Of a stretch of DNA of 45,375 nucleotides, positions 1 through 45,375 are shown piece by piece; within the stretch, counting starts at the first letter, position 1; each line of letters begins with the position of its first letter. A program made the translations under genes and the position numbers. This stretch comes from Candidatus Hikarchaeia archaeon HikBin5. GTDB taxonomy: Archaea; Halobacteriota; Halobacteria; Halobacteriales; Hikarchaeaceae. Where the stretch lies: positions 1-45,375 of the forward strand of contig WTZU01000009.1 of the NCBI GenBank assembly GCA_009889625.1, given 5' to 3'. Below the pieces are notes generated by a model that was given only the letters and a program-made list of their open reading frames with translations, was not told the DNA's origin and made no database searches.

Positions 1-74
1 TGCCGGTTCGCAGATTTGAACTACGGACGGCTCGATCTTCAGTCGAGTGCTCTCCCAGGCTGAGCTAAACCGGC
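1..74 (-). tRNA. tRNA-Phe (GAA anticodon)
   Basis: Read on the minus strand, this folds as a complete cloverleaf. The 7-bp acceptor stem is GCCGGTT with AACCGGC, the anticodon stem is CTCGA/TCGAG, and the loop CTGAAGA carries anticodon GAA (Phe). The T-arm loop is TTCAAAT. The discriminator base A lies at position 1, the very edge of the window, so a genome-encoded CCA tail cannot be judged. No intron is seen. The upstream side (75-110) shows no convincing TATA box. Confidence 0.93.
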
Positions 75-159
75 TTAATATTGAATGGGGGGAGAGGAAG
101 AAAAAGGATTTCGAACTTTGAAGAACTGTCTGATGATAAATATTAACGGGTGACGAGAA

Positions 160-297
160 ATGGAAGAGGATCATGACAAAACTCTACCAAGTCACTCGTT
201 ATTGGATATGGCCCAATCTGTCCGGGGAGAGGAAGATTGCGTAGCCTTACCCAAAGTGATAGAGAGTTTCTATAAATATATAACTAGCTGTTGGTAG
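160..297 (+). CDS. possible 45-residue small protein
   Basis: A short open frame starts at ATG 160 and ends at TAG 295-297, between tRNA-Phe and the convergent AAA ATPase gene. An in-frame TGA at 151-153 fixes this start. GGTGA at 149-153 matches the archaeal Shine-Dalgarno core and sits 6 nt upstream. The product begins MEEDHDK and ends KYITSCW. It has an acidic N-terminus, two cysteines and no membrane segment. I do not recognise a family. Support comes from the ribosome-binding site and the otherwise empty space, so it could be chance. Confidence 0.35.
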   Translation: MEEDHDKTLPSHSLLDMAQSVRGEEDCVALPKVIESFYKYITSCW

Positions 298-326
298 GAT
301 ACACATAGGAAATATCAAAGGGAATA

Positions 327-1586
327 CTACTCAAGTGGCATGGTTTTGAGTATGTCGCGCTTTTCAATTGCAGAAACTGCTTCGACTAGATCTTTTTGGG
401 CAAGTATAGTTCTATTTTCACCTAAAGCTTCCAATACCGCTTCACGTAATACGAGTCGAATGTCACTTCCAGAAAGTCCCTCTGTTAAAGCTGCAAGTTT
501 TGAAGGATCAAAATCTTCGATGACCATATATTTTGTTGTGACTTCGAATATTTTTTTGCGCATGTCAGCATCTGGTAGTGGAAAGTGAATGATATCGTCG
601 AATCTCCGCCAGGCTGCTGTGTCGAGTTGATCAGGGTGGTTTGTAGCACCGATTAAGAGAACATCATGCCGTATGAGGCTTATATCATCTATACTCTTAA
701 GTAATGTATTTACAGCACGTTTTAATGCTGCGTGTTCATCGGATCTTCGGGTTTTTGCTACAGAATCGAATTCATCTACAAAAAGAATACAAGGAGATAT
801 GCGTTTTGCAACTTCAAATGTTCGGTCTATATTTTTTGAAGTCTCACCTAGGTATTGACTCGTCATCATGGAGAGTTTTACTTCTACAAAAGGCAAGTTG
901 AGAGAATGGGCCAAAGCACGAGCTACAGAAGTTTTTCCAGTCCCAGGAGGACCGATAAATAATAATTTTCCGATCTCCCTAAGTCCTATTTCAGCTAGAT
1001 AATCTCGGTTTTTGATTGCCAATCGTATTTTTTCTAGTTCATCGGTTTGGTCTTCTGTTAAGACTAAATCAGAGAGGGTTGTTTCTATTTCTTCGGGGGC
1101 TTTTATATCAACCAAATCCAACATTTCTTGATCATCTTCGGTGAAGTATTCAGATAGTAGGCTATCTATCCAGAAGCGGTCCGCTTGGATGGGCCTGTTT
1201 GAAGTGCTAGATTCTTCATATGAAATACCTAGAGAATCATTTTCCTGAAAAACATACGCCAAAGTGGGATTTGTGAGAATAAAATCTGCAGTTGTATTCT
1301 TTAAGAACCACTTTTCTGCTAGATCCATTTGAGTTATGGTCATTTCACTAGTGAAATTGTCCTTATTTGTAAACATCAGATCTTTAACAGAAGCCCAGGG
1401 CGATTCGACTCCTGTGGCTTTTTTTGCTACATTTTCTGTTGCCTCCAAGGGGCGAGTTATGATTCCTTTTTTATCAAACGCTTTTCTAATTTGAGGGGGG
1501 AGATCGTCGGGGGTCAAATTAGGTAGCTCTGTATAGTGTTTTGCGGTCAATAATAACTCAATGACTGCAACGGTGCTATCGTTCAT
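327..1586 (-). CDS. AAA-family ATPase (CDC48/proteasome-ATPase-like), single AAA domain
   Basis: An ATPase with one AAA module in the C-terminal half. In a reading from an upstream TTG at 1607, the Walker A motif GPPGTGKT is at about residues 219-226, Walker B ILFVDEFDS at about 274-282, sensor-1 GATNHP near 317, and an arginine-finger region RRFDD follows. The first ~200 residues are acidic and resemble no domain I can name; they may bind substrate or partner. I prefer ATG 1586, giving about 419 residues, because the sequence from there (MNDSTVAVIELLL) looks like a natural N-terminus. Haloarchaea carry similar stand-alone AAA proteins of unknown substrate. It is divergent from the thiolase gene, with 95 bp between starts. 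The ATPase call is firm; the cellular role is unknown. Confidence 0.85.
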   Translation of the reverse strand: MNDSTVAVIELLLTAKHYTELPNLTPDDLPPQIRKAFDKKGIITRPLEATENVAKKATGVESPWASVKDLMFTNKDNFTSEMTITQMDLAEKWFLKNTTADFILTNPTLAYVFQENDSLGISYEESSTSNRPIQADRFWIDSLLSEYFTEDDQEMLDLVDIKAPEEIETTLSDLVLTEDQTDELEKIRLAIKNRDYLAEIGLREIGKLLFIGPPGTGKTSVARALAHSLNLPFVEVKLSMMTSQYLGETSKNIDRTFEVAKRISPCILFVDEFDSVAKTRRSDEHAALKRAVNTLLKSIDDISLIRHDVLLIGATNHPDQLDTAAWRRFDDIIHFPLPDADMRKKIFEVTTKYMVIEDFDPSKLAALTEGLSGSDIRLVLREAVLEALGENRTILAQKDLVEAVSAIEKRDILKTMPLE

Positions 1587-1650
1587 TCTCCAGGAAGTAG
1601 TGGCCAAGTAACGATAAGCACATCGAGATAATATGGTGAAAAGGAGAGAT

Positions 1651-1658
1651 GTATATGC
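1651..1658 (+). promoter_or_regulatory. putative TATA box of the thiolase operon
   Basis: GTATATGC lies 24-31 nt upstream of the thiolase ATG at 1682. That spacing would start transcription at or next to the start codon, giving a leaderless mRNA as is common in haloarchaea. The call is by pattern and spacing only. Confidence 0.4.
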
Positions 1659-1681
1659 ATAGAAGGCGTACTTAAATTATT

Positions 1682-2833
1682 ATGAAAGATGCGCAGAACA
1701 AACCCGTTATTGTTTCTGCTTTGAGGACCCCTCAGGGAAAGAGGAATGGTATTTTTTCTGACATAAGAGGAGAAGATATGTGTGTCAGCATCATAGATGA
1801 GATCGTCCGTTCTACAGAGGTCAGACCAGATGAAATTGATGATCTTATGTGGGGATGTGCGTTGCAAAGGGGTGAGCAAGATAACAACATAGCTAGAATA
1901 ATTGGATTGATGTCTTTGCTAGGAGAAGGAGTTCCTGCAACTACAATCAATAGGTGGTGTGCATCTTCATTACAAGCCATAATGTCAGGGAGTGATTCTA
2001 TTCGGGCGGGTCAGCGGGATTGCATAATTGCAGGAGGGGTTGAGCATATGACCCGGGTACCAATGGATGAAGCGTCTTCATTTAGCAAGATACATCCAGA
2101 ATTTATGCAGAAATATAATATTTTTGAACTACAGATGGGAATGACGGCGGAATCGGTTGCAAGGGAATATGGCATTTCTAGAGAGGATCAAGATAAATAT
2201 GCCCTAAGTAGTCATAGAAAAGCTGCGGATGCGACGGATAGTGGGAAAATTAGAGAGGAAATAGTCCCAATAGAAGTTGGAAATGTGATAAAAGATGAAG
2301 ATGAGGGGATCAGAAGAAACACTACTATAGAAAAACTCGAGGGTTTGTCCCCTGTTTTTAGAGGTGATGGGACAGTTACTGCAGGGAATTCATCTCAGAT
2401 TTCTGATGGTGCTTCGGCAGTTATGATAACAAGTGAGCAATTTGCGGAAGAACATGGGTTGGAAAAATTAGCAACCATAGAAGGCCATTCTATTGCGGGA
2501 GTAGATCCTCGATTAATGGGCATCGGCCCCATTCCAGCTACAGAAAAATTGTTTTCTCGATGTGGTTTCAAGATTGGGGATTTTGATTTGATTGAATTGA
2601 ACGAAGCGTTTGCTGTTCAGACATTACATTGTAAAAATGAATTAAAAATACCAGATGAAAAATTGAATGTAAATGGTGGTGCTATTGCGATTGGGCATCC
2701 ACTAGGAAGTAGTGGTTGCAGATTGTCAGTATCGCTGATTCATGAAATGTGTAGAAGGGAATCCAAGATGGGGTTGGCAACCATGTGTGTTGGATTGGGC
2801 CAAGGTGCTTCGATGGCATTTTCTAGAGAATAA
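1682..2833 (+). CDS. thiolase (acetyl-CoA C-acyltransferase)
   Basis: A 383-residue thiolase that would cleave 3-ketoacyl-CoA with CoA in beta-oxidation or condense two acetyl-CoA. The acyl-accepting cysteine is in NRWCASSLQA (about residue 93). The C-terminal half has the histidine in NVNGGAIAIGHPLGSSG and a second cysteine in MCVGLGQGAS. Here CVGLGQG replaces the more usual CGGGG type, but the cysteine is kept. The length is normal for the family. The next gene starts 3 nt after the stop, so the two are probably co-transcribed. An acyl-CoA ligase and an ETF:quinone-type Fe-S protein elsewhere in the window support a degradative role, but chain-length preference cannot be read from sequence. 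Confidence 0.92.
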   Translation: MKDAQNKPVIVSALRTPQGKRNGIFSDIRGEDMCVSIIDEIVRSTEVRPDEIDDLMWGCALQRGEQDNNIARIIGLMSLLGEGVPATTINRWCASSLQAIMSGSDSIRAGQRDCIIAGGVEHMTRVPMDEASSFSKIHPEFMQKYNIFELQMGMTAESVAREYGISREDQDKYALSSHRKAADATDSGKIREEIVPIEVGNVIKDEDEGIRRNTTIEKLEGLSPVFRGDGTVTAGNSSQISDGASAVMITSEQFAEEHGLEKLATIEGHSIAGVDPRLMGIGPIPATEKLFSRCGFKIGDFDLIELNEAFAVQTLHCKNELKIPDEKLNVNGGAIAIGHPLGSSGCRLSVSLIHEMCRRESKMGLATMCVGLGQGASMAFSRE

Positions 2834-2836
2834 CTA

Positions 2837-4501
2837 ATGGATGGAAATAGATTAATTGCTACAGAGAGGTTAATTATTATATCGAAAATTGGTTGTGAGA
2901 ATCAAATTAAAGAGATACAAGATTGGGCAATAGAAAAAGGACTACAAATTTCATCCATCCAAATTGGAGATGAATTAAAAGATGAAGATTTGGTAGAAGG
3001 GGGGAAAATCGTCGGGATAACATTAGGAGGGGATGGGACATTTCTAGAGGGCGTGAGATTGTTCGCCCCAAATAAAATTCCATTTGTTGGAGTCGGTCTA
3101 GGAACGTTATCATTCTTAGCCAATACAGAATCAGAAAGGATCCTTGATGCGTTGGAAGAAATAACAAAAGGGAGGGGAAAGATTGAACAACGCCAAAGGG
3201 TTGAGATAGAAGTTGATTCATTTAAGTCAGAGGGACTTAATGAGGTAGTCATAGGACATATTTGGCCAAAAAAACCAACTGAAAGAAAAATCAGCTGCAT
3301 CAATATATTTGCAGATGGGGAATACATGGGCAAGTATGAAGGGACAGGGGTGGCAGTTACGACCCCAACAGGTTCAACTGGACTCTCTCTTTCTGCCGGA
3401 GGACCAATACACCACCCACATTTAAATAAAACAGTTCAGTTGACTCCATTGCATACACACACTATAGGAGTTCGACCAGTGGTGTTTGGTGCAGATGTAA
3501 AACTTGAGATGATTCCTGAAACCGAAGTATATGTCTTGGTTGACGGAGGGAGGGCAACAAACCTTATCAAAACTAAAAATAAGATTAGCATTACAGGTGC
3601 TGATATCCCAGCATATTTGATTAAAACCTCAGTTAGTAGAGAGTTTTTTTCTAGATTGGAAGAAAATTTAGGATGGGGATTGAGGCACCTGAATGAAGGA
3701 AATTATGAAAATAATAAAAAAATAAAACATAGTTTTGAGGAGAAGGCTTTAGAATTGGCCAAGAATGTTTGTATGGGCTCGGGTGATGTTCTCAGGGAGT
3801 TGCATAGGAGAGATGGGATGGAAATATTTGAAAAAGAAAATGGAAATGGTCCAGTGACGGAAGCGGATTATCTTTCCGAGAAAATAATTACATCACTAAT
3901 CCGCTTAGAATTTCCAGATCATGATATAGTATCAGAAGAAACTGTTTGGGAAGATAATGGTGCGAGATACAAATGGGTAATAGACCCATTAGATGGCACT
4001 GGTAATTTCATACATAGCAATCCAAATTATTCTATTTCGGTTGCGTTATTGGAAGAAAACGAACCCATAATCGGGGTCATCTACATTCCAGAAATTGATC
4101 AATTATATTCAGCAAGGAGAGGAGGAGATGCACGAGTAAATGGTAATAAAATTCAAACAACTGATAGGGGAATTTTCAAGGAGAGTATGTTGATAACTGG
4201 GCATGATCCAGATGGTGAATTTAAATCTAGTTTATATTCACAAGTAAAGGGCGTAAGGAGATATGGTTCTGCTGCAATCAATCTAGCATACTTGGCACAA
4301 GGAAGTGCGGATATAGTATGGGAATGGGATACTAGTCCGTGGGATGTTGCCGCGGGCGTATTACTTGTTAAATGCGCAGGTGGAAAGGTTACCGATAAAA
4401 AGGGAGAGGATTACAAATTAAACTTCGGATTGGAACGCCCGAATGAATTAATAGCGTCTAATGGTCAGCTTCATGAAGACATCATTGCCCAATTGGAATG
4501 A
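2837..4501 (+). CDS. fusion of NAD kinase (N-terminal) and inositol-monophosphatase/NADP-phosphatase-like domain (C-terminal)
   Basis: One uninterrupted 554-residue frame holds two enzymes. Residues ~1-295 are an NAD kinase: GGDGT (64-68), the loop GVGLGTLSF (~86-94), and TPTGSTGLSLSAGGP (~175-189). Residues ~300-554 are an IMPase-fold phosphatase: TEADYLSEK (~342), the metal motif IDPLDGTGNF (~382), and the C-terminal EWDTSPWDVAAG (~496), with the metal-binding Asp/Glu residues present. The kinase would make NADP from NAD. By analogy with methanogen fusions that carry both activities, the phosphatase may reverse the reaction on NADP, though inositol phosphate or fructose bisphosphate are also possible substrates. 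The gene follows thiolase by 3 nt and ends 6 nt before the convergent antiporter gene. Confidence 0.9.
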   Translation: MDGNRLIATERLIIISKIGCENQIKEIQDWAIEKGLQISSIQIGDELKDEDLVEGGKIVGITLGGDGTFLEGVRLFAPNKIPFVGVGLGTLSFLANTESERILDALEEITKGRGKIEQRQRVEIEVDSFKSEGLNEVVIGHIWPKKPTERKISCINIFADGEYMGKYEGTGVAVTTPTGSTGLSLSAGGPIHHPHLNKTVQLTPLHTHTIGVRPVVFGADVKLEMIPETEVYVLVDGGRATNLIKTKNKISITGADIPAYLIKTSVSREFFSRLEENLGWGLRHLNEGNYENNKKIKHSFEEKALELAKNVCMGSGDVLRELHRRDGMEIFEKENGNGPVTEADYLSEKIITSLIRLEFPDHDIVSEETVWEDNGARYKWVIDPLDGTGNFIHSNPNYSISVALLEENEPIIGVIYIPEIDQLYSARRGGDARVNGNKIQTTDRGIFKESMLITGHDPDGEFKSSLYSQVKGVRRYGSAAINLAYLAQGSADIVWEWDTSPWDVAAGVLLVKCAGGKVTDKKGEDYKLNFGLERPNELIASNGQLHEDIIAQLE

Positions 4502-4507
4502 GAAAAT

Positions 4508-6367
4508 CTAATCGTGGGGATGGAATATTTTTATTGCGGTTTTTACATCTTCTTTTCTTCCGATCAAAGTCAGTCGGTCCTCGAGATCTAGGATAAAATC
4601 GCCATGTGGAATGATATCTTCATCTTCGCGTTTGACTAGTGTGATTAAACAGCTAGGAGGCAAGATTGATGCGAGGGACCCAACAGTTTTTCCAACAAAT
4701 TGAGAGGAAGTTAATGTTATTTCTTGAACATCTCCAGATACACCTAATTCAGTCATCCATGCGTTTAATGCAGGGCGTTCTATGAGATTGTCAATCGCGA
4801 GTGCGGTTGCATGAGAAGAGGATATTGCAACTACACCTAAGTCTTCAAATTGAGGTAGATTATCAGGATTATTAACTCTAGCAAATATTGATTCGATGCC
4901 GAATTCATTTTTGGCGAGTTGGCATACTAGAAGGTTATTACCATCATCCCCAGTGGCTGCGATTAAGATTTTTGCATTTGATGACTTTGCTTGTTCTAAG
5001 GTCTTTTTAAGAGTCCCATCTCCAAACAATACGGAAAATCCAGTAGAAGAAAGAGATTCTATTTGAGATTCGTTTTGTTCAATTATCAAAACACTTTCGC
5101 CGCGTTCGGAAAGGCGGGAAGAGAGGGAACGCCCGACTCTTCCACCTCCAATGATTATTACACGCATAGGTATCACATTTAAATATTCTGCTATATATCT
5201 AGAAAAGCCAGCTTCTAATGAAACTGTTGTGAAAATAACCAAGAATACAGTTCCAACCAATACATTAGCTTCGCGGGTGAATCCAACTGATTGTAGATGT
5301 ATGGCAAATAACATAGATATTGATGCAGGGATGATTCCACGGGGGGCAACTGCCATCATAAATATTTTTTCGGCAAAGGTGAATCTATTTCCAGTTACTG
5401 AAACATAAACTGATAAAGACCTAACTAGCAGCATTATCAAAACTACAACCAATACGCCAGACAAGCCTAGAGACAATAGAATGTTCATGTCTAATAACGC
5501 TGCCAGAATTATAAAAATAAAGGACAGAACTAGAAGGGTTATGTCGCCTTTAAACTCAGAAACTTCTCGCTCATAAGAAATTGAAGAATTTCCCAATAAA
5601 AGTCCAGCTGATGCTGCAGCAACTATCCCAGATTCCGGGGTGATGGAATTTGAAATTGCAAAGGATGCAATAGCTATCGTTAAAACTAATAACCTAGTTA
5701 ATTGAGGGGCATTTGAAGGGGGTATAAAAGATAATTTTAAGAAATTCAATAGGACATACCCACTTCCTAAACCGACTAACAATCCAACGCCAAACTTGAG
5801 AAGGAAAATTGGAAAGAGGTCGGAGAGACTAGTGGTATTCAACAATATTGCTTCGAAGAAAACAATAGCTAGAATCGCTGCTGTGACATCATTTATAATT
5901 CCTTCAGTTTCAAGGAGTGTTCCCACACGTTCTCTCACATGTACAACTTTTAAAATTGGCATAATAACCGTTGGACCGGTTGCGATTAATAAAGATCCAA
6001 CGAGGAATGAAACTATCCAATCTACATGGAGTAAGTAATGTACAAGTGCAGCAGTCCCTATCAAAGAAATTCCGGCTCCGATAGTTAGAAGTCGTGCAGT
6101 TTCCGAAGGGATTCTAAGAAGTTTAGGTATTCGGATATGAAATGCCCCTTCAAAGATTATTATTGCCACGGAGATTCCAACAATATCGTTTAAAGCAGAA
6201 CCAAATGACATGGGGTTTAAAAGGCCAACTCCATGCGGACCTAGTAAAACGCCGAAAGTGAGAAGAAAAACTACACTAGGTATTGAAAATCTAGCTGCGA
6301 TTAGTTGGGCGATTACACCTGCTACGATTACAATGGAAAAGATAGTAATTAAATTTGATTCGATCAT
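4508..6367 (-). CDS. cation:proton antiporter (NhaP-like CPA1) with C-terminal TrkA-N and TrkA-C domains
   Basis: A 619-residue membrane protein. Residues ~1-395 form about 12 hydrophobic segments with the CPA1 signature around EGIINDVTAAI, where the Asp is the expected ion-binding residue. A Rossmann nucleotide-binding domain follows, starting with VIIIGGGRVGRS (~404). A TrkA-C-like ligand domain makes up the last ~90 residues. It would exchange Na+ (or K+) for protons across the cytoplasmic membrane, with NAD(H) or a nucleotide gating it through the RCK module. The start is ATG 6367. It is convergent with the NAD kinase fusion and upstream-adjacent to the acyl-CoA ligase on the same strand (42 nt gap). 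Ion selectivity cannot be assigned from sequence. Confidence 0.9.
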   Translation of the reverse strand: MIESNLITIFSIVIVAGVIAQLIAARFSIPSVVFLLTFGVLLGPHGVGLLNPMSFGSALNDIVGISVAIIIFEGAFHIRIPKLLRIPSETARLLTIGAGISLIGTAALVHYLLHVDWIVSFLVGSLLIATGPTVIMPILKVVHVRERVGTLLETEGIINDVTAAILAIVFFEAILLNTTSLSDLFPIFLLKFGVGLLVGLGSGYVLLNFLKLSFIPPSNAPQLTRLLVLTIAIASFAISNSITPESGIVAAASAGLLLGNSSISYEREVSEFKGDITLLVLSFIFIILAALLDMNILLSLGLSGVLVVVLIMLLVRSLSVYVSVTGNRFTFAEKIFMMAVAPRGIIPASISMLFAIHLQSVGFTREANVLVGTVFLVIFTTVSLEAGFSRYIAEYLNVIPMRVIIIGGGRVGRSLSSRLSERGESVLIIEQNESQIESLSSTGFSVLFGDGTLKKTLEQAKSSNAKILIAATGDDGNNLLVCQLAKNEFGIESIFARVNNPDNLPQFEDLGVVAISSSHATALAIDNLIERPALNAWMTELGVSGDVQEITLTSSQFVGKTVGSLASILPPSCLITLVKREDEDIIPHGDFILDLEDRLTLIGRKEDVKTAIKIFHPHD

Positions 6368-6409
6368 GGCAGAGGTGGAAGGACTTTGTATAAAATAGAA
6401 AGGTCGTGT

Positions 6410-8317
6410 CTAAGAATAAATACTTTCGATCTCTTTTTTATATTTATTCAATATATTTCTTCTTTTCTTTTTCAAAGATGGCGTCAATAAGTCATTATCT
6501 TCTGTAAATTCTTCGGTTATGATGCGGAAATCTTTGATTTGTTCGTGTGGTTCGAAATTAGAATTTATTTCATCCACGATTGTAGAGAAATTGTCTATCA
6601 CTTTTTGATCTTTATGTAGATCTGATAAAGGTGCAGATGGGTCGCCCATCCAAGATTGCAAGGCCTCGGTGTTTGGAACTAACAGGGCGCTTATGAATTT
6701 CTTTTCATCTCCAACTACAATGCTTTGTTCTATTAATTCATGTTGGGTTAGTGCATCTTCAAGTGGTGTTGGTGCCACGTTTTTTCCCGTTGAGAGCACC
6801 ATTATTTCTTTGATACGTTCTAAAAATGTCACATATCCATCTGATTCTAATAATACCAAATCCCCTGTTTTAAACCAATCATCATCAAAGGATTCTTTTG
6901 TTTCTTTTGGTTTATTCCAATAACCGGAGAAAATACTCGGTCCACGAACAAGGAGTTCACCAATTTCGCCTGTGTTAGAAAGTTTAGATCCATCATGTGG
7001 GACGGGTTTTATTTTAACTTCGAGATTGGATAAAGGAGGTCCAACGGAGCCTATACGGGGAGAATCAGGATGGTTAACAGTGATAACAGGTGACGTTTCG
7101 GACAGCCCATATCCTTCCAAAACAAGAATTCCAGCCCCATGATATAATGCACATAAATCTTTAGAAAGTTTGCCCCCGCCACTGATTAAAAATTGTATGT
7201 TACCACCGAGGGCGCTTTTAACTTTAGAGTAAACAAGGCGGTTGGCGATGCGATGTTTAATGGAGAGAATGGGATTGATCGTGGAAGAATATGCCTTTTG
7301 TCTAGCTACCTTAACCGCCCAATTGAAAATGCGTAGCTTTATTGGAGATTCAGAGGCCTGGTCTCGCATTGCAACATACATTTTTTCATATACACGGGGG
7401 ACACTGGCCCCCGCGGTTGGACGGACCTGGAGAAAGTCTTCTTTGAGTGTATCAGGGCTCTCTGCATATGCAATAGTCGCGCCGCTTTGGAGCATTAAAA
7501 AATGTCCTGCCATACGTTCCAAGATATGAGATAGTGGTAAAAAGGAGAGAATGCGGGTAGAACTATCAAGAGTGGGGGAGTTTTGTTTTCCCTCACGCGG
7601 ACCGAATCTCAATTGGGAATAGTCAACATTGGATTTTATATTTAAATGAGTGAGCATAACCCCTTTTGGGTCGCCTGTTGTTCCAGAAGTATAAACAAGA
7701 GTTGCTAGATCTTCAGGAGATTGGGAATCTATCCAAGAGTTATATTTAGAAGGTGTAAATGTTTCTTTTCCAGAAATGTAGACTTCAGAGAGGGTAGAAA
7801 CATTCTTTGGTTGGTTTGAAGATAAATTATCCATACTGACTATAAATTTGAGGGATTTGGATGCTTTTGTTTCTAATACTTTGTTAACCAATCCTTCATT
7901 TTCGGCTATGATCCCAATAGATTTTGAATCAGAAAGTAAATAATCAATCATGGAAGGAGAGGAATTTGGATAGATAGTAACTGTGACGCCCCCTGCAGAG
8001 AGAATTGCTAGATCGGACTGGGCCCATTCCATCCTAGTATTTGAAAATATTGCAACTTTACTACCTTTCCGGAGGCCTATATTGCGCAAACCCGTTGCCA
8101 CATATTGAACAATTGAATTTAATGTGGCATAGTCTAGTGTGGCAAATTCACCCGGATTTGCAGGAGGGAATGCGGTTTTGGATAAACTTCTATCATACAC
8201 CCCTCCCTTATACATTTGTGCAGGCAAATCACCGTGTAATTTTGCGGTTTCTTCAAACATTTTTGACAGTGTAGACTCCCCAATTAGAGTTCCTTTTCCT
8301 ATATCTTTCCAACTCAT
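6410..8317 (-). CDS. long-chain acyl-CoA synthetase (AMP-forming ligase)
   Basis: A 635-residue adenylate-forming enzyme of the FadD/ACSL type that activates fatty acids to acyl-CoA through an acyl-AMP. It shows the P-loop-like motif VYTSGTTGDPKGV (~209), the adenine-binding LEGYGLSETSP (~400), the hinge region with WFKTGDL, and the C-terminal lysine region LSTGKNVAP typical of long-chain ligases. The length matches ACSL-type enzymes (600-660), which are longer than acetyl-CoA synthetase-like ligases without the long-chain insertions. It is divergent from the MFS transporter (99 bp). With the thiolase it suggests fatty-acid catabolism; lipid synthesis is the alternative. Confidence 0.92.
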   Translation of the reverse strand: MSWKDIGKGTLIGESTLSKMFEETAKLHGDLPAQMYKGGVYDRSLSKTAFPPANPGEFATLDYATLNSIVQYVATGLRNIGLRKGSKVAIFSNTRMEWAQSDLAILSAGGVTVTIYPNSSPSMIDYLLSDSKSIGIIAENEGLVNKVLETKASKSLKFIVSMDNLSSNQPKNVSTLSEVYISGKETFTPSKYNSWIDSQSPEDLATLVYTSGTTGDPKGVMLTHLNIKSNVDYSQLRFGPREGKQNSPTLDSSTRILSFLPLSHILERMAGHFLMLQSGATIAYAESPDTLKEDFLQVRPTAGASVPRVYEKMYVAMRDQASESPIKLRIFNWAVKVARQKAYSSTINPILSIKHRIANRLVYSKVKSALGGNIQFLISGGGKLSKDLCALYHGAGILVLEGYGLSETSPVITVNHPDSPRIGSVGPPLSNLEVKIKPVPHDGSKLSNTGEIGELLVRGPSIFSGYWNKPKETKESFDDDWFKTGDLVLLESDGYVTFLERIKEIMVLSTGKNVAPTPLEDALTQHELIEQSIVVGDEKKFISALLVPNTEALQSWMGDPSAPLSDLHKDQKVIDNFSTIVDEINSNFEPHEQIKDFRIITEEFTEDNDLLTPSLKKKRRNILNKYKKEIESIYS

Positions 8318-8416
8318 AGTGAGAGAAGATTATGGTCCACATGACATGAATCTTACCCTAAAACTAAATAATAGGTAATCTAAATTGGATATAGAAATAA
8401 TAAAAAGGGTACAATA

Positions 8417-9643
8417 ATGGATAATTCTAGGAAAATAGACAAAATATTTGGGGAATATCGAGGGCAGATGTTGTTGCTTGTTGCCATGGGATGGGCAATA
8501 ACCCAAACTGGCCGTTTCTTACTACCGCCACTATTACCGATAATAATGGAAGAGGTTAAAATATCAGTAGTGATTGCGGGAGTGGTATTGACGATTATGC
8601 AAGTCGTATATGCTATTACTCAATACCCAAGTGGGAAAATATCAGATTGGGTTGGTAGGCCAATTATTATCATTCCAGGAATGGGTTTGATAGGGTTGAG
8701 TTTTTTCTTCATTGCAGGAATAAAAACTGCATTTATGTTAATATTTGCAGTGGTATTACTAGGGTTGGGAAGAGCCATGTATAATGTTCCTTCGAGGGCA
8801 TTGATTTCCGATTTGTATGTAGGAAGGAGAGGAAGGGCTATGGGGATATTCACAGCTGGGAGCGACCTAGGTGGAATTTTTGCGGGTTTACTTTCAATTG
8901 TCTTGGCAATGGCATATTTGGTATTGGTAGAAGGCATTCCAAATTGGAGGGTTGTTGTTGGTTTTTGTGGAATTGTTAGTTTTTTCTTGATAGGGGCATT
9001 CATCCTAGTAAATCAAGAAGGATATGGTAGGGGTGAAAAAAGTGGGGAGGGTATAAAATCCTCGGTTAAAAAAGATATCATATACATAGTGGGAGAAAGG
9101 AGCCAGAGGGAGACTGTATTGGCTTTTGCTCTATTTATTTTTGTAGCCACTGCGATGGTGAATTTCCTACCGTTGTATCTAATAGAGGGGAAAGGATTCG
9201 ATTTAAGAACTGCGGGGTCAATTTTTGGATGGTTTTTTTTACTAGGAATGGTAGTGAAACCAATAATTGGGGCACTTTCAGATCGTGCTCCAAGGTATTT
9301 AATTTCAATAGGAGGATTACTAGTCAGTATGGGCGGAATTGGGTTTTTATTAGTTTCAGAAACTGTTTTTGGGGTGGTAATTTCCATTGCGATATTTGCG
9401 ATAGGATATAAAGGACAATTTCCAGTTATTGACGCCATTCTAATGGATTCTGCACCAAAAAAATCTACAGGTAGCCACATAGGTGCTGCGAGGAGTATAT
9501 TTTTTACAATAGGAGGCATGGGTGCGGCATACATGGGGTTTGCAATCGAGCATTATGGTTACACAATGGGCATGGTAGGATTGGGGGCAGCATTGTTGGC
9601 AGCATCTATATTGTTAATCCGCAATTATAGAAAGGAAGGGTAA
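8417..9643 (+). CDS. major facilitator superfamily transporter
   Basis: A 408-residue protein with about 12 hydrophobic helices and the MFS inter-helix signature at YPSGKISDWVGRP between helices 2 and 3. A related motif, GALSDRAPR, lies in the second half. It would be a secondary transporter in the cytoplasmic membrane; the substrate is unknown and no family-specific residue helps. The start is ATG 8417, preceded by an AT-rich stretch at 8385-8401 that could hold the TATA box. It faces the acyl-CoA ligase gene divergently, so a carboxylate substrate is possible but only by association. It converges on the MBL hydrolase gene. Confidence 0.88.
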   Translation: MDNSRKIDKIFGEYRGQMLLLVAMGWAITQTGRFLLPPLLPIIMEEVKISVVIAGVVLTIMQVVYAITQYPSGKISDWVGRPIIIIPGMGLIGLSFFFIAGIKTAFMLIFAVVLLGLGRAMYNVPSRALISDLYVGRRGRAMGIFTAGSDLGGIFAGLLSIVLAMAYLVLVEGIPNWRVVVGFCGIVSFFLIGAFILVNQEGYGRGEKSGEGIKSSVKKDIIYIVGERSQRETVLAFALFIFVATAMVNFLPLYLIEGKGFDLRTAGSIFGWFFLLGMVVKPIIGALSDRAPRYLISIGGLLVSMGGIGFLLVSETVFGVVISIAIFAIGYKGQFPVIDAILMDSAPKKSTGSHIGAARSIFFTIGGMGAAYMGFAIEHYGYTMGMVGLGAALLAASILLIRNYRKEG

Positions 9644-9685
9644 GTAAAAGAAAAATTATTTTGGAGAAATGGGAGTTCCAATTTT

Positions 9686-10333
9686 TTAAGAAGAAGGGGG
9701 CTTGCCTGGGAAATTAACATACCTATCTAATTTAGAATGGGCATTTTCCAATACATTTGATCCATGGAACAGTAATGCTGCATTGAAATCGTATTGGAGT
9801 ATTTTTTCTAGAGTCTCTTCTGCTTGGTTTAAGTCAACTGTATGGACGGCAGGAGGTAAATGGAATTCCCCCGCGGGGAGGCCGCGTTGATCCGCCCCAG
9901 AAATTGCATCTCCAGGTATGATTATTTTTGCCTTTTCATCGATTAATCCGTAATTATCATTTTTATGCCCAGGCAAATATATTGTTTTAAATCTACCAAT
10001 TTGTTCACCCTCTTGGTAGCGGTGATCGGGTTTATGTTTAGAAGGGAAATTAGATTCGGCAGGCGCCCAGGTCTCTACATTATAAGTGTCAACTAAAGTA
10101 TCAAAAGCACCTACATGGTCGCCGTCACCATGTGTAATTATCAACCTACCGGGAGTGAGTCCGGTTTCTTCAATACCTTTAAGTAAAGCATCGGTTGTAT
10201 CCCCACGGGCGCAATCAATTAAAGTGGGGACATCGTCGTCGAATAGGTATGCTCGATATCTGTTATTTCCTTCAGCCACTAGACAGGTGATATCATAAAC
10301 ACCTGGGAAAATTTCTTCAATGGTCATATACAT
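9686..10333 (-). CDS. metallo-beta-lactamase-fold hydrolase
   Basis: An MBL-fold protein of about 215 residues. The metal site motif is THGDGDHVGAFD, a variant of THxHxDHxG in which the second histidine is Asp; Asp/His ligands later in the chain include LPGHKND and PGDAISG. The family includes glyoxalase II-like thioesterases, lactonases and persulfide dioxygenases, and the substrate cannot be chosen here. A TTG at 10348 would add five residues, but ATG 10333 (MYMTIEEIFPG) or ATG 10327 is a better N-terminus. It is divergent from the cupin gene. Confidence 0.85.
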   Translation of the reverse strand: MYMTIEEIFPGVYDITCLVAEGNNRYRAYLFDDDVPTLIDCARGDTTDALLKGIEETGLTPGRLIITHGDGDHVGAFDTLVDTYNVETWAPAESNFPSKHKPDHRYQEGEQIGRFKTIYLPGHKNDNYGLIDEKAKIIIPGDAISGADQRGLPAGEFHLPPAVHTVDLNQAEETLEKILQYDFNAALLFHGSNVLENAHSKLDRYVNFPGKPPSS

Positions 10334-10421
10334 TAAGTTTTGTGCCAAGAGTAATGATAGTTATCTTTTGGTCAATCCTGAAAGAAGTTTATTTTAAGTG
10401 AGTGGGAAAGCATTGTGAAAT

Positions 10422-10790
10422 ATGGGAGATTATAAAATATCATCAATTGAAGAGCAGAATAGGACGAAATCTAAGTTCACAGAGGCATTTACTGTGGGAT
10501 TAACTGATGAATTGGAATTAAAAAGTATGAGAGGTAAATTTTGGTTTGTTCCTCCTGGTGAAGAGATAGTGGCGCATAAACATAAGGTCCAAGAGGAAAT
10601 ATATTATCAAATAAGAGGCCCAGGTAAAATGTTGTTTGGAGAAAATAAAGAAGAAATTGTTGAAATTCCAGAAGGGTCCATAGTTAGCGTCCCCCCTGAA
10701 ACTTGGAGACAAGTGATAAACGATACAAGTAAAGAGCATATTTGGCTCATAGTAGGGGCACCTCCGGTAGAAAAGGATGGAGTTCATTAG
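10422..10790 (+). CDS. small cupin-domain protein
   Basis: A 122-residue single-domain cupin. The first cupin motif is visible as the HKHKVQEEIYYQIRGPG region with two His and a Glu, and the second as IPEGSIVSVPPETWRQVIND, where the usual second-motif His is replaced (ETWRQ). One metal ligand may therefore be absent or different. Such stand-alone cupins act as isomerases, dioxygenases or ligand sensors; no function can be assigned. ATG 10422 has an AT-rich TATA-like stretch (TTTATTTTAAG) about 25-34 nt upstream. It converges on the oap operon. Confidence 0.85.
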   Translation: MGDYKISSIEEQNRTKSKFTEAFTVGLTDELELKSMRGKFWFVPPGEEIVAHKHKVQEEIYYQIRGPGKMLFGENKEEIVEIPEGSIVSVPPETWRQVINDTSKEHIWLIVGAPPVEKDGVH

Positions 10791-10811
10791 TTAAATAAAA
10801 TGGTCAGAGAA

Positions 10812-11210
10812 TTAGAGATACCCAGGGACTTGGATAACATAATGTCCATCTTCTTGGATTGCTATAATACATTCGTCCCGATTGTATAATTCCATTAAAT
10901 TGAGTTCATATTGCCCAGGTTCAAGAATTTTAATACTTTCAAATTGGGTACTGAGTTCTGTTTGGAGTTTCTCTATGTATTCGGGGTCGGGTGGATTTGG
11001 TGGGGTATATTGATAGTTTAAATTTAAATTTTTTGGTGGAGTTGAATCTTCTATTGGTGCTTCGATAATGGGAGAATTGATAAATAATTCAGGATTGGAA
11101 TTGGCAGGAATGAATTGGAATTTTTTACCCCCACACTCAGTGCATCCAGCAAGCATTTTTTTAGAACCATCTGAAAAAAGCTCGCCGCAACTAGTACATT
11201 GATGGGGCAT
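10812..11210 (-). CDS. oapC: zinc-ribbon protein, OapC-like
   Basis: A 132-residue protein with an N-terminal zinc ribbon, cysteines at 5, 8, 23 and 26 (CTSC and CTEC), then a proline-rich linker (about 60-80) and a C-terminal segment including ELNLMELYNRDECIIAIQEDG. It is the last gene of a three-gene operon, its ATG overlapping the stop of the upstream gene. In haloarchaea the genes beside orc1 and the main origin were named origin-associated proteins A, B and C, and C is a zinc-ribbon protein; position and architecture match. It appears short for an OapC as I remember that family. Function unknown. Confidence 0.8.
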   Translation of the reverse strand: MPHQCTSCGELFSDGSKKMLAGCTECGGKKFQFIPANSNPELFINSPIIEAPIEDSTPPKNLNLNYQYTPPNPPDPEYIEKLQTELSTQFESIKILEPGQYELNLMELYNRDECIIAIQEDGHYVIQVPGYL

Positions 11211-11599
11211 TAGTTAGGAGATATGAAAGTTGTCATCAACTTATCATCTTTATGTAATGTTTCAATTCGGTTTGCAGGTCCGATAACAGTTAATTTAGAT
11301 GGAAGTTTACGCCCCATTAATTTATTAATAAAAGTGGAACCACCAACTGTAGATTGAAGGTGTGTTTCAATTTCAATTCCTGTGAATCCATCTGGATGAA
11401 TTTCAGACATGGTTATTTCAATAAGTTTTGATTCTTCATCGGGTGAAAGGCCCGTTTCGAGAATAACAATTTTATCATTCCTAACTCCATCTAAAATCAT
11501 TCTAATTTTTTCCATTGTTGTTAGTTCTGCCATTTTTTGGCTACTAATTAGATCGATTTGTATTCCATTTTTTTGTTTTAATTTTTGCATTTTAATCAC
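11210..11599 (-). CDS. oapB: DUF2073 family protein, OapB-like
   Basis: A 129-residue protein matching the DUF2073 family in my recollection of its C-terminal motif, here LTVIGPANRIETLHKDD. The chosen start is GTG 11599, overlapping the upstream stop as GTGA, a typical translational-coupling junction; ATG 11590 (MQKLKQK) is the alternative. It is the middle gene of oapA-oapB-oapC. In haloarchaea OapB is a conserved origin neighbour; a direct replication role has not been settled to my knowledge. No enzyme motif is visible. Confidence 0.85.
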   Translation of the reverse strand: MIKMQKLKQKNGIQIDLISSQKMAELTTMEKIRMILDGVRNDKIVILETGLSPDEESKLIEITMSEIHPDGFTGIEIETHLQSTVGGSTFINKLMGRKLPSKLTVIGPANRIETLHKDDKLMTTFISPN

Positions 11600-12240
11600 C
11601 CGAAATAATCCGCTATTTTATCATATACTTCATCCATATTTTCCCCTTCAAGGGCAGATAGTGGGACGGTTTTGTGTTGAGGGAATGATTCTTTTATCAA
11701 AGTTGGATTTGATTTTTTCAAATCAATTTTATTAGCAAAGATTAGAACAGGGAGCTTCCTACTTTCTATAATACCAATCAACATTGTGTTCACTTGGGTG
11801 AATGGATCTTGTGTAGAATCCAATACATAAATAACCCCATCAATGTCTTCACGTAGCCAATGCATTGCTTCCGCAACGCCCTCGGTCGCTTCCCTTGATC
11901 GGCGTATTGCGTCTTTTTTAGACATTCCAAAATCTAAGAATTCACGATAATCAATTTTTGTAGTCACACCAGGTGTATCTACAATGTCAATAGTAACTAC
12001 TTTGCCATTACGTTCGATCTCTATATTTTCTTTTCTTCGTGCCCTACGTGTTTCGTGGGGTATTTTACTCTCGGCCCCAACGATATCACCAGTCCAGTCA
12101 CGTACTATACGATTTGCAAGTGTAGTTTTTCCTGCATTTGGGGGGCCATATATTCCAATACGCTTTGGTTTAGACCCAGAAAAAAGTTTATCTGTCACTC
12201 GCGAAATGCTATTTCTAAGTTGTTTTAGTAAACCCATCAT
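11596..12240 (-). CDS. oapA: Era-like GTPase, OapA-like
   Basis: A 214-residue small GTPase with G1 GPPNAGKT (32-39), G3 DTPG (~92), G4 NKID (~170) and a G5-like SAL. G1 is the Era/Obg-like form. No KH or other RNA-binding domain follows, so it is a bare G domain with a ~25-residue basic N-terminal tail. It is first in the operon oapA-oapB-oapC and divergently faces orc1 across the replication origin, the conserved haloarchaeal arrangement. Its role may be in sensing or membrane/ribosome processes coupled to growth; this is unproven. Two consecutive ATGs (12240 and 12237) are possible starts. Confidence 0.88.
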   Translation of the reverse strand: MMGLLKQLRNSISRVTDKLFSGSKPKRIGIYGPPNAGKTTLANRIVRDWTGDIVGAESKIPHETRRARRKENIEIERNGKVVTIDIVDTPGVTTKIDYREFLDFGMSKKDAIRRSREATEGVAEAMHWLREDIDGVIYVLDSTQDPFTQVNTMLIGIIESRKLPVLIFANKIDLKKSNPTLIKESFPQHKTVPLSALEGENMDEVYDKIADYFG

Positions 12241-12261
12241 TTACATTGCCTCACAGATGAA

Positions 12262-12282
12262 ACCAAATTTATCATATTTGGT
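12262..12282. repeat. perfect inverted repeat in the oapA upstream region
   Basis: ACCAAAT and ATTTGGT form 7-bp arms around a 7-nt AT-rich loop, 22-42 bp upstream of the oapA start. An AT-rich TATA-like stretch sits just beyond it (about 12290-12300). The dyad could be an operator overlapping the transcription start, or an accidental palindrome in AT-rich DNA. Confidence 0.4.
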
Positions 12283-12370
12283 ATCTTCTCATCTATATCT
12301 TAAATCCTCGGTCCAATCACTTAAACTTATGTCAGACGTTTGTCAGCCATTTAATTAGATGTTTATAGTT

Positions 12371-12392
12371 ACCCCTTTATTTCCAGTGGAAT
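12371..12392 (-). promoter_or_regulatory. origin recognition box 1 (left, reversed)
   Basis: Read on the minus strand it is ATTCCACTGGAAATAAAGGG followed by GT: the dyad TTCCACTGGAA followed by the asymmetric G-string that gives Orc1/Cdc6 its orientation. It points away from orc1 and is inverted relative to box 2, with about 194 bp between dyad centres. Confidence 0.8.
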
Positions 12393-12469
12393 CTCATTTT
12401 TAAAAATTTTCACGTGAAGAAAAAATATTTTTGTTTTATTTCTCATTTTTTATGATAAATTTAAATATT

Positions 12470-12495
12470 AATTTCACGTTTTTATTTGTGAAATT
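12470..12495. repeat. inverted repeat inside the AT-rich origin core
   Basis: AATTTCAC and GTGAAATT make perfect 8-bp arms separated by 10 nt. TTCACG also occurs at 12409-12418 as a perfect palindrome (TTCACGTGAA), so the same half-site is repeated within the core. It could be a protein-binding element of the unwinding region. Confidence 0.45.
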
Positions 12496-12573
12496 TTTAT
12501 CTTATATAGACGTTGAAGATTATAAATATTTCTTTAAAAAAAACTAATAAATAAATAATTTTTAGTATACAAA

Positions 12574-12601
12574 ATTCCACTGGAAACTAAGGGGGGTGGG
12601 G
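12574..12601 (+). promoter_or_regulatory. origin recognition box 2 (right, long G-string)
   Basis: The plus strand reads ATTCCACTGGAAACTAAG and continues with GGGGGTGGGG. The dyad matches box 1 and the extended G-string makes this the strongest Orc1-binding candidate. It is oriented toward orc1. Confidence 0.82.
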
Positions 12602-12607
12602 TAACAT

Positions 12608-12618
12608 TTCCACTGGAA
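12608..12618. promoter_or_regulatory. origin recognition box core without G-string
   Basis: TTCCACTGGAA repeats the dyad 33 bp from the centre of box 2, but neither side carries a G-string of its own. It resembles a mini-ORB. It could extend Orc1 binding from box 2. Confidence 0.6.
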
Positions 12619-12796
12619 TTTTTTTAAACTTTGTTTTTAAAAAATATTTACGTCTATTATATGTATTATTTTTGTAAATTTTTGTTGTATTTTTATATTT
12701 TTATATTTATATTAATTGAAAATTTAAAGAAACCTTTATTTCAATTGGAGATTTACGAAGACATTACCTATAATTTATAACAAACGAGGCAAAAAT

Positions 12797-14245
12797 ATGG
12801 AAGACATCTCTAAAAATAACATCCAATCCATTTCAAACACATCTACTAATCTTTCTCATCATAATAGTTTGTTCGAAAGTTTACTCAATGTAGAGCCAAT
12901 TTTTAATAACAAAGAACTTTTACGACACTCATTTACTCCCGAGACATTACCACATCGGGATTCTCAAATTAAAACTTTAGCTAGTATTTTAGTGGCCGCC
13001 CTACGTGGAGATACTCCTTCTAATATTCTTATCTATGGAAAAACAGGAACTGGTAAAACAGCAAGTGTTAGATATGTTAGCCGCGAACTAGAACAAACTT
13101 CTACACAATATGAAATTCCATGTGATGTTAAATTTATCAATTGTGAAGTGGTTGATACCAAATACAGAATTTTAGCAGAATTGGCCAATACATTTATAGA
13201 AAAAAATATAGATTATATCTTGGAAAAAATTTCTCTACTTGAAGCTTCACAAAATAACCAAACATTAGAATCTAATTCACAACATAATTTTTTAACCAAC
13301 CCAGTACCCACTCACGTGGATGAAATCTCTAAATTAAAAAAAGATCTAAATTCCTTCACAAAAGTACCTATGACTGGGTGGCCCACCGACACGGTGTATA
13401 CCACCCTCCTCCGTGCAATTGATTACCGGGAACGTGTTGTTGTTATCATTTTAGATGAGATAGACAAACTTGTAGAGAAAAGTGGAGATGATATCCTTTA
13501 TAATTTATCTCGTATGAATTCTGATCTGGATCAATCACGAGTTTCTATTAAAGGAATCTCAAATGATTTAACTTTCACTGATTATCTCGACCCCCGTGTA
13601 AAATCTTCATTGGGTGAAGAAGAGATCATTTTTCCTCCTTATAATGCCAACCAATTAAATGATATCCTACATAATAGAGCAACAACTGCATTCAAAAAAG
13701 GTGTATTGGAAGATGGTGTGATTAGAATGTGCTCTGCCTTCGCCGCACAGGAACATGGGGACGCTAGACGTGCGTTGGATTTATTACGCACAGCGGGAGA
13801 ATTGGCAGAGCGAGAAGGGGGAAGTCAAGTAACCACTAACCATGTCGAATCAGCGCAAGAAAAAATAGAACTAGATCGTGTTATTGAAGTTATACGAACC
13901 CTCCCCGATCAATCAAAATTTATATTATTTACAATATTAATTTTAGTTAAAAAGAACGTCCCTTACATAACCACTGGTGAGGTGTATAATCTCTACCGCC
14001 AATATTGTAAAGAACGAAATTCTGATGTACTTACTCACCGTCGAGTCACCGATCTAATTTCAGAACTAGATATGTTGGGAATTATAAATGCTATTGTGGT
14101 AAGTAAAGGTAGATATGGTCGGACAAAACAAATCAGTCTATCTGTACCTCAAATTAATATTGAGAAAGAATTATTATCAAACCAACATTTATTTGGGGGA
14201 TTGGAGGACACTTCTATTATTTTCCAAAGTAATCTCACAAATTAA
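12797..14245 (+). CDS. orc1: replication initiator Orc1/Cdc6
   Basis: A 482-residue AAA+ initiator. Walker A YGKTGTGKTASVR is at ~80-92, Walker B VVIILDEIDK at ~214-223, sensor-2 region EHGDARRALDLLRTAGELAE at ~318-337, and a C-terminal winged helix (~390-460) with TGEVYNLYRQYC and RRVTDLISELDMLG. It would bind the adjacent boxes and load MCM. The ATG at 12797 has a GAGG sequence about 10 nt upstream. An insert rich in Asn and Gln between Walker A and B (~147-175) lengthens the protein relative to ~410-residue relatives. The stop overlaps the end of the convergent signal peptidase gene by 4 nt. Confidence 0.96.
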   Translation: MEDISKNNIQSISNTSTNLSHHNSLFESLLNVEPIFNNKELLRHSFTPETLPHRDSQIKTLASILVAALRGDTPSNILIYGKTGTGKTASVRYVSRELEQTSTQYEIPCDVKFINCEVVDTKYRILAELANTFIEKNIDYILEKISLLEASQNNQTLESNSQHNFLTNPVPTHVDEISKLKKDLNSFTKVPMTGWPTDTVYTTLLRAIDYRERVVVIILDEIDKLVEKSGDDILYNLSRMNSDLDQSRVSIKGISNDLTFTDYLDPRVKSSLGEEEIIFPPYNANQLNDILHNRATTAFKKGVLEDGVIRMCSAFAAQEHGDARRALDLLRTAGELAEREGGSQVTTNHVESAQEKIELDRVIEVIRTLPDQSKFILFTILILVKKNVPYITTGEVYNLYRQYCKERNSDVLTHRRVTDLISELDMLGIINAIVVSKGRYGRTKQISLSVPQINIEKELLSNQHLFGGLEDTSIIFQSNLTN

Positions 14246-14847
14246 ATAATTAAATTAATCACTTCATTAACTATTAATTTAATATACCCCATCCAAGGTA
14301 TCCTTATTTCTGCAGTTCCTTTAACCCAAGAAGGTCTGACTGGCCCACTAATCCCATCTGCCTGGTCATAATTTCCATTATTATCCCCCTTTGTGATATA
14401 ACCTGCATGCGGTGATGGGCAGTTGGGCATCATATCACAATTTTTACCAACAACCCATTTTGGGTTTCCTCTATCATACCAATCTTCTCCCTCATCCACC
14501 CAAAATTCAACCCTATGTATAACTGGTAAGTCAGCGCTGCCCTCTGCATTAAATACAATCACATCACCCCTCTCCCCAAACTTATAATAATTTTCCCCCT
14601 CTCTTCTCGTTTTAACATCTTCTATTTTTCCTTCACCCACTTGAACTGCCATGAGAAATACTAAATCGCCCTCTTGTAAATTAGGTTCCATACTCCCACT
14701 CTCAATAGCAACCAATGGTGGCCAAACACCACTAATTCCAAATAATAATCCTCCTATTAATATAACAACAAACAAATCTTTCAATACAACTCTCCCTGCC
14801 CCTCCCTTCACAAATAATTTTATTATTTTATCAACCCATTTATTCAT
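14242..14847 (-). CDS. signal peptidase I, archaeal/ER type (S26B)
   Basis: A 201-residue membrane protease that removes signal peptides outside the cytoplasmic membrane. A transmembrane segment at ~22-42 precedes the nucleophile serine 52 in ESGSMEP. The general base is histidine 111 in PVIHRVEF, the archaeal/eukaryotic Ser-His arrangement rather than bacterial Ser-Lys. A conserved KGDNNGNYD motif follows, and a hydrophobic C-terminal end (IPWMGYIKLIVNEVINLII) forms a second anchor. The gene lies between orc1 and the PolD small subunit, as I recall for haloarchaea. A TATA-like AGTATAAT is 19-26 nt upstream of the ATG, suggesting a short or absent leader. Confidence 0.92.
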   Translation of the reverse strand: MNKWVDKIIKLFVKGGAGRVVLKDLFVVILIGGLLFGISGVWPPLVAIESGSMEPNLQEGDLVFLMAVQVGEGKIEDVKTRREGENYYKFGERGDVIVFNAEGSADLPVIHRVEFWVDEGEDWYDRGNPKWVVGKNCDMMPNCPSPHAGYITKGDNNGNYDQADGISGPVRPSWVKGTAEIRIPWMGYIKLIVNEVINLII

Positions 14848-14865
14848 TTTTAATCTTTACGTTAC

Positions 14866-14873
14866 ATTATACT
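14866..14873 (-). promoter_or_regulatory. putative TATA box of the signal peptidase gene
   Basis: AGTATAAT on the minus strand lies 19-26 nt before the ATG at 14847. Spacing fits a leaderless or near-leaderless transcript. Pattern-based only. Confidence 0.4.
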
Positions 14874-14911
14874 TTCAACCGACCCTACATCAACCTTTCC
14901 GGGCCGTTATG

Positions 14912-14919
14912 TTTTTATT
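14912..14919 (+). promoter_or_regulatory. putative TATA box of the PolD small-subunit gene
   Basis: TTTTTATT lies 25-32 nt before the GTG start at 14944, followed by a C-rich stretch. Spacing fits leaderless transcription. Pattern-based only. Confidence 0.35.
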
Positions 14920-14943
14920 TCCCCCCCCGTTCTCTCCTTCCAC

Positions 14944-16341
14944 GTGCCACCAAAAAATCTCTCTAAAATCATCCATGAACTAATAAAACATGGATACAAT
15001 GCCGAACTTGATGTGGTACAATTCATCAATAATACTCCCAATCCTCTTTCTACAATCCAATTCTTAATTGAAAATGCCCCCGATGGGGTCCTCACTTTCA
15101 ATATGTCCCATATATCTAGTCTCTACCAAAACCCACTCCCAGATCCTTCGATTTTGATAGAAAATGATATGACTGGAAATAGTACTGGATCTGGAACTTA
15201 TAACGACTTTGTTGAAATTTTTCAAGACCGCCTATCTAAACTATCTTCTATTTTATCCAATCGTGTAACTCCTTATCCTTTAAATTCTCTTAAAACTGCA
15301 TCTGGGGATGTAAGGACAATAGGAATGATTTCTGATATCAAAAAAACTACTTCAAACCACATCTTAATAGAACTTGAAGATACTACTGGGGTGTTTTCAA
15401 TATTGGTAAATAATAATAGTGATATTTTCTCTTTAACCGATGAATTACTTTTAGATGAAGTAATCGGTGTTAAAGGAAAACTATCCCCCGATTCCGATCT
15501 ACTCTTCGCCGAATCGATATATTTCCCCGATGTCCCCACCAATTTTAGACCAAAACTTGCCACTAGGTCCGTTCAAGCAGCACTCCTAAGTGACATTCAT
15601 GTGGGGTCTAAACATTTCAGATCCGACCTTTGGTCTGATTTTGCAAAATGGCTTTCAACACCCGAAGCCGAACCCCTTGAATATCTTTTAATCGCGGGCG
15701 ATTTGGTAGAAGGTGTTGGAGTCTATCCTGGGCAAGACACAGACCTTGAAATTATTAATATATATGAACAGTATGAAGCATTCAACGAATGTTTAAAAGA
15801 AATACCTGGGCATATCTCCATCATCATGATCCCTGGAAACCACGACGCGGTTAGGTTGGCAGAGCCGCAACCCGGATTCGATCCTGAAATTAGGAAAATT
15901 TTGTCATCTTCTAAAATTAATTTCACTTCAAACCCCTCCACAGTAACAGTCGAAGGCGTCCCCATCCTCTTGTACCATGGGGTCTCTTTAGACGAAATAA
16001 TAGCAGAGACTCCTTCTCCTCAAGTTAGCTACGAGCAGCCTCATAATGCCATGATACAATTACTCAAAAAAAGACACCTTGCACCTCAATTCGGCTCAAG
16101 AACTAGGATCTCCCCTGAACGCAAAGATTATTTGACCATTGATAAAATTCCCTCCGTGTTTCACTCTGGGCATGTACACAAATTTGGATATGGTAAATAT
16201 CATAATGTATTGGTCATAAATTCTGGCTGCTGGCAATCCCAAACAGATTTTCAAAAACGGGCAAACATAACACCTGATGTTGGATACGCACCAATTTTAG
16301 ATTTAGATACTCTAAACCTCACTATCAGAAAATTTTCATAA
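14944..16341 (+). CDS. polD1: DNA polymerase D small subunit (DP1), 3'-5' exonuclease
   Basis: A 465-residue proofreading subunit of the archaeal replicative polymerase. An N-terminal region (~1-110) is followed by an OB-fold (~120-200) and a calcineurin-like phosphoesterase domain with all metal motifs: LSDIHVG (~216), GDLVEG (~255), PGNHDAV (~297), YHGVS (~342) and GHVHKFG (~408). An active Mre11-like nuclease is therefore expected. The start is GTG 14944 (MPPKNLSK). Its partner, the large subunit, is encoded at 31.2-34.7 kb. It is divergent from signal peptidase and followed after 74 nt by aspartate kinase. Confidence 0.95.
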   Translation: MPPKNLSKIIHELIKHGYNAELDVVQFINNTPNPLSTIQFLIENAPDGVLTFNMSHISSLYQNPLPDPSILIENDMTGNSTGSGTYNDFVEIFQDRLSKLSSILSNRVTPYPLNSLKTASGDVRTIGMISDIKKTTSNHILIELEDTTGVFSILVNNNSDIFSLTDELLLDEVIGVKGKLSPDSDLLFAESIYFPDVPTNFRPKLATRSVQAALLSDIHVGSKHFRSDLWSDFAKWLSTPEAEPLEYLLIAGDLVEGVGVYPGQDTDLEIINIYEQYEAFNECLKEIPGHISIIMIPGNHDAVRLAEPQPGFDPEIRKILSSSKINFTSNPSTVTVEGVPILLYHGVSLDEIIAETPSPQVSYEQPHNAMIQLLKKRHLAPQFGSRTRISPERKDYLTIDKIPSVFHSGHVHKFGYGKYHNVLVINSGCWQSQTDFQKRANITPDVGYAPILDLDTLNLTIRKFS

Positions 16342-16415
16342 TTTTAATTAATATTACCCCTTTCAGGCCCAAGCCGAATGATTCAAGTCCCTCGAACTTC
16401 CCTGATGGTTGTATA

Positions 16416-17603
16416 GTGCGTGTAGTTGTAAAATTTGGAGGAACCAGCGTTGGAACTGGCGATCGAATTGAACGGGCAGCTGGTTCTATAGCAAAATTAG
16501 TTGAAGATGGTCATGAAGCAATTGTAGTCGTAAGTGCAATGGGATCTACCACTGATGATCTATTCAACCAGATTACATTTGAAGTGACTCCTTCCGACCA
16601 AGCAGAAATAGTCAGTATGGGCGAGCGTACTTCTGTAAGAATGTTAAAAGCTGCATTGACTTCTTATGGTATCAATTCTATTTTTTTAGAACCACAACGC
16701 CCCCAATGGCCAATTATCCTTGATGAAGATGGAATAGTGTCTGTTGAAGAAACTACATCTAGATCTTCTAAATTACAAAAAATTCTTTCTGACACAGTCC
16801 CTGTGGTAACTGGATTCTTAGCCGAAGACATTGATGGTAATGTGACCACTCTCGGACGTGGAGGAAGTGACACCACCGCAGTAATGCTAGGCCATTACCT
16901 ACAAGCGGATGAGGTTGTCATTGTAACAGATGTTTCTGGTGTTATGACAGGTGATCCAAACGCCGTCGAAGGTGCAATGAATGTTGGAAAGATTAGTGTG
17001 GATGAATTACGTAGCCTGTCTTTTCGAGGGGCTGAAGTAATAGCACCTTCTGCACTTTCTTATAAAACTGATAAATTTGGCCTCCGTGTTCTCCATTACC
17101 AAAATGATGGTCTCCTCACTGGAGGAACCGACGTCACTGGAAAATTCCAAAATTTAATTGACATGAGAGAACGGGCAGTAACCGGCGTCACTGTGGCAGG
17201 AAGGGCTGTTAGAAATACCCCCCATATCTTAAAAGATTTATCTGTCATTTTGGGAAATTCAAATGTTAATATCCAAGCCGTCTCAAGTGGGCTCGATAGT
17301 ATCACTTTTTATGTTGACAATTCAGACGGAAAAAATGTTGAATCCATTCTACACACAGCGGTAATTGATATCCCTGCCCTTTCTAGTGTAACTGCTGAAT
17401 CTCCCATCGCAGTGATTCGAATTTCCGGGGGTGTGGTAACCGATCAAACTAGTGTTTTGATGGATCTTTTAGTTAGCCTATCTGAGAACAAAATCCAACT
17501 TAATGATTTAATTACAAGTGCAACTTCTATAGGTGTTTTTGTTAACTGGAATCAACGCAAAGAAGCCCTCACTGTGGTGCAAAAATTATTCGAAAGTAAC
17601 TAG
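16416..17603 (+). CDS. aspartate kinase
   Basis: A 395-residue amino-acid kinase that phosphorylates aspartate, the first step toward lysine, threonine, methionine and isoleucine. The N-terminal signature KFGGTSVG (~6-13) and the nucleotide motif TTLGRGGSDTTAVMLG (~144) are intact. The last ~130 residues hold two ACT-type regulatory segments (around SVILGNSNVNIQAVSSG and VLMDLLVSLSENKIQL), so feedback control by an amino acid is likely. The start is GTG 16416; the only nearby upstream ATG runs into a stop. No homoserine dehydrogenase is fused or adjacent. Confidence 0.93.
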   Translation: MRVVVKFGGTSVGTGDRIERAAGSIAKLVEDGHEAIVVVSAMGSTTDDLFNQITFEVTPSDQAEIVSMGERTSVRMLKAALTSYGINSIFLEPQRPQWPIILDEDGIVSVEETTSRSSKLQKILSDTVPVVTGFLAEDIDGNVTTLGRGGSDTTAVMLGHYLQADEVVIVTDVSGVMTGDPNAVEGAMNVGKISVDELRSLSFRGAEVIAPSALSYKTDKFGLRVLHYQNDGLLTGGTDVTGKFQNLIDMRERAVTGVTVAGRAVRNTPHILKDLSVILGNSNVNIQAVSSGLDSITFYVDNSDGKNVESILHTAVIDIPALSSVTAESPIAVIRISGGVVTDQTSVLMDLLVSLSENKIQLNDLITSATSIGVFVNWNQRKEALTVVQKLFESN

Positions 17604-17614
17604 CTATTTTACCT

Positions 17615-18181
17615 TTATCTATTATCTAAACAAAATTCTATTGGATTTCCTTTCTTCATTCCCACTGCGCATATGGCGTTTTCAAACCCATTCCCATACA
17701 TAAATTCAATTACCTCTCCTGCAGTATTTGGTCTGCAATCAACTATCTCTGGACTATTCTTTCCATACGTTGCAACCAACATGGGATTTTTTACTTCACT
17801 CACTACGATCCCCTCTACTTTAACAATCCCAATGAATGATTTTTCTCCTACGATACCTGCAATTCTTGGGGTATTGTATTCATCCCTCTCATACCCCATC
17901 TCTTCCAATCCACTTTTCAATGCCCCATTTGGATCTCCTCCTTCCACAAACTCCTCCGCTATCAAATCCACATGATCTCCATTTCCTATTACCACCCAAT
18001 CCCCTTCCCTTCTCACACAATTATATGCCACGTATGGGTTATCTGTATGTTCTGCATCTGGTCTGAGCTCTATGCTTATGCGATCCCCCCTCTGCACAAC
18101 ACACCTATCGGGAAACGAACGTGAACAGACACAATAGCCACAAAAATCCCCTCCAATAACAAGAAAACGCCCAATATACAT
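17615..18181 (-). CDS. purO: archaeal IMP cyclohydrolase PurO
   Basis: A 188-residue protein beginning MYIGRFLVIGG with SRSFPDR soon after, the hallmark of the archaeal-only IMP cyclohydrolase that closes FAICAR to IMP in the last step of purine synthesis. Other conserved stretches are DNPYVAYNC, VIGNGDHVD and TPRIAGIV. I prefer ATG 18181; a TTG nine bases further upstream would add three residues. The fold is unrelated to bacterial PurH, as known for this family. It is convergent with aspartate kinase (11 nt) and divergent from the tRNA-Gln gene. Confidence 0.88.
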   Translation of the reverse strand: MYIGRFLVIGGDFCGYCVCSRSFPDRCVVQRGDRISIELRPDAEHTDNPYVAYNCVRREGDWVVIGNGDHVDLIAEEFVEGGDPNGALKSGLEEMGYERDEYNTPRIAGIVGEKSFIGIVKVEGIVVSEVKNPMLVATYGKNSPEIVDCRPNTAGEVIEFMYGNGFENAICAVGMKKGNPIEFCLDNR

Positions 18182-18245
18182 ATATCTCAATCATTTTGGT
18201 TACTGCATGTATGTATCGATTTTTTTCCACATTCTCAACAAAAAA

Positions 18246-18253
18246 CTTTAAAC
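18246..18253 (+). promoter_or_regulatory. TATA box of tRNA-Gln
   Basis: CTTTAAAC lies 28-35 nt upstream of the mature tRNA 5' end, a good archaeal box-A spacing. Little else lies between it and the gene. Confidence 0.5.
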
Positions 18254-18280
18254 ATTAACCAGAACCAAAACATTCTGTCT

Positions 18281-18353
18281 AGTCCCATGGGGTAGTGGCC
18301 AATCCTATCGCGTTCTGGGCGCGACGACCCTGGTTCGAATCCGGGTGGGACTA
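18281..18353 (+). tRNA. tRNA-Gln (CTG anticodon)
   Basis: A full cloverleaf: acceptor AGTCCCA paired with TGGGACT, discriminator A, anticodon stem TCGCG/CGCGA, loop TTCTGGG with anticodon CTG (Gln), and a T-arm with GGTTCGAATCC. No intron and no encoded CCA. The AGTCCC acceptor start is what I recall of haloarchaeal tRNA-Gln. Confidence 0.93.
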
Positions 18354-18415
18354 TCTCAATTCAAATTTATCCTTGCATCGGCAAGTTAATAGATTGCCCA
18401 TCGAATTATACAAGC

Positions 18416-19822
18416 ATGTCTGTAGATTTAGTTATCAAAAACGGCTTAATTCATACTCCAGATAATAGCTACAAAGCCAACATAGCAATTAAAGACGGTG
18501 TCATTGTGCACATTGGGTCATCTGCCACGACGCCCCCTTCCACAGAAACAATTGATGCTTCTGGCAAATCGATTTTACCAGGGCTGATCAATCAACATGT
18601 CCATTTTCGAGAACCTGGTCAAACACACAAGGAAGATTTTGAAAAAGGATCTCAAGCAGTTGCAGCAGGGGGATATACAATGTACATGGACATGCCAAAT
18701 TGCACCCCTATAACAAACACACTCGAAAAGTATATGGATAAATGTGAATTGGCATCTGAAAAATCTCTAATTGACCATAATAGCTGGGCCGGCGCAACCG
18801 ACCCCGAAGAAGTTATTAATATATACCAAAATAGTGGGAATTTGGGTTTCAAAATATTCATGCACCGCCACCCAGAGGTTGAATACCCCTATGTCCCTGA
18901 ATTAGCCGTCTATGAAACAGATAGGCTTTATTCCATCTTTGATTCTATCGCAAAACTAGATAGAAACATACCCATCTCTTTACATCCCTCTGATGTCCCT
19001 TTAGCAGACGAATTATACTATCGACTTCGTGATATGGGGGCAGATGATTATTCCGCCTTGCGAGAAGGAAAAGATGGTATGAATATGACCCTCGGGTGTT
19101 TCGAAGCAGCATTCCTTGCGCACATTACTGGATTAAAACATCTCAACATACTTCACTTAGGATTTAATGAAATCACGCCAAATCCCCATTTAGATTTTGC
19201 AAATCGGGTCACGCTTGTCGATCTGGTGAGAAAGTTAAAGAGTTGGGGCTGGGATCTCCACGGAGAGGCAGAAGCATCTACATTTTTACAACGCGACCCA
19301 GAGATCAGTTGGAAACGAAGGTGGTACACCCCCGATCATGAAAAACTTTGGGAAGCATTAGACGATGAGGTTTTTGACCTAATGTTGATTGAACACGCAC
19401 CACAATTAGAAGAAGAAGCAAACAAACCCGACGTATGGGATGCCGCATCAGGGCTATTGGGTGCACAAGATTTCTTGCCTCTTATGCTCACCGAAGTTAA
19501 CAATGGCCGACTTTCTATCAATAAACTAGTCAAAATGACTTCTAAAAACCCAGCAGAATTTTTAGGAATCTACCCCAAAAAAGGAGCAATCCAAGTTGGA
19601 TCTGATGCCGACATAACCATCGTGGATCTAACCCGGGAATCTGTTATAGATGAATCCAAAACATTTGCAAAGGCGGGATGGTCTAGTTTTGATGGTTATG
19701 ATGTTACCGGTGTGCCTACTCAGACAATTGTCAGAGGGACTATTGTGTACGATGAAGGTGAAATAACTGCAGATCCTGGATATGGGAAATACATCGATAA
19801 AAAAGAATACCGAGATTTTTAA
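18416..19822 (+). CDS. cyclic amidohydrolase of the dihydroorotase/allantoinase-hydantoinase family
   Basis: A 468-residue amidohydrolase. The first metal motif HVHFREPGQTHKEDFEKG (~61-78) is typical of dihydroorotases. GFKIFMH (~142) places a lysine where hydantoinases and allantoinases carry the carboxylated metal bridge. Later ligand histidines are probably in ISLHPSD and NILHLG. The catalytic Asp of the usual DHAPH motif is replaced by Glu (IEHAPQ, ~325). The tail NPAEFLGIYPKKGAIQVGSDADITIVDL is the family's C-terminal signature. Pyrimidine biosynthesis (PyrC) is the default reading, but the residue pattern leaves allantoinase or hydantoinase open. No pyr genes are adjacent; tRNA-Gln lies just upstream. 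Confidence 0.8.
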   Translation: MSVDLVIKNGLIHTPDNSYKANIAIKDGVIVHIGSSATTPPSTETIDASGKSILPGLINQHVHFREPGQTHKEDFEKGSQAVAAGGYTMYMDMPNCTPITNTLEKYMDKCELASEKSLIDHNSWAGATDPEEVINIYQNSGNLGFKIFMHRHPEVEYPYVPELAVYETDRLYSIFDSIAKLDRNIPISLHPSDVPLADELYYRLRDMGADDYSALREGKDGMNMTLGCFEAAFLAHITGLKHLNILHLGFNEITPNPHLDFANRVTLVDLVRKLKSWGWDLHGEAEASTFLQRDPEISWKRRWYTPDHEKLWEALDDEVFDLMLIEHAPQLEEEANKPDVWDAASGLLGAQDFLPLMLTEVNNGRLSINKLVKMTSKNPAEFLGIYPKKGAIQVGSDADITIVDLTRESVIDESKTFAKAGWSSFDGYDVTGVPTQTIVRGTIVYDEGEITADPGYGKYIDKKEYRDF

Positions 19823-19825
19823 TTT

Positions 19826-20737
19826 TTAATTCTTTTCTTCAATTTTCAAACCATCAAATACTAGATGTTTTTCAAACCATTCTACAATTTGCGGCCCAAT
19901 TTGTTCGAAGTATTTTCCATAAGCCTCATAGTGCCCAGTCCCTCTTTGAATTATAATTTTCTTAGGAGCTGTGGCTTTCTCATACAATCTAATAGACTGC
20001 CTTTCCGGAGTCGTGTCATCATTTTCAACACAAATAAAGAACACCCCACCTTCAATTCGATCTACAACCTCTTCTGGACAATATTCTATTATCGCTTCCG
20101 CACAGGATAACGGCAACTCTTGTGGAATTTTTGTATCTACATCACTCTTGACATTAGTTTGCAACCGTTCAGGAGTTGGAATTTGTAGCCCATCGAGGCC
20201 TCTTGAGGGGACCATTTTACTCTCGCCGGTTAGGGCCCTATTTCTTCTATCCTCTGCTATGGCATCTAACAATCCTAACCATTCATATTCTCGACGCATT
20301 CCTTGAACCCACTCTGCACCATTGGCAACCGCATTGTTGCATACTATGCACTTAACCCTCTTGTCGCGCGCAGCAGCCAAAACAGCGTTTCCACCACCAG
20401 TACCTCCAGAACCAAACAATCCTATCCTATCATTATCTACTTCATCTCTAGTCTCTATATAGCTAATCGCATTCCTAATATCCTCTACTTGTCGTTCTGG
20501 ATAAAGAACAGATTCACCTTCACTATCTCCAAATCCTCTATAATCAAAAACCAATACAACAAAACCGGCTTTTACTAACAATTCATGATACTGTTTGTAT
20601 AATTTTCCACCTTTTAATCCCAAAAAACCCGGACCTTGGACAACCCCTGGCGCTGGATTCTTTATTTTTTCTGGTAATCTGAGTATGCCTGAAATTTTTT
20701 CACCCTCACTGTAAAATGTAACATTTTCTTCTATCAT
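19826..20737 (-). CDS. alpha/beta hydrolase (dienelactone-hydrolase/S15-like)
   Basis: A 303-residue alpha/beta hydrolase with VLVFDYRGFGDSEGE (oxyanion-side strand, ~78-92), the nucleophile elbow region GLFGSGGTGGG (~115), an Asp in ENDDTTPERQ and the catalytic His in RGTGHYEAYG near the C-terminus. The elbow is glycine-rich and the nucleophile is most simply the Ser of GSGG. A cap-like insertion of about 70 residues (~155-225) separates the elbow from the Asp. The substrate could be an ester, lactone or peptide. It converges on the amidohydrolase gene, 3 nt apart, and no signal peptide is present. Confidence 0.85.
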   Translation of the reverse strand: MIEENVTFYSEGEKISGILRLPEKIKNPAPGVVQGPGFLGLKGGKLYKQYHELLVKAGFVVLVFDYRGFGDSEGESVLYPERQVEDIRNAISYIETRDEVDNDRIGLFGSGGTGGGNAVLAAARDKRVKCIVCNNAVANGAEWVQGMRREYEWLGLLDAIAEDRRNRALTGESKMVPSRGLDGLQIPTPERLQTNVKSDVDTKIPQELPLSCAEAIIEYCPEEVVDRIEGGVFFICVENDDTTPERQSIRLYEKATAPKKIIIQRGTGHYEAYGKYFEQIGPQIVEWFEKHLVFDGLKIEEKN

Positions 20738-20804
20738 TCTTAATTATTATAACTCCTGTCCCTTGTTAAAACAATCGCTATTCTTATATCGTTATTCTAG
20801 AAAT

Positions 20805-20812
20805 AATATAAT
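20805..20812 (+). promoter_or_regulatory. putative TATA box of the 96-residue protein gene
   Basis: AATATAAT lies 20-27 nt upstream of ATG 20832, consistent with a leaderless transcript. This supports starting translation at 20832 rather than further upstream. Confidence 0.4.
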
Positions 20813-20831
20813 TTTTATTCACCCCCTCTCA

Positions 20832-21122
20832 ATGGTGAGTATGCCTATATCCAATGTAGCAGCAATAGTACACATCAAAAGTGATTACGAATCATGGGAA
20901 AAATTAATGTTGAACCATGCAGATAACCAAGATCTAGTTGATTCTGGAGAGATTATATATGGAAAAGCCAGTGATAACAAAGCGATTTTAGTGCGATATA
21001 ATGTAGACCTAGAAGAAATGGCCGCTCGCGCCAAAAATCCAGAGTTCCAAAAAATAATTGAAAATGATGTCGAGAGGCACGAATTCTATATACTCGAAGA
21101 ACTAAAACCACCTTCTAGTTAA
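20832..21122 (+). CDS. small alpha-beta (ferredoxin-like fold) protein, function unknown
   Basis: A 96-residue protein. The frame is open further upstream, but ATG 20832 is preferred because a TATA-like box sits one promoter spacing before it; ATG 20841 is also possible. The pattern (a beta strand AAIVHI, DYESWEKLMLNH, then KAILVRYNVDLEEMAARAKNPEF and EFYILEEL) resembles dimeric alpha-beta barrel proteins such as the DUF3764/antibiotic-monooxygenase-like families. I see no catalytic residue. It is divergent from the alpha/beta hydrolase and converges on the F420-type oxidoreductase. Confidence 0.7.
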   Translation: MVSMPISNVAAIVHIKSDYESWEKLMLNHADNQDLVDSGEIIYGKASDNKAILVRYNVDLEEMAARAKNPEFQKIIENDVERHEFYILEELKPPSS

Positions 21123-21130
21123 TTTTTTCT

Positions 21131-22117
21131 TTACCTAGGGCAATTAGGAAGCACATCTTGTCCTAGTAAATCCAAACAATAATCCCAATCATCAAATCGC
21201 ATTCTTAGATCAAATACCAAGTGATTCATACCATTATCTACAAATTTTTCCACACCTTCTACTATATCTTCGGGGGTCCCTGCTAGTAATACCCCTTCCA
21301 AATCTTCCACCTTGGTGAATTTCCCACCTTCTGGTTTGACCCATCGGTCTCTTTTGTTTGAAGAAGCCAAAAGCCCATCAATATTAGATGAATCTAATGC
21401 CTTCTGACGATCTTCATCTGGACTTGTGATCGGAACTGCCCCAACCGTTGGTCTTGGTCTCCCGTGCTCTTTTGCTTCTCTTTCAAGTTTTGCAATTGCT
21501 TTTACAAATGTGGGCATATTGATCCTCCCTGGAAGCCATCCATCACAAAATTCTGCTGCCCAGGACACCGCAAGAGGCGTTGAACCACCGTACCAAATAG
21601 GTATGTCTTTCACAGGCTTTGGGCTAATCCAAACATCATCAAAATTAAACACATCTCCATGATGACTAAAGATATCTTCAGTCCAAGCCGCTCTAAGTAT
21701 ATCGACATTTTCTCGCACCACGCCCTTTCTATTTTCATATCCTGGTGAAAATTCTATGGCGTCAAATTCGTGTTTGAAATTCCCTGCCCCAATCCCACAA
21801 ATAGTTCTTCCTCCCGCCATCCAATCCAAACTTGCAAATTGATGTGCCAAATGCAATGGATGTCTCACCGGTATCGCCACCGCAGTTCCAAGTTCAATCT
21901 TTTTGGTCACTGTGGCCAATCCCGCCAAAACGGCAAATGTATCCACATGTGTTGTATCTTGCCCTTCCATTCCATGGGGTTGGAATATTAAATGATCTCT
22001 AATCCATACAGAATCGATCCCGTATTTCTCAGCCTTTTTAGTCCCTTCTACCAATTTTTCCACCGATGCGTGTTCACCAAAATTGGGAAGTAATATCCCG
22101 TATTTTTGTTTCTCCAT
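21131..22117 (-). CDS. F420/flavin-dependent luciferase-like oxidoreductase (LLM class)
   Basis: A 328-residue TIM-barrel protein of the bacterial luciferase superfamily, in the branch that includes methylene-H4MPT reductase-like F420 enzymes. Typical stretches are GILLPNF near the N-terminus, VWIRDHL (~37), GTAVAIPVRHPLHLAHQFASLDWMAGGR (~78-105) and GIGAGN. Coenzyme F420 is the likely cofactor because the lineage is archaeal, but FMN cannot be ruled out. No fused or neighbouring gene identifies a substrate. The convergent neighbour ends 8 nt before it. Confidence 0.87.
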   Translation of the reverse strand: MEKQKYGILLPNFGEHASVEKLVEGTKKAEKYGIDSVWIRDHLIFQPHGMEGQDTTHVDTFAVLAGLATVTKKIELGTAVAIPVRHPLHLAHQFASLDWMAGGRTICGIGAGNFKHEFDAIEFSPGYENRKGVVRENVDILRAAWTEDIFSHHGDVFNFDDVWISPKPVKDIPIWYGGSTPLAVSWAAEFCDGWLPGRINMPTFVKAIAKLEREAKEHGRPRPTVGAVPITSPDEDRQKALDSSNIDGLLASSNKRDRWVKPEGGKFTKVEDLEGVLLAGTPEDIVEGVEKFVDNGMNHLVFDLRMRFDDWDYCLDLLGQDVLPNCPR

Positions 22118-22206
22118 ACTAATAAGAGAGTTATGTTGGAATTAAGTCCATTGTTCTTTATTACTACAATGGTCTATGTCCAAAACGTCAATTGTTGATA
22201 ATAAGG

Positions 22207-23502
22207 CTACTTCTTTTCTAGAATTGTTATTTTAGTTTTTAAAATCCGTGTATTGTCGACTTGCTCTGCTTTAATTTTAATATTGGAGTAGATAATTTCT
22301 TCTCCCTCTTCCACTATTTTACCCGCTTGCTCCATAATAAAACCAGCAATTGTTTCAAATTCATCTCCTTCTGGGATTTCAACCCCAATTTCTGAATTTA
22401 TCTCATCTATGTTGACATCACCTCTGATTAAAAAAACACTATCTGATATTTTCTGTATTGGGGCCTCTTCTTCACTTTCAAGAATCTCTCCAACTATTTC
22501 TTCTAATATGTCCTCAAATGTTATGAGCCCCTCCGTGGTGCCAAATTCGTCAACTACAATTACCATTCCCAATCTCTTATTTTGCATTTCCTCTAACAAT
22601 TCATCAATCTTTTTCGACTCGGGTATATGCATCGTTGGTTCTATAATATTTTTCAATGAAGTTTCAGACCCTTTTATTTTATTTTCCCGCAATAAATCTA
22701 CTATTGAAACTATCCCTACTATATTGTCCAAATTTTCACTATAAACTGGAAGGCACATGTGGCCAGATCCCATACAAATATTTATTCCATCTATGACATT
22801 TGCCCCTGAAGAAACCGCATCAATATCCAATCTAGGGGTCATAATTTCCTTGGCAATTGTTGTATCAAGATCAAATATTCCTTGTAACATTTCAAGCTCT
22901 TCTTCTTCTATTACTCCTTCCACTTTTCCCACTTCTAATATATCTTGAATTTCATCTCGAGTAACATATGGGCTCTGTATAATTACCTCCGTGTCGCCTT
23001 TTGTGATCAATCTAGTGAATTTAATAAAAACGAACACCACCGGTGACAAAACCGATTCAAAAATATCCACTATGCGGGCAATCTTTATTGACCAAGATTC
23101 TGGATTTCCAATCGCATACGATTTCGGAATTATTTCTCCAAATATCAAGACTAGTATTGTAATAGCAAATGTTGCCACAGCAATCGCAATTCCATCTGTG
23201 ACATAAAGTGCCAAAACACTCGTAGTAACCGAAGCCATTGCAATATTTACCACATTGTTACCCACAAGTAGTGTTACCAATAATTTTTGCGGATTTTCTC
23301 GGAGCTTCAAAACCACGTTTGCATTGTGAATTTCTTCAGCCGCCATGGCATCCATTCGATGTTTCGAAAGAGAAAACATGGCTATCTCGGCAGAAGAGAA
23401 AAATCCAGATAATCCCAATAGGACAATCAATAGTGCCACAAATACTAATACCAACGAATAATTTGCAGGTACCACTTCCAGTAAAATCCCACCCATTGCC
23501 AT
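22207..23502 (-). CDS. CorC/HlyC-type membrane protein (CNNM + tandem CBS + CorC_HlyC)
   Basis: A 431-residue protein of the CNNM/CorB/CorC family. Residues ~1-170 are the CNNM (DUF21) domain with three or four hydrophobic helices, containing SGFFSSAEIAMFSLSKHR and FGEIIPKSYAIGNPE. Two CBS domains follow (~215-335) with MTPRLDIDAV and FGTTEGLITFEDILEEIVGEI. The C-terminal ~90 residues are the small CorC_HlyC domain. Relatives transport Mg2+ with CBS-bound nucleotide control, so Mg2+ efflux or Na+/Mg2+ exchange is the likely role. The first of two close ATGs is taken as the start. Confidence 0.9.
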   Translation of the reverse strand: MAMGGILLEVVPANYSLVLVFVALLIVLLGLSGFFSSAEIAMFSLSKHRMDAMAAEEIHNANVVLKLRENPQKLLVTLLVGNNVVNIAMASVTTSVLALYVTDGIAIAVATFAITILVLIFGEIIPKSYAIGNPESWSIKIARIVDIFESVLSPVVFVFIKFTRLITKGDTEVIIQSPYVTRDEIQDILEVGKVEGVIEEEELEMLQGIFDLDTTIAKEIMTPRLDIDAVSSGANVIDGINICMGSGHMCLPVYSENLDNIVGIVSIVDLLRENKIKGSETSLKNIIEPTMHIPESKKIDELLEEMQNKRLGMVIVVDEFGTTEGLITFEDILEEIVGEILESEEEAPIQKISDSVFLIRGDVNIDEINSEIGVEIPEGDEFETIAGFIMEQAGKIVEEGEEIIYSNIKIKAEQVDNTRILKTKITILEKK

Positions 23503-23633
23503 CCTATAATCCCTCGAACATTAAATTCAATTTCAATTAATATTTAAGATATATTAAACATTACTTTGGTTCTGCCTAATCTTTAAAATTAAATATTTTC
23601 GGCTCACATGTGCTTACAATAGCAAAAATAAAA

Positions 23634-24227
23634 ATGAAATATATACAAAATGCTGCAATATCAATAAAATCTGGAGGTTTGATAGTGTATCCTACTGAAA
23701 CAACTTATGCTTTGGGGGCAAATCCACTAGATCCTTCTGCAATCAAAAAACTCTACCAAGCTAAAAAAAGAGATGCAGAAAATCCTCTATCTCTCGCCTT
23801 TCCAACAATAACCACTGCATCTTCTCACATGCACATTTCCAATAAAACCAAATATTTTGCAGACCAATTTTTACCAGGTGCGGTAACTATTCTCTGTGAA
23901 CCAACGAATCCGCAATTAATCCCCTTGGCGAAAAATGGAAAGGTTGGTATCAGAGTACCTGACCACCCCCTTGCATTGGATTTATTACATCATTTTCACC
24001 CTATAACTGCTACTAGTGCGAATATTAGTGGAAATCCTGGTGCATGCGACGTTTCTGACATCGACCCCGAATTATTGGATTCTGTTTCTACTATAGTAGA
24101 TGGAAAGCAGACTCCTGGTGGAAAAAGCACAGTAGTGGACATAGACGAATCAATCATAATCCGAAAAGGGTCCCATTACTTGGAAATAAAGGCTTGGCTC
24201 GACAACAACATTTCATTTCCTGGATAA
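23634..24227 (+). CDS. L-threonylcarbamoyladenylate synthase (Sua5/YrdC)
   Basis: A ~197-residue YrdC-domain enzyme making threonylcarbamoyl-AMP, the precursor for the universal t6A37 tRNA modification completed by KEOPS. The signature SGGLIVYPTETTYALGANP is at the N-terminus, followed by KRDAENPLSLAF and the TSANISGNPGA stretch. There is no C-terminal Sua5 domain, so this is the short TsaC form. I prefer ATG 23634 since family members begin about 12 residues before GGLIVYPTE; a GTG at 23610 would add eight residues. It is divergent from the CorC gene. Confidence 0.9.
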   Translation: MKYIQNAAISIKSGGLIVYPTETTYALGANPLDPSAIKKLYQAKKRDAENPLSLAFPTITTASSHMHISNKTKYFADQFLPGAVTILCEPTNPQLIPLAKNGKVGIRVPDHPLALDLLHHFHPITATSANISGNPGACDVSDIDPELLDSVSTIVDGKQTPGGKSTVVDIDESIIIRKGSHYLEIKAWLDNNISFPG

Positions 24228-24294
24228 AACTTATCTTTTAATAACCGTAAGTCAAATTATCTATAACTCGACCCATATCAACTATTGACATCTT

Positions 24295-26370
24295 ATGACT
24301 TCTCCCCTCCCTCTCGAAGACGCAATTACGAGGCCTATTTTTTGGGAGATAGGGTCTGTTGGGAAGCTTTTATTTTATTATTTGGCCCTCGTAGGTTCTA
24401 TTATATTCTTAAATGGCATCCGCTTACGATTAAATCGTTATGCGTCCGGGCGTGAGGACCCCATTGACCGATTGGATAATCTTCCCCATAGGATATTTTA
24501 TTCACTCAAATTCATCGCACGAAACACAGGCCAGTTCGATAGGGATCTTTATGCAGGTATTATGCACAGCCTCATCCTTTGGGGATTTCTCACTCTAACG
24601 ATCGGAACTACTATTCTCGCTATAGATATTGATTTATATCGTAATTTAACAAAAAAATCATTTTTTGTTGGTGACTTTTATCTAGTTTATTCTTTTGTCA
24701 TGGATGCACTAGGGTTTCTTTTGGTCATTGGGATTTTGATGGTCATTTATCGTAGATATTTTGTAAGAACAAAAAGACTACACGGTAAACATACTAGCCT
24801 GGAAGACAATCTGTTTGTTTTTTCATTACTTTATCTTTGTGTGGGCGGGTATCTCCTAGAAGGGATACGGATACTAGGGCAAGAATTTCCACCATTTGAG
24901 AAAGTCAGTTTTGTAGGTTGGTTTGTCGCATTAATACTTTCAAAAATCGGCATTTCGCCCCTGGCATCTCAATCTATATATCCCCTATTTTGGTGGGCCC
25001 ATGTGTTAATTGGCGGTTTATTCACAATATTGATTCCTTATGCAAAACCATTCCATATGTTCTCTAGCTTGGCGAACGTAATAGCTCGAGATGAGTTATC
25101 CGGCATCCGTCTCCCTAGGATCCCTGAAAATGCTTTGCCGTCCGAAATAGGACCTAGTAGCATCGAAGATTTTTCCTGGAAACAATTACTTGACCACGAC
25201 GCCTGCACAAAATGCGGACGTTGTTCATCTGTTTGCCCGGCAAAAGCTTCTGGAAGAGAATTAGATCCTAGAGATGTGATTTTAGATCTAAAACGTTACA
25301 AAGACGAACTAGATCTAGGGATAGAATCCAAACGTCCTATCATCGCAGACGGTGGGAGTGTCATCTCAATAACCTCTATGGAAGCATGCATGTCATGTTT
25401 GGCTTGTGTGGACGCCTGCCCAGTTGGAATTGAACATGTGACTCAATTTACAGATATGAACCGTAGACTCGTCGAATCTGGACAAATCAATGAGAATCTA
25501 CAATCTATTATGATGGATATGTTCACACATGGAAATTCATTTGGTATCTCTGAGAGAAAAAGACCAGAATGGACTAATGATCTCCCCTTCTCCATACCCG
25601 ATGCCCGCGATTCAAAAGTAAAATATCTGTGGTATGTCGGAGATTTACCTAGTTATGATCCACGTAATCAAAAAATAGCAAAAGCTCTCGCACATATCTT
25701 CCATGAGACTGGAATTTCATACGGAATTTTATATGATTCCGAAAAAAATGATGGGAATGACGTCCGGAGAATAGGCGAAGAAGGATTATATGAAATGTTG
25801 ACAGAAACCAATATCGACTCATTCAATCAATGTGATTTTGAAATCATAGTATGCACAGATCCTCACTCTTATAACACCATCAAAAACGAATATCCTCAAT
25901 TTGGATTCAACGCAGATGTTCGCCATTACACTGGTGTTTTACAGGACCTAGTCAATTCTGGAATCCTAAAAATACCCAATTCTTTAAACTATTCAGTTAC
26001 TTACCACGATCCTTGCCATCTTGGTAGATATAACCATGAATACGACGCCCCTCGGGAAATCATAGAAAAAACTGGCTGTATTTTACATGAAATGCCACGA
26101 AATCGAAGAAATGCATTTTGTTGTGGTGGGGGTGGTGGCGGGATTTGGATGGATTTCCCAAACACAATAAAACCATCCGAAGAAAGACTACGAGAGGCGA
26201 TCGAAGACACTCCCGACTTAGTGGAGAAATTCGTTGTTTCTTGCCCTCAATGCATGACAATGTATGAAGATGGTAGAAAAACAGGTGGGTTCGAAAATCA
26301 ACTTGAAATCATAGATGTAGCAGAATTAGTAGCAGAAGCAATCATAACTAACAATCTCACCAAAGTGTAA
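24295..26370 (+). CDS. membrane Fe-S oxidoreductase, probable ETF:quinone oxidoreductase (NarI-like + 4Fe-4S + CCG domains)
   Basis: A 691-residue protein. Residues ~20-265 form a NarI-like membrane domain with about five or six helices, expected to bind haem. Two 4Fe-4S motifs follow, CTKCGRCSSVCP (~303) and CMSCLACVDACP (~364), then two HdrD-like CCG domains. The second CCG domain is intact: DPCHLGRY (~572), CCGGGG (~608), CPQC (~649). The first is degenerate, with VGDLPS, EKNDGNDVRR and CTDPHSYNT where relatives have cysteines. Proteins of this architecture (FadF/EMO type) move electrons from ETF to menaquinone during beta-oxidation. The fit with the thiolase and acyl-CoA ligase is good, but no etf genes lie in the window. 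Confidence 0.88.
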   Translation: MTSPLPLEDAITRPIFWEIGSVGKLLFYYLALVGSIIFLNGIRLRLNRYASGREDPIDRLDNLPHRIFYSLKFIARNTGQFDRDLYAGIMHSLILWGFLTLTIGTTILAIDIDLYRNLTKKSFFVGDFYLVYSFVMDALGFLLVIGILMVIYRRYFVRTKRLHGKHTSLEDNLFVFSLLYLCVGGYLLEGIRILGQEFPPFEKVSFVGWFVALILSKIGISPLASQSIYPLFWWAHVLIGGLFTILIPYAKPFHMFSSLANVIARDELSGIRLPRIPENALPSEIGPSSIEDFSWKQLLDHDACTKCGRCSSVCPAKASGRELDPRDVILDLKRYKDELDLGIESKRPIIADGGSVISITSMEACMSCLACVDACPVGIEHVTQFTDMNRRLVESGQINENLQSIMMDMFTHGNSFGISERKRPEWTNDLPFSIPDARDSKVKYLWYVGDLPSYDPRNQKIAKALAHIFHETGISYGILYDSEKNDGNDVRRIGEEGLYEMLTETNIDSFNQCDFEIIVCTDPHSYNTIKNEYPQFGFNADVRHYTGVLQDLVNSGILKIPNSLNYSVTYHDPCHLGRYNHEYDAPREIIEKTGCILHEMPRNRRNAFCCGGGGGGIWMDFPNTIKPSEERLREAIEDTPDLVEKFVVSCPQCMTMYEDGRKTGGFENQLEIIDVAELVAEAIITNNLTKV

Positions 26371-26893
26371 CAATATCGACGATAAATGGCCAAAACTTGA
26401 GCGCGGCCAAAGCGAGAAGTGTTTCAAAAATGAGCGTTCCTACTGCGGACAAAACTATGAATTTTTTATCTCCCATCTTTGATAGTCCCGCAGGAACTGT
26501 CAACATGCCTCTTGTAAAAAACATAGTATTCGAGATTGGTATTACTATTGCACCCCACCGATAAAACCACCCATCAAACCTTTCCAAATGGGATTTTTTA
26601 ACCCGAAACCACTTTTTCTGTAATAATTTTTCTCTCCCAATCTTCTTCGCCACGGTAAAAAGGGCATATTGGCCAATAGTGGCGCCAAAGACAGCAACCC
26701 CGATAACAAATGCATATTCTATCGGGGAATCTGCCAAAAAAATCACTGCTATAGGGACTAAACTCTCCGAAGGGGCAAAGTACAGCAACATGGCACCTTC
26801 TAATATAAAAATCAGAAACAAAGCCAAATATCCATACTCTGCAAAAAAGTTCTGCACGAAAATACTAGAAGTTGATGCCATAAACAAATCCAT
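26357..26893 (-). CDS. DedA family membrane protein (VTT domain)
   Basis: A 178-residue membrane protein with about four hydrophobic segments. The family motif region is EGAMLLYFAPSESLVP, followed by GATIGQYALFTVAKKIGRE and the arginine-containing stretch FFTRGMLTVPAGL. DedA proteins are thought to flip or scramble phospholipids and to help maintain membrane potential. The first ATG is taken; ATG 26881 (MASTSS) is equally plausible. It is convergent with the Fe-S protein, overlapping it by 14 nt, and divergent from the HemC-like gene. Confidence 0.87.
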   Translation of the reverse strand: MDLFMASTSSIFVQNFFAEYGYLALFLIFILEGAMLLYFAPSESLVPIAVIFLADSPIEYAFVIGVAVFGATIGQYALFTVAKKIGREKLLQKKWFRVKKSHLERFDGWFYRWGAIVIPISNTMFFTRGMLTVPAGLSKMGDKKFIVLSAVGTLIFETLLALAALKFWPFIVDIVTLW

Positions 26894-26990
26894 CTCTACA
26901 TTGGTTATCTACATTCAAAGATATTCCGACAAAATCACTACCACTTTCAATACCGAATGGTGTTTACCGTTGGAATCCTCATTTATTTAC

Positions 26991-27905
26991 ATGAAAAAAA
27001 AGAAGGTAATTACACTCGCAGTTGAGGATTCTCCTTCTTCTATTCAACATTTGAATATTATCAAAACAAAACTCGAATCCAGAAATTACACTTTGGAGTT
27101 ACAAAAAATAGAAGCTCCCAATCCATCCAATTCAAAAAATTTAGCAGAGTATGTCCAGAAACAAAAACAATCTATAGAATCTCTACACGATCTAATCCTC
27201 AACTCCGAAGTCGATGGAGCAGCATATAATATGATTCACGCCCCGTTAACGCTTCCTGGGGAACTAATTTTATCTGGTACAATCAGACAAGATGTAGTAC
27301 GGGATATCTTACTTACCACTGATGGAGGATCTTTAACCAATTTGTCCTCTAATAAAATAGTCGGGATTTCGAACCACCGAAATAGTCTTCAACTTAAATC
27401 CGTCCGTGAAGATCTCGAACAAGAATTTTCATTCGAGAATATATATTCGAAATTTCAAGATTGGTTTTCAAACAATCCCTCTTCAAAAGCACTAATACTC
27501 TCCTCTGAAGAATTCAACACATATGATTTTTCAAAAAATACAAAAGGCTTTTTCCTCCCCCCTCGAACTTTCGTCCCAGCACCTTGCCAGGGTACTTTTT
27601 CAATCATTTCCATAGACGATACTAAATCTACTACTAATATCCATAATTTAATAGACAACCCCCGAGCCAGGGTTGAAACAATAATTGAAAAAATCATATC
27701 TTCTTCTCTTAATCAAAATATAATCCAATCAGCAGGTATCCATGCCATTGTAAAAGGAGAGGCCATCACTGTGATGATTCAATTATTCAATTATCCTTCT
27801 CAAAAACATATCAATCTACATCAAGATCTGCCCATCAGAACTTATTTTGAATCTGCAAAAGAGCTAGCCAACAAATTGAATAAGATGGTGAGTGATTTTG
27901 ACTGA
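26991..27905 (+). CDS. HemC (porphobilinogen deaminase)-like protein lacking catalytic and cofactor residues
   Basis: A ~304-residue protein with the full length and fold landmarks of hydroxymethylbilane synthase. NKIVGISNHRNSLQL matches the VGTSSLRRQ region, FVPAPCQGTFSI matches FVPAPGQGALA, and IDNPRARVETIIEKI matches the helix before the cofactor loop. The functional residues are gone. VHSxKD, with the catalytic Asp, reads AYNMIHAP; GGGC, the cofactor-attachment cysteine, reads LNQNII; and SLRGN, with its Arg, reads FSFEN. It is unlikely to make hydroxymethylbilane. Start ATG 26991 follows from homology; the frame is open further upstream. It overlaps the next gene by 14 nt, so the two are probably co-transcribed. 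Confidence 0.75.
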   Translation: MKKKKVITLAVEDSPSSIQHLNIIKTKLESRNYTLELQKIEAPNPSNSKNLAEYVQKQKQSIESLHDLILNSEVDGAAYNMIHAPLTLPGELILSGTIRQDVVRDILLTTDGGSLTNLSSNKIVGISNHRNSLQLKSVREDLEQEFSFENIYSKFQDWFSNNPSSKALILSSEEFNTYDFSKNTKGFFLPPRTFVPAPCQGTFSIISIDDTKSTTNIHNLIDNPRARVETIIEKIISSSLNQNIIQSAGIHAIVKGEAITVMIQLFNYPSQKHINLHQDLPIRTYFESAKELANKLNKMVSDFD

Positions 27906-29352
27906 TTCGGCAATTTCACAACTACAGAATAGGGCAGACCAATGTGCAAATTATTTATTAGATTCAAAATCTGTTTTATGCATTTCCCATATAGACGCAG
28001 ACGGACTTACCAGTGCAGCAATAGCAACACAAGCGATCCAACGTGCAAATATACCCTTGGAAACTGCATTTTCTAAACGTTTAGGAGAACCTGAATTAAA
28101 ACAACTAACAAAAACAGACCACGAAACGATTCTCTTCACAGATTTTGGAAGTGGACAGATAGAAAAAATAATAGAATACAGTGAAAAAGGTAATTTTAAT
28201 CCTATCATTTGCGATCACCACCAACCATCAATTGCACCTTCTAGTAATTCTCATACTTTGATAGATCTTGATTTTCATTTAAATCCTCTTTTATTCGAAA
28301 TCGACGGGGCCTCGGAGCTCTCTGGCGCTGGAACTTGTTATTTCCTTGCCAGGGCATTGGAATCTGGCTCAGTTGACAATAGGGATTTAGCTTCCCTCGC
28401 AGTTGTAGGTGCAATTGGAGACATGCAGGCGAGAGACAAAGGATTAATCGGGCCTAATAAAATTATCGCACAAGAAGGAGTGGATAAAGGTGTATTGGAT
28501 ATCAAACTCGATTTAGCATTTTATGGGAAACAAACTAGACCTCTTCCAAAATTACTAGAGTATTCTTCTGAATTCGGAATACCTAGCATTTCCAATAATC
28601 CCTCTGGTTCGATCCGATTCTTAAAAAATTTAGACATCGATGTACGTGAAAATGGAAAATGGAAATTTTGGGTAGATCTTTCTCACTCAGATAAAAAAGC
28701 AATAGTAAATGAACTAGTCAAACATGCCATATCTCGTGGCCTTTCTATAGACAAAATCAGTTCTTTTATTTCTCCTGTTTATGAACTAACACAAGAACTA
28801 TCGGGAACAGCACTACGCGAAGCCACCGAATTTTCTACTATATTAAATGCAACTGCCAGATACGGGCGCCCCGATGTGGGGCTGTCTATCTGCCTAGGCA
28901 ATCGAAATAAATCTCTTACCCGGGCTAAAAATTTATTAGCCGTCCATAGAAAAAATCTAGCCGAGGGAATTGGTTTACTCAACCGAGAAGGTGTTGTAAT
29001 GGAAGAAAATTTCCAATGGTTCCATGCACAAGATAAAATTCGAGACACAATTGTAGGAATTGTAGCTGGAATGGTATTGGGTATGGATGGAACTGATCCA
29101 AACAAACCAATCTTTGCTTTTGCAAAAACAGAAGAAGGCGATTTAAAAGTATCTTCTCGCGGAACTCCTATTCTTGTCAAAAATGGATTAAATTTATCCG
29201 AAGTAATGAGAATATCTGCAGAACATGTTGGAGGTGAAGGCGGTGGGCATGACATAGCAGCTGGTGCAACCATACCTTTGCAAACAGAAAAATTATTCCT
29301 TGAACAAATCAAAACCACACTCGAACTCCAACTCTATAATTCATCATCATAA
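27892..29352 (+). CDS. RecJ-like DHH-family exonuclease (GAN-type)
   Basis: A 486-residue archaeal DHH phosphoesterase. The motifs are HIDADGLTSA (~33), LFTDFGSG (~81), CDHHQPS (~106) and the DHHA1 motif GGHDIAAG (~448). The archaeal homologues (GAN) associate with GINS and the CMG helicase and degrade single-stranded DNA or RNA. The start is GTG 27892, overlapping the HemC-like gene by 14 nt; the next gene begins 2 nt after its stop. The gene is complete, with all metal ligands present. Alternative RecJ paralogues or c-di-AMP/nanoRNA phosphodiesterase roles are possible but less likely for this length. Confidence 0.92.
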   Translation: MILTDSAISQLQNRADQCANYLLDSKSVLCISHIDADGLTSAAIATQAIQRANIPLETAFSKRLGEPELKQLTKTDHETILFTDFGSGQIEKIIEYSEKGNFNPIICDHHQPSIAPSSNSHTLIDLDFHLNPLLFEIDGASELSGAGTCYFLARALESGSVDNRDLASLAVVGAIGDMQARDKGLIGPNKIIAQEGVDKGVLDIKLDLAFYGKQTRPLPKLLEYSSEFGIPSISNNPSGSIRFLKNLDIDVRENGKWKFWVDLSHSDKKAIVNELVKHAISRGLSIDKISSFISPVYELTQELSGTALREATEFSTILNATARYGRPDVGLSICLGNRNKSLTRAKNLLAVHRKNLAEGIGLLNREGVVMEENFQWFHAQDKIRDTIVGIVAGMVLGMDGTDPNKPIFAFAKTEEGDLKVSSRGTPILVKNGLNLSEVMRISAEHVGGEGGGHDIAAGATIPLQTEKLFLEQIKTTLELQLYNSSS

Positions 29353-29354
29353 TC

Positions 29355-29669
29355 ATGTCAGAATTCAACCCACATTTATTTGAAAATAAATATGTCCACT
29401 ATCTCTTGGAACTGGAAACTGTTTATAAAAATGCCTTTTCAACAATGCTAGAAAGATTCGATTCACAAGTTATTCACGCAATCGACCAAGGAGTTCTAGT
29501 TGAAAGTGAACCTATATATAAAGATGGGGAATTCCATATACTCCTTCCAGATAACCCCGGTGCATTGATGGGGTCTATTTTAATCGATAATGAAACCCTG
29601 AACCAAATTCTTAACGAATACGTAACTGAATTAACAAGAGAACTACAATTTATGTTTGGAACTAAATGA
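29355..29669 (+). CDS. short haloarchaeal-type protein (DUF5783-like), function unknown
   Basis: A 104-residue protein beginning MSEFNPHLFENKYVHYLLE and containing IHAIDQGVLVESEP and EFHILLPDNPG. This matches, from memory, the small haloarchaeal family DUF5783; I am not certain of the number. It has no cysteine, no membrane segment and a likely alpha-helical N-terminus. It is the third gene of the HemC-like / RecJ-like operon, starting 2 nt after the nuclease stop. A KEOPS Pcc1 assignment was considered because Pcc1 neighbours RecJ in other archaea, but the sequence does not support it. Confidence 0.75.
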   Translation: MSEFNPHLFENKYVHYLLELETVYKNAFSTMLERFDSQVIHAIDQGVLVESEPIYKDGEFHILLPDNPGALMGSILIDNETLNQILNEYVTELTRELQFMFGTK

Positions 29670-29693
29670 AAATGAAGAATTTCTTTTCATCGA

Positions 29694-31208
29694 ATGGGAT
29701 GTGCTATTATGGTAACCAATAAACAAAATATAATCCTCATAGTTATGGATACTGTGCGCAGGGACCGACTTTCTGTATATGGATATGATAAAGAAGTAAG
29801 CCCCTCCTTGAATCAATTATCTGAAGAAGCACTAGTTTTCGACCACGCCGTTTCGCCCGCTCCTTGGACTCTCCCGGTACATGCTTCTTTATTCACAGGA
29901 CTTTATCCTAGTGAACACGGAGCGAATCAAGAACGGCCTTATCTAGAAAAAAAATCCACTACTTTGGCCACTTCTTTATCTGAAAATGGATATTCAACTG
30001 CTTGCTATTCTTCCAATGCTTGGATCACTCCTTACACAGGTCTAACCTCTGGATTTGGGGATGTAGATAGCTTCTTTGAAATTATCCCAAAACCTTTGCT
30101 ATCAAAACCAGTAGCCGATTTTTCTGCTTGGGTATGGAAAAAAATAACTTCTCAATCTAGACTTAACTCTCTCTCGACGAAATTAGTCGAAATGGGAAAT
30201 GAAATACATGAATACCTTTCAACTAAAAGTACTTTATCCGATTCTAAAACACCCGCTGTCATCGATAAAACTATTAATTTCATATCTTCTCACGACCAAT
30301 ATTTTGTATTCATCAATTTAATGGATGCACACTTGCCCTACAATCCTCCCAAAAAATGTAGAGACAAATTCGCTCCCAATGTCGACCCCAATTTAGTTTG
30401 TCAAAATTCTAAAGAATATAACTCCGGGGCCCGCGAAATTTCCGAAAACGAATGGGATCAAATCCGCCAATTATATGATGCTGAAATTTATCATTTGGAT
30501 TCTGAACTCGGAAGATTATTCAATTGGATGAAATCCAACAATAAGTGGAATGAAACGTTGGTAATTGTATGCGCTGATCATGGGGAACTACACGGAGAAC
30601 ATAATCTATATGGGCACGAATTTTGCATCTACGATCAACTTATCCACGTTCCTTTACTGATCAAACACAAGAATATCAACAAAAAAATTCAAAATTCCCA
30701 AGTAGAATTAATTGATCTATATCATACCATCTTGGATGCATCTGGAAGATCAGTTGCAGATAATGGAACCCCTTTCAATGAACAAAGATCTCTTTTTTCA
30801 CCTTCTTACCGAGACTTCGAAGGATCTGAATTCGCTTTCATCGAATATTCAAAACCGATTGTAGAGTTGCAACAATTAGAATCAAAAGCAAAAAAATCTA
30901 ATATCACCATCGATGAATTTTCACGTTTCCATTCTAGAATGAGGGGTATCCGAACCAAAGACACAAAATACATAAAAAATGAGAAAATCAAAGATGAATT
31001 TTACCATCTAGACGAAGACCCTGGTGAATTAGAAAATAAGATTCATTCTAATAATTCATCCATTGAACATCTTGTAACTTCATTATCTTCTTTCGAGCTA
31101 GATGTTGGGGCAAATTGGGATTCTATTACTGGCCCCTCTCATGACACCACTTCCAATATGGACGAGCAAGTAAGAAACCGTTTACGAGATCTTGGCTATC
31201 TAGATTAA
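29694..31208 (+). CDS. alkaline-phosphatase-superfamily (sulfatase-fold) hydrolase
   Basis: A 504-residue sulfatase-like protein. The first metal Asp is in ILIVMDTVRRDRLSVYGYD, the active-site loop is PAPWTLPVHASLFTG, and the later metal ligands are in VCADHGELHGEH and GHEF. The nucleophile position is Thr (TLPVH) instead of Cys/Ser in CxPxR, so it cannot form formylglycine. A Thr nucleophile suits phospho- or phosphoglycerol-transferases and some haloarchaeal sulfatase-like proteins. No signal peptide is apparent. ATG 29709 (MVTNKQN) is an alternative start that fits the family better. The gene is convergent with polD2, overlapping it by 4 nt. Confidence 0.88.
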   Translation: MGCAIMVTNKQNIILIVMDTVRRDRLSVYGYDKEVSPSLNQLSEEALVFDHAVSPAPWTLPVHASLFTGLYPSEHGANQERPYLEKKSTTLATSLSENGYSTACYSSNAWITPYTGLTSGFGDVDSFFEIIPKPLLSKPVADFSAWVWKKITSQSRLNSLSTKLVEMGNEIHEYLSTKSTLSDSKTPAVIDKTINFISSHDQYFVFINLMDAHLPYNPPKKCRDKFAPNVDPNLVCQNSKEYNSGAREISENEWDQIRQLYDAEIYHLDSELGRLFNWMKSNNKWNETLVIVCADHGELHGEHNLYGHEFCIYDQLIHVPLLIKHKNINKKIQNSQVELIDLYHTILDASGRSVADNGTPFNEQRSLFSPSYRDFEGSEFAFIEYSKPIVELQQLESKAKKSNITIDEFSRFHSRMRGIRTKDTKYIKNEKIKDEFYHLDEDPGELENKIHSNNSSIEHLVTSLSSFELDVGANWDSITGPSHDTTSNMDEQVRNRLRDLGYLD

Positions 31209-34200
31209 TTTTCCCCCTTTATTTCAACAGGCATGGAAGTAAAATAACTCAGATCACTTTGTTTGTTTTTATCATTTTCAAAAATACTTTTCAACGATTT
31301 CTCAATTAGATTTAATCTTTGTTTTGTATATTCTCTGCAATCAAATTCTTCTGCCATGCCCATAGCAGCGTCTAGATATTTGGAAATAGATTTTTGGTGA
31401 ACAGTCAAATGAACGTCCCCTCCACAATCTCGGCAGACACCCGATAATGGCATCCTTCTATATTTAATACTACACGAAGGACAACGAGTCTCTTGGCGCG
31501 AAAATGCACGCAGGTTACCCAAGAGATCTGGAAGGAAGTGATATTCAATAATCCGTTCTGCAACATCCGTTTCATCAACTGCTCTAATCTTTTTTGCTAG
31601 ACCTAATTGGGCTTCTAATTTATCTAACATAGGTCCGAGAGTTTTGTACGCCGATAACCTAGGGCCTGATGCTATGTTTGATGTATCGTGCGTGTGTAAA
31701 AGATCTGCATACAATTCTCCATTTTCAATTGAATTCCTAGCGAGTCTCACATTTAAATTGGCTGGGTTTTCTAGACAAAGTGTAGCCTCATAAAACTCAA
31801 TCGGATACTTTTCAACACTATCTATATTTTGGGCTTCGTCATCTATCTCGGTCGGATTCAACACAGAAGACATAACCAATGGAGCATCCATCTTACCCCC
31901 TCTTTTATCCGGCAAATAACTTCTACTAAAGTTAAGTAATCCATCTAATAGCAGCATTACACAATCTTCATCACCATCACAATTCCTCCTCTTGGCCGCA
32001 TGGAAATATGGATGGGCATATCCCACCGATGCCTTTGTAAATCCTATTATTCTCCCAACAACTGCAGCACTCGTATGTGGTGCAAGTCCCAATACCAATT
32101 CTCCAATCAAATCGGAACTATCTTTGATATTATAGAATGGATCCAATCCATAATATCTTTCCAACAATTCATCAACAAAATTTGCAGTACGTTTTAAATG
32201 TTCTGCAGCACCTTGGGATAAAATAAGATCCTGAACCCTAATTGGAATGAGTTGATTCTCATCTTTCAATGTGTTCCCTTCTATATCCAATTCATATCCT
32301 ATTTCATTTAATTTAGAAACTGGAATATTCAATTCAGCCGCACGAAAACTAGATACTGGAAGATCAGTCATATCGTATCTTATTGTCCCATCTTTGAATG
32401 TGGTTACATTGTGTTTCGCTCTGAGAATTCCTTTTTCTATTGGTTCAGCTGTTTTGTTTTTAGAAGTGAGGACTTTTACACCTTTGAGAATATCAAATGC
32501 ACTTTCTCGTTGGCCCACTTTTCCTAACGCATCTTTATATATTCTATCCAATCCAATCTCCCCAAAAAATTCTGGCACCGTCTCCGATTGACACCTTGGA
32601 CATGATATCTCCATGCCATCTACATTCTGAATGCACCTCGATTTGCATTTCCTACAAATATGCACTGGAAATGATTTATCACCACATTCTGGACAAGAAA
32701 AGTGATGGGTTTCTGTCTTGCAACTAGAACATATCCTCTTTCCAATTTCAGTTTTTATTAAACCTCTCTCCCCGTAAACACGTCCAAATGATTTGGATGC
32801 AAGAGACACATTCCTCCTATCTCCTCCCGCCTCTCCCAATGGGAAAAGAGTATGAACCGAAGGACTCATTTCACGTGATTCAGATTTTTCTGGCCTTCCC
32901 ATTCTTCCACCTACCCGTGTAGGTGCACGTTCTCTAATCGTAAATGGTGAAACCTCATTGATAATTTTAATGGCATTTGGCCATTCCTTTGCCTTTGAAG
33001 ATATGCTGGATTTAGATATGGATAGATCTTCAGAAAGACCCATCGAAAGAATAAATGGAATTGGATCTCTAATTTCAATTCCATTTAAACATTTATGCTC
33101 TATTAATAAAGATTCAAGAATACTTTTGATACCAGAATCAAATTTCAATAGCAAAATACCATTTGATATATTCCCCCTAGAAACCTCCTCTCGAAGTCCC
33201 TGAAATTGATTCGGAGTTATATCATGCCACAAATATGTATACTTAGGATGTAATGGAATGTCCCATTTTTTTGACCATTCAACTACTTTTTCTGCAGGTG
33301 GATCTTCAATATCAAAATCTTCATTTTCTAACAACAATCGGATATCTATCTTCTTCCTCTCTGCCTCTAGAATCCACCATTCTGTTACATAAGAAGCGGG
33401 CAATAATTTCCGATTATTCTCCACAAACTCCCCAAATCCCACTAAGCATTCTCCTAGATCAATAATACTCTCTATTTGATCTTTAATTCCCTCAACCATC
33501 TCAATAGCATTCACGCGGAGTAGTTCCCCTGAATTTAACCTCACAGTTGGACCTTCTATTGTATCTACTGGAACCACTCCTGCCGCTTTACCCGGGTATT
33601 CGGTTTTCAACTGAGTCCCAGGTGCAAGAAAATCATCCAATATGTGCATAGTCGCCGGATGTATCCCTATGGTCGATAGACCTGTATTTCTAGCTCTGCC
33701 ATATCTGAGCCTAAACCCTCCTGCTCTCGAAGGATGAGAAAACACGGGCCTTCCTGCAATTATATCACGTAAATATTTATCTTCTGATTTTCCACGTATT
33801 GGTCCCTTTTCAATATCAACAACCTCCTCTATTTTTTCAGGGCCATTCCCTTCTGAAAATTTACCTTCAATTAAATCATTCAACCATGGCCATTCAATCT
33901 CTTTCAGTTGAGATGTATATCTCTTTATTTTTGGAGCTTTCAATGCAATCCCCTCTGCGAGAACTAGACACATTCCCCCTCTAGACTTATTGGTATTTAC
34001 ACGGGCCAAATCACGATAGCCCGATACTTCCATTTTCCCTGTTGGTTCACCATCCAACATTATGGGGCAATACTGCGCAATAAATTTAGTTTCATCTGAT
34101 GATGGTAAGTATTGTAAACTTGTTTCTCTAGCGTACAATTCAATTTCCTCAGCATAACGTTCAATCTCTTCTTCCAATGGCTTGTAATTTGAAATACCTA

Positions 34201-34693
34201 GTATGGTCCGAACATAATCTGCAACTAATACGGATAGTGCTTGGGCAGTCCCTCCTGCAGATCTTATTGGACCTGCATAAAACACACGAACAAATTCACT
34301 TCCATCTACATTGTTACATAATTCTACCCTGTCTATCCCTTCCAATGGGGCTGCAACCACACCTTCTGTCAACAAAGCCACTGCAGTTCGAATGGCGCCT
34401 TCAATTATCCCTTCACGTGTATTGTATTCTCCAACTTTTCCTTCTGCAAAATCTTTAGCTAATTCTAGTGCTATTTCTTCTCTCCCCATCTCTTTTTCTA
34501 GCTCTCTAATCCGGTCTGAAAGGCCACTTATCCCAAGTAAATTTTCTATTCTACCTGCCATATCTTTCGCGATGGGTATCTCTACATCAGAACTAGGATC
34601 TTTTCCCATCATTCTTGCTTTTCTCGCAAGGGAAAAACACAACTCTACCTGATTTTCCACCTGTTCAAAATACAATTCATGTTCCGCACGCAT
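31205..34693 (-). CDS. polD2: DNA polymerase D large subunit (DP2)
   Basis: The 1162-residue catalytic subunit of the archaeal replicative polymerase, a two-barrel enzyme related to RNA polymerase. The N-terminus (MRAEHELYFEQVENQVELCF), the catalytic loop region with NCDGDEDCVMLLLDGLLN (~905-922) and two zinc-finger sets (~660-700, CxxC pairs; ~1085-1115, CPSC and CRDC) are all visible. No intein is present at the usual PolD insertion positions, and the length is normal. It pairs with the small subunit at 14.9 kb. It is divergent from a small zinc-ribbon gene (98 bp). Confidence 0.97.
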   Translation of the reverse strand: MRAEHELYFEQVENQVELCFSLARKARMMGKDPSSDVEIPIAKDMAGRIENLLGISGLSDRIRELEKEMGREEIALELAKDFAEGKVGEYNTREGIIEGAIRTAVALLTEGVVAAPLEGIDRVELCNNVDGSEFVRVFYAGPIRSAGGTAQALSVLVADYVRTILGISNYKPLEEEIERYAEEIELYARETSLQYLPSSDETKFIAQYCPIMLDGEPTGKMEVSGYRDLARVNTNKSRGGMCLVLAEGIALKAPKIKRYTSQLKEIEWPWLNDLIEGKFSEGNGPEKIEEVVDIEKGPIRGKSEDKYLRDIIAGRPVFSHPSRAGGFRLRYGRARNTGLSTIGIHPATMHILDDFLAPGTQLKTEYPGKAAGVVPVDTIEGPTVRLNSGELLRVNAIEMVEGIKDQIESIIDLGECLVGFGEFVENNRKLLPASYVTEWWILEAERKKIDIRLLLENEDFDIEDPPAEKVVEWSKKWDIPLHPKYTYLWHDITPNQFQGLREEVSRGNISNGILLLKFDSGIKSILESLLIEHKCLNGIEIRDPIPFILSMGLSEDLSISKSSISSKAKEWPNAIKIINEVSPFTIRERAPTRVGGRMGRPEKSESREMSPSVHTLFPLGEAGGDRRNVSLASKSFGRVYGERGLIKTEIGKRICSSCKTETHHFSCPECGDKSFPVHICRKCKSRCIQNVDGMEISCPRCQSETVPEFFGEIGLDRIYKDALGKVGQRESAFDILKGVKVLTSKNKTAEPIEKGILRAKHNVTTFKDGTIRYDMTDLPVSSFRAAELNIPVSKLNEIGYELDIEGNTLKDENQLIPIRVQDLILSQGAAEHLKRTANFVDELLERYYGLDPFYNIKDSSDLIGELVLGLAPHTSAAVVGRIIGFTKASVGYAHPYFHAAKRRNCDGDEDCVMLLLDGLLNFSRSYLPDKRGGKMDAPLVMSSVLNPTEIDDEAQNIDSVEKYPIEFYEATLCLENPANLNVRLARNSIENGELYADLLHTHDTSNIASGPRLSAYKTLGPMLDKLEAQLGLAKKIRAVDETDVAERIIEYHFLPDLLGNLRAFSRQETRCPSCSIKYRRMPLSGVCRDCGGDVHLTVHQKSISKYLDAAMGMAEEFDCREYTKQRLNLIEKSLKSIFENDKNKQSDLSYFTSMPVEIKGEN

Positions 34694-34791
34694 TATTTAT
34701 GTATAATATGCGGTAAAAGATACAATCATCGGAGATGTGAAATACCCATTCTGGTAGCAAGGCATATGCCCATTGAAATCAATTACTCCCT

Positions 34792-34995
34792 ATGTTCAAT
34801 TCCGAATCCTGCGATGGCTGTTCTCGAACCGTATCCGATGCCCTTGCGAGAACCGTTCGATTGATAGTCGACCAAAGAGATGTAGATTCTCAACAATTAT
34901 GTCCCGATTGCTTTGCCTCTTGGATTCGCCGCTACGAATCCGAAATGCAACTTTCTCATCAAGTCGTTAGTAGTGATGATATAATTGTAGATTAA
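34792..34995 (+). CDS. 67-residue CxxC/CxxC zinc-ribbon-like protein (haloarchaeal family)
   Basis: A small protein with two cysteine pairs, CDGC (about 7-10) and CPDC (about 37-40), separated by SRTVSDALARTVRLIVDQRD. The pattern resembles a haloarchaeal small zinc-finger family I recall as DUF7569. It is probably a structural zinc protein; no function is known. The start is ATG 34792, and the gene is complete to the TAA at 34993-34995. It sits divergently between polD2 and the ACT-domain regulator. Other open frames here overlap it and lack the cysteine pattern. Confidence 0.72.
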   Translation: MFNSESCDGCSRTVSDALARTVRLIVDQRDVDSQQLCPDCFASWIRRYESEMQLSHQVVSSDDIIVD

Positions 34996-35010
34996 TTCTC
35001 AAAAATTATA

Positions 35011-35514
35011 TTATTCAATTCCTATTTTTTTAACAAAATCTAATGATATCAATTCATTGACCAATTCGCCTGGCAAATGTTCGTCGGTGACTATGTATAG
35101 TTTGGGATCATCTGTAAATTCTGGATCCTCACTTATTGTTTGGCGTATTGATATCCCTTGATTTGCAATCATAGATGTAACGATTGAAACAATACCTGGG
35201 TTTGCAGCATCATTTACTTCTACAGTTAACACAGAAAGCTGCAATACAGAAGCCAAATCTCTCAGACTTGGTATTGATGAAATATTTTGGAAAATGGGTT
35301 TTAATTCCACATCTTGAAGTATCGTATTGGTCGTTGAGTCTACCACTCTCCGATCAATTCCCAATTCCCCTGCAATTTGTGTGTGTGGAATTTCTATGGT
35401 GCCTGATACCACTCTACCCATGTCATTTACAGAAAAACCCCTAGTTAACAACAGACGGATTACAGACTGTTGACCGGGACTTCCTTTGAATTTGCGCATA
35501 ATTATATCAAACAT
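35011..35514 (-). CDS. ACT-domain regulator with N-terminal helix-turn-helix
   Basis: A 167-residue protein. Residues ~10-65 look like a winged-helix DNA-binding module (QQSVIRLLLTRGFSVND and TQIAGELGIDRRVVDSTTN). The remainder holds an ACT-type ligand domain (VNDAANPGIVSIVTSMIANQGISIRQTISEDP). This is the architecture of predicted archaeal regulators of amino-acid metabolism. It lies 40 bp from hisB on the same strand, with hisA further upstream, so a his- or amino-acid-responsive role is attractive, but this is inference. ATG 35514 is taken; MRKFKG at residue 6 is an alternative. Confidence 0.85.
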   Translation of the reverse strand: MFDIIMRKFKGSPGQQSVIRLLLTRGFSVNDMGRVVSGTIEIPHTQIAGELGIDRRVVDSTTNTILQDVELKPIFQNISSIPSLRDLASVLQLSVLTVEVNDAANPGIVSIVTSMIANQGISIRQTISEDPEFTDDPKLYIVTDEHLPGELVNELISLDFVKKIGIE

Positions 35515-35554
35515 TTATTGTATCTATATCCCCCTGGGGGCTTAGCCATATGGG

Positions 35555-36268
35555 CTAAAGTCCACCTTTTGTACTTGGGGCCCCCGCCCTTCTTTCATCT
35601 ATTTGACTCGCATCATCAATCCCTCTACCAACTGCCTTGAATAATGCTTCCACTTCGTGATGTGCATTTTTGCCCTTTACAGAACAATGTAATGTCACTC
35701 CTGCATTCATGGCAAAACTTCTAAAAAAATGAGGAGCCATGCCCGATGTAAAATCGCCCACTTGCTCTTCACTAAATGTTCCTTCAAATGCAAAGTATGG
35801 TCTCCCACTAATGTCTAATACTGCCGAAGCGACCGCTTCGTCCATTGGGATATTCCTCTCTGCGAAACGGATTATTCCATGCTTATCTCCCCACGCCGCA
35901 TTAAATGCCTTTCCTAACACTATCCCTACATCTTCTATAGTATGGTGACAATCAACATTTATATCCCCAATCGCCTGAACAGATAGATCAAATAACCCAT
36001 GAGTGGCAAATGCCTCTAACATGTGGTCAAAAAAACCTATGCCCGTGTCTATCTTTGCATTTCCCTTACCATCTATATTCAATATCAGATTTATATTAGT
36101 TTCATTAGTTTCTCTTGATAACTCCGCCTTTCTCACTATCAAACCATCTCTCTGGACTAGATCTTTTCCTTCCTCTTTCACAATCTCCGTTCTCGCTTTA
36201 CAATATCTTTTGTGAGTTCCAATTCCCCTTTCTGAAAAACTACGATTGCAATATTCACAAGTTGGCAT
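35555..36268 (-). CDS. hisB: imidazoleglycerol-phosphate dehydratase HisB with N-terminal C2HC zinc finger
   Basis: A 237-residue protein whose last ~193 residues are a complete HisB that dehydrates imidazoleglycerol-phosphate in histidine synthesis. The motifs are [17 protein letters not shown] (~79), [10 protein letters not shown] (~107), [12 protein letters not shown] (~203) and the C-terminal [13 protein letters not shown]. Ahead of it lies an in-frame extension of ~44 residues with a C2HC-type finger, [20 protein letters not shown] (Cys4, Cys7, His19, Cys23). An internal GTG at 36134-36136 (V45) could give a conventional HisB, so two products are possible. The ATG at 36268 has a TATA-like box 23-30 nt upstream. 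hisA is the next gene upstream on the same strand. Confidence 0.9.
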
Positions 36269-36290
36269 GTAACTACACTAGTTATTCTCT

Positions 36291-36298
36291 TACATAAA
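36291..36298 (-). promoter_or_regulatory. putative TATA box of hisB
   Basis: TTTATGTA on the minus strand lies 23-30 nt upstream of the hisB ATG at 36268. This suggests a leaderless transcript starting at the zinc-finger ATG, so the finger is made as part of the protein. Pattern-based only. Confidence 0.4.
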
Positions 36299-36318
36299 CA
36301 TTTCTTTTCATGCGGACT

Positions 36319-36378
36319 CTATATGCGAATTATAAATCCTTAATAAATATAGTATGGGGTCACTATATGCGGATTATA
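36319..36378. repeat. 16-bp direct repeat between hisA and hisB
   Basis: CTATATGCGAATTATA (36319-36334) recurs as CTATATGCGGATTATA (36363-36378), 15 of 16 bases alike and 44 bp apart. The second copy overlaps the end of hisA. Copies this long in 100 bp suggest a regulatory motif, or a duplication in AT-rich DNA. Confidence 0.4.
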
Positions 36379-37102
36379 TACTTTTGATCCATTTTGTTAT
36401 TTCTTCAAATGATATCGATCCTTCATACAACGCACTCCCAACCACTGCAGCAGATGCCCCCGCCCGATGAAATATTTCCAAATCCTCCAAAGAAGCCACT
36501 CCCCCACTAGCAACAATTGGTATCTCCACGGATCTAGCCATTTCTTCAATCACTCCTCCTCGCACTCCCTCTAATTTTCCTTCAACTTCCACATCTGTAA
36601 ATAAAATACCAGCCGCACCTCTCTCCTCATACATTTCAGCTGCCTTCACTGGGTCTAAACTGGTCTTTTTTTCCCAACCTTCCACTACGATTTCTCTACC
36701 CTTCGAGTCTAGACTAACCATGATGCATTTGGGATATTTATCACTCAATATTTCCACCAATGTTGGATTTTCTATTGCGGCGGTCCCCAAAATAACTCTC
36801 TCTGCTCCCATTTCCAATAATTCTGTTACTCTTTCTTCAGTTCTAATTCCACCCCCTATTTGTACAGATATGTCAACTTTTCCTAGAATTTCCTCTATCG
36901 CTGATTTATTTTTAATTTCCCCTTCAAATGCACCATCTATATCTACTATGTGCACAGTTTTTGCACCCATTTCTTCCCATCGCAAGGCACACTCTATGGG
37001 GTCTCCATAATATTTCTCGGTCCCTCTTAGTCCCCCCACAAGCTGCACAGTCTTCCCGTTTTGAATATCTATCGCCGGGATCACTTCAAATAATGGATTC
37101 AT
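36374..37102 (-). CDS. hisA: phosphoribosylformimino-5-aminoimidazole carboxamide ribotide isomerase HisA
   Basis: A 242-residue TIM-barrel isomerase converting ProFAR to PRFAR in histidine synthesis. The N-terminal catalytic Asp is in VIPAIDIQNGKTVQLVGG, and the second half holds the matching LFTDVEVEGKLEGVRG with its Asp. Both phosphate-binding loops (IGGGIRTEE and ASGGVASLED) are visible. It is therefore HisA rather than HisF, consistent with the GKTVQLVGG start. It is divergent from the ferredoxin gene and upstream of hisB on the same strand, with a 105-bp repeat-containing gap. Confidence 0.93.
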   Translation of the reverse strand: MNPLFEVIPAIDIQNGKTVQLVGGLRGTEKYYGDPIECALRWEEMGAKTVHIVDIDGAFEGEIKNKSAIEEILGKVDISVQIGGGIRTEERVTELLEMGAERVILGTAAIENPTLVEILSDKYPKCIMVSLDSKGREIVVEGWEKKTSLDPVKAAEMYEERGAAGILFTDVEVEGKLEGVRGGVIEEMARSVEIPIVASGGVASLEDLEIFHRAGASAAVVGSALYEGSISFEEITKWIKSI

Positions 37103-37201
37103 GCGTTTCGGTTTGTCTTACTCCAGGTAAAGTCACCGCTTTCTACCTCACTAAAATCAGAACAGCAAGATCTAACAATACCCGCGTAAAATAAACACCC
37201 G

Positions 37202-37591
37202 ATGCCAACGGTTGAATATCTAAATTATGATGCAGTAACAGACAATGAATGGGACTTGGACGACAGTGACCTTTTTGAAAAAGCCGCGAGTGCGGGCTTA
37301 TCCAATGAAGATCATGGCACTTTCGAAGTCAACGAAGGAGAATATATCCTTGAAGCAGCAGAGGTAGAAGGATTTGACTGGCCATTTTCTTGCCGAGCTG
37401 GAGCCTGTGCTAATTGTGCCGCTATAGTTAAAACCGGTGAAATAAACATGGACATGCAACAAATCCTTTCAGACGAAGAAGTAGAAGAACTTAATGTCCG
37501 TCTCACGTGCATAGGGTCTCCTGAATCCGACGAAATAAAACTAGTTTTCAATGCCAAACATTTGGACTATCTACAAAACCGAGTAATCTGA
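37202..37591 (+). CDS. [2Fe-2S] ferredoxin, haloarchaeal type
   Basis: A 129-residue plant-type ferredoxin. Cysteines 64, 69, 72 and 103 (CRAGACANC and LTCIGSP) bind the cluster. The ends match the haloarchaeal protein closely from memory: [10 protein letters not shown] at the start and [13 protein letters not shown] at the end, plus an inserted acidic segment near residues 11-37 with [11 protein letters not shown]. In haloarchaea this ferredoxin accepts electrons from 2-oxoacid oxidoreductases. It is a strong taxonomic marker here. The gene is single and divergent from hisA. Confidence 0.95.
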
Positions 37592-37671
37592 TCTATCATT
37601 CTCTCTGCTGTTAATCCACCTTTTGTGATTTAAGAGAAATATCTTTCTACACACCTCTCCTCCAATTACTT

Positions 37672-38013
37672 GTGTCTGACTTTTCAGAAATATCATTCGG
37701 AGATAATGGCCTAGTGCCTGTTATCACACAAAGTGTGGAAACAAATGAAGTCCTCATGCTCGCTTATGCCGATTCTACTGCATTATCTCTCACTCAAAAA
37801 ACTGGATTGGCTCATTATTTTTCACGCAGTCGGAACAAAATCTGGAAAAAAGGAGAAACTAGTGGAAATATCCAACATATCCACGATGTCCGCGTCGATT
37901 GCGATTTTGATGCTATTCTGTATATTGTTTCTCAAACCAATCACGCATGTCATACCGGCAAAATGTCTTGTTTCCACCACAAACTTGAAGATATAACCTC
38001 CGATGAACTTTAA
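37672..38013 (+). CDS. hisI: phosphoribosyl-AMP cyclohydrolase HisI
   Basis: A 113-residue zinc-dependent enzyme opening the adenine ring of PR-AMP in histidine synthesis. Visible motifs are [44 protein letters not shown] (metal-binding Asp residues) and [12 protein letters not shown] with its cysteines. There is no fused HisE domain. The start is GTG 37672. Its stop overlaps the ATG of the next gene by 11 nt, suggesting translational coupling. hisA and hisB lie nearby on the opposite strand, so his genes are clustered but not one operon. Confidence 0.94.
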
Positions 38014-38464
38014 CAAAATCTCCAATTTTAGACTAATTCCAATCTATTCTACAATCTTTGCATCTTCTTTGCATTTCTATTGGGGCGCCCCCCGCGCTCT
38101 CTTATATTACCAATCTGGAATTTTCACCGATTGGAGGCCATATGCACTCACCCTTTCTGCAATTGCAATCTGGTCTGTATTATTTATTTTTAGAAATCAA
38201 GTCCATTCTACTCAAATTTATATTTTTTGTTCAACTATGATGTCAATCCACATCTTTGGATATTGCATGTGGCACCTTTTTGGACATCCCATTTTCAATC
38301 CTTCTACTGGAAGTTTATCATTTCATTCACATCCTAATACTACTATCTTAACAATCCTTGAACATTTACAACACGACTTGTTTGCTCTTGGTACCATGAT
38401 TCTGGAAATATGTTCGGTTTTTTTATTTCTATATTTGGTCTTCCAATCCCGAAATTCTAACTAA
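38003..38464 (+). CDS. His-rich membrane protein with about four helices, function unknown
   Basis: A 153-residue protein of four hydrophobic segments (about 10-30, 47-62, 68-90 and 128-147). The loops and third helix hold many histidines, seen in [14 protein letters not shown] and SFHSHPN, plus EHLQHD before the last helix. This suggests metal or haem binding. No family is recognised. It starts inside the end of hisI (11-nt overlap), so it is probably co-transcribed, and PRPP synthetase follows after 56 nt. The overlap and start codon (ATG 38003) support it as a real gene. Confidence 0.7.
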
Positions 38465-38520
38465 ATCTGCCAAAATTTATGTTCACACATTTTTAAATAT
38501 CCGCGCAAAAGAATAGTTGT

Positions 38521-39366
38521 ATGATTATTAGCGGATCTGCATCTACCTTGCTTGCTGATTCTCTATCTTCTCATTCTGGGATGCCACTTGCAAAAACTAC
38601 TCGTCAAGAATTCCCCGACGGAGAATTTTTAGTACAGGTAAATTTCAAAGGTGAAGATGGAATCATCATTGCAGCAACACGTTCTGCCTCAGATCACATA
38701 GAACTTCTACAACTTCAAGATGCTGTCAGAGAAGCAGGGGCCACTAACATCACCACCATTTTACCCTACATGGGCTACGCACGTCAAGATACCATCTTTG
38801 AGGAAGGGCAACCACTTTCTGCACGTGCAATGGCAAAATCTATTGGAACTGGAACTGACAAGATCATAATTGTCAATCCACATAAAGACACAGTCTGCAA
38901 TCATTTTGGAGTACCTGCGATAACTCTAGATGTATCTTCTGTTCTAGCAGAAACACTACCCAATGACTTAGACAATCCACTTTTCTTGGCTCCTGATTCT
39001 GGTGCCATTCACTTAGCAGAATCCGTGCGAAACGCATACGGGGAGGGCGATACTGATTACTTCGAGAAAAAACGCATCTCTAGCACCGAAGTTGATGTAT
39101 CTCCTAGTAGTGTGGATGTAACTGAGAGAGATGTCATTTGCGTAGATGATATCGTCTCTACCGGAACGACGACCAGCAAGGCAGCTAGTATCTTAAGAGA
39201 TCGAAATGCAAAAAAAATATTTGTGACATGTATTCATGCATTATTGATCAATGACGCACGAAAAATGCTATTTAACTCTGGAGTAGATGCTATCTATACA
39301 ACCGATACTATTGCAACCCCTGAAACTAAAATTTCCATAGCCCCTTTGCTTACTAAACTTCTTTGA
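38521..39366 (+). CDS. prs: ribose-phosphate pyrophosphokinase (PRPP synthetase)
   Basis: A 281-residue enzyme making PRPP from ribose-5-phosphate and ATP for purine, pyrimidine, histidine and NAD synthesis. Typical stretches are FPDGEFLVQVNF, LPYMGYARQD (~81), VNPHKDTVC and the PRPP-binding loop VICVDDIVSTGTTTSKAA (~205). The length is that of the short archaeal class (~285), without the long C-terminal extensions of bacterial forms. Its neighbours hisI, hisA and hisB consume PRPP-derived intermediates. It is convergent with ileS (6 nt). Confidence 0.94.
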   Translation: MIISGSASTLLADSLSSHSGMPLAKTTRQEFPDGEFLVQVNFKGEDGIIIAATRSASDHIELLQLQDAVREAGATNITTILPYMGYARQDTIFEEGQPLSARAMAKSIGTGTDKIIIVNPHKDTVCNHFGVPAITLDVSSVLAETLPNDLDNPLFLAPDSGAIHLAESVRNAYGEGDTDYFEKKRISSTEVDVSPSSVDVTERDVICVDDIVSTGTTTSKAASILRDRNAKKIFVTCIHALLINDARKMLFNSGVDAIYTTDTIATPETKISIAPLLTKLL

Positions 39367-39372
39367 TCTAAT

Positions 39373-42300
39373 TTATATTTTTATTTCTATAGGAATTCCT
39401 TCAACGATCCATTCTTTCATTCCATCTCTTTTCTCACTAACTATTTTCCTCGCCCTGACTTCTTGTTTTATTAAATTTTCATGTCGCATTATCAATCCCA
39501 AAATTCTTTCGTTGGGTATGTGTATGCTTACTAAAATTTCCTCATCAACAACTAAACCCGATTCCTTCCTCATCTCCTGCACTCGTCTAATTACCTCTCT
39601 AGCGTATCCCTCCGATTCTATCTCTTCTGTTAAAGTAGTGTCTATGTATACGACTCCAAATTCACATGTGGTCTTGGCAACATTTTCCGGAAATACCTCT
39701 TTGAATTCAACCATCTCTTCTGTGATCAAAATTTCTTTCCCCATCTTTGAGCTTAATATTTCAGATAGTTCTTCTATGTCTGGTATGTCTAGCTCAATCT
39801 CATTGAGAAGTTTAACAATCTCACCCGTCAATTCTCCATAACTTGGACCGATTATATTCATGCGTCCAACAATTGAATATCTGACATCAAATCCTTCTTC
39901 TCCCGGGCGTATCAACTTGATTTTTTGAGCATTAACCCTCTCTGATAATAATTTTTCATGAGCTTCTACAATTTCTCCAATTTTATCATTTTTAGTTCTT
40001 ATTTCAACACATTGAATCGGCCAACGTAATTTCCTTTGAGAAACTTGACGCGCGTGAGCTATGGCTTCTTCTAACGTCCTTATTACTTCTATCTCTTCTT
40101 CCAATGTTTTATGTTGAAGCTGGGAATCCACTATGGGAAAGTCACACATATGTACTGTTAGATTCTTTTTCCCATTTGTCAGATTTTGATAGATTTCTTC
40201 TGATATAAACGGTGCAAATGGGGCAAGTAATATCACTGCATCTAGTAATACATAATGAAGTGTTACATATGCTGCAGTTTTGCTATCCGTATCTGTTTCT
40301 GCCCACATCCTTTCCCGAACAATTTTAATATAGTATCTAGATATGTCTTCTACAATCAATCCAAGTATAGCATCTAGTGCTTGATCTTGCCTATATGTTT
40401 CCCACCCCTCGTTTACAATTTGCTTCACCGTTTGTAAACGGGAAATAATCCATTTATCTATAATTTCTAAAGATATGTCTTCTAAAACAAAATCTTGTGG
40501 CTGGAACTCATCAATTTCCATGTATGGGATGGGAAATCGAAATACATTCCATAAAATATTCAACCTACGATTCATTTCTTCTATCTCCTCCCACGAAAAT
40601 CTCATATCTTCTCCTTGTGGATTCACTGATAAGAGGAACAAACGCATTGGATCTGCTCCATACTTTTCTATTGCCTCCTTTGGAGAAACGATATTACCTA
40701 GTGATTTGGACATTTTTCTCCCATCTTCTGCAAGGGCCCACCCATGCATCAATACATTTTTATACGGAGATTCTCCCATGGCAGCACTAGCCATGCCAAG
40801 CTGAGACCAGAACCAGCCTCTAGTCTGATCATGCGCCTCCATAATCAAATCGGCTGGCCAAACCATGTCAAATTCTTTTTTTCTATATGGATATCCCACA
40901 GTACCCCAAGTTGCCACTGAGGAATCAATCCAAACATCAAATACGTCAGGTACTCTTGTATATTTTTTCCCATTCTTGGTGATCGTAAGCTTATCCACCG
41001 TTGGTTTATGCAAATCTATCTCTTTTGGATCAATTTTTTGATCCACCAATTCGGCCAATTCTTGCCGTGTGCCCACAATAATCATATCCTGGGATTCTTC
41101 ATCTGGAGTGGCATCTTCTGGGGTCCATATTGGTATTGGTATGCCCCAGTATCTCTGGCGTGATACGTTCCAGTCTGGGGCAGCTTTTACAAATTCATAA
41201 AATCTATTGTCTCTAGCCCATCCTGGGTACCATTCAGATTCAGCTATATTCTTAATAAGCTCTTCCTTTATTTCTGTTATTTTTATGAACCATTGATCTG
41301 TAACAATTTGGATTATATTTGTATCACAACGCCAACACTTGCCATAATCGTGGGTATATTTCTCTTTTGCAAGTAACAAACCAGATTTATTTAAATCTTC
41401 AATAATCTCATCGTTTGTATTTTTAACAAATTCCCCTGCGTATTTTCCAGCCTCTTCCGTATATATGCCATCTGTTCCAACTGGACAAAACAATTCTAAT
41501 CCTATCCCTTCACCTGCACGAAAATCATCTTCCCCGTGGCCTGGAGCAGAATGTACCAATCCTGTTCTATCTTTCTCTACAAAATCAGCTGAATAAACTC
41601 TCAAAGACCTCCCGTCTTTCACGTGTTCAGGTACTTCTTTTTCTAATGGATGTTTGTATTTCCATCCTACCATATCCTGTCCCATTATCTCTCTCCCTAC
41701 TCTAAAACTAGTATATCCTCCCTTTTCAACTATAGAATCGACAAGTGATTTCTCTACCCAAAGTTTTTCTTTTATATCTCCCTTTTCAACTATTATCTGC
41801 TGATAGCTAAATTCTGCATTCACAGCCACAAATGTATTCGCTGGCAGCGTCCACGGGGTGGTTGTCCAAATAACCAAAAATCCTTCTTCATCTTCCAATT
41901 CAAATTTAACATAGATAGAAGGATCTTTAACTTGGTGATACTCAATTTCATTTTTCGCAAGAGAAGTTTCACACCGAGGACACTGACTTATCGACCGTTT
42001 TCCTTTTTCAACTAACCCTTTCTTATGGGCCTGGGCAAATCCCCACCATGCAGATTCCATATATTCGGAACTCACAGTTTTATACGCATTTTCCCAATCC
42101 ATCCAAACGCCAAATGAGATAAAATCATTCTGCAGCCCTTCTCGTTGGAAATCTGCAAATTTTTTACATTCCTCAATGAAATTTTCAATCCCAAATGCTT
42201 CTATATCTTTTTTATTTGCAAACCCTAATTTTTCCTCAACTTTCGTCTCAATAGGCAATCCGTGCATATCAAAACCCGGACGATCATATACCCTGTGACC

Positions 42301-42531
42301 TTTCATTCGATTATAACGAAGATATCCATCTTTCAATGTTTTATTCCAAGCAGTCCCCATGTGAGCTGCACCCGATGTATATGGTGGTCCATCCACAAAG
42401 AAAAATGGTTTCCCATCGGCACGATGTTCTTTTGTTTTCTCATACGCCCCGCTACGATCCCAATATTGCTTGATTTTTCCCTCCAACACTTGCGCCTTGT
42501 ATCTCCCACCAACCTCTGCATCTTTTTCCAT
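39373..42531 (-). CDS. ileS: isoleucyl-tRNA synthetase
   Basis: A 1052-residue class I synthetase. The HIGH-equivalent is in PPYTSGAAHMGTAWNKTLKDGY (~50-70) and KMSKS is intact in DGRKMSKSLGN (~606). The editing domain with WTTTPWTLPAN is at ~225, and a zinc-like CxxC pair CPRCETSLAKNE is near 190. The HMGT form is what I recall for archaeal IleRS. There is a long C-terminal anticodon-binding tail. It converges on prs and is divergent from the HIT gene. No second copy is seen. Confidence 0.96.
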   Translation of the reverse strand: MEKDAEVGGRYKAQVLEGKIKQYWDRSGAYEKTKEHRADGKPFFFVDGPPYTSGAAHMGTAWNKTLKDGYLRYNRMKGHRVYDRPGFDMHGLPIETKVEEKLGFANKKDIEAFGIENFIEECKKFADFQREGLQNDFISFGVWMDWENAYKTVSSEYMESAWWGFAQAHKKGLVEKGKRSISQCPRCETSLAKNEIEYHQVKDPSIYVKFELEDEEGFLVIWTTTPWTLPANTFVAVNAEFSYQQIIVEKGDIKEKLWVEKSLVDSIVEKGGYTSFRVGREIMGQDMVGWKYKHPLEKEVPEHVKDGRSLRVYSADFVEKDRTGLVHSAPGHGEDDFRAGEGIGLELFCPVGTDGIYTEEAGKYAGEFVKNTNDEIIEDLNKSGLLLAKEKYTHDYGKCWRCDTNIIQIVTDQWFIKITEIKEELIKNIAESEWYPGWARDNRFYEFVKAAPDWNVSRQRYWGIPIPIWTPEDATPDEESQDMIIVGTRQELAELVDQKIDPKEIDLHKPTVDKLTITKNGKKYTRVPDVFDVWIDSSVATWGTVGYPYRKKEFDMVWPADLIMEAHDQTRGWFWSQLGMASAAMGESPYKNVLMHGWALAEDGRKMSKSLGNIVSPKEAIEKYGADPMRLFLLSVNPQGEDMRFSWEEIEEMNRRLNILWNVFRFPIPYMEIDEFQPQDFVLEDISLEIIDKWIISRLQTVKQIVNEGWETYRQDQALDAILGLIVEDISRYYIKIVRERMWAETDTDSKTAAYVTLHYVLLDAVILLAPFAPFISEEIYQNLTNGKKNLTVHMCDFPIVDSQLQHKTLEEEIEVIRTLEEAIAHARQVSQRKLRWPIQCVEIRTKNDKIGEIVEAHEKLLSERVNAQKIKLIRPGEEGFDVRYSIVGRMNIIGPSYGELTGEIVKLLNEIELDIPDIEELSEILSSKMGKEILITEEMVEFKEVFPENVAKTTCEFGVVYIDTTLTEEIESEGYAREVIRRVQEMRKESGLVVDEEILVSIHIPNERILGLIMRHENLIKQEVRARKIVSEKRDGMKEWIVEGIPIEIKI

Positions 42532-42636
42532 ATCTAGTTCCTCTACTTCTATAACTAAAGATTAATTGTTTATGTTATTTTGTATCTCTTTTCCTCGCAA
42601 CGAGTATTTTTTTATGTGATATGACTAACTAATATT

Positions 42637-43056
42637 ATGGACCCTTGCATTTTCTGCTCCATTATTGAAGGCGATATTCCCAGCCATTCTATTTATGAAG
42701 ACAAAGATACCATGGCTTTCCTTGATGTTAACCCAATCTCTCCTGGGCACACCCTTGTTATTCCCAAGCATCATTGTTCCAAACTAAATGAACTCCCTCC
42801 ACAAGACGTAGTTTCATTGACCAAAACAATCCACTCTTTGATTGGTCCCATAGAACGGGCTCTCGGCGCAAACGCTACTACAATCGCATTTAACAATGGA
42901 ATTGAAGCGGGCCAGGAGGTCCCTCATGTCCATTGTCACATTATACCTAGATTTCCACAGGACGGTGGTAGGTCAATTCATTCTCTTCTAGAAAAACCAC
43001 AACCACCTTTGACAAAATTGTCTACTATTGCCGAATCTATCAAAAATTTGATGTGA
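42637..43056 (+). CDS. HIT-family nucleotide hydrolase/transferase
   Basis: A 139-residue histidine-triad protein. The N-terminal CIFCSIIEGDIPSHSIYED is typical, and the catalytic triad is HVHCHIIPR (~96-104, His-x-His-x-His). A Cys pair (CIFC) at the start is common in this branch and may bind zinc. Likely substrates are nucleoside 5'-phosphoramidates or AMP-type conjugates. It is divergent from ileS with a TATA-like TTTTTTATG about 20-30 nt upstream, and ends 2 nt before the convergent MCM stop. Confidence 0.92.
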   Translation: MDPCIFCSIIEGDIPSHSIYEDKDTMAFLDVNPISPGHTLVIPKHHCSKLNELPPQDVVSLTKTIHSLIGPIERALGANATTIAFNNGIEAGQEVPHVHCHIIPRFPQDGGRSIHSLLEKPQPPLTKLSTIAESIKNLM

Positions 43057-43058
43057 CC

Positions 43059-45170
43059 TTATCTTCCTTTTAATAGTTTATAATAACCAGCAGAAGGCTG
43101 ATATATCTCTCCACTCTCTGACATTTTCTTAACCATATGCTCTGCCTGCATTTCATCAATTCCTTCTACCTTCGCCTGTTCAATAATGTCCAAAATAGAC
43201 GCGCCATCTTTGGGATTCTCAAGTGTTAGTTTTTCTATTATCGATCTAATAGATTTAACACGGTCAAATTGATTCCTCGATTTGCCCATCTCAATTACAG
43301 TAGCATCAAAAATCCCTGTCTCTGGATCGATTCCAACTTTTTCTAGACTTGATTGAACGAGATTAATAACCCTCATAGCATCTTCTTTTTCAACTACATC
43401 CGAAAGCCTAACTCTTGCACTTGCTTCTGCTAATCTTACTAGTGCTTCTAGTTTACGAGCAGTAACTGGAATCGGGCCTCCTACTTCCCTCACAGCACGC
43501 AAACCTACATAGAATTTTTTGATTTCTTTTTGTGCATCTTTACTCATAATTGGGAAACAATTTCTCTTGGCATATGCAATATATTTCCTAAATAATTCCG
43601 GTTCTATTTCTGGCTTAACTTCCTCTGCAATTTGCTCTAGTTCTATTGGCTCCTCTCCGTTTTCAATTGAGTATTTTTTTCTTGTCCCTTGCTCCCCAAT
43701 ATAATTAGTTTTAATTATATGTTCAGCTATCTTTTCATCCAATTCTTCATTCGTTTCATCTAGTATCCTGAATATTAAATCAAAACGCGATATAAGTGCG
43801 GGTTCCAAATTTATCTGATCCCCAATTGATTCATACGAATCATATTGCCCGTATTTTGGGTTCGCCGCCCCCAAAAGTGAACACCTACTTTTTAATGTAG
43901 CATTGATTCCTGCCTTAGCCACGCTTACTGTTTGCTGTTCAAGTGCCTCATGCATAGCCGATCTATCTTCGACTCTCATCTTATCGATCTCATCTACTGC
44001 AGCAATTCCCTTGTCTGCTAATACAAGTGCACCAGCTTCAAGTGACCATTGCTGACCTCCTCCGAAATCATCTTTCACCGCAGCAGCAGTCAAACCAGCA
44101 CTTGAACTACCCTTTCCCGAAGTGTACACCGAACGTGGAGCGATATGACGAATATATTGTAATAATTGCGATTTCCCTGTACCTGGATCCCCTACTAATA
44201 ATATGTGTACGTTCCCTCTAATTCTCGTACTATCTGGAAGGTGCTTGGTCACCCCCGAGAACAGTTGCAATGCAATTGCTAGCTTTTCCTGTTCATACCC
44301 ATATATGGATGGGGCCACAGAACCTATCATTTGCTGGTATATTTCTTTTTGTTTCGATAACTCAATAATAGTTTTTTCATCTCCCTCTGATATCTCTATA
44401 TTCTCAAATTCTAGATCCTCTGATACAATCGATATGCCTTCCATATATACCTCAAAAACTCTCAACTTTTCCCCTCCTCTCTTCTTCTGTTCCAATCTCA
44501 GCGTACCTGTTGCAATAACACGATCTCCTGGGCTTACCATGCCACTTATGTCATCTTCTATATGGATTTCTATACTCTGGGGCTGTTCCCCTCCCCTCAA
44601 TCCCTCTGGAGATTCTTGTATGAGTAAGGTTTGTGCATCTGAGAATGTTGACTTTTCAAATTTAATTTCAAATGGCCCTTGACGTTCACAACCTCCACAC
44701 ACAAATGGCTCTTGATACCCTCTTATTTGTGGTACATTTGTCACGGTAGCACAACGTTGACATTCAAATGCTGCAATTTCTACCTTCGGACGAACACTGG
44801 TCGACTTTCTAATCAGACCTTGAATTGCCACAAGTGTATTGACATCCTTGGATCTGATCTCACGAATATCTGTTAATTCCTGCAAGTTGTAAATTCTCAC
44901 ATGGGCTTTCTCTAACATGTCATCTGTTCTGTACCTCAAATCTCCGATGTTTACCAAAGCTTGTTTTGCAGCTTCTGTCACACTGTCTGGGTGCGTGATA
45001 AAATCATCTGCCATGTTTGGATCGAATCTATAGAGTTCTCCCCAATCTATGTTCAAGGATCTTTGCTTTTTTGGATAATTTTCAAGTAATACTCCTATCT
45101 CTTCTTCACAATAAACTTCTATAAATTCTTCAAAACGCTCTACTAACTGCTGATTTATCGCTTGAGACAT
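43059..45170 (-). CDS. mcm: replicative helicase MCM
   Basis: A 703-residue MCM that unwinds DNA ahead of the fork as a hexamer. An N-terminal domain (~1-110) leads to a zinc finger (CQRC ~136, CGGC ~158), an OB fold (~170-250), the AAA+ core with Walker A GDPGTGKSQLLQ (~327), Walker B VLADKGIAAVDEIDKM and the arginine finger SRFDLIFR, and a C-terminal winged helix (~610-703). No intein is present. It is the only mcm in the window, 30 kb from orc1. tRNA-Val lies upstream on the same strand. Confidence 0.97.
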   Translation of the reverse strand: MSQAINQQLVERFEEFIEVYCEEEIGVLLENYPKKQRSLNIDWGELYRFDPNMADDFITHPDSVTEAAKQALVNIGDLRYRTDDMLEKAHVRIYNLQELTDIREIRSKDVNTLVAIQGLIRKSTSVRPKVEIAAFECQRCATVTNVPQIRGYQEPFVCGGCERQGPFEIKFEKSTFSDAQTLLIQESPEGLRGGEQPQSIEIHIEDDISGMVSPGDRVIATGTLRLEQKKRGGEKLRVFEVYMEGISIVSEDLEFENIEISEGDEKTIIELSKQKEIYQQMIGSVAPSIYGYEQEKLAIALQLFSGVTKHLPDSTRIRGNVHILLVGDPGTGKSQLLQYIRHIAPRSVYTSGKGSSSAGLTAAAVKDDFGGGQQWSLEAGALVLADKGIAAVDEIDKMRVEDRSAMHEALEQQTVSVAKAGINATLKSRCSLLGAANPKYGQYDSYESIGDQINLEPALISRFDLIFRILDETNEELDEKIAEHIIKTNYIGEQGTRKKYSIENGEEPIELEQIAEEVKPEIEPELFRKYIAYAKRNCFPIMSKDAQKEIKKFYVGLRAVREVGGPIPVTARKLEALVRLAEASARVRLSDVVEKEDAMRVINLVQSSLEKVGIDPETGIFDATVIEMGKSRNQFDRVKSIRSIIEKLTLENPKDGASILDIIEQAKVEGIDEMQAEHMVKKMSESGEIYQPSAGYYKLLKGR

Positions 45171-45318
45171 GCCTATATTGGCAGAACATACACGTATCCA
45201 GCATAAGTAGCTTTAGCAAGCATGCGGAGTGGAAGTAAAGGGGGCATCCCCCATTTTGGCTGCAGTATAATGGACCACTCGCGGGTGAACCGCTGGAATA
45301 TTCGTATTAAAAACCGAG
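45171..45318. other. intergenic region upstream of mcm
   Basis: 148 bp between mcm and tRNA-Val. No convincing gene: an open frame across it on the minus strand is antisense-like to nothing conserved and runs into the tRNA. It carries GC-rich dyads (a GGGGG/CCCCC pair around 45240-45253) and would hold the mcm promoter; TTATGC about 45203-45208 is a weak TATA candidate. Confidence 0.4.
45309..45313 (-). terminator. poly-T run after tRNA-Val
   Basis: Five consecutive T residues on the minus strand, 6-10 nt after the tRNA discriminator base. Short T-runs end many archaeal tRNA transcripts. Confidence 0.4.
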
Positions 45319-45375
45319 TGGGACTGCCCAGATTTGAACTGGGGACCTCCACCATGTCAAGGTGACGTCATAACC
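45319..45375 (-). tRNA. tRNA-Val (GAC anticodon), 5' part beyond the window
   Basis: The minus strand gives an anticodon arm with loop TTGACAT (anticodon GAC, Val), a T-arm CCCAG-TTCAAAT-CTGGG, the acceptor 3' strand CAGTCCC and discriminator A. The 5' acceptor strand and most of the D-arm fall outside the window. No CCA is encoded. Confidence 0.88.

Follow-up and report, generated by a model that had tools for sequence, protein, structure and literature searches.

The window analysed here, a stretch of 45,375 nucleotides, is a 45-kb contig of the MAG G000, which comprises 1.07 Mb in 36 contigs and is 70.5% complete. G000 belongs to the Hikarchaeia (Marine Group IV), an uncultured marine sister group of the salt-loving haloarchaea; PMC7599335 describes their genomes as about 1.2 Mb with 41% G+C, in agreement with this MAG. 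The window carries an Orc1/Cdc6 initiator gene next to a putative replication origin, together with several genes of the replication machinery:

10812..11210, minus strand: OapC, origin-associated protein (PF09845, E 1.8e-28)
11210..11599, minus strand: OapB, origin-associated protein (PF09846, E 1.4e-36)
11596..12240, minus strand: small GTPase gene adjoining the origin (PF01926, E 4.6e-14), which we presume could be OapA
12241..12796, no strand: AT-rich intergenic spacer, putative replication origin (oriC1 type), with orc1 adjacent, ORB boxes and conserved blocks
12380..12391, plus strand: ORB core TTTCCAGTGGAA, exact match, with 1-2 changes in G001 and G003
12575..12600, plus strand: ORB core, then G-run (TTCCACTGGAAACTAAGGGGGGTGGG), core and G-run both kept in G001 and G003
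12607..12618, plus strand: ORB core TTTCCACTGGAA, in the opposite orientation to its neighbour (arms 12571-12586 and 12607-12622), flank conserved
12797..14245, plus strand: Orc1/Cdc6 initiator gene (NF001625, 606.7 bits, E 1.8e-182; Pfam Cdc6_C and Cdc6_lid)
14944..16341, plus strand: PolD small subunit, downstream of orc1/cdc6 (NF003116, 675.2 bits)
31205..34693, minus strand: PolD large subunit (PF24844, PF24846, PF03833)
43059..45170, minus strand: MCM helicase (PF00493, E 3.7e-93)

The arrangement is that of an oriC1-type origin, with an Orc1/Cdc6 gene beside an AT-rich spacer that holds inverted ORB elements; oapB, oapC and the small GTPase gene point opposite to orc1/cdc6. Three ORB cores lie within 240 bp of the spacer and are kept in the three related genomes that hold the locus (G000, G001 and G003, with 77-83% DNA identity), which also have conserved blocks of the spacer in common. 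When two mismatches at most are allowed, ORB-like 12-mers show no enrichment over the entire window (16 against 11.6 expected), while the six that deviate by 0-1 mismatch occupy three sites, all inside the origin spacer. In one scan, the Cdc6 of the window showed 84% identity to that of the Marine Group IV MAG HikBin4 and 81% to that of the Halobacteriales MAG isolate ALOHA_A2.5_47. The assembly of a fourth Hikarchaeia genome, G002, yielded only distant Cdc6 matches, and a second, distant Orc1/Cdc6 paralog resides on contig C26 of the MAG under study. Judged from its anatomy, the orc1/ORB locus may well be an active origin.

The first-pass annotation had proposed that the strand composition turns beside this origin, with G exceeding C on the plus strand to the left and C exceeding G to the right. 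All ten of its 60-base row counts were reproduced exactly on recount, including the two rows named as exceptions (15661-15720 and 5041-5100), which are real. Over the complete set of rows, G exceeds C in 147 of the 205 left of 12,300 (C exceeds G in 50, and 8 are equal), and C exceeds G in 418 of the 551 to the right (G exceeds C in 108, and 25 are equal). The cumulative GC skew, expected to reach its maximum near the origin, indeed peaks at 11,450 and falls afterwards to a minimum at 45,199, near the right end of the window. Using only fourfold-degenerate sites and intergenic bases, we fitted one change point, which falls at 12,145, with a 2-log-unit support interval of 11,441-12,244 that stops some 0.1 kb short of the first ORB box (12,380). 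The gain of 113.9 log units was matched in none of 2000 block permutations with 1.5-kb blocks, the best of which reached 72.8. The skew flip in the window is therefore confirmed as real and not a product of chance. The turn adjoins the predicted origin, as the change point and the ORB boxes show, and in G000 this origin sits at the maximum, not the minimum, of the cumulative third-position and non-coding skew. The two arms are as follows:

1..12144, plus strand: left arm, G > C on the plus strand, which is probably the lagging strand here
12145..45375, plus strand: right arm, C > G on the plus strand, which is probably the leading strand here

With the arms divided at 12,500, the fourfold skew of the plus strand amounts to +0.217 for plus-strand genes and +0.445 for minus-strand genes on the left, and to -0.382 and -0.313, respectively, on the right. 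The intergenic skew takes the same signs, +0.216 on the left and -0.160 on the right. The pattern thus extends to genes of both strands, as had been claimed, since plus and minus genes share one fourfold sign within each arm. The left genes next to the origin are weak in this respect (+0.25 for 11210-11599 and +0.04 for 11596-12240).

To place this signal among relatives, the fourfold skew per gene was regressed on arm (r) and coding strand (t) in 41 genomes, for the most part over genes no more than 20 kb from orc1 on each side. The skew is seen in all three Hikarchaeia genomes that hold the locus, with r of -0.345 in G000, -0.457 in G001 and -0.419 in G003 and every interval below zero. The coding effect t in the same genomes is only -0.05 to +0.03, against r of -0.35 to -0.46. 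Among the haloarchaea, by which we mean the remaining genomes of that order in the collection, one genome of 46% G+C (G012) gives r of -0.227, and the other 17 range from -0.079 to +0.049 with a mean of -0.026. The sign of r is negative in 15 of these 18 genomes (sign test p 0.0075), and the interval lies below zero in seven and above zero in none. For 20 other Halobacteriota r runs from -0.084 to +0.109, with intervals below zero in G063 and G150 and above zero in G152 and G065. In 17 of the 18 sampled haloarchaea the skew is less than a quarter as strong as in the Hikarchaeia.

The same behaviour is found away from the window. In G000, where 396 kb in total were sampled for the sign of the skew, all 19 sampled stretches with genes on both strands share one sign between them, and on the 144-kb contig C1 the sign is constant in all five sampled stretches. 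In G003, 24 stretches were examined and all 19 testable ones show the same sign for both strands, a count that takes in L036, the stretch across the flip itself. Twenty stretches sampled beyond the window give an excess of about 56 per kb, to be compared with averages of 7-8 per kb for archaea and 23-25 per kb for bacteria (PMC12999951), a comparison that is approximate because the published values are whole-genome averages. The Hikarchaeia lineage looks like a clear exception in skew strength among archaea.

As to which strand is leading, the gene content at large leans weakly toward the C-rich strand (178 of 321 genes, p 0.058). The rRNA, rpoB and rpl6 genes lie on the C-rich strand in all nine contigs that carry them in four genomes (the rRNA operon in two genomes, rpoB in four and rpl6 in three, hence three loci in related genomes). 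In only three of the nine contigs is the local sign confirmed by genes of the other strand (-0.156, -0.406 and -0.420). Since these genes lie on the C-rich strand and the origin is conserved, the C-rich strand is probably the leading one. Canonical bacterial GC skew has a G-rich leading strand (PMC12999951). The sign found here is opposite to that direction, as the first-pass annotation had stated, and turns beside an archaeal-type origin irrespective of gene strand. We are highly confident that this is a reversed replicative skew with a C-rich leading strand.

Two other readings of the turn were weighed. Coding composition could imitate it if G-rich coding strands happened to point oppositely on each side of the origin, and indeed the long genes at 31-45 kb sit on the minus strand and coding strands are rich in G at the first codon position. 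Yet the fourfold signs of plus and minus genes agree within each arm, the intergenic bases likewise, and t is close to nil beside r in the three Hikarchaeia. Genes of both strands follow the sign of the arm, so the flip does not stem from gene orientation, an explanation ruled out by the fourfold and intergenic counts and left with practically no chance. Alternatively, the sign of the skew would be the usual one and the orc1/ORB locus would mark the terminus or its vicinity, with the active origin elsewhere or recently moved. Moved origins have been used to explain reversed archaeal asymmetries (PMC3269017), the distant paralog on contig C26 is compatible with such a view, and reading the opposite strand turns the substitutions described below into A>G and C>T, as in repair-deficient bacteria (PMC11109965). 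Against this, the ORB cores and the G-run are kept in three genomes of 77-83% identity, so that the locus has been retained; a terminus here would put rRNA, rpoB and rpl6 all head-on; and no further flip appears in the 396 kb sampled of the 1.07 Mb. We regard a terminus at this locus as quite improbable.

We then asked which mutations build the skew. At two-fold sites, transitions are the sole silent change. In the Hikarchaeia, the share of NNY codons ending in C is 34.3% when leading-coded versus 19.8% when lagging-coded, and that of NNR codons ending in G is 18.3% versus 35.8%, respectively; this asymmetry at two-fold codon ends means that transitions are involved in the Hikarchaeia skew. 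In the haloarchaeon G012, two-fold sites show no significant difference between leading and lagging genes whereas fourfold sites differ, and the asymmetry there is therefore transversional. Pairwise rate ratios, which assume stationarity and average over co-directional and head-on genes, were obtained for four genome pairs. On the leading strand, T>C over A>G gives 2.39, 1.60, 1.76 and 1.73, with all intervals above 1, while G>A over C>T gives 0.96, 1.28, 1.14 and 1.34, with one interval above 1. Under stationarity, the leading strand would thus gain C more than it loses G. One block of sites labelled intergenic takes in rRNA genes and was left out of the conclusions.

The closest pair, G002 and G003, is 95-98% identical in shared stretches, of which 21.6 kb are covered; its head-on genes offer 163 two-fold sites with 12 differences, and the ratio interval is too narrow to trust. 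When G000 served to polarise the changes between these two genomes in two contig pairs, 46 T>C stood against 17 A>G, and 27 C>T against 6 G>A, with 21 fourfold sites undecided. Codon selection may contribute to the polarised T>C excess, the genes being highly expressed and co-directional. At fourfold sites of co-directional genes, each of the four pairs shows far more A-C than G-T exchanges on the leading strand, and this excess of A->C over T->G is neither predicted by the human pattern discussed below nor explained by transition error. On balance, T->C over A->G probably carries most of the leading-strand asymmetry, and the joint claim of a reversed replicative skew with this T->C make-up seems to us somewhat better than an even bet.

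As to the cause, a process inherited throughout the Halobacteriales and independent of repair loss might enrich leading strands in C in all these genomes and show up strongly only where the G+C of third positions is not kept high. The negative r in 15 of 18 haloarchaea, with seven intervals below zero and none above, speaks for it, as do the r of the low-G+C genome G012 and the fact that reversed haloarchaeal skew is already published (PMC2841640). Two-fold sites, however, are flat in G012 and strongly asymmetric in the Hikarchaeia, and hence no single mutation type stands behind both strong cases; we consider a common process possible but rather unlikely. Base damage in single strands, through deamination of cytosine on the leading template or oxidation of guanine on the lagging one, could instead strip G from the leading strand. 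In keeping with this, the leading strands carry a slight surplus of T as well (rTA +0.03 to +0.14), G>A over C>T exceeds 1 in three of the four pairs, and single-strand guanine oxidation has been discussed in PMC3269017. Under stationarity, though, the excess is a gain of C through T>C and not a loss of G, and all four Hikarchaeia have a uracil-DNA glycosylase; base damage therefore strikes us as an improbable main source of the skew.

Mismatch repair genes were searched as well. Full MutS1, MutL and NucS were found in none of the four Hikarchaeia genomes, which are 70.5, 71, 78 and 58% complete; the chance that all four incomplete genomes miss a gene which each of them possesses is about 0.8%, the product of the four separate chances with independence assumed. 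Three of the four carry a weak MutS-like match some 570 aa long. Among haloarchaea, MutS1 and MutL were present in all five genomes searched and a NucS match in four of the five; MutL was found in 17 of 18, and these haloarchaea are also slightly negative in r. All three proteins are present in G012, for all its r of -0.227. In family f20, which we take to be Archaeoglobi, MutL was not found in any of the four genomes G100, G084, G153 and G127, and in G100, the sole member searched for both, MutS and NucS fell below the cut-off. These four genomes have no skew (r -0.032 to +0.010), and such skew-less, MutL-lacking genomes rule out repair loss as a sufficient cause. Over the 20 outgroups, the nine genomes without MutL include six with negative r (mean -0.015) and the 11 with MutL include two (mean +0.023), a difference with Mann-Whitney p 0.010 and Fisher p 0.065 among relatives that are not independent.

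Reversed skew is not unprecedented. It has been reported for haloarchaea (PMC2841640, citing Norais 2007; PMC12999951), with which the Hikarchaeia share an origin at the maximum of third-position and non-coding skew, Orc1/Cdc6, ORB elements and the G-run. In contrast to the haloarchaeal case, the Hikarchaeia skew is far stronger, belongs to a marine lineage of 39% G+C, is borne by transitions and has a coding-strand effect of almost nil. With bacterial skew it has in common one sign per replichore, embracing genes of both strands and spacers, and a strength of bacterial order or above, whereas its sign is opposite and it consists mainly of T->C gain, not cytosine loss. In the small archaeal sample of PMC3269017, eight of the 16 genomes whose bias was significant were labelled inversed, and the reversed sign was ascribed there to moved origins and expected to fade; the Hikarchaeia skew, by comparison, is strong, common to genomes 77-83% identical and tied to the same conserved origin.

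Repair-deficient systems provide a second yardstick. On the leading strand of nucS-less Streptomyces, A>G is three times T>C and C>T exceeds G>A, a pattern said there to match that of E. coli, M. smegmatis and C. glutamicum with defective mismatch repair (PMC11109965). The T->C excess over A->G on the Hikarchaeia leading strand is the reverse. In mismatch-repair-deficient human cells (PMC6130095, PMC10639081), the A:T to G:C transition bias has the direction found in Hikarchaeia; because the lagging-strand template has the leading-strand sequence, the human direction corresponds to leading-strand T>C and G>A. The human G>A bias is weak or absent in the Hikarchaeia, where the polarised counts even run opposite, and unlike that of the repair-deficient lines the Hikarchaeia pattern comes from species differences under stationarity. 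We found no report in the open literature joining Marine Group IV with GC skew, nor the term GC skew in PMC7599335 or PMC10873845, nor a paper joining Haloferax volcanii mutation accumulation with leading-strand transitions. We consider new the strength of the skew, its transition make-up and its likeness to eukaryotic repair-deficient asymmetry.

We tentatively propose, at less than even confidence, that repair loss is the reason for the strength of the skew. Mismatch repair normally clears transition mismatches. In a Hikarchaeia lineage without MutS/MutL and NucS mismatch repair, strand-specific misinsertions by the archaeal replisome would become fixed, for example a G set against template T when the lagging strand is made or, alternatively, a C against template A when the leading strand is made, and the fixed errors would accumulate C on the leading strand. 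The archaeal, eukaryote-like replisome may accordingly err in the human-type direction, with repair loss letting these errors set composition. More speculative, and doubtful as we see it, is the generalisation that skew direction is a readout of replisome type, an archaeal fork without repair yielding T->C and a C-rich leading strand and a bacterial one A->G, C->T and a G-rich leading strand. If true, nature would have run a long-term mutation line in the Hikarchaeia, one that exposes how asymmetric the uncorrected errors of the archaeal replisome are.

The Hikarchaeia signal is large enough to ask which mutations make a skew, and two questions become testable with it: the cause of the haloarchaeal reversal, and whether the sign of the skew follows the replication machine. 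In practical terms, origin finders that seek a skew minimum would misplace the Hikarchaeia origin.

Some narrower candidates were set aside along the way. Loss of uracil repair is ruled out by the uracil-DNA glycosylase match in all 11 genomes searched. Oxidation (G->T) upon an anaerobe-to-aerobe transition was considered as a clade-wide cause, and the Hikarchaeia two-fold sites argue against it. The idea had arisen from the C- and T-rich leading strands, and a transversional cause still fits G012.

A strong reversed skew is also present in a haloarchaeal genome of 46% G+C (G012, loci L041 and L042). There, two-fold sites, the codon ends at which only transitions are silent, exhibit no significant difference between leading and lagging strands, and the leading strand is strongly T-rich; the skew of this genome is therefore transversional in make-up.

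At the putative origin of the Hikarchaeia contig, the origin element (ORB) at 12575-12600 carries a G-run, and its host belongs to a marine lineage. Since a passage of PMC3528665 describes this G-string as halophile-specific, the G-run may be older than hypersaline life. The 33-kb stretch at 12797-45170 holds four replication genes, namely orc1/cdc6, both PolD subunits and MCM. Elsewhere, a single reading frame (2837-4501) joins an NAD kinase part to an inositol monophosphatase part. The contig has a tRNA gene at each end:

1-74, tRNA-Phe gene, at the start of the contig
45319-45375, second tRNA, within which the contig stops

Follow-up and report, generated by a model that had tools for sequence, protein, structure and literature searches.

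A HemC-like protein lacking catalytic and cofactor residues, a probable pseudoenzyme maintained in marine Hikarchaeia

The HemC-like gene and its surroundings

The analyzed stretch of DNA, in the following referred to as the window, comprises 45,375 nucleotides and belongs to a genome of the haloarchaeal order (Marine Group IV / Hikarchaeia; 1.07 Mb, 70.5% complete). Positions 26991–27905 of the forward strand hold a single uninterrupted reading frame of 304 amino acids with zero stops, overlapped at its end by a gene encoding a RecJ-family nuclease. The features of this locus are:

26991–27905 (+): HemC-like gene of a probable pseudoenzyme, 304 aa, hydroxymethylbilane synthase orthologue without catalytic Asp and cofactor Cys
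27237–27239 (+): His83, where active HemC carries the catalytic Asp (E. coli D84, B. megaterium D82); shared by all four species
27585–27587 (+): Cys199, the sole cysteine, invariant in all four species, adjoining the retained pocket residues Q200-G201 (E. coli Q198-G199)
27720–27722 (+): Ile244 (Leu in the three relatives), replacing the cofactor cysteine (E. coli C242)
27892–29352 (+): archaeal RecJ-family (GAN-like) nuclease gene, probably starting with TTG at 27898 and overlapping the last nucleotides of the HemC-like gene

Further features of the window were recorded as well. An open reading frame of 554 aa at 2837–4501 (+) reads like an NAD kinase fused to an inositol-monophosphatase domain. 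At the N-terminus of a HisB-like protein encoded at 35555–36268 (−; L032 17646–18338), a CxxC...HxxxC segment of 24 letters resembles a small zinc finger; the relatives have it too. The stretch between the divergent hisA-like and ferredoxin genes (37103–37201) is identical to genome G001 at 89 of 99 bases, the highest value among eight intergenic stretches compared (20–90%).

The encoded protein matches the Pfam family PF01379 with 55.3 bits (cut-off 22.1), and TIGR00212 covers its residues 14–297 with an E-value of 4e-19. Together with the 304-aa reading frame, these matches confirm the claim of an earlier note that a full-length HemC homologue is encoded here. The equivalog score of TIGR00212 is missed by a wide margin (68.7 bits vs. 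a cut-off of 164), whereas an intact HemC from the haloarchaeal order reaches 266 bits. Nearest solved structures are the porphobilinogen deaminases of B. megaterium and E. coli.

Orthologues in four Hikarchaeal species

Searching genome contigs with an alignment yielded orthologues in three relatives (HikBin4, a Marine Group IV archaeon, and two genomes named Halobacteriales archaeon), whereas a single protein as query retrieved none. Each of the four species covered from this Hikarchaeal genus carries exactly one HemC, a weak, full-length match with an intact frame in the same place, and the window protein is 56–59% identical to its three orthologues. Searches covering 197 genomes from the phylum and 394 from the order brought up no further close relatives. 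The four genomes, all of them incomplete (58–78%), were also searched for an intact hemC elsewhere, as the earlier note had proposed, and no second HemC was present. Spread by phage was rejected, there being no match in phage records, and a fold search retrieved no HemC among viral proteins.

Position and gene order point to the origin of the gene. The HemC-like gene and recJ are adjacent and overlapping in all four species, the overlap amounting to 4 nt in three of them and, for a RecJ start at TTG 27898, to 8 nt in the window. In genomes of the haloarchaeal order, the order hemC-hemD-recJ (G031 and G017) or hemC-cobA-hemD-recJ (G008) was observed, and in Hikarchaeia hemD and cobA are gone from between the HemC-like gene and recJ. 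As judged from sequence and gene order, the gene is the vertically inherited old hemC in its old place, from which the intervening genes were lost. Since relatives have the arrangement hemC-(cobA)-hemD-recJ, the adjacency to recJ is itself inherited, and it was rejected as evidence of a functional link to RecJ on its own. The region 24295–26370 (+) encodes an iron-sulfur protein of 691 aa that combines a cysteine-rich (CCG) domain with a nitrate-reductase-gamma-like region; in haloarchaeon G008, too, a homologue is located close to hemC (L083 8818–10002).

Divergence of the two neighbours differs considerably. For HemC, the window and ALOHA proteins share 23–28% identity with haloarchaeal copies vs. 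50–57% among intact copies; for RecJ, Hikarchaeal and haloarchaeal proteins share 51–54%, compared with 62–80% among the comparison set.

Loss of active-site and cofactor residues

The catalytic aspartate (E. coli D84) is replaced by His83 in all four Hikarchaeal species, and the cofactor-anchoring cysteine (E. coli C242) by Ile or Leu at position 244. For comparison, 53 intact archaeal HemC proteins were gathered by an HS.KD-type motif. This search fixes H, S, K and D in advance, whereas the cofactor Cys and most arginines did not enter it. Accordingly, the aspartate in 53 of 53 of these proteins is a product of the collection; the cysteine is likewise present in 53 of 53. Among the carboxylate-binding arginines for cofactor and substrate (R11, R131, R132, R149, R155 and R176 in E. 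coli numbering), R131 alone is kept, the others reading R11->E, R132->N, R149->F/L, R155->K/Q and R176->T/P. The losses of catalytic and cofactor residues are common to all four species and hence are not an artefact of a single genome.

The motif readings of the earlier note were reproduced by alignment: VHSMKD aligns with YNMIHA, the GGGC cofactor loop with LNQNII, in which the cysteine has become I244, and SLRGN with FSFEN. Its statement that every functional motif is replaced holds for these three motifs and is slightly overstated otherwise, as the E. coli pocket positions represented by S14, S127, R130, L170, Q200 and G201 are still occupied alike. Each of the four proteins has a single cysteine, C199, which lies within FVPAPCQG and not in the cofactor loop.

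Of 44 columns invariant across the 53 intact proteins, 11 are retained in Hikarchaeia, 11 carry another invariant residue (R12E, H79Y, D83H, S128N, R131N and others) and 22 vary, among them K82, R148, R154 and the cofactor cysteine at 244 (I/L). Residues newly fixed in the Hikarchaeal protein are E12, Y79, H83, N128-H129-R130-N131 and C199. Pocket positions were taken from E. coli HemC (PMC3945110, Table 1), complemented by C242, and mapped by motif alignment. Among the orthologues, 14 of 29 of these positions are invariant vs. 137 of 275 elsewhere (p = 1), and a specially conserved new pocket is therefore unsupported. Neither particular conservation nor particular decay marks the old HemC pocket. 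A pocket-based role thus gains no positive support, which weakens, without excluding, the tetrapyrrole sensing proposed in the earlier note.

Selection and rate of change

Pairwise dN/dS values of the HemC-like gene (NG86) range from 0.13 to 0.21 among the four species. Distant pairs have dS above 1, near saturation, and the weight rests on close pairs, the closest of which gives a 95% range of 0.07–0.20 at dS 0.21. Differences are distributed 12/8/36 over the codon positions, i.e., 36 of 56 fall on third positions, and dN/dS is below 0.3 in each of the three domains for the pairs computed. The gene is clearly constrained, with all three domains under purifying selection. It nevertheless ranks among the faster genes of its neighbourhood (dN/dS of neighbours 0.01 to 0.20), evolving quicker than most of them.

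In the gene tree, most change lies on the long stem leading to the Hikarchaeal proteins (3.5 plus 1.0 substitutions per site) and less in their crown (0.03–0.6); with a stem of this length, the exact attachment point is unreliable. The region upstream of the gene is 64% identical between the window and G001, inside the 20–90% range of seven other intergenic stretches, and an unusually conserved promoter was rejected on this basis. Genomes of this group are streamlined, with 93–94% coding density (PMC7599335), so that a useless gene of 915 bp would be unexpected.

Tetrapyrrole pathway and use of heme

Enzymes surrounding HemC in its pathway were searched for in the four Hikarchaeal genomes. HemA (glutamyl-tRNA reductase, GluTR), HemB, HemD, CobA/SUMT and AhbD were found in none of them; for GluTR, HemB and HemD (0/4 genomes) the named control searches were positive. 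Thus, neither HemB before HemC nor HemD or SUMT after it was detected. HemL models gave one hit per genome at about 140 bits vs. a cut-off of 527; the match in G000, the one scanned individually, is of ArgD type by NCBIfam (best 407.8 bits, just under the model cut-off of 410). TP-methylase matches occurred in two genomes, the one in G000 being the diphthine synthase Dph5. An AhbD-like match in G000 represents MoaA, and the AhbD-like match in G002, which is shorter, appears to be orthologous to it. That the pathway is absent is a statistical statement, because the four genomes are only 58–78% complete; the chance that one given gene was missed in all four is 0.008.

Heme-copper oxidase subunit I (COX1) is encoded in all four genomes. 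These cells hence need heme and apparently cannot make it, and heme auxotrophy combined with heme use is likely from these incomplete genomes. The main text of the Hikarchaeia papers searched (including PMC7599335) does not mention heme auxotrophy. A short CtaA-like protein occurs in three of the four genomes (L046, L047, L048); at 153–166 aa, these proteins are roughly half as long as the family profile.

Predicted structure

The best AlphaFold (AF2) model of the HemC-like protein reached a pLDDT of 84 and a pTM of 0.82, the other four models having pLDDT values of 56–65. It was computed from an eight-sequence alignment in which four HemCs of viral contigs were added to the four orthologues. 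When only the orthologues were aligned, pLDDT dropped to 40 and the model was unusable, so that the predicted fold is partly carried by the HemC rows. With these relatives included, the protein is predicted to adopt the three-domain HemC fold. Superposition, a check suggested in the earlier note, placed HemC chains at all of the top 32 PDB matches (TM-score normalised by query 0.73–0.79). After HemC, the model matches LysR effector and periplasmic-binding folds (Foldseek E-value about 1e-7, TM-score 0.3–0.5).

Interpretation

Based on residue losses, selection and pathway context, the protein is most probably a HemC pseudoenzyme that was orphaned when its pathway disappeared, diverged strongly along a very long stem branch, became constrained and was kept as a non-catalytic protein. 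Fold and selection are kept and catalytic residues are lost across the clade, which supports the interpretation as a pseudoenzyme already put forward in the earlier note. Likewise, its derivation from a true haloarchaeal-type hemC gains support from homology, gene order, the lack of another hemC, pathway loss and purifying selection in four species. The two outcomes that would have contradicted that note, a functional Asp and Cys in place or a decaying pseudogene, were both tested, and neither was observed.

A functionless pseudogene in slow decay would accord with the very long stem, with a rate above that of most neighbours and with catalytic residues lost after the pathway. This reading is very improbable and was rejected on intact frames and dN/dS: the frames are free of stops and frameshifts in four species, all three domains are constrained, the dN/dS of the closest pair is well below the value near 1 of a decaying gene, and differences fall mainly on third codon positions. 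Continued activity as hydroxymethylbilane synthase with other residues, e.g., C199 as cofactor anchor and H83 in acid-base catalysis, is hardly conceivable. C199 is invariant and adjoins pocket residues, and the fold is retained; however, a HemB to supply porphobilinogen and a HemD or CobA to use the product were not found in the four incomplete genomes. Moreover, the protein has Asn at R132 and His at D84, and in the E. coli enzyme cofactor binding is affected by R131L or R132L, and the reaction stalls with D84A/N (PMC3945110). Residues and pathway together led to the rejection of this alternative.

For the pseudoenzyme, the following course is proposed. Hikarchaeia would have lost tetrapyrrole synthesis, leaving over a vertically inherited hemC of the haloarchaeal lineage. 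The remnant should be unable to make hydroxymethylbilane, since it lacks a cofactor anchor and a supplier of porphobilinogen was not found. Recruitment for another job is probable. The remnant might work as a bilobal binder or partner resembling periplasmic-binding proteins, and a new ligand may use the newly fixed residues.

Quite possibly, as one specific form of this reading, the protein acts on an unrelated small molecule, by binding it or turning it over, or serves as a structural subunit of some complex. Many ligands are bound by proteins of the type II periplasmic-binding / LysR-effector fold, which is also that of HemC domains 1 and 2, and invariant residues are spread across all three domains instead of being concentrated in the old pocket; the gene neighbourhood, however, gives no pointer to a ligand or partner. 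The foremost candidate ligand is heme, or a different tetrapyrrole obtained by scavenging, because the cells encode a heme-copper oxidase and apparently cannot make heme. The HemC cleft held six pyrroles. A carrier or sensor in a heme-scavenging cell, holding imported heme in the cleft, e.g., via H83 or H129, and handing it to oxidase assembly or reporting it, is a rather unlikely specific form of the pseudoenzyme reading. It would suit the oxidase in four of four genomes without detected heme synthesis, as well as the invariant H83 and H129 and the retained R130, Q200 and G201 at or beside pocket positions. Against it stand the loss of most carboxylate-binding arginines, a pocket that is not preferentially conserved and the lack of recognised heme-transport neighbours in the gene cluster. 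That the Hikarchaeal hemC became such a carrier or sensor with a histidine replacing the catalytic aspartate is doubtful; if true, a biosynthetic enzyme would have turned into a handling protein for its own lost product. A role as partner or regulator of the RecJ-family nuclease, likewise a specific form of the pseudoenzyme reading, is improbable: the overlap and adjacency of both genes in four of four species favour it, but the hemC-(cobA)-hemD-recJ history explains them, and RecJ is only mildly accelerated in this lineage, as seen from its identity to haloarchaeal RecJ.

Loss of a pathway usually removes all of its genes. Here, one enzyme gene of a lost pathway persists without its active site in every species examined, within a genome that is streamlined and dense in coding sequence. 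This would be a clear example of an orphan enzyme that took on another role. Furthermore, the remnant suggests that an aerobic marine class of archaea is auxotrophic for heme. No HemC pseudoenzyme was reported in the literature searched, and the Hikarchaeia papers searched are likewise silent on it.

Comparison with known systems

With HemC as defined by PF01379 and TIGR00212, the Hikarchaeal protein shares length, three-domain fold, full-length homology and the ancestral gene order with recJ downstream. It differs in lacking the catalytic Asp, the cofactor Cys, the active-site Lys83 and the pocket arginines except R131 (R232 is partly kept), and its genomes show no other enzyme of the pathway. 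Haloarchaeal HemC of the hemC-(cobA)-hemD-recJ cluster (loci L079, L080, L083) resembles it in genomic position and, most closely, in the VPAPxQG motif and in domain 3, and the insertion of the haloarchaeal protein possibly leaves a trace (xWF); hemD and cobA, however, are missing beside the Hikarchaeal gene, and identity is far below that among intact copies. LysR effector domains and type II periplasmic-binding proteins share the fold of the two N-terminal domains, but no sequence relation was found and no DNA-binding domain was matched. Eukaryotic Cdc45 is an inactive relative of RecJ. As in this and other pseudoenzymes, catalytic residues are lost while fold and selection are retained, whereas in Hikarchaeia the rest of the pathway was lost around HemC.
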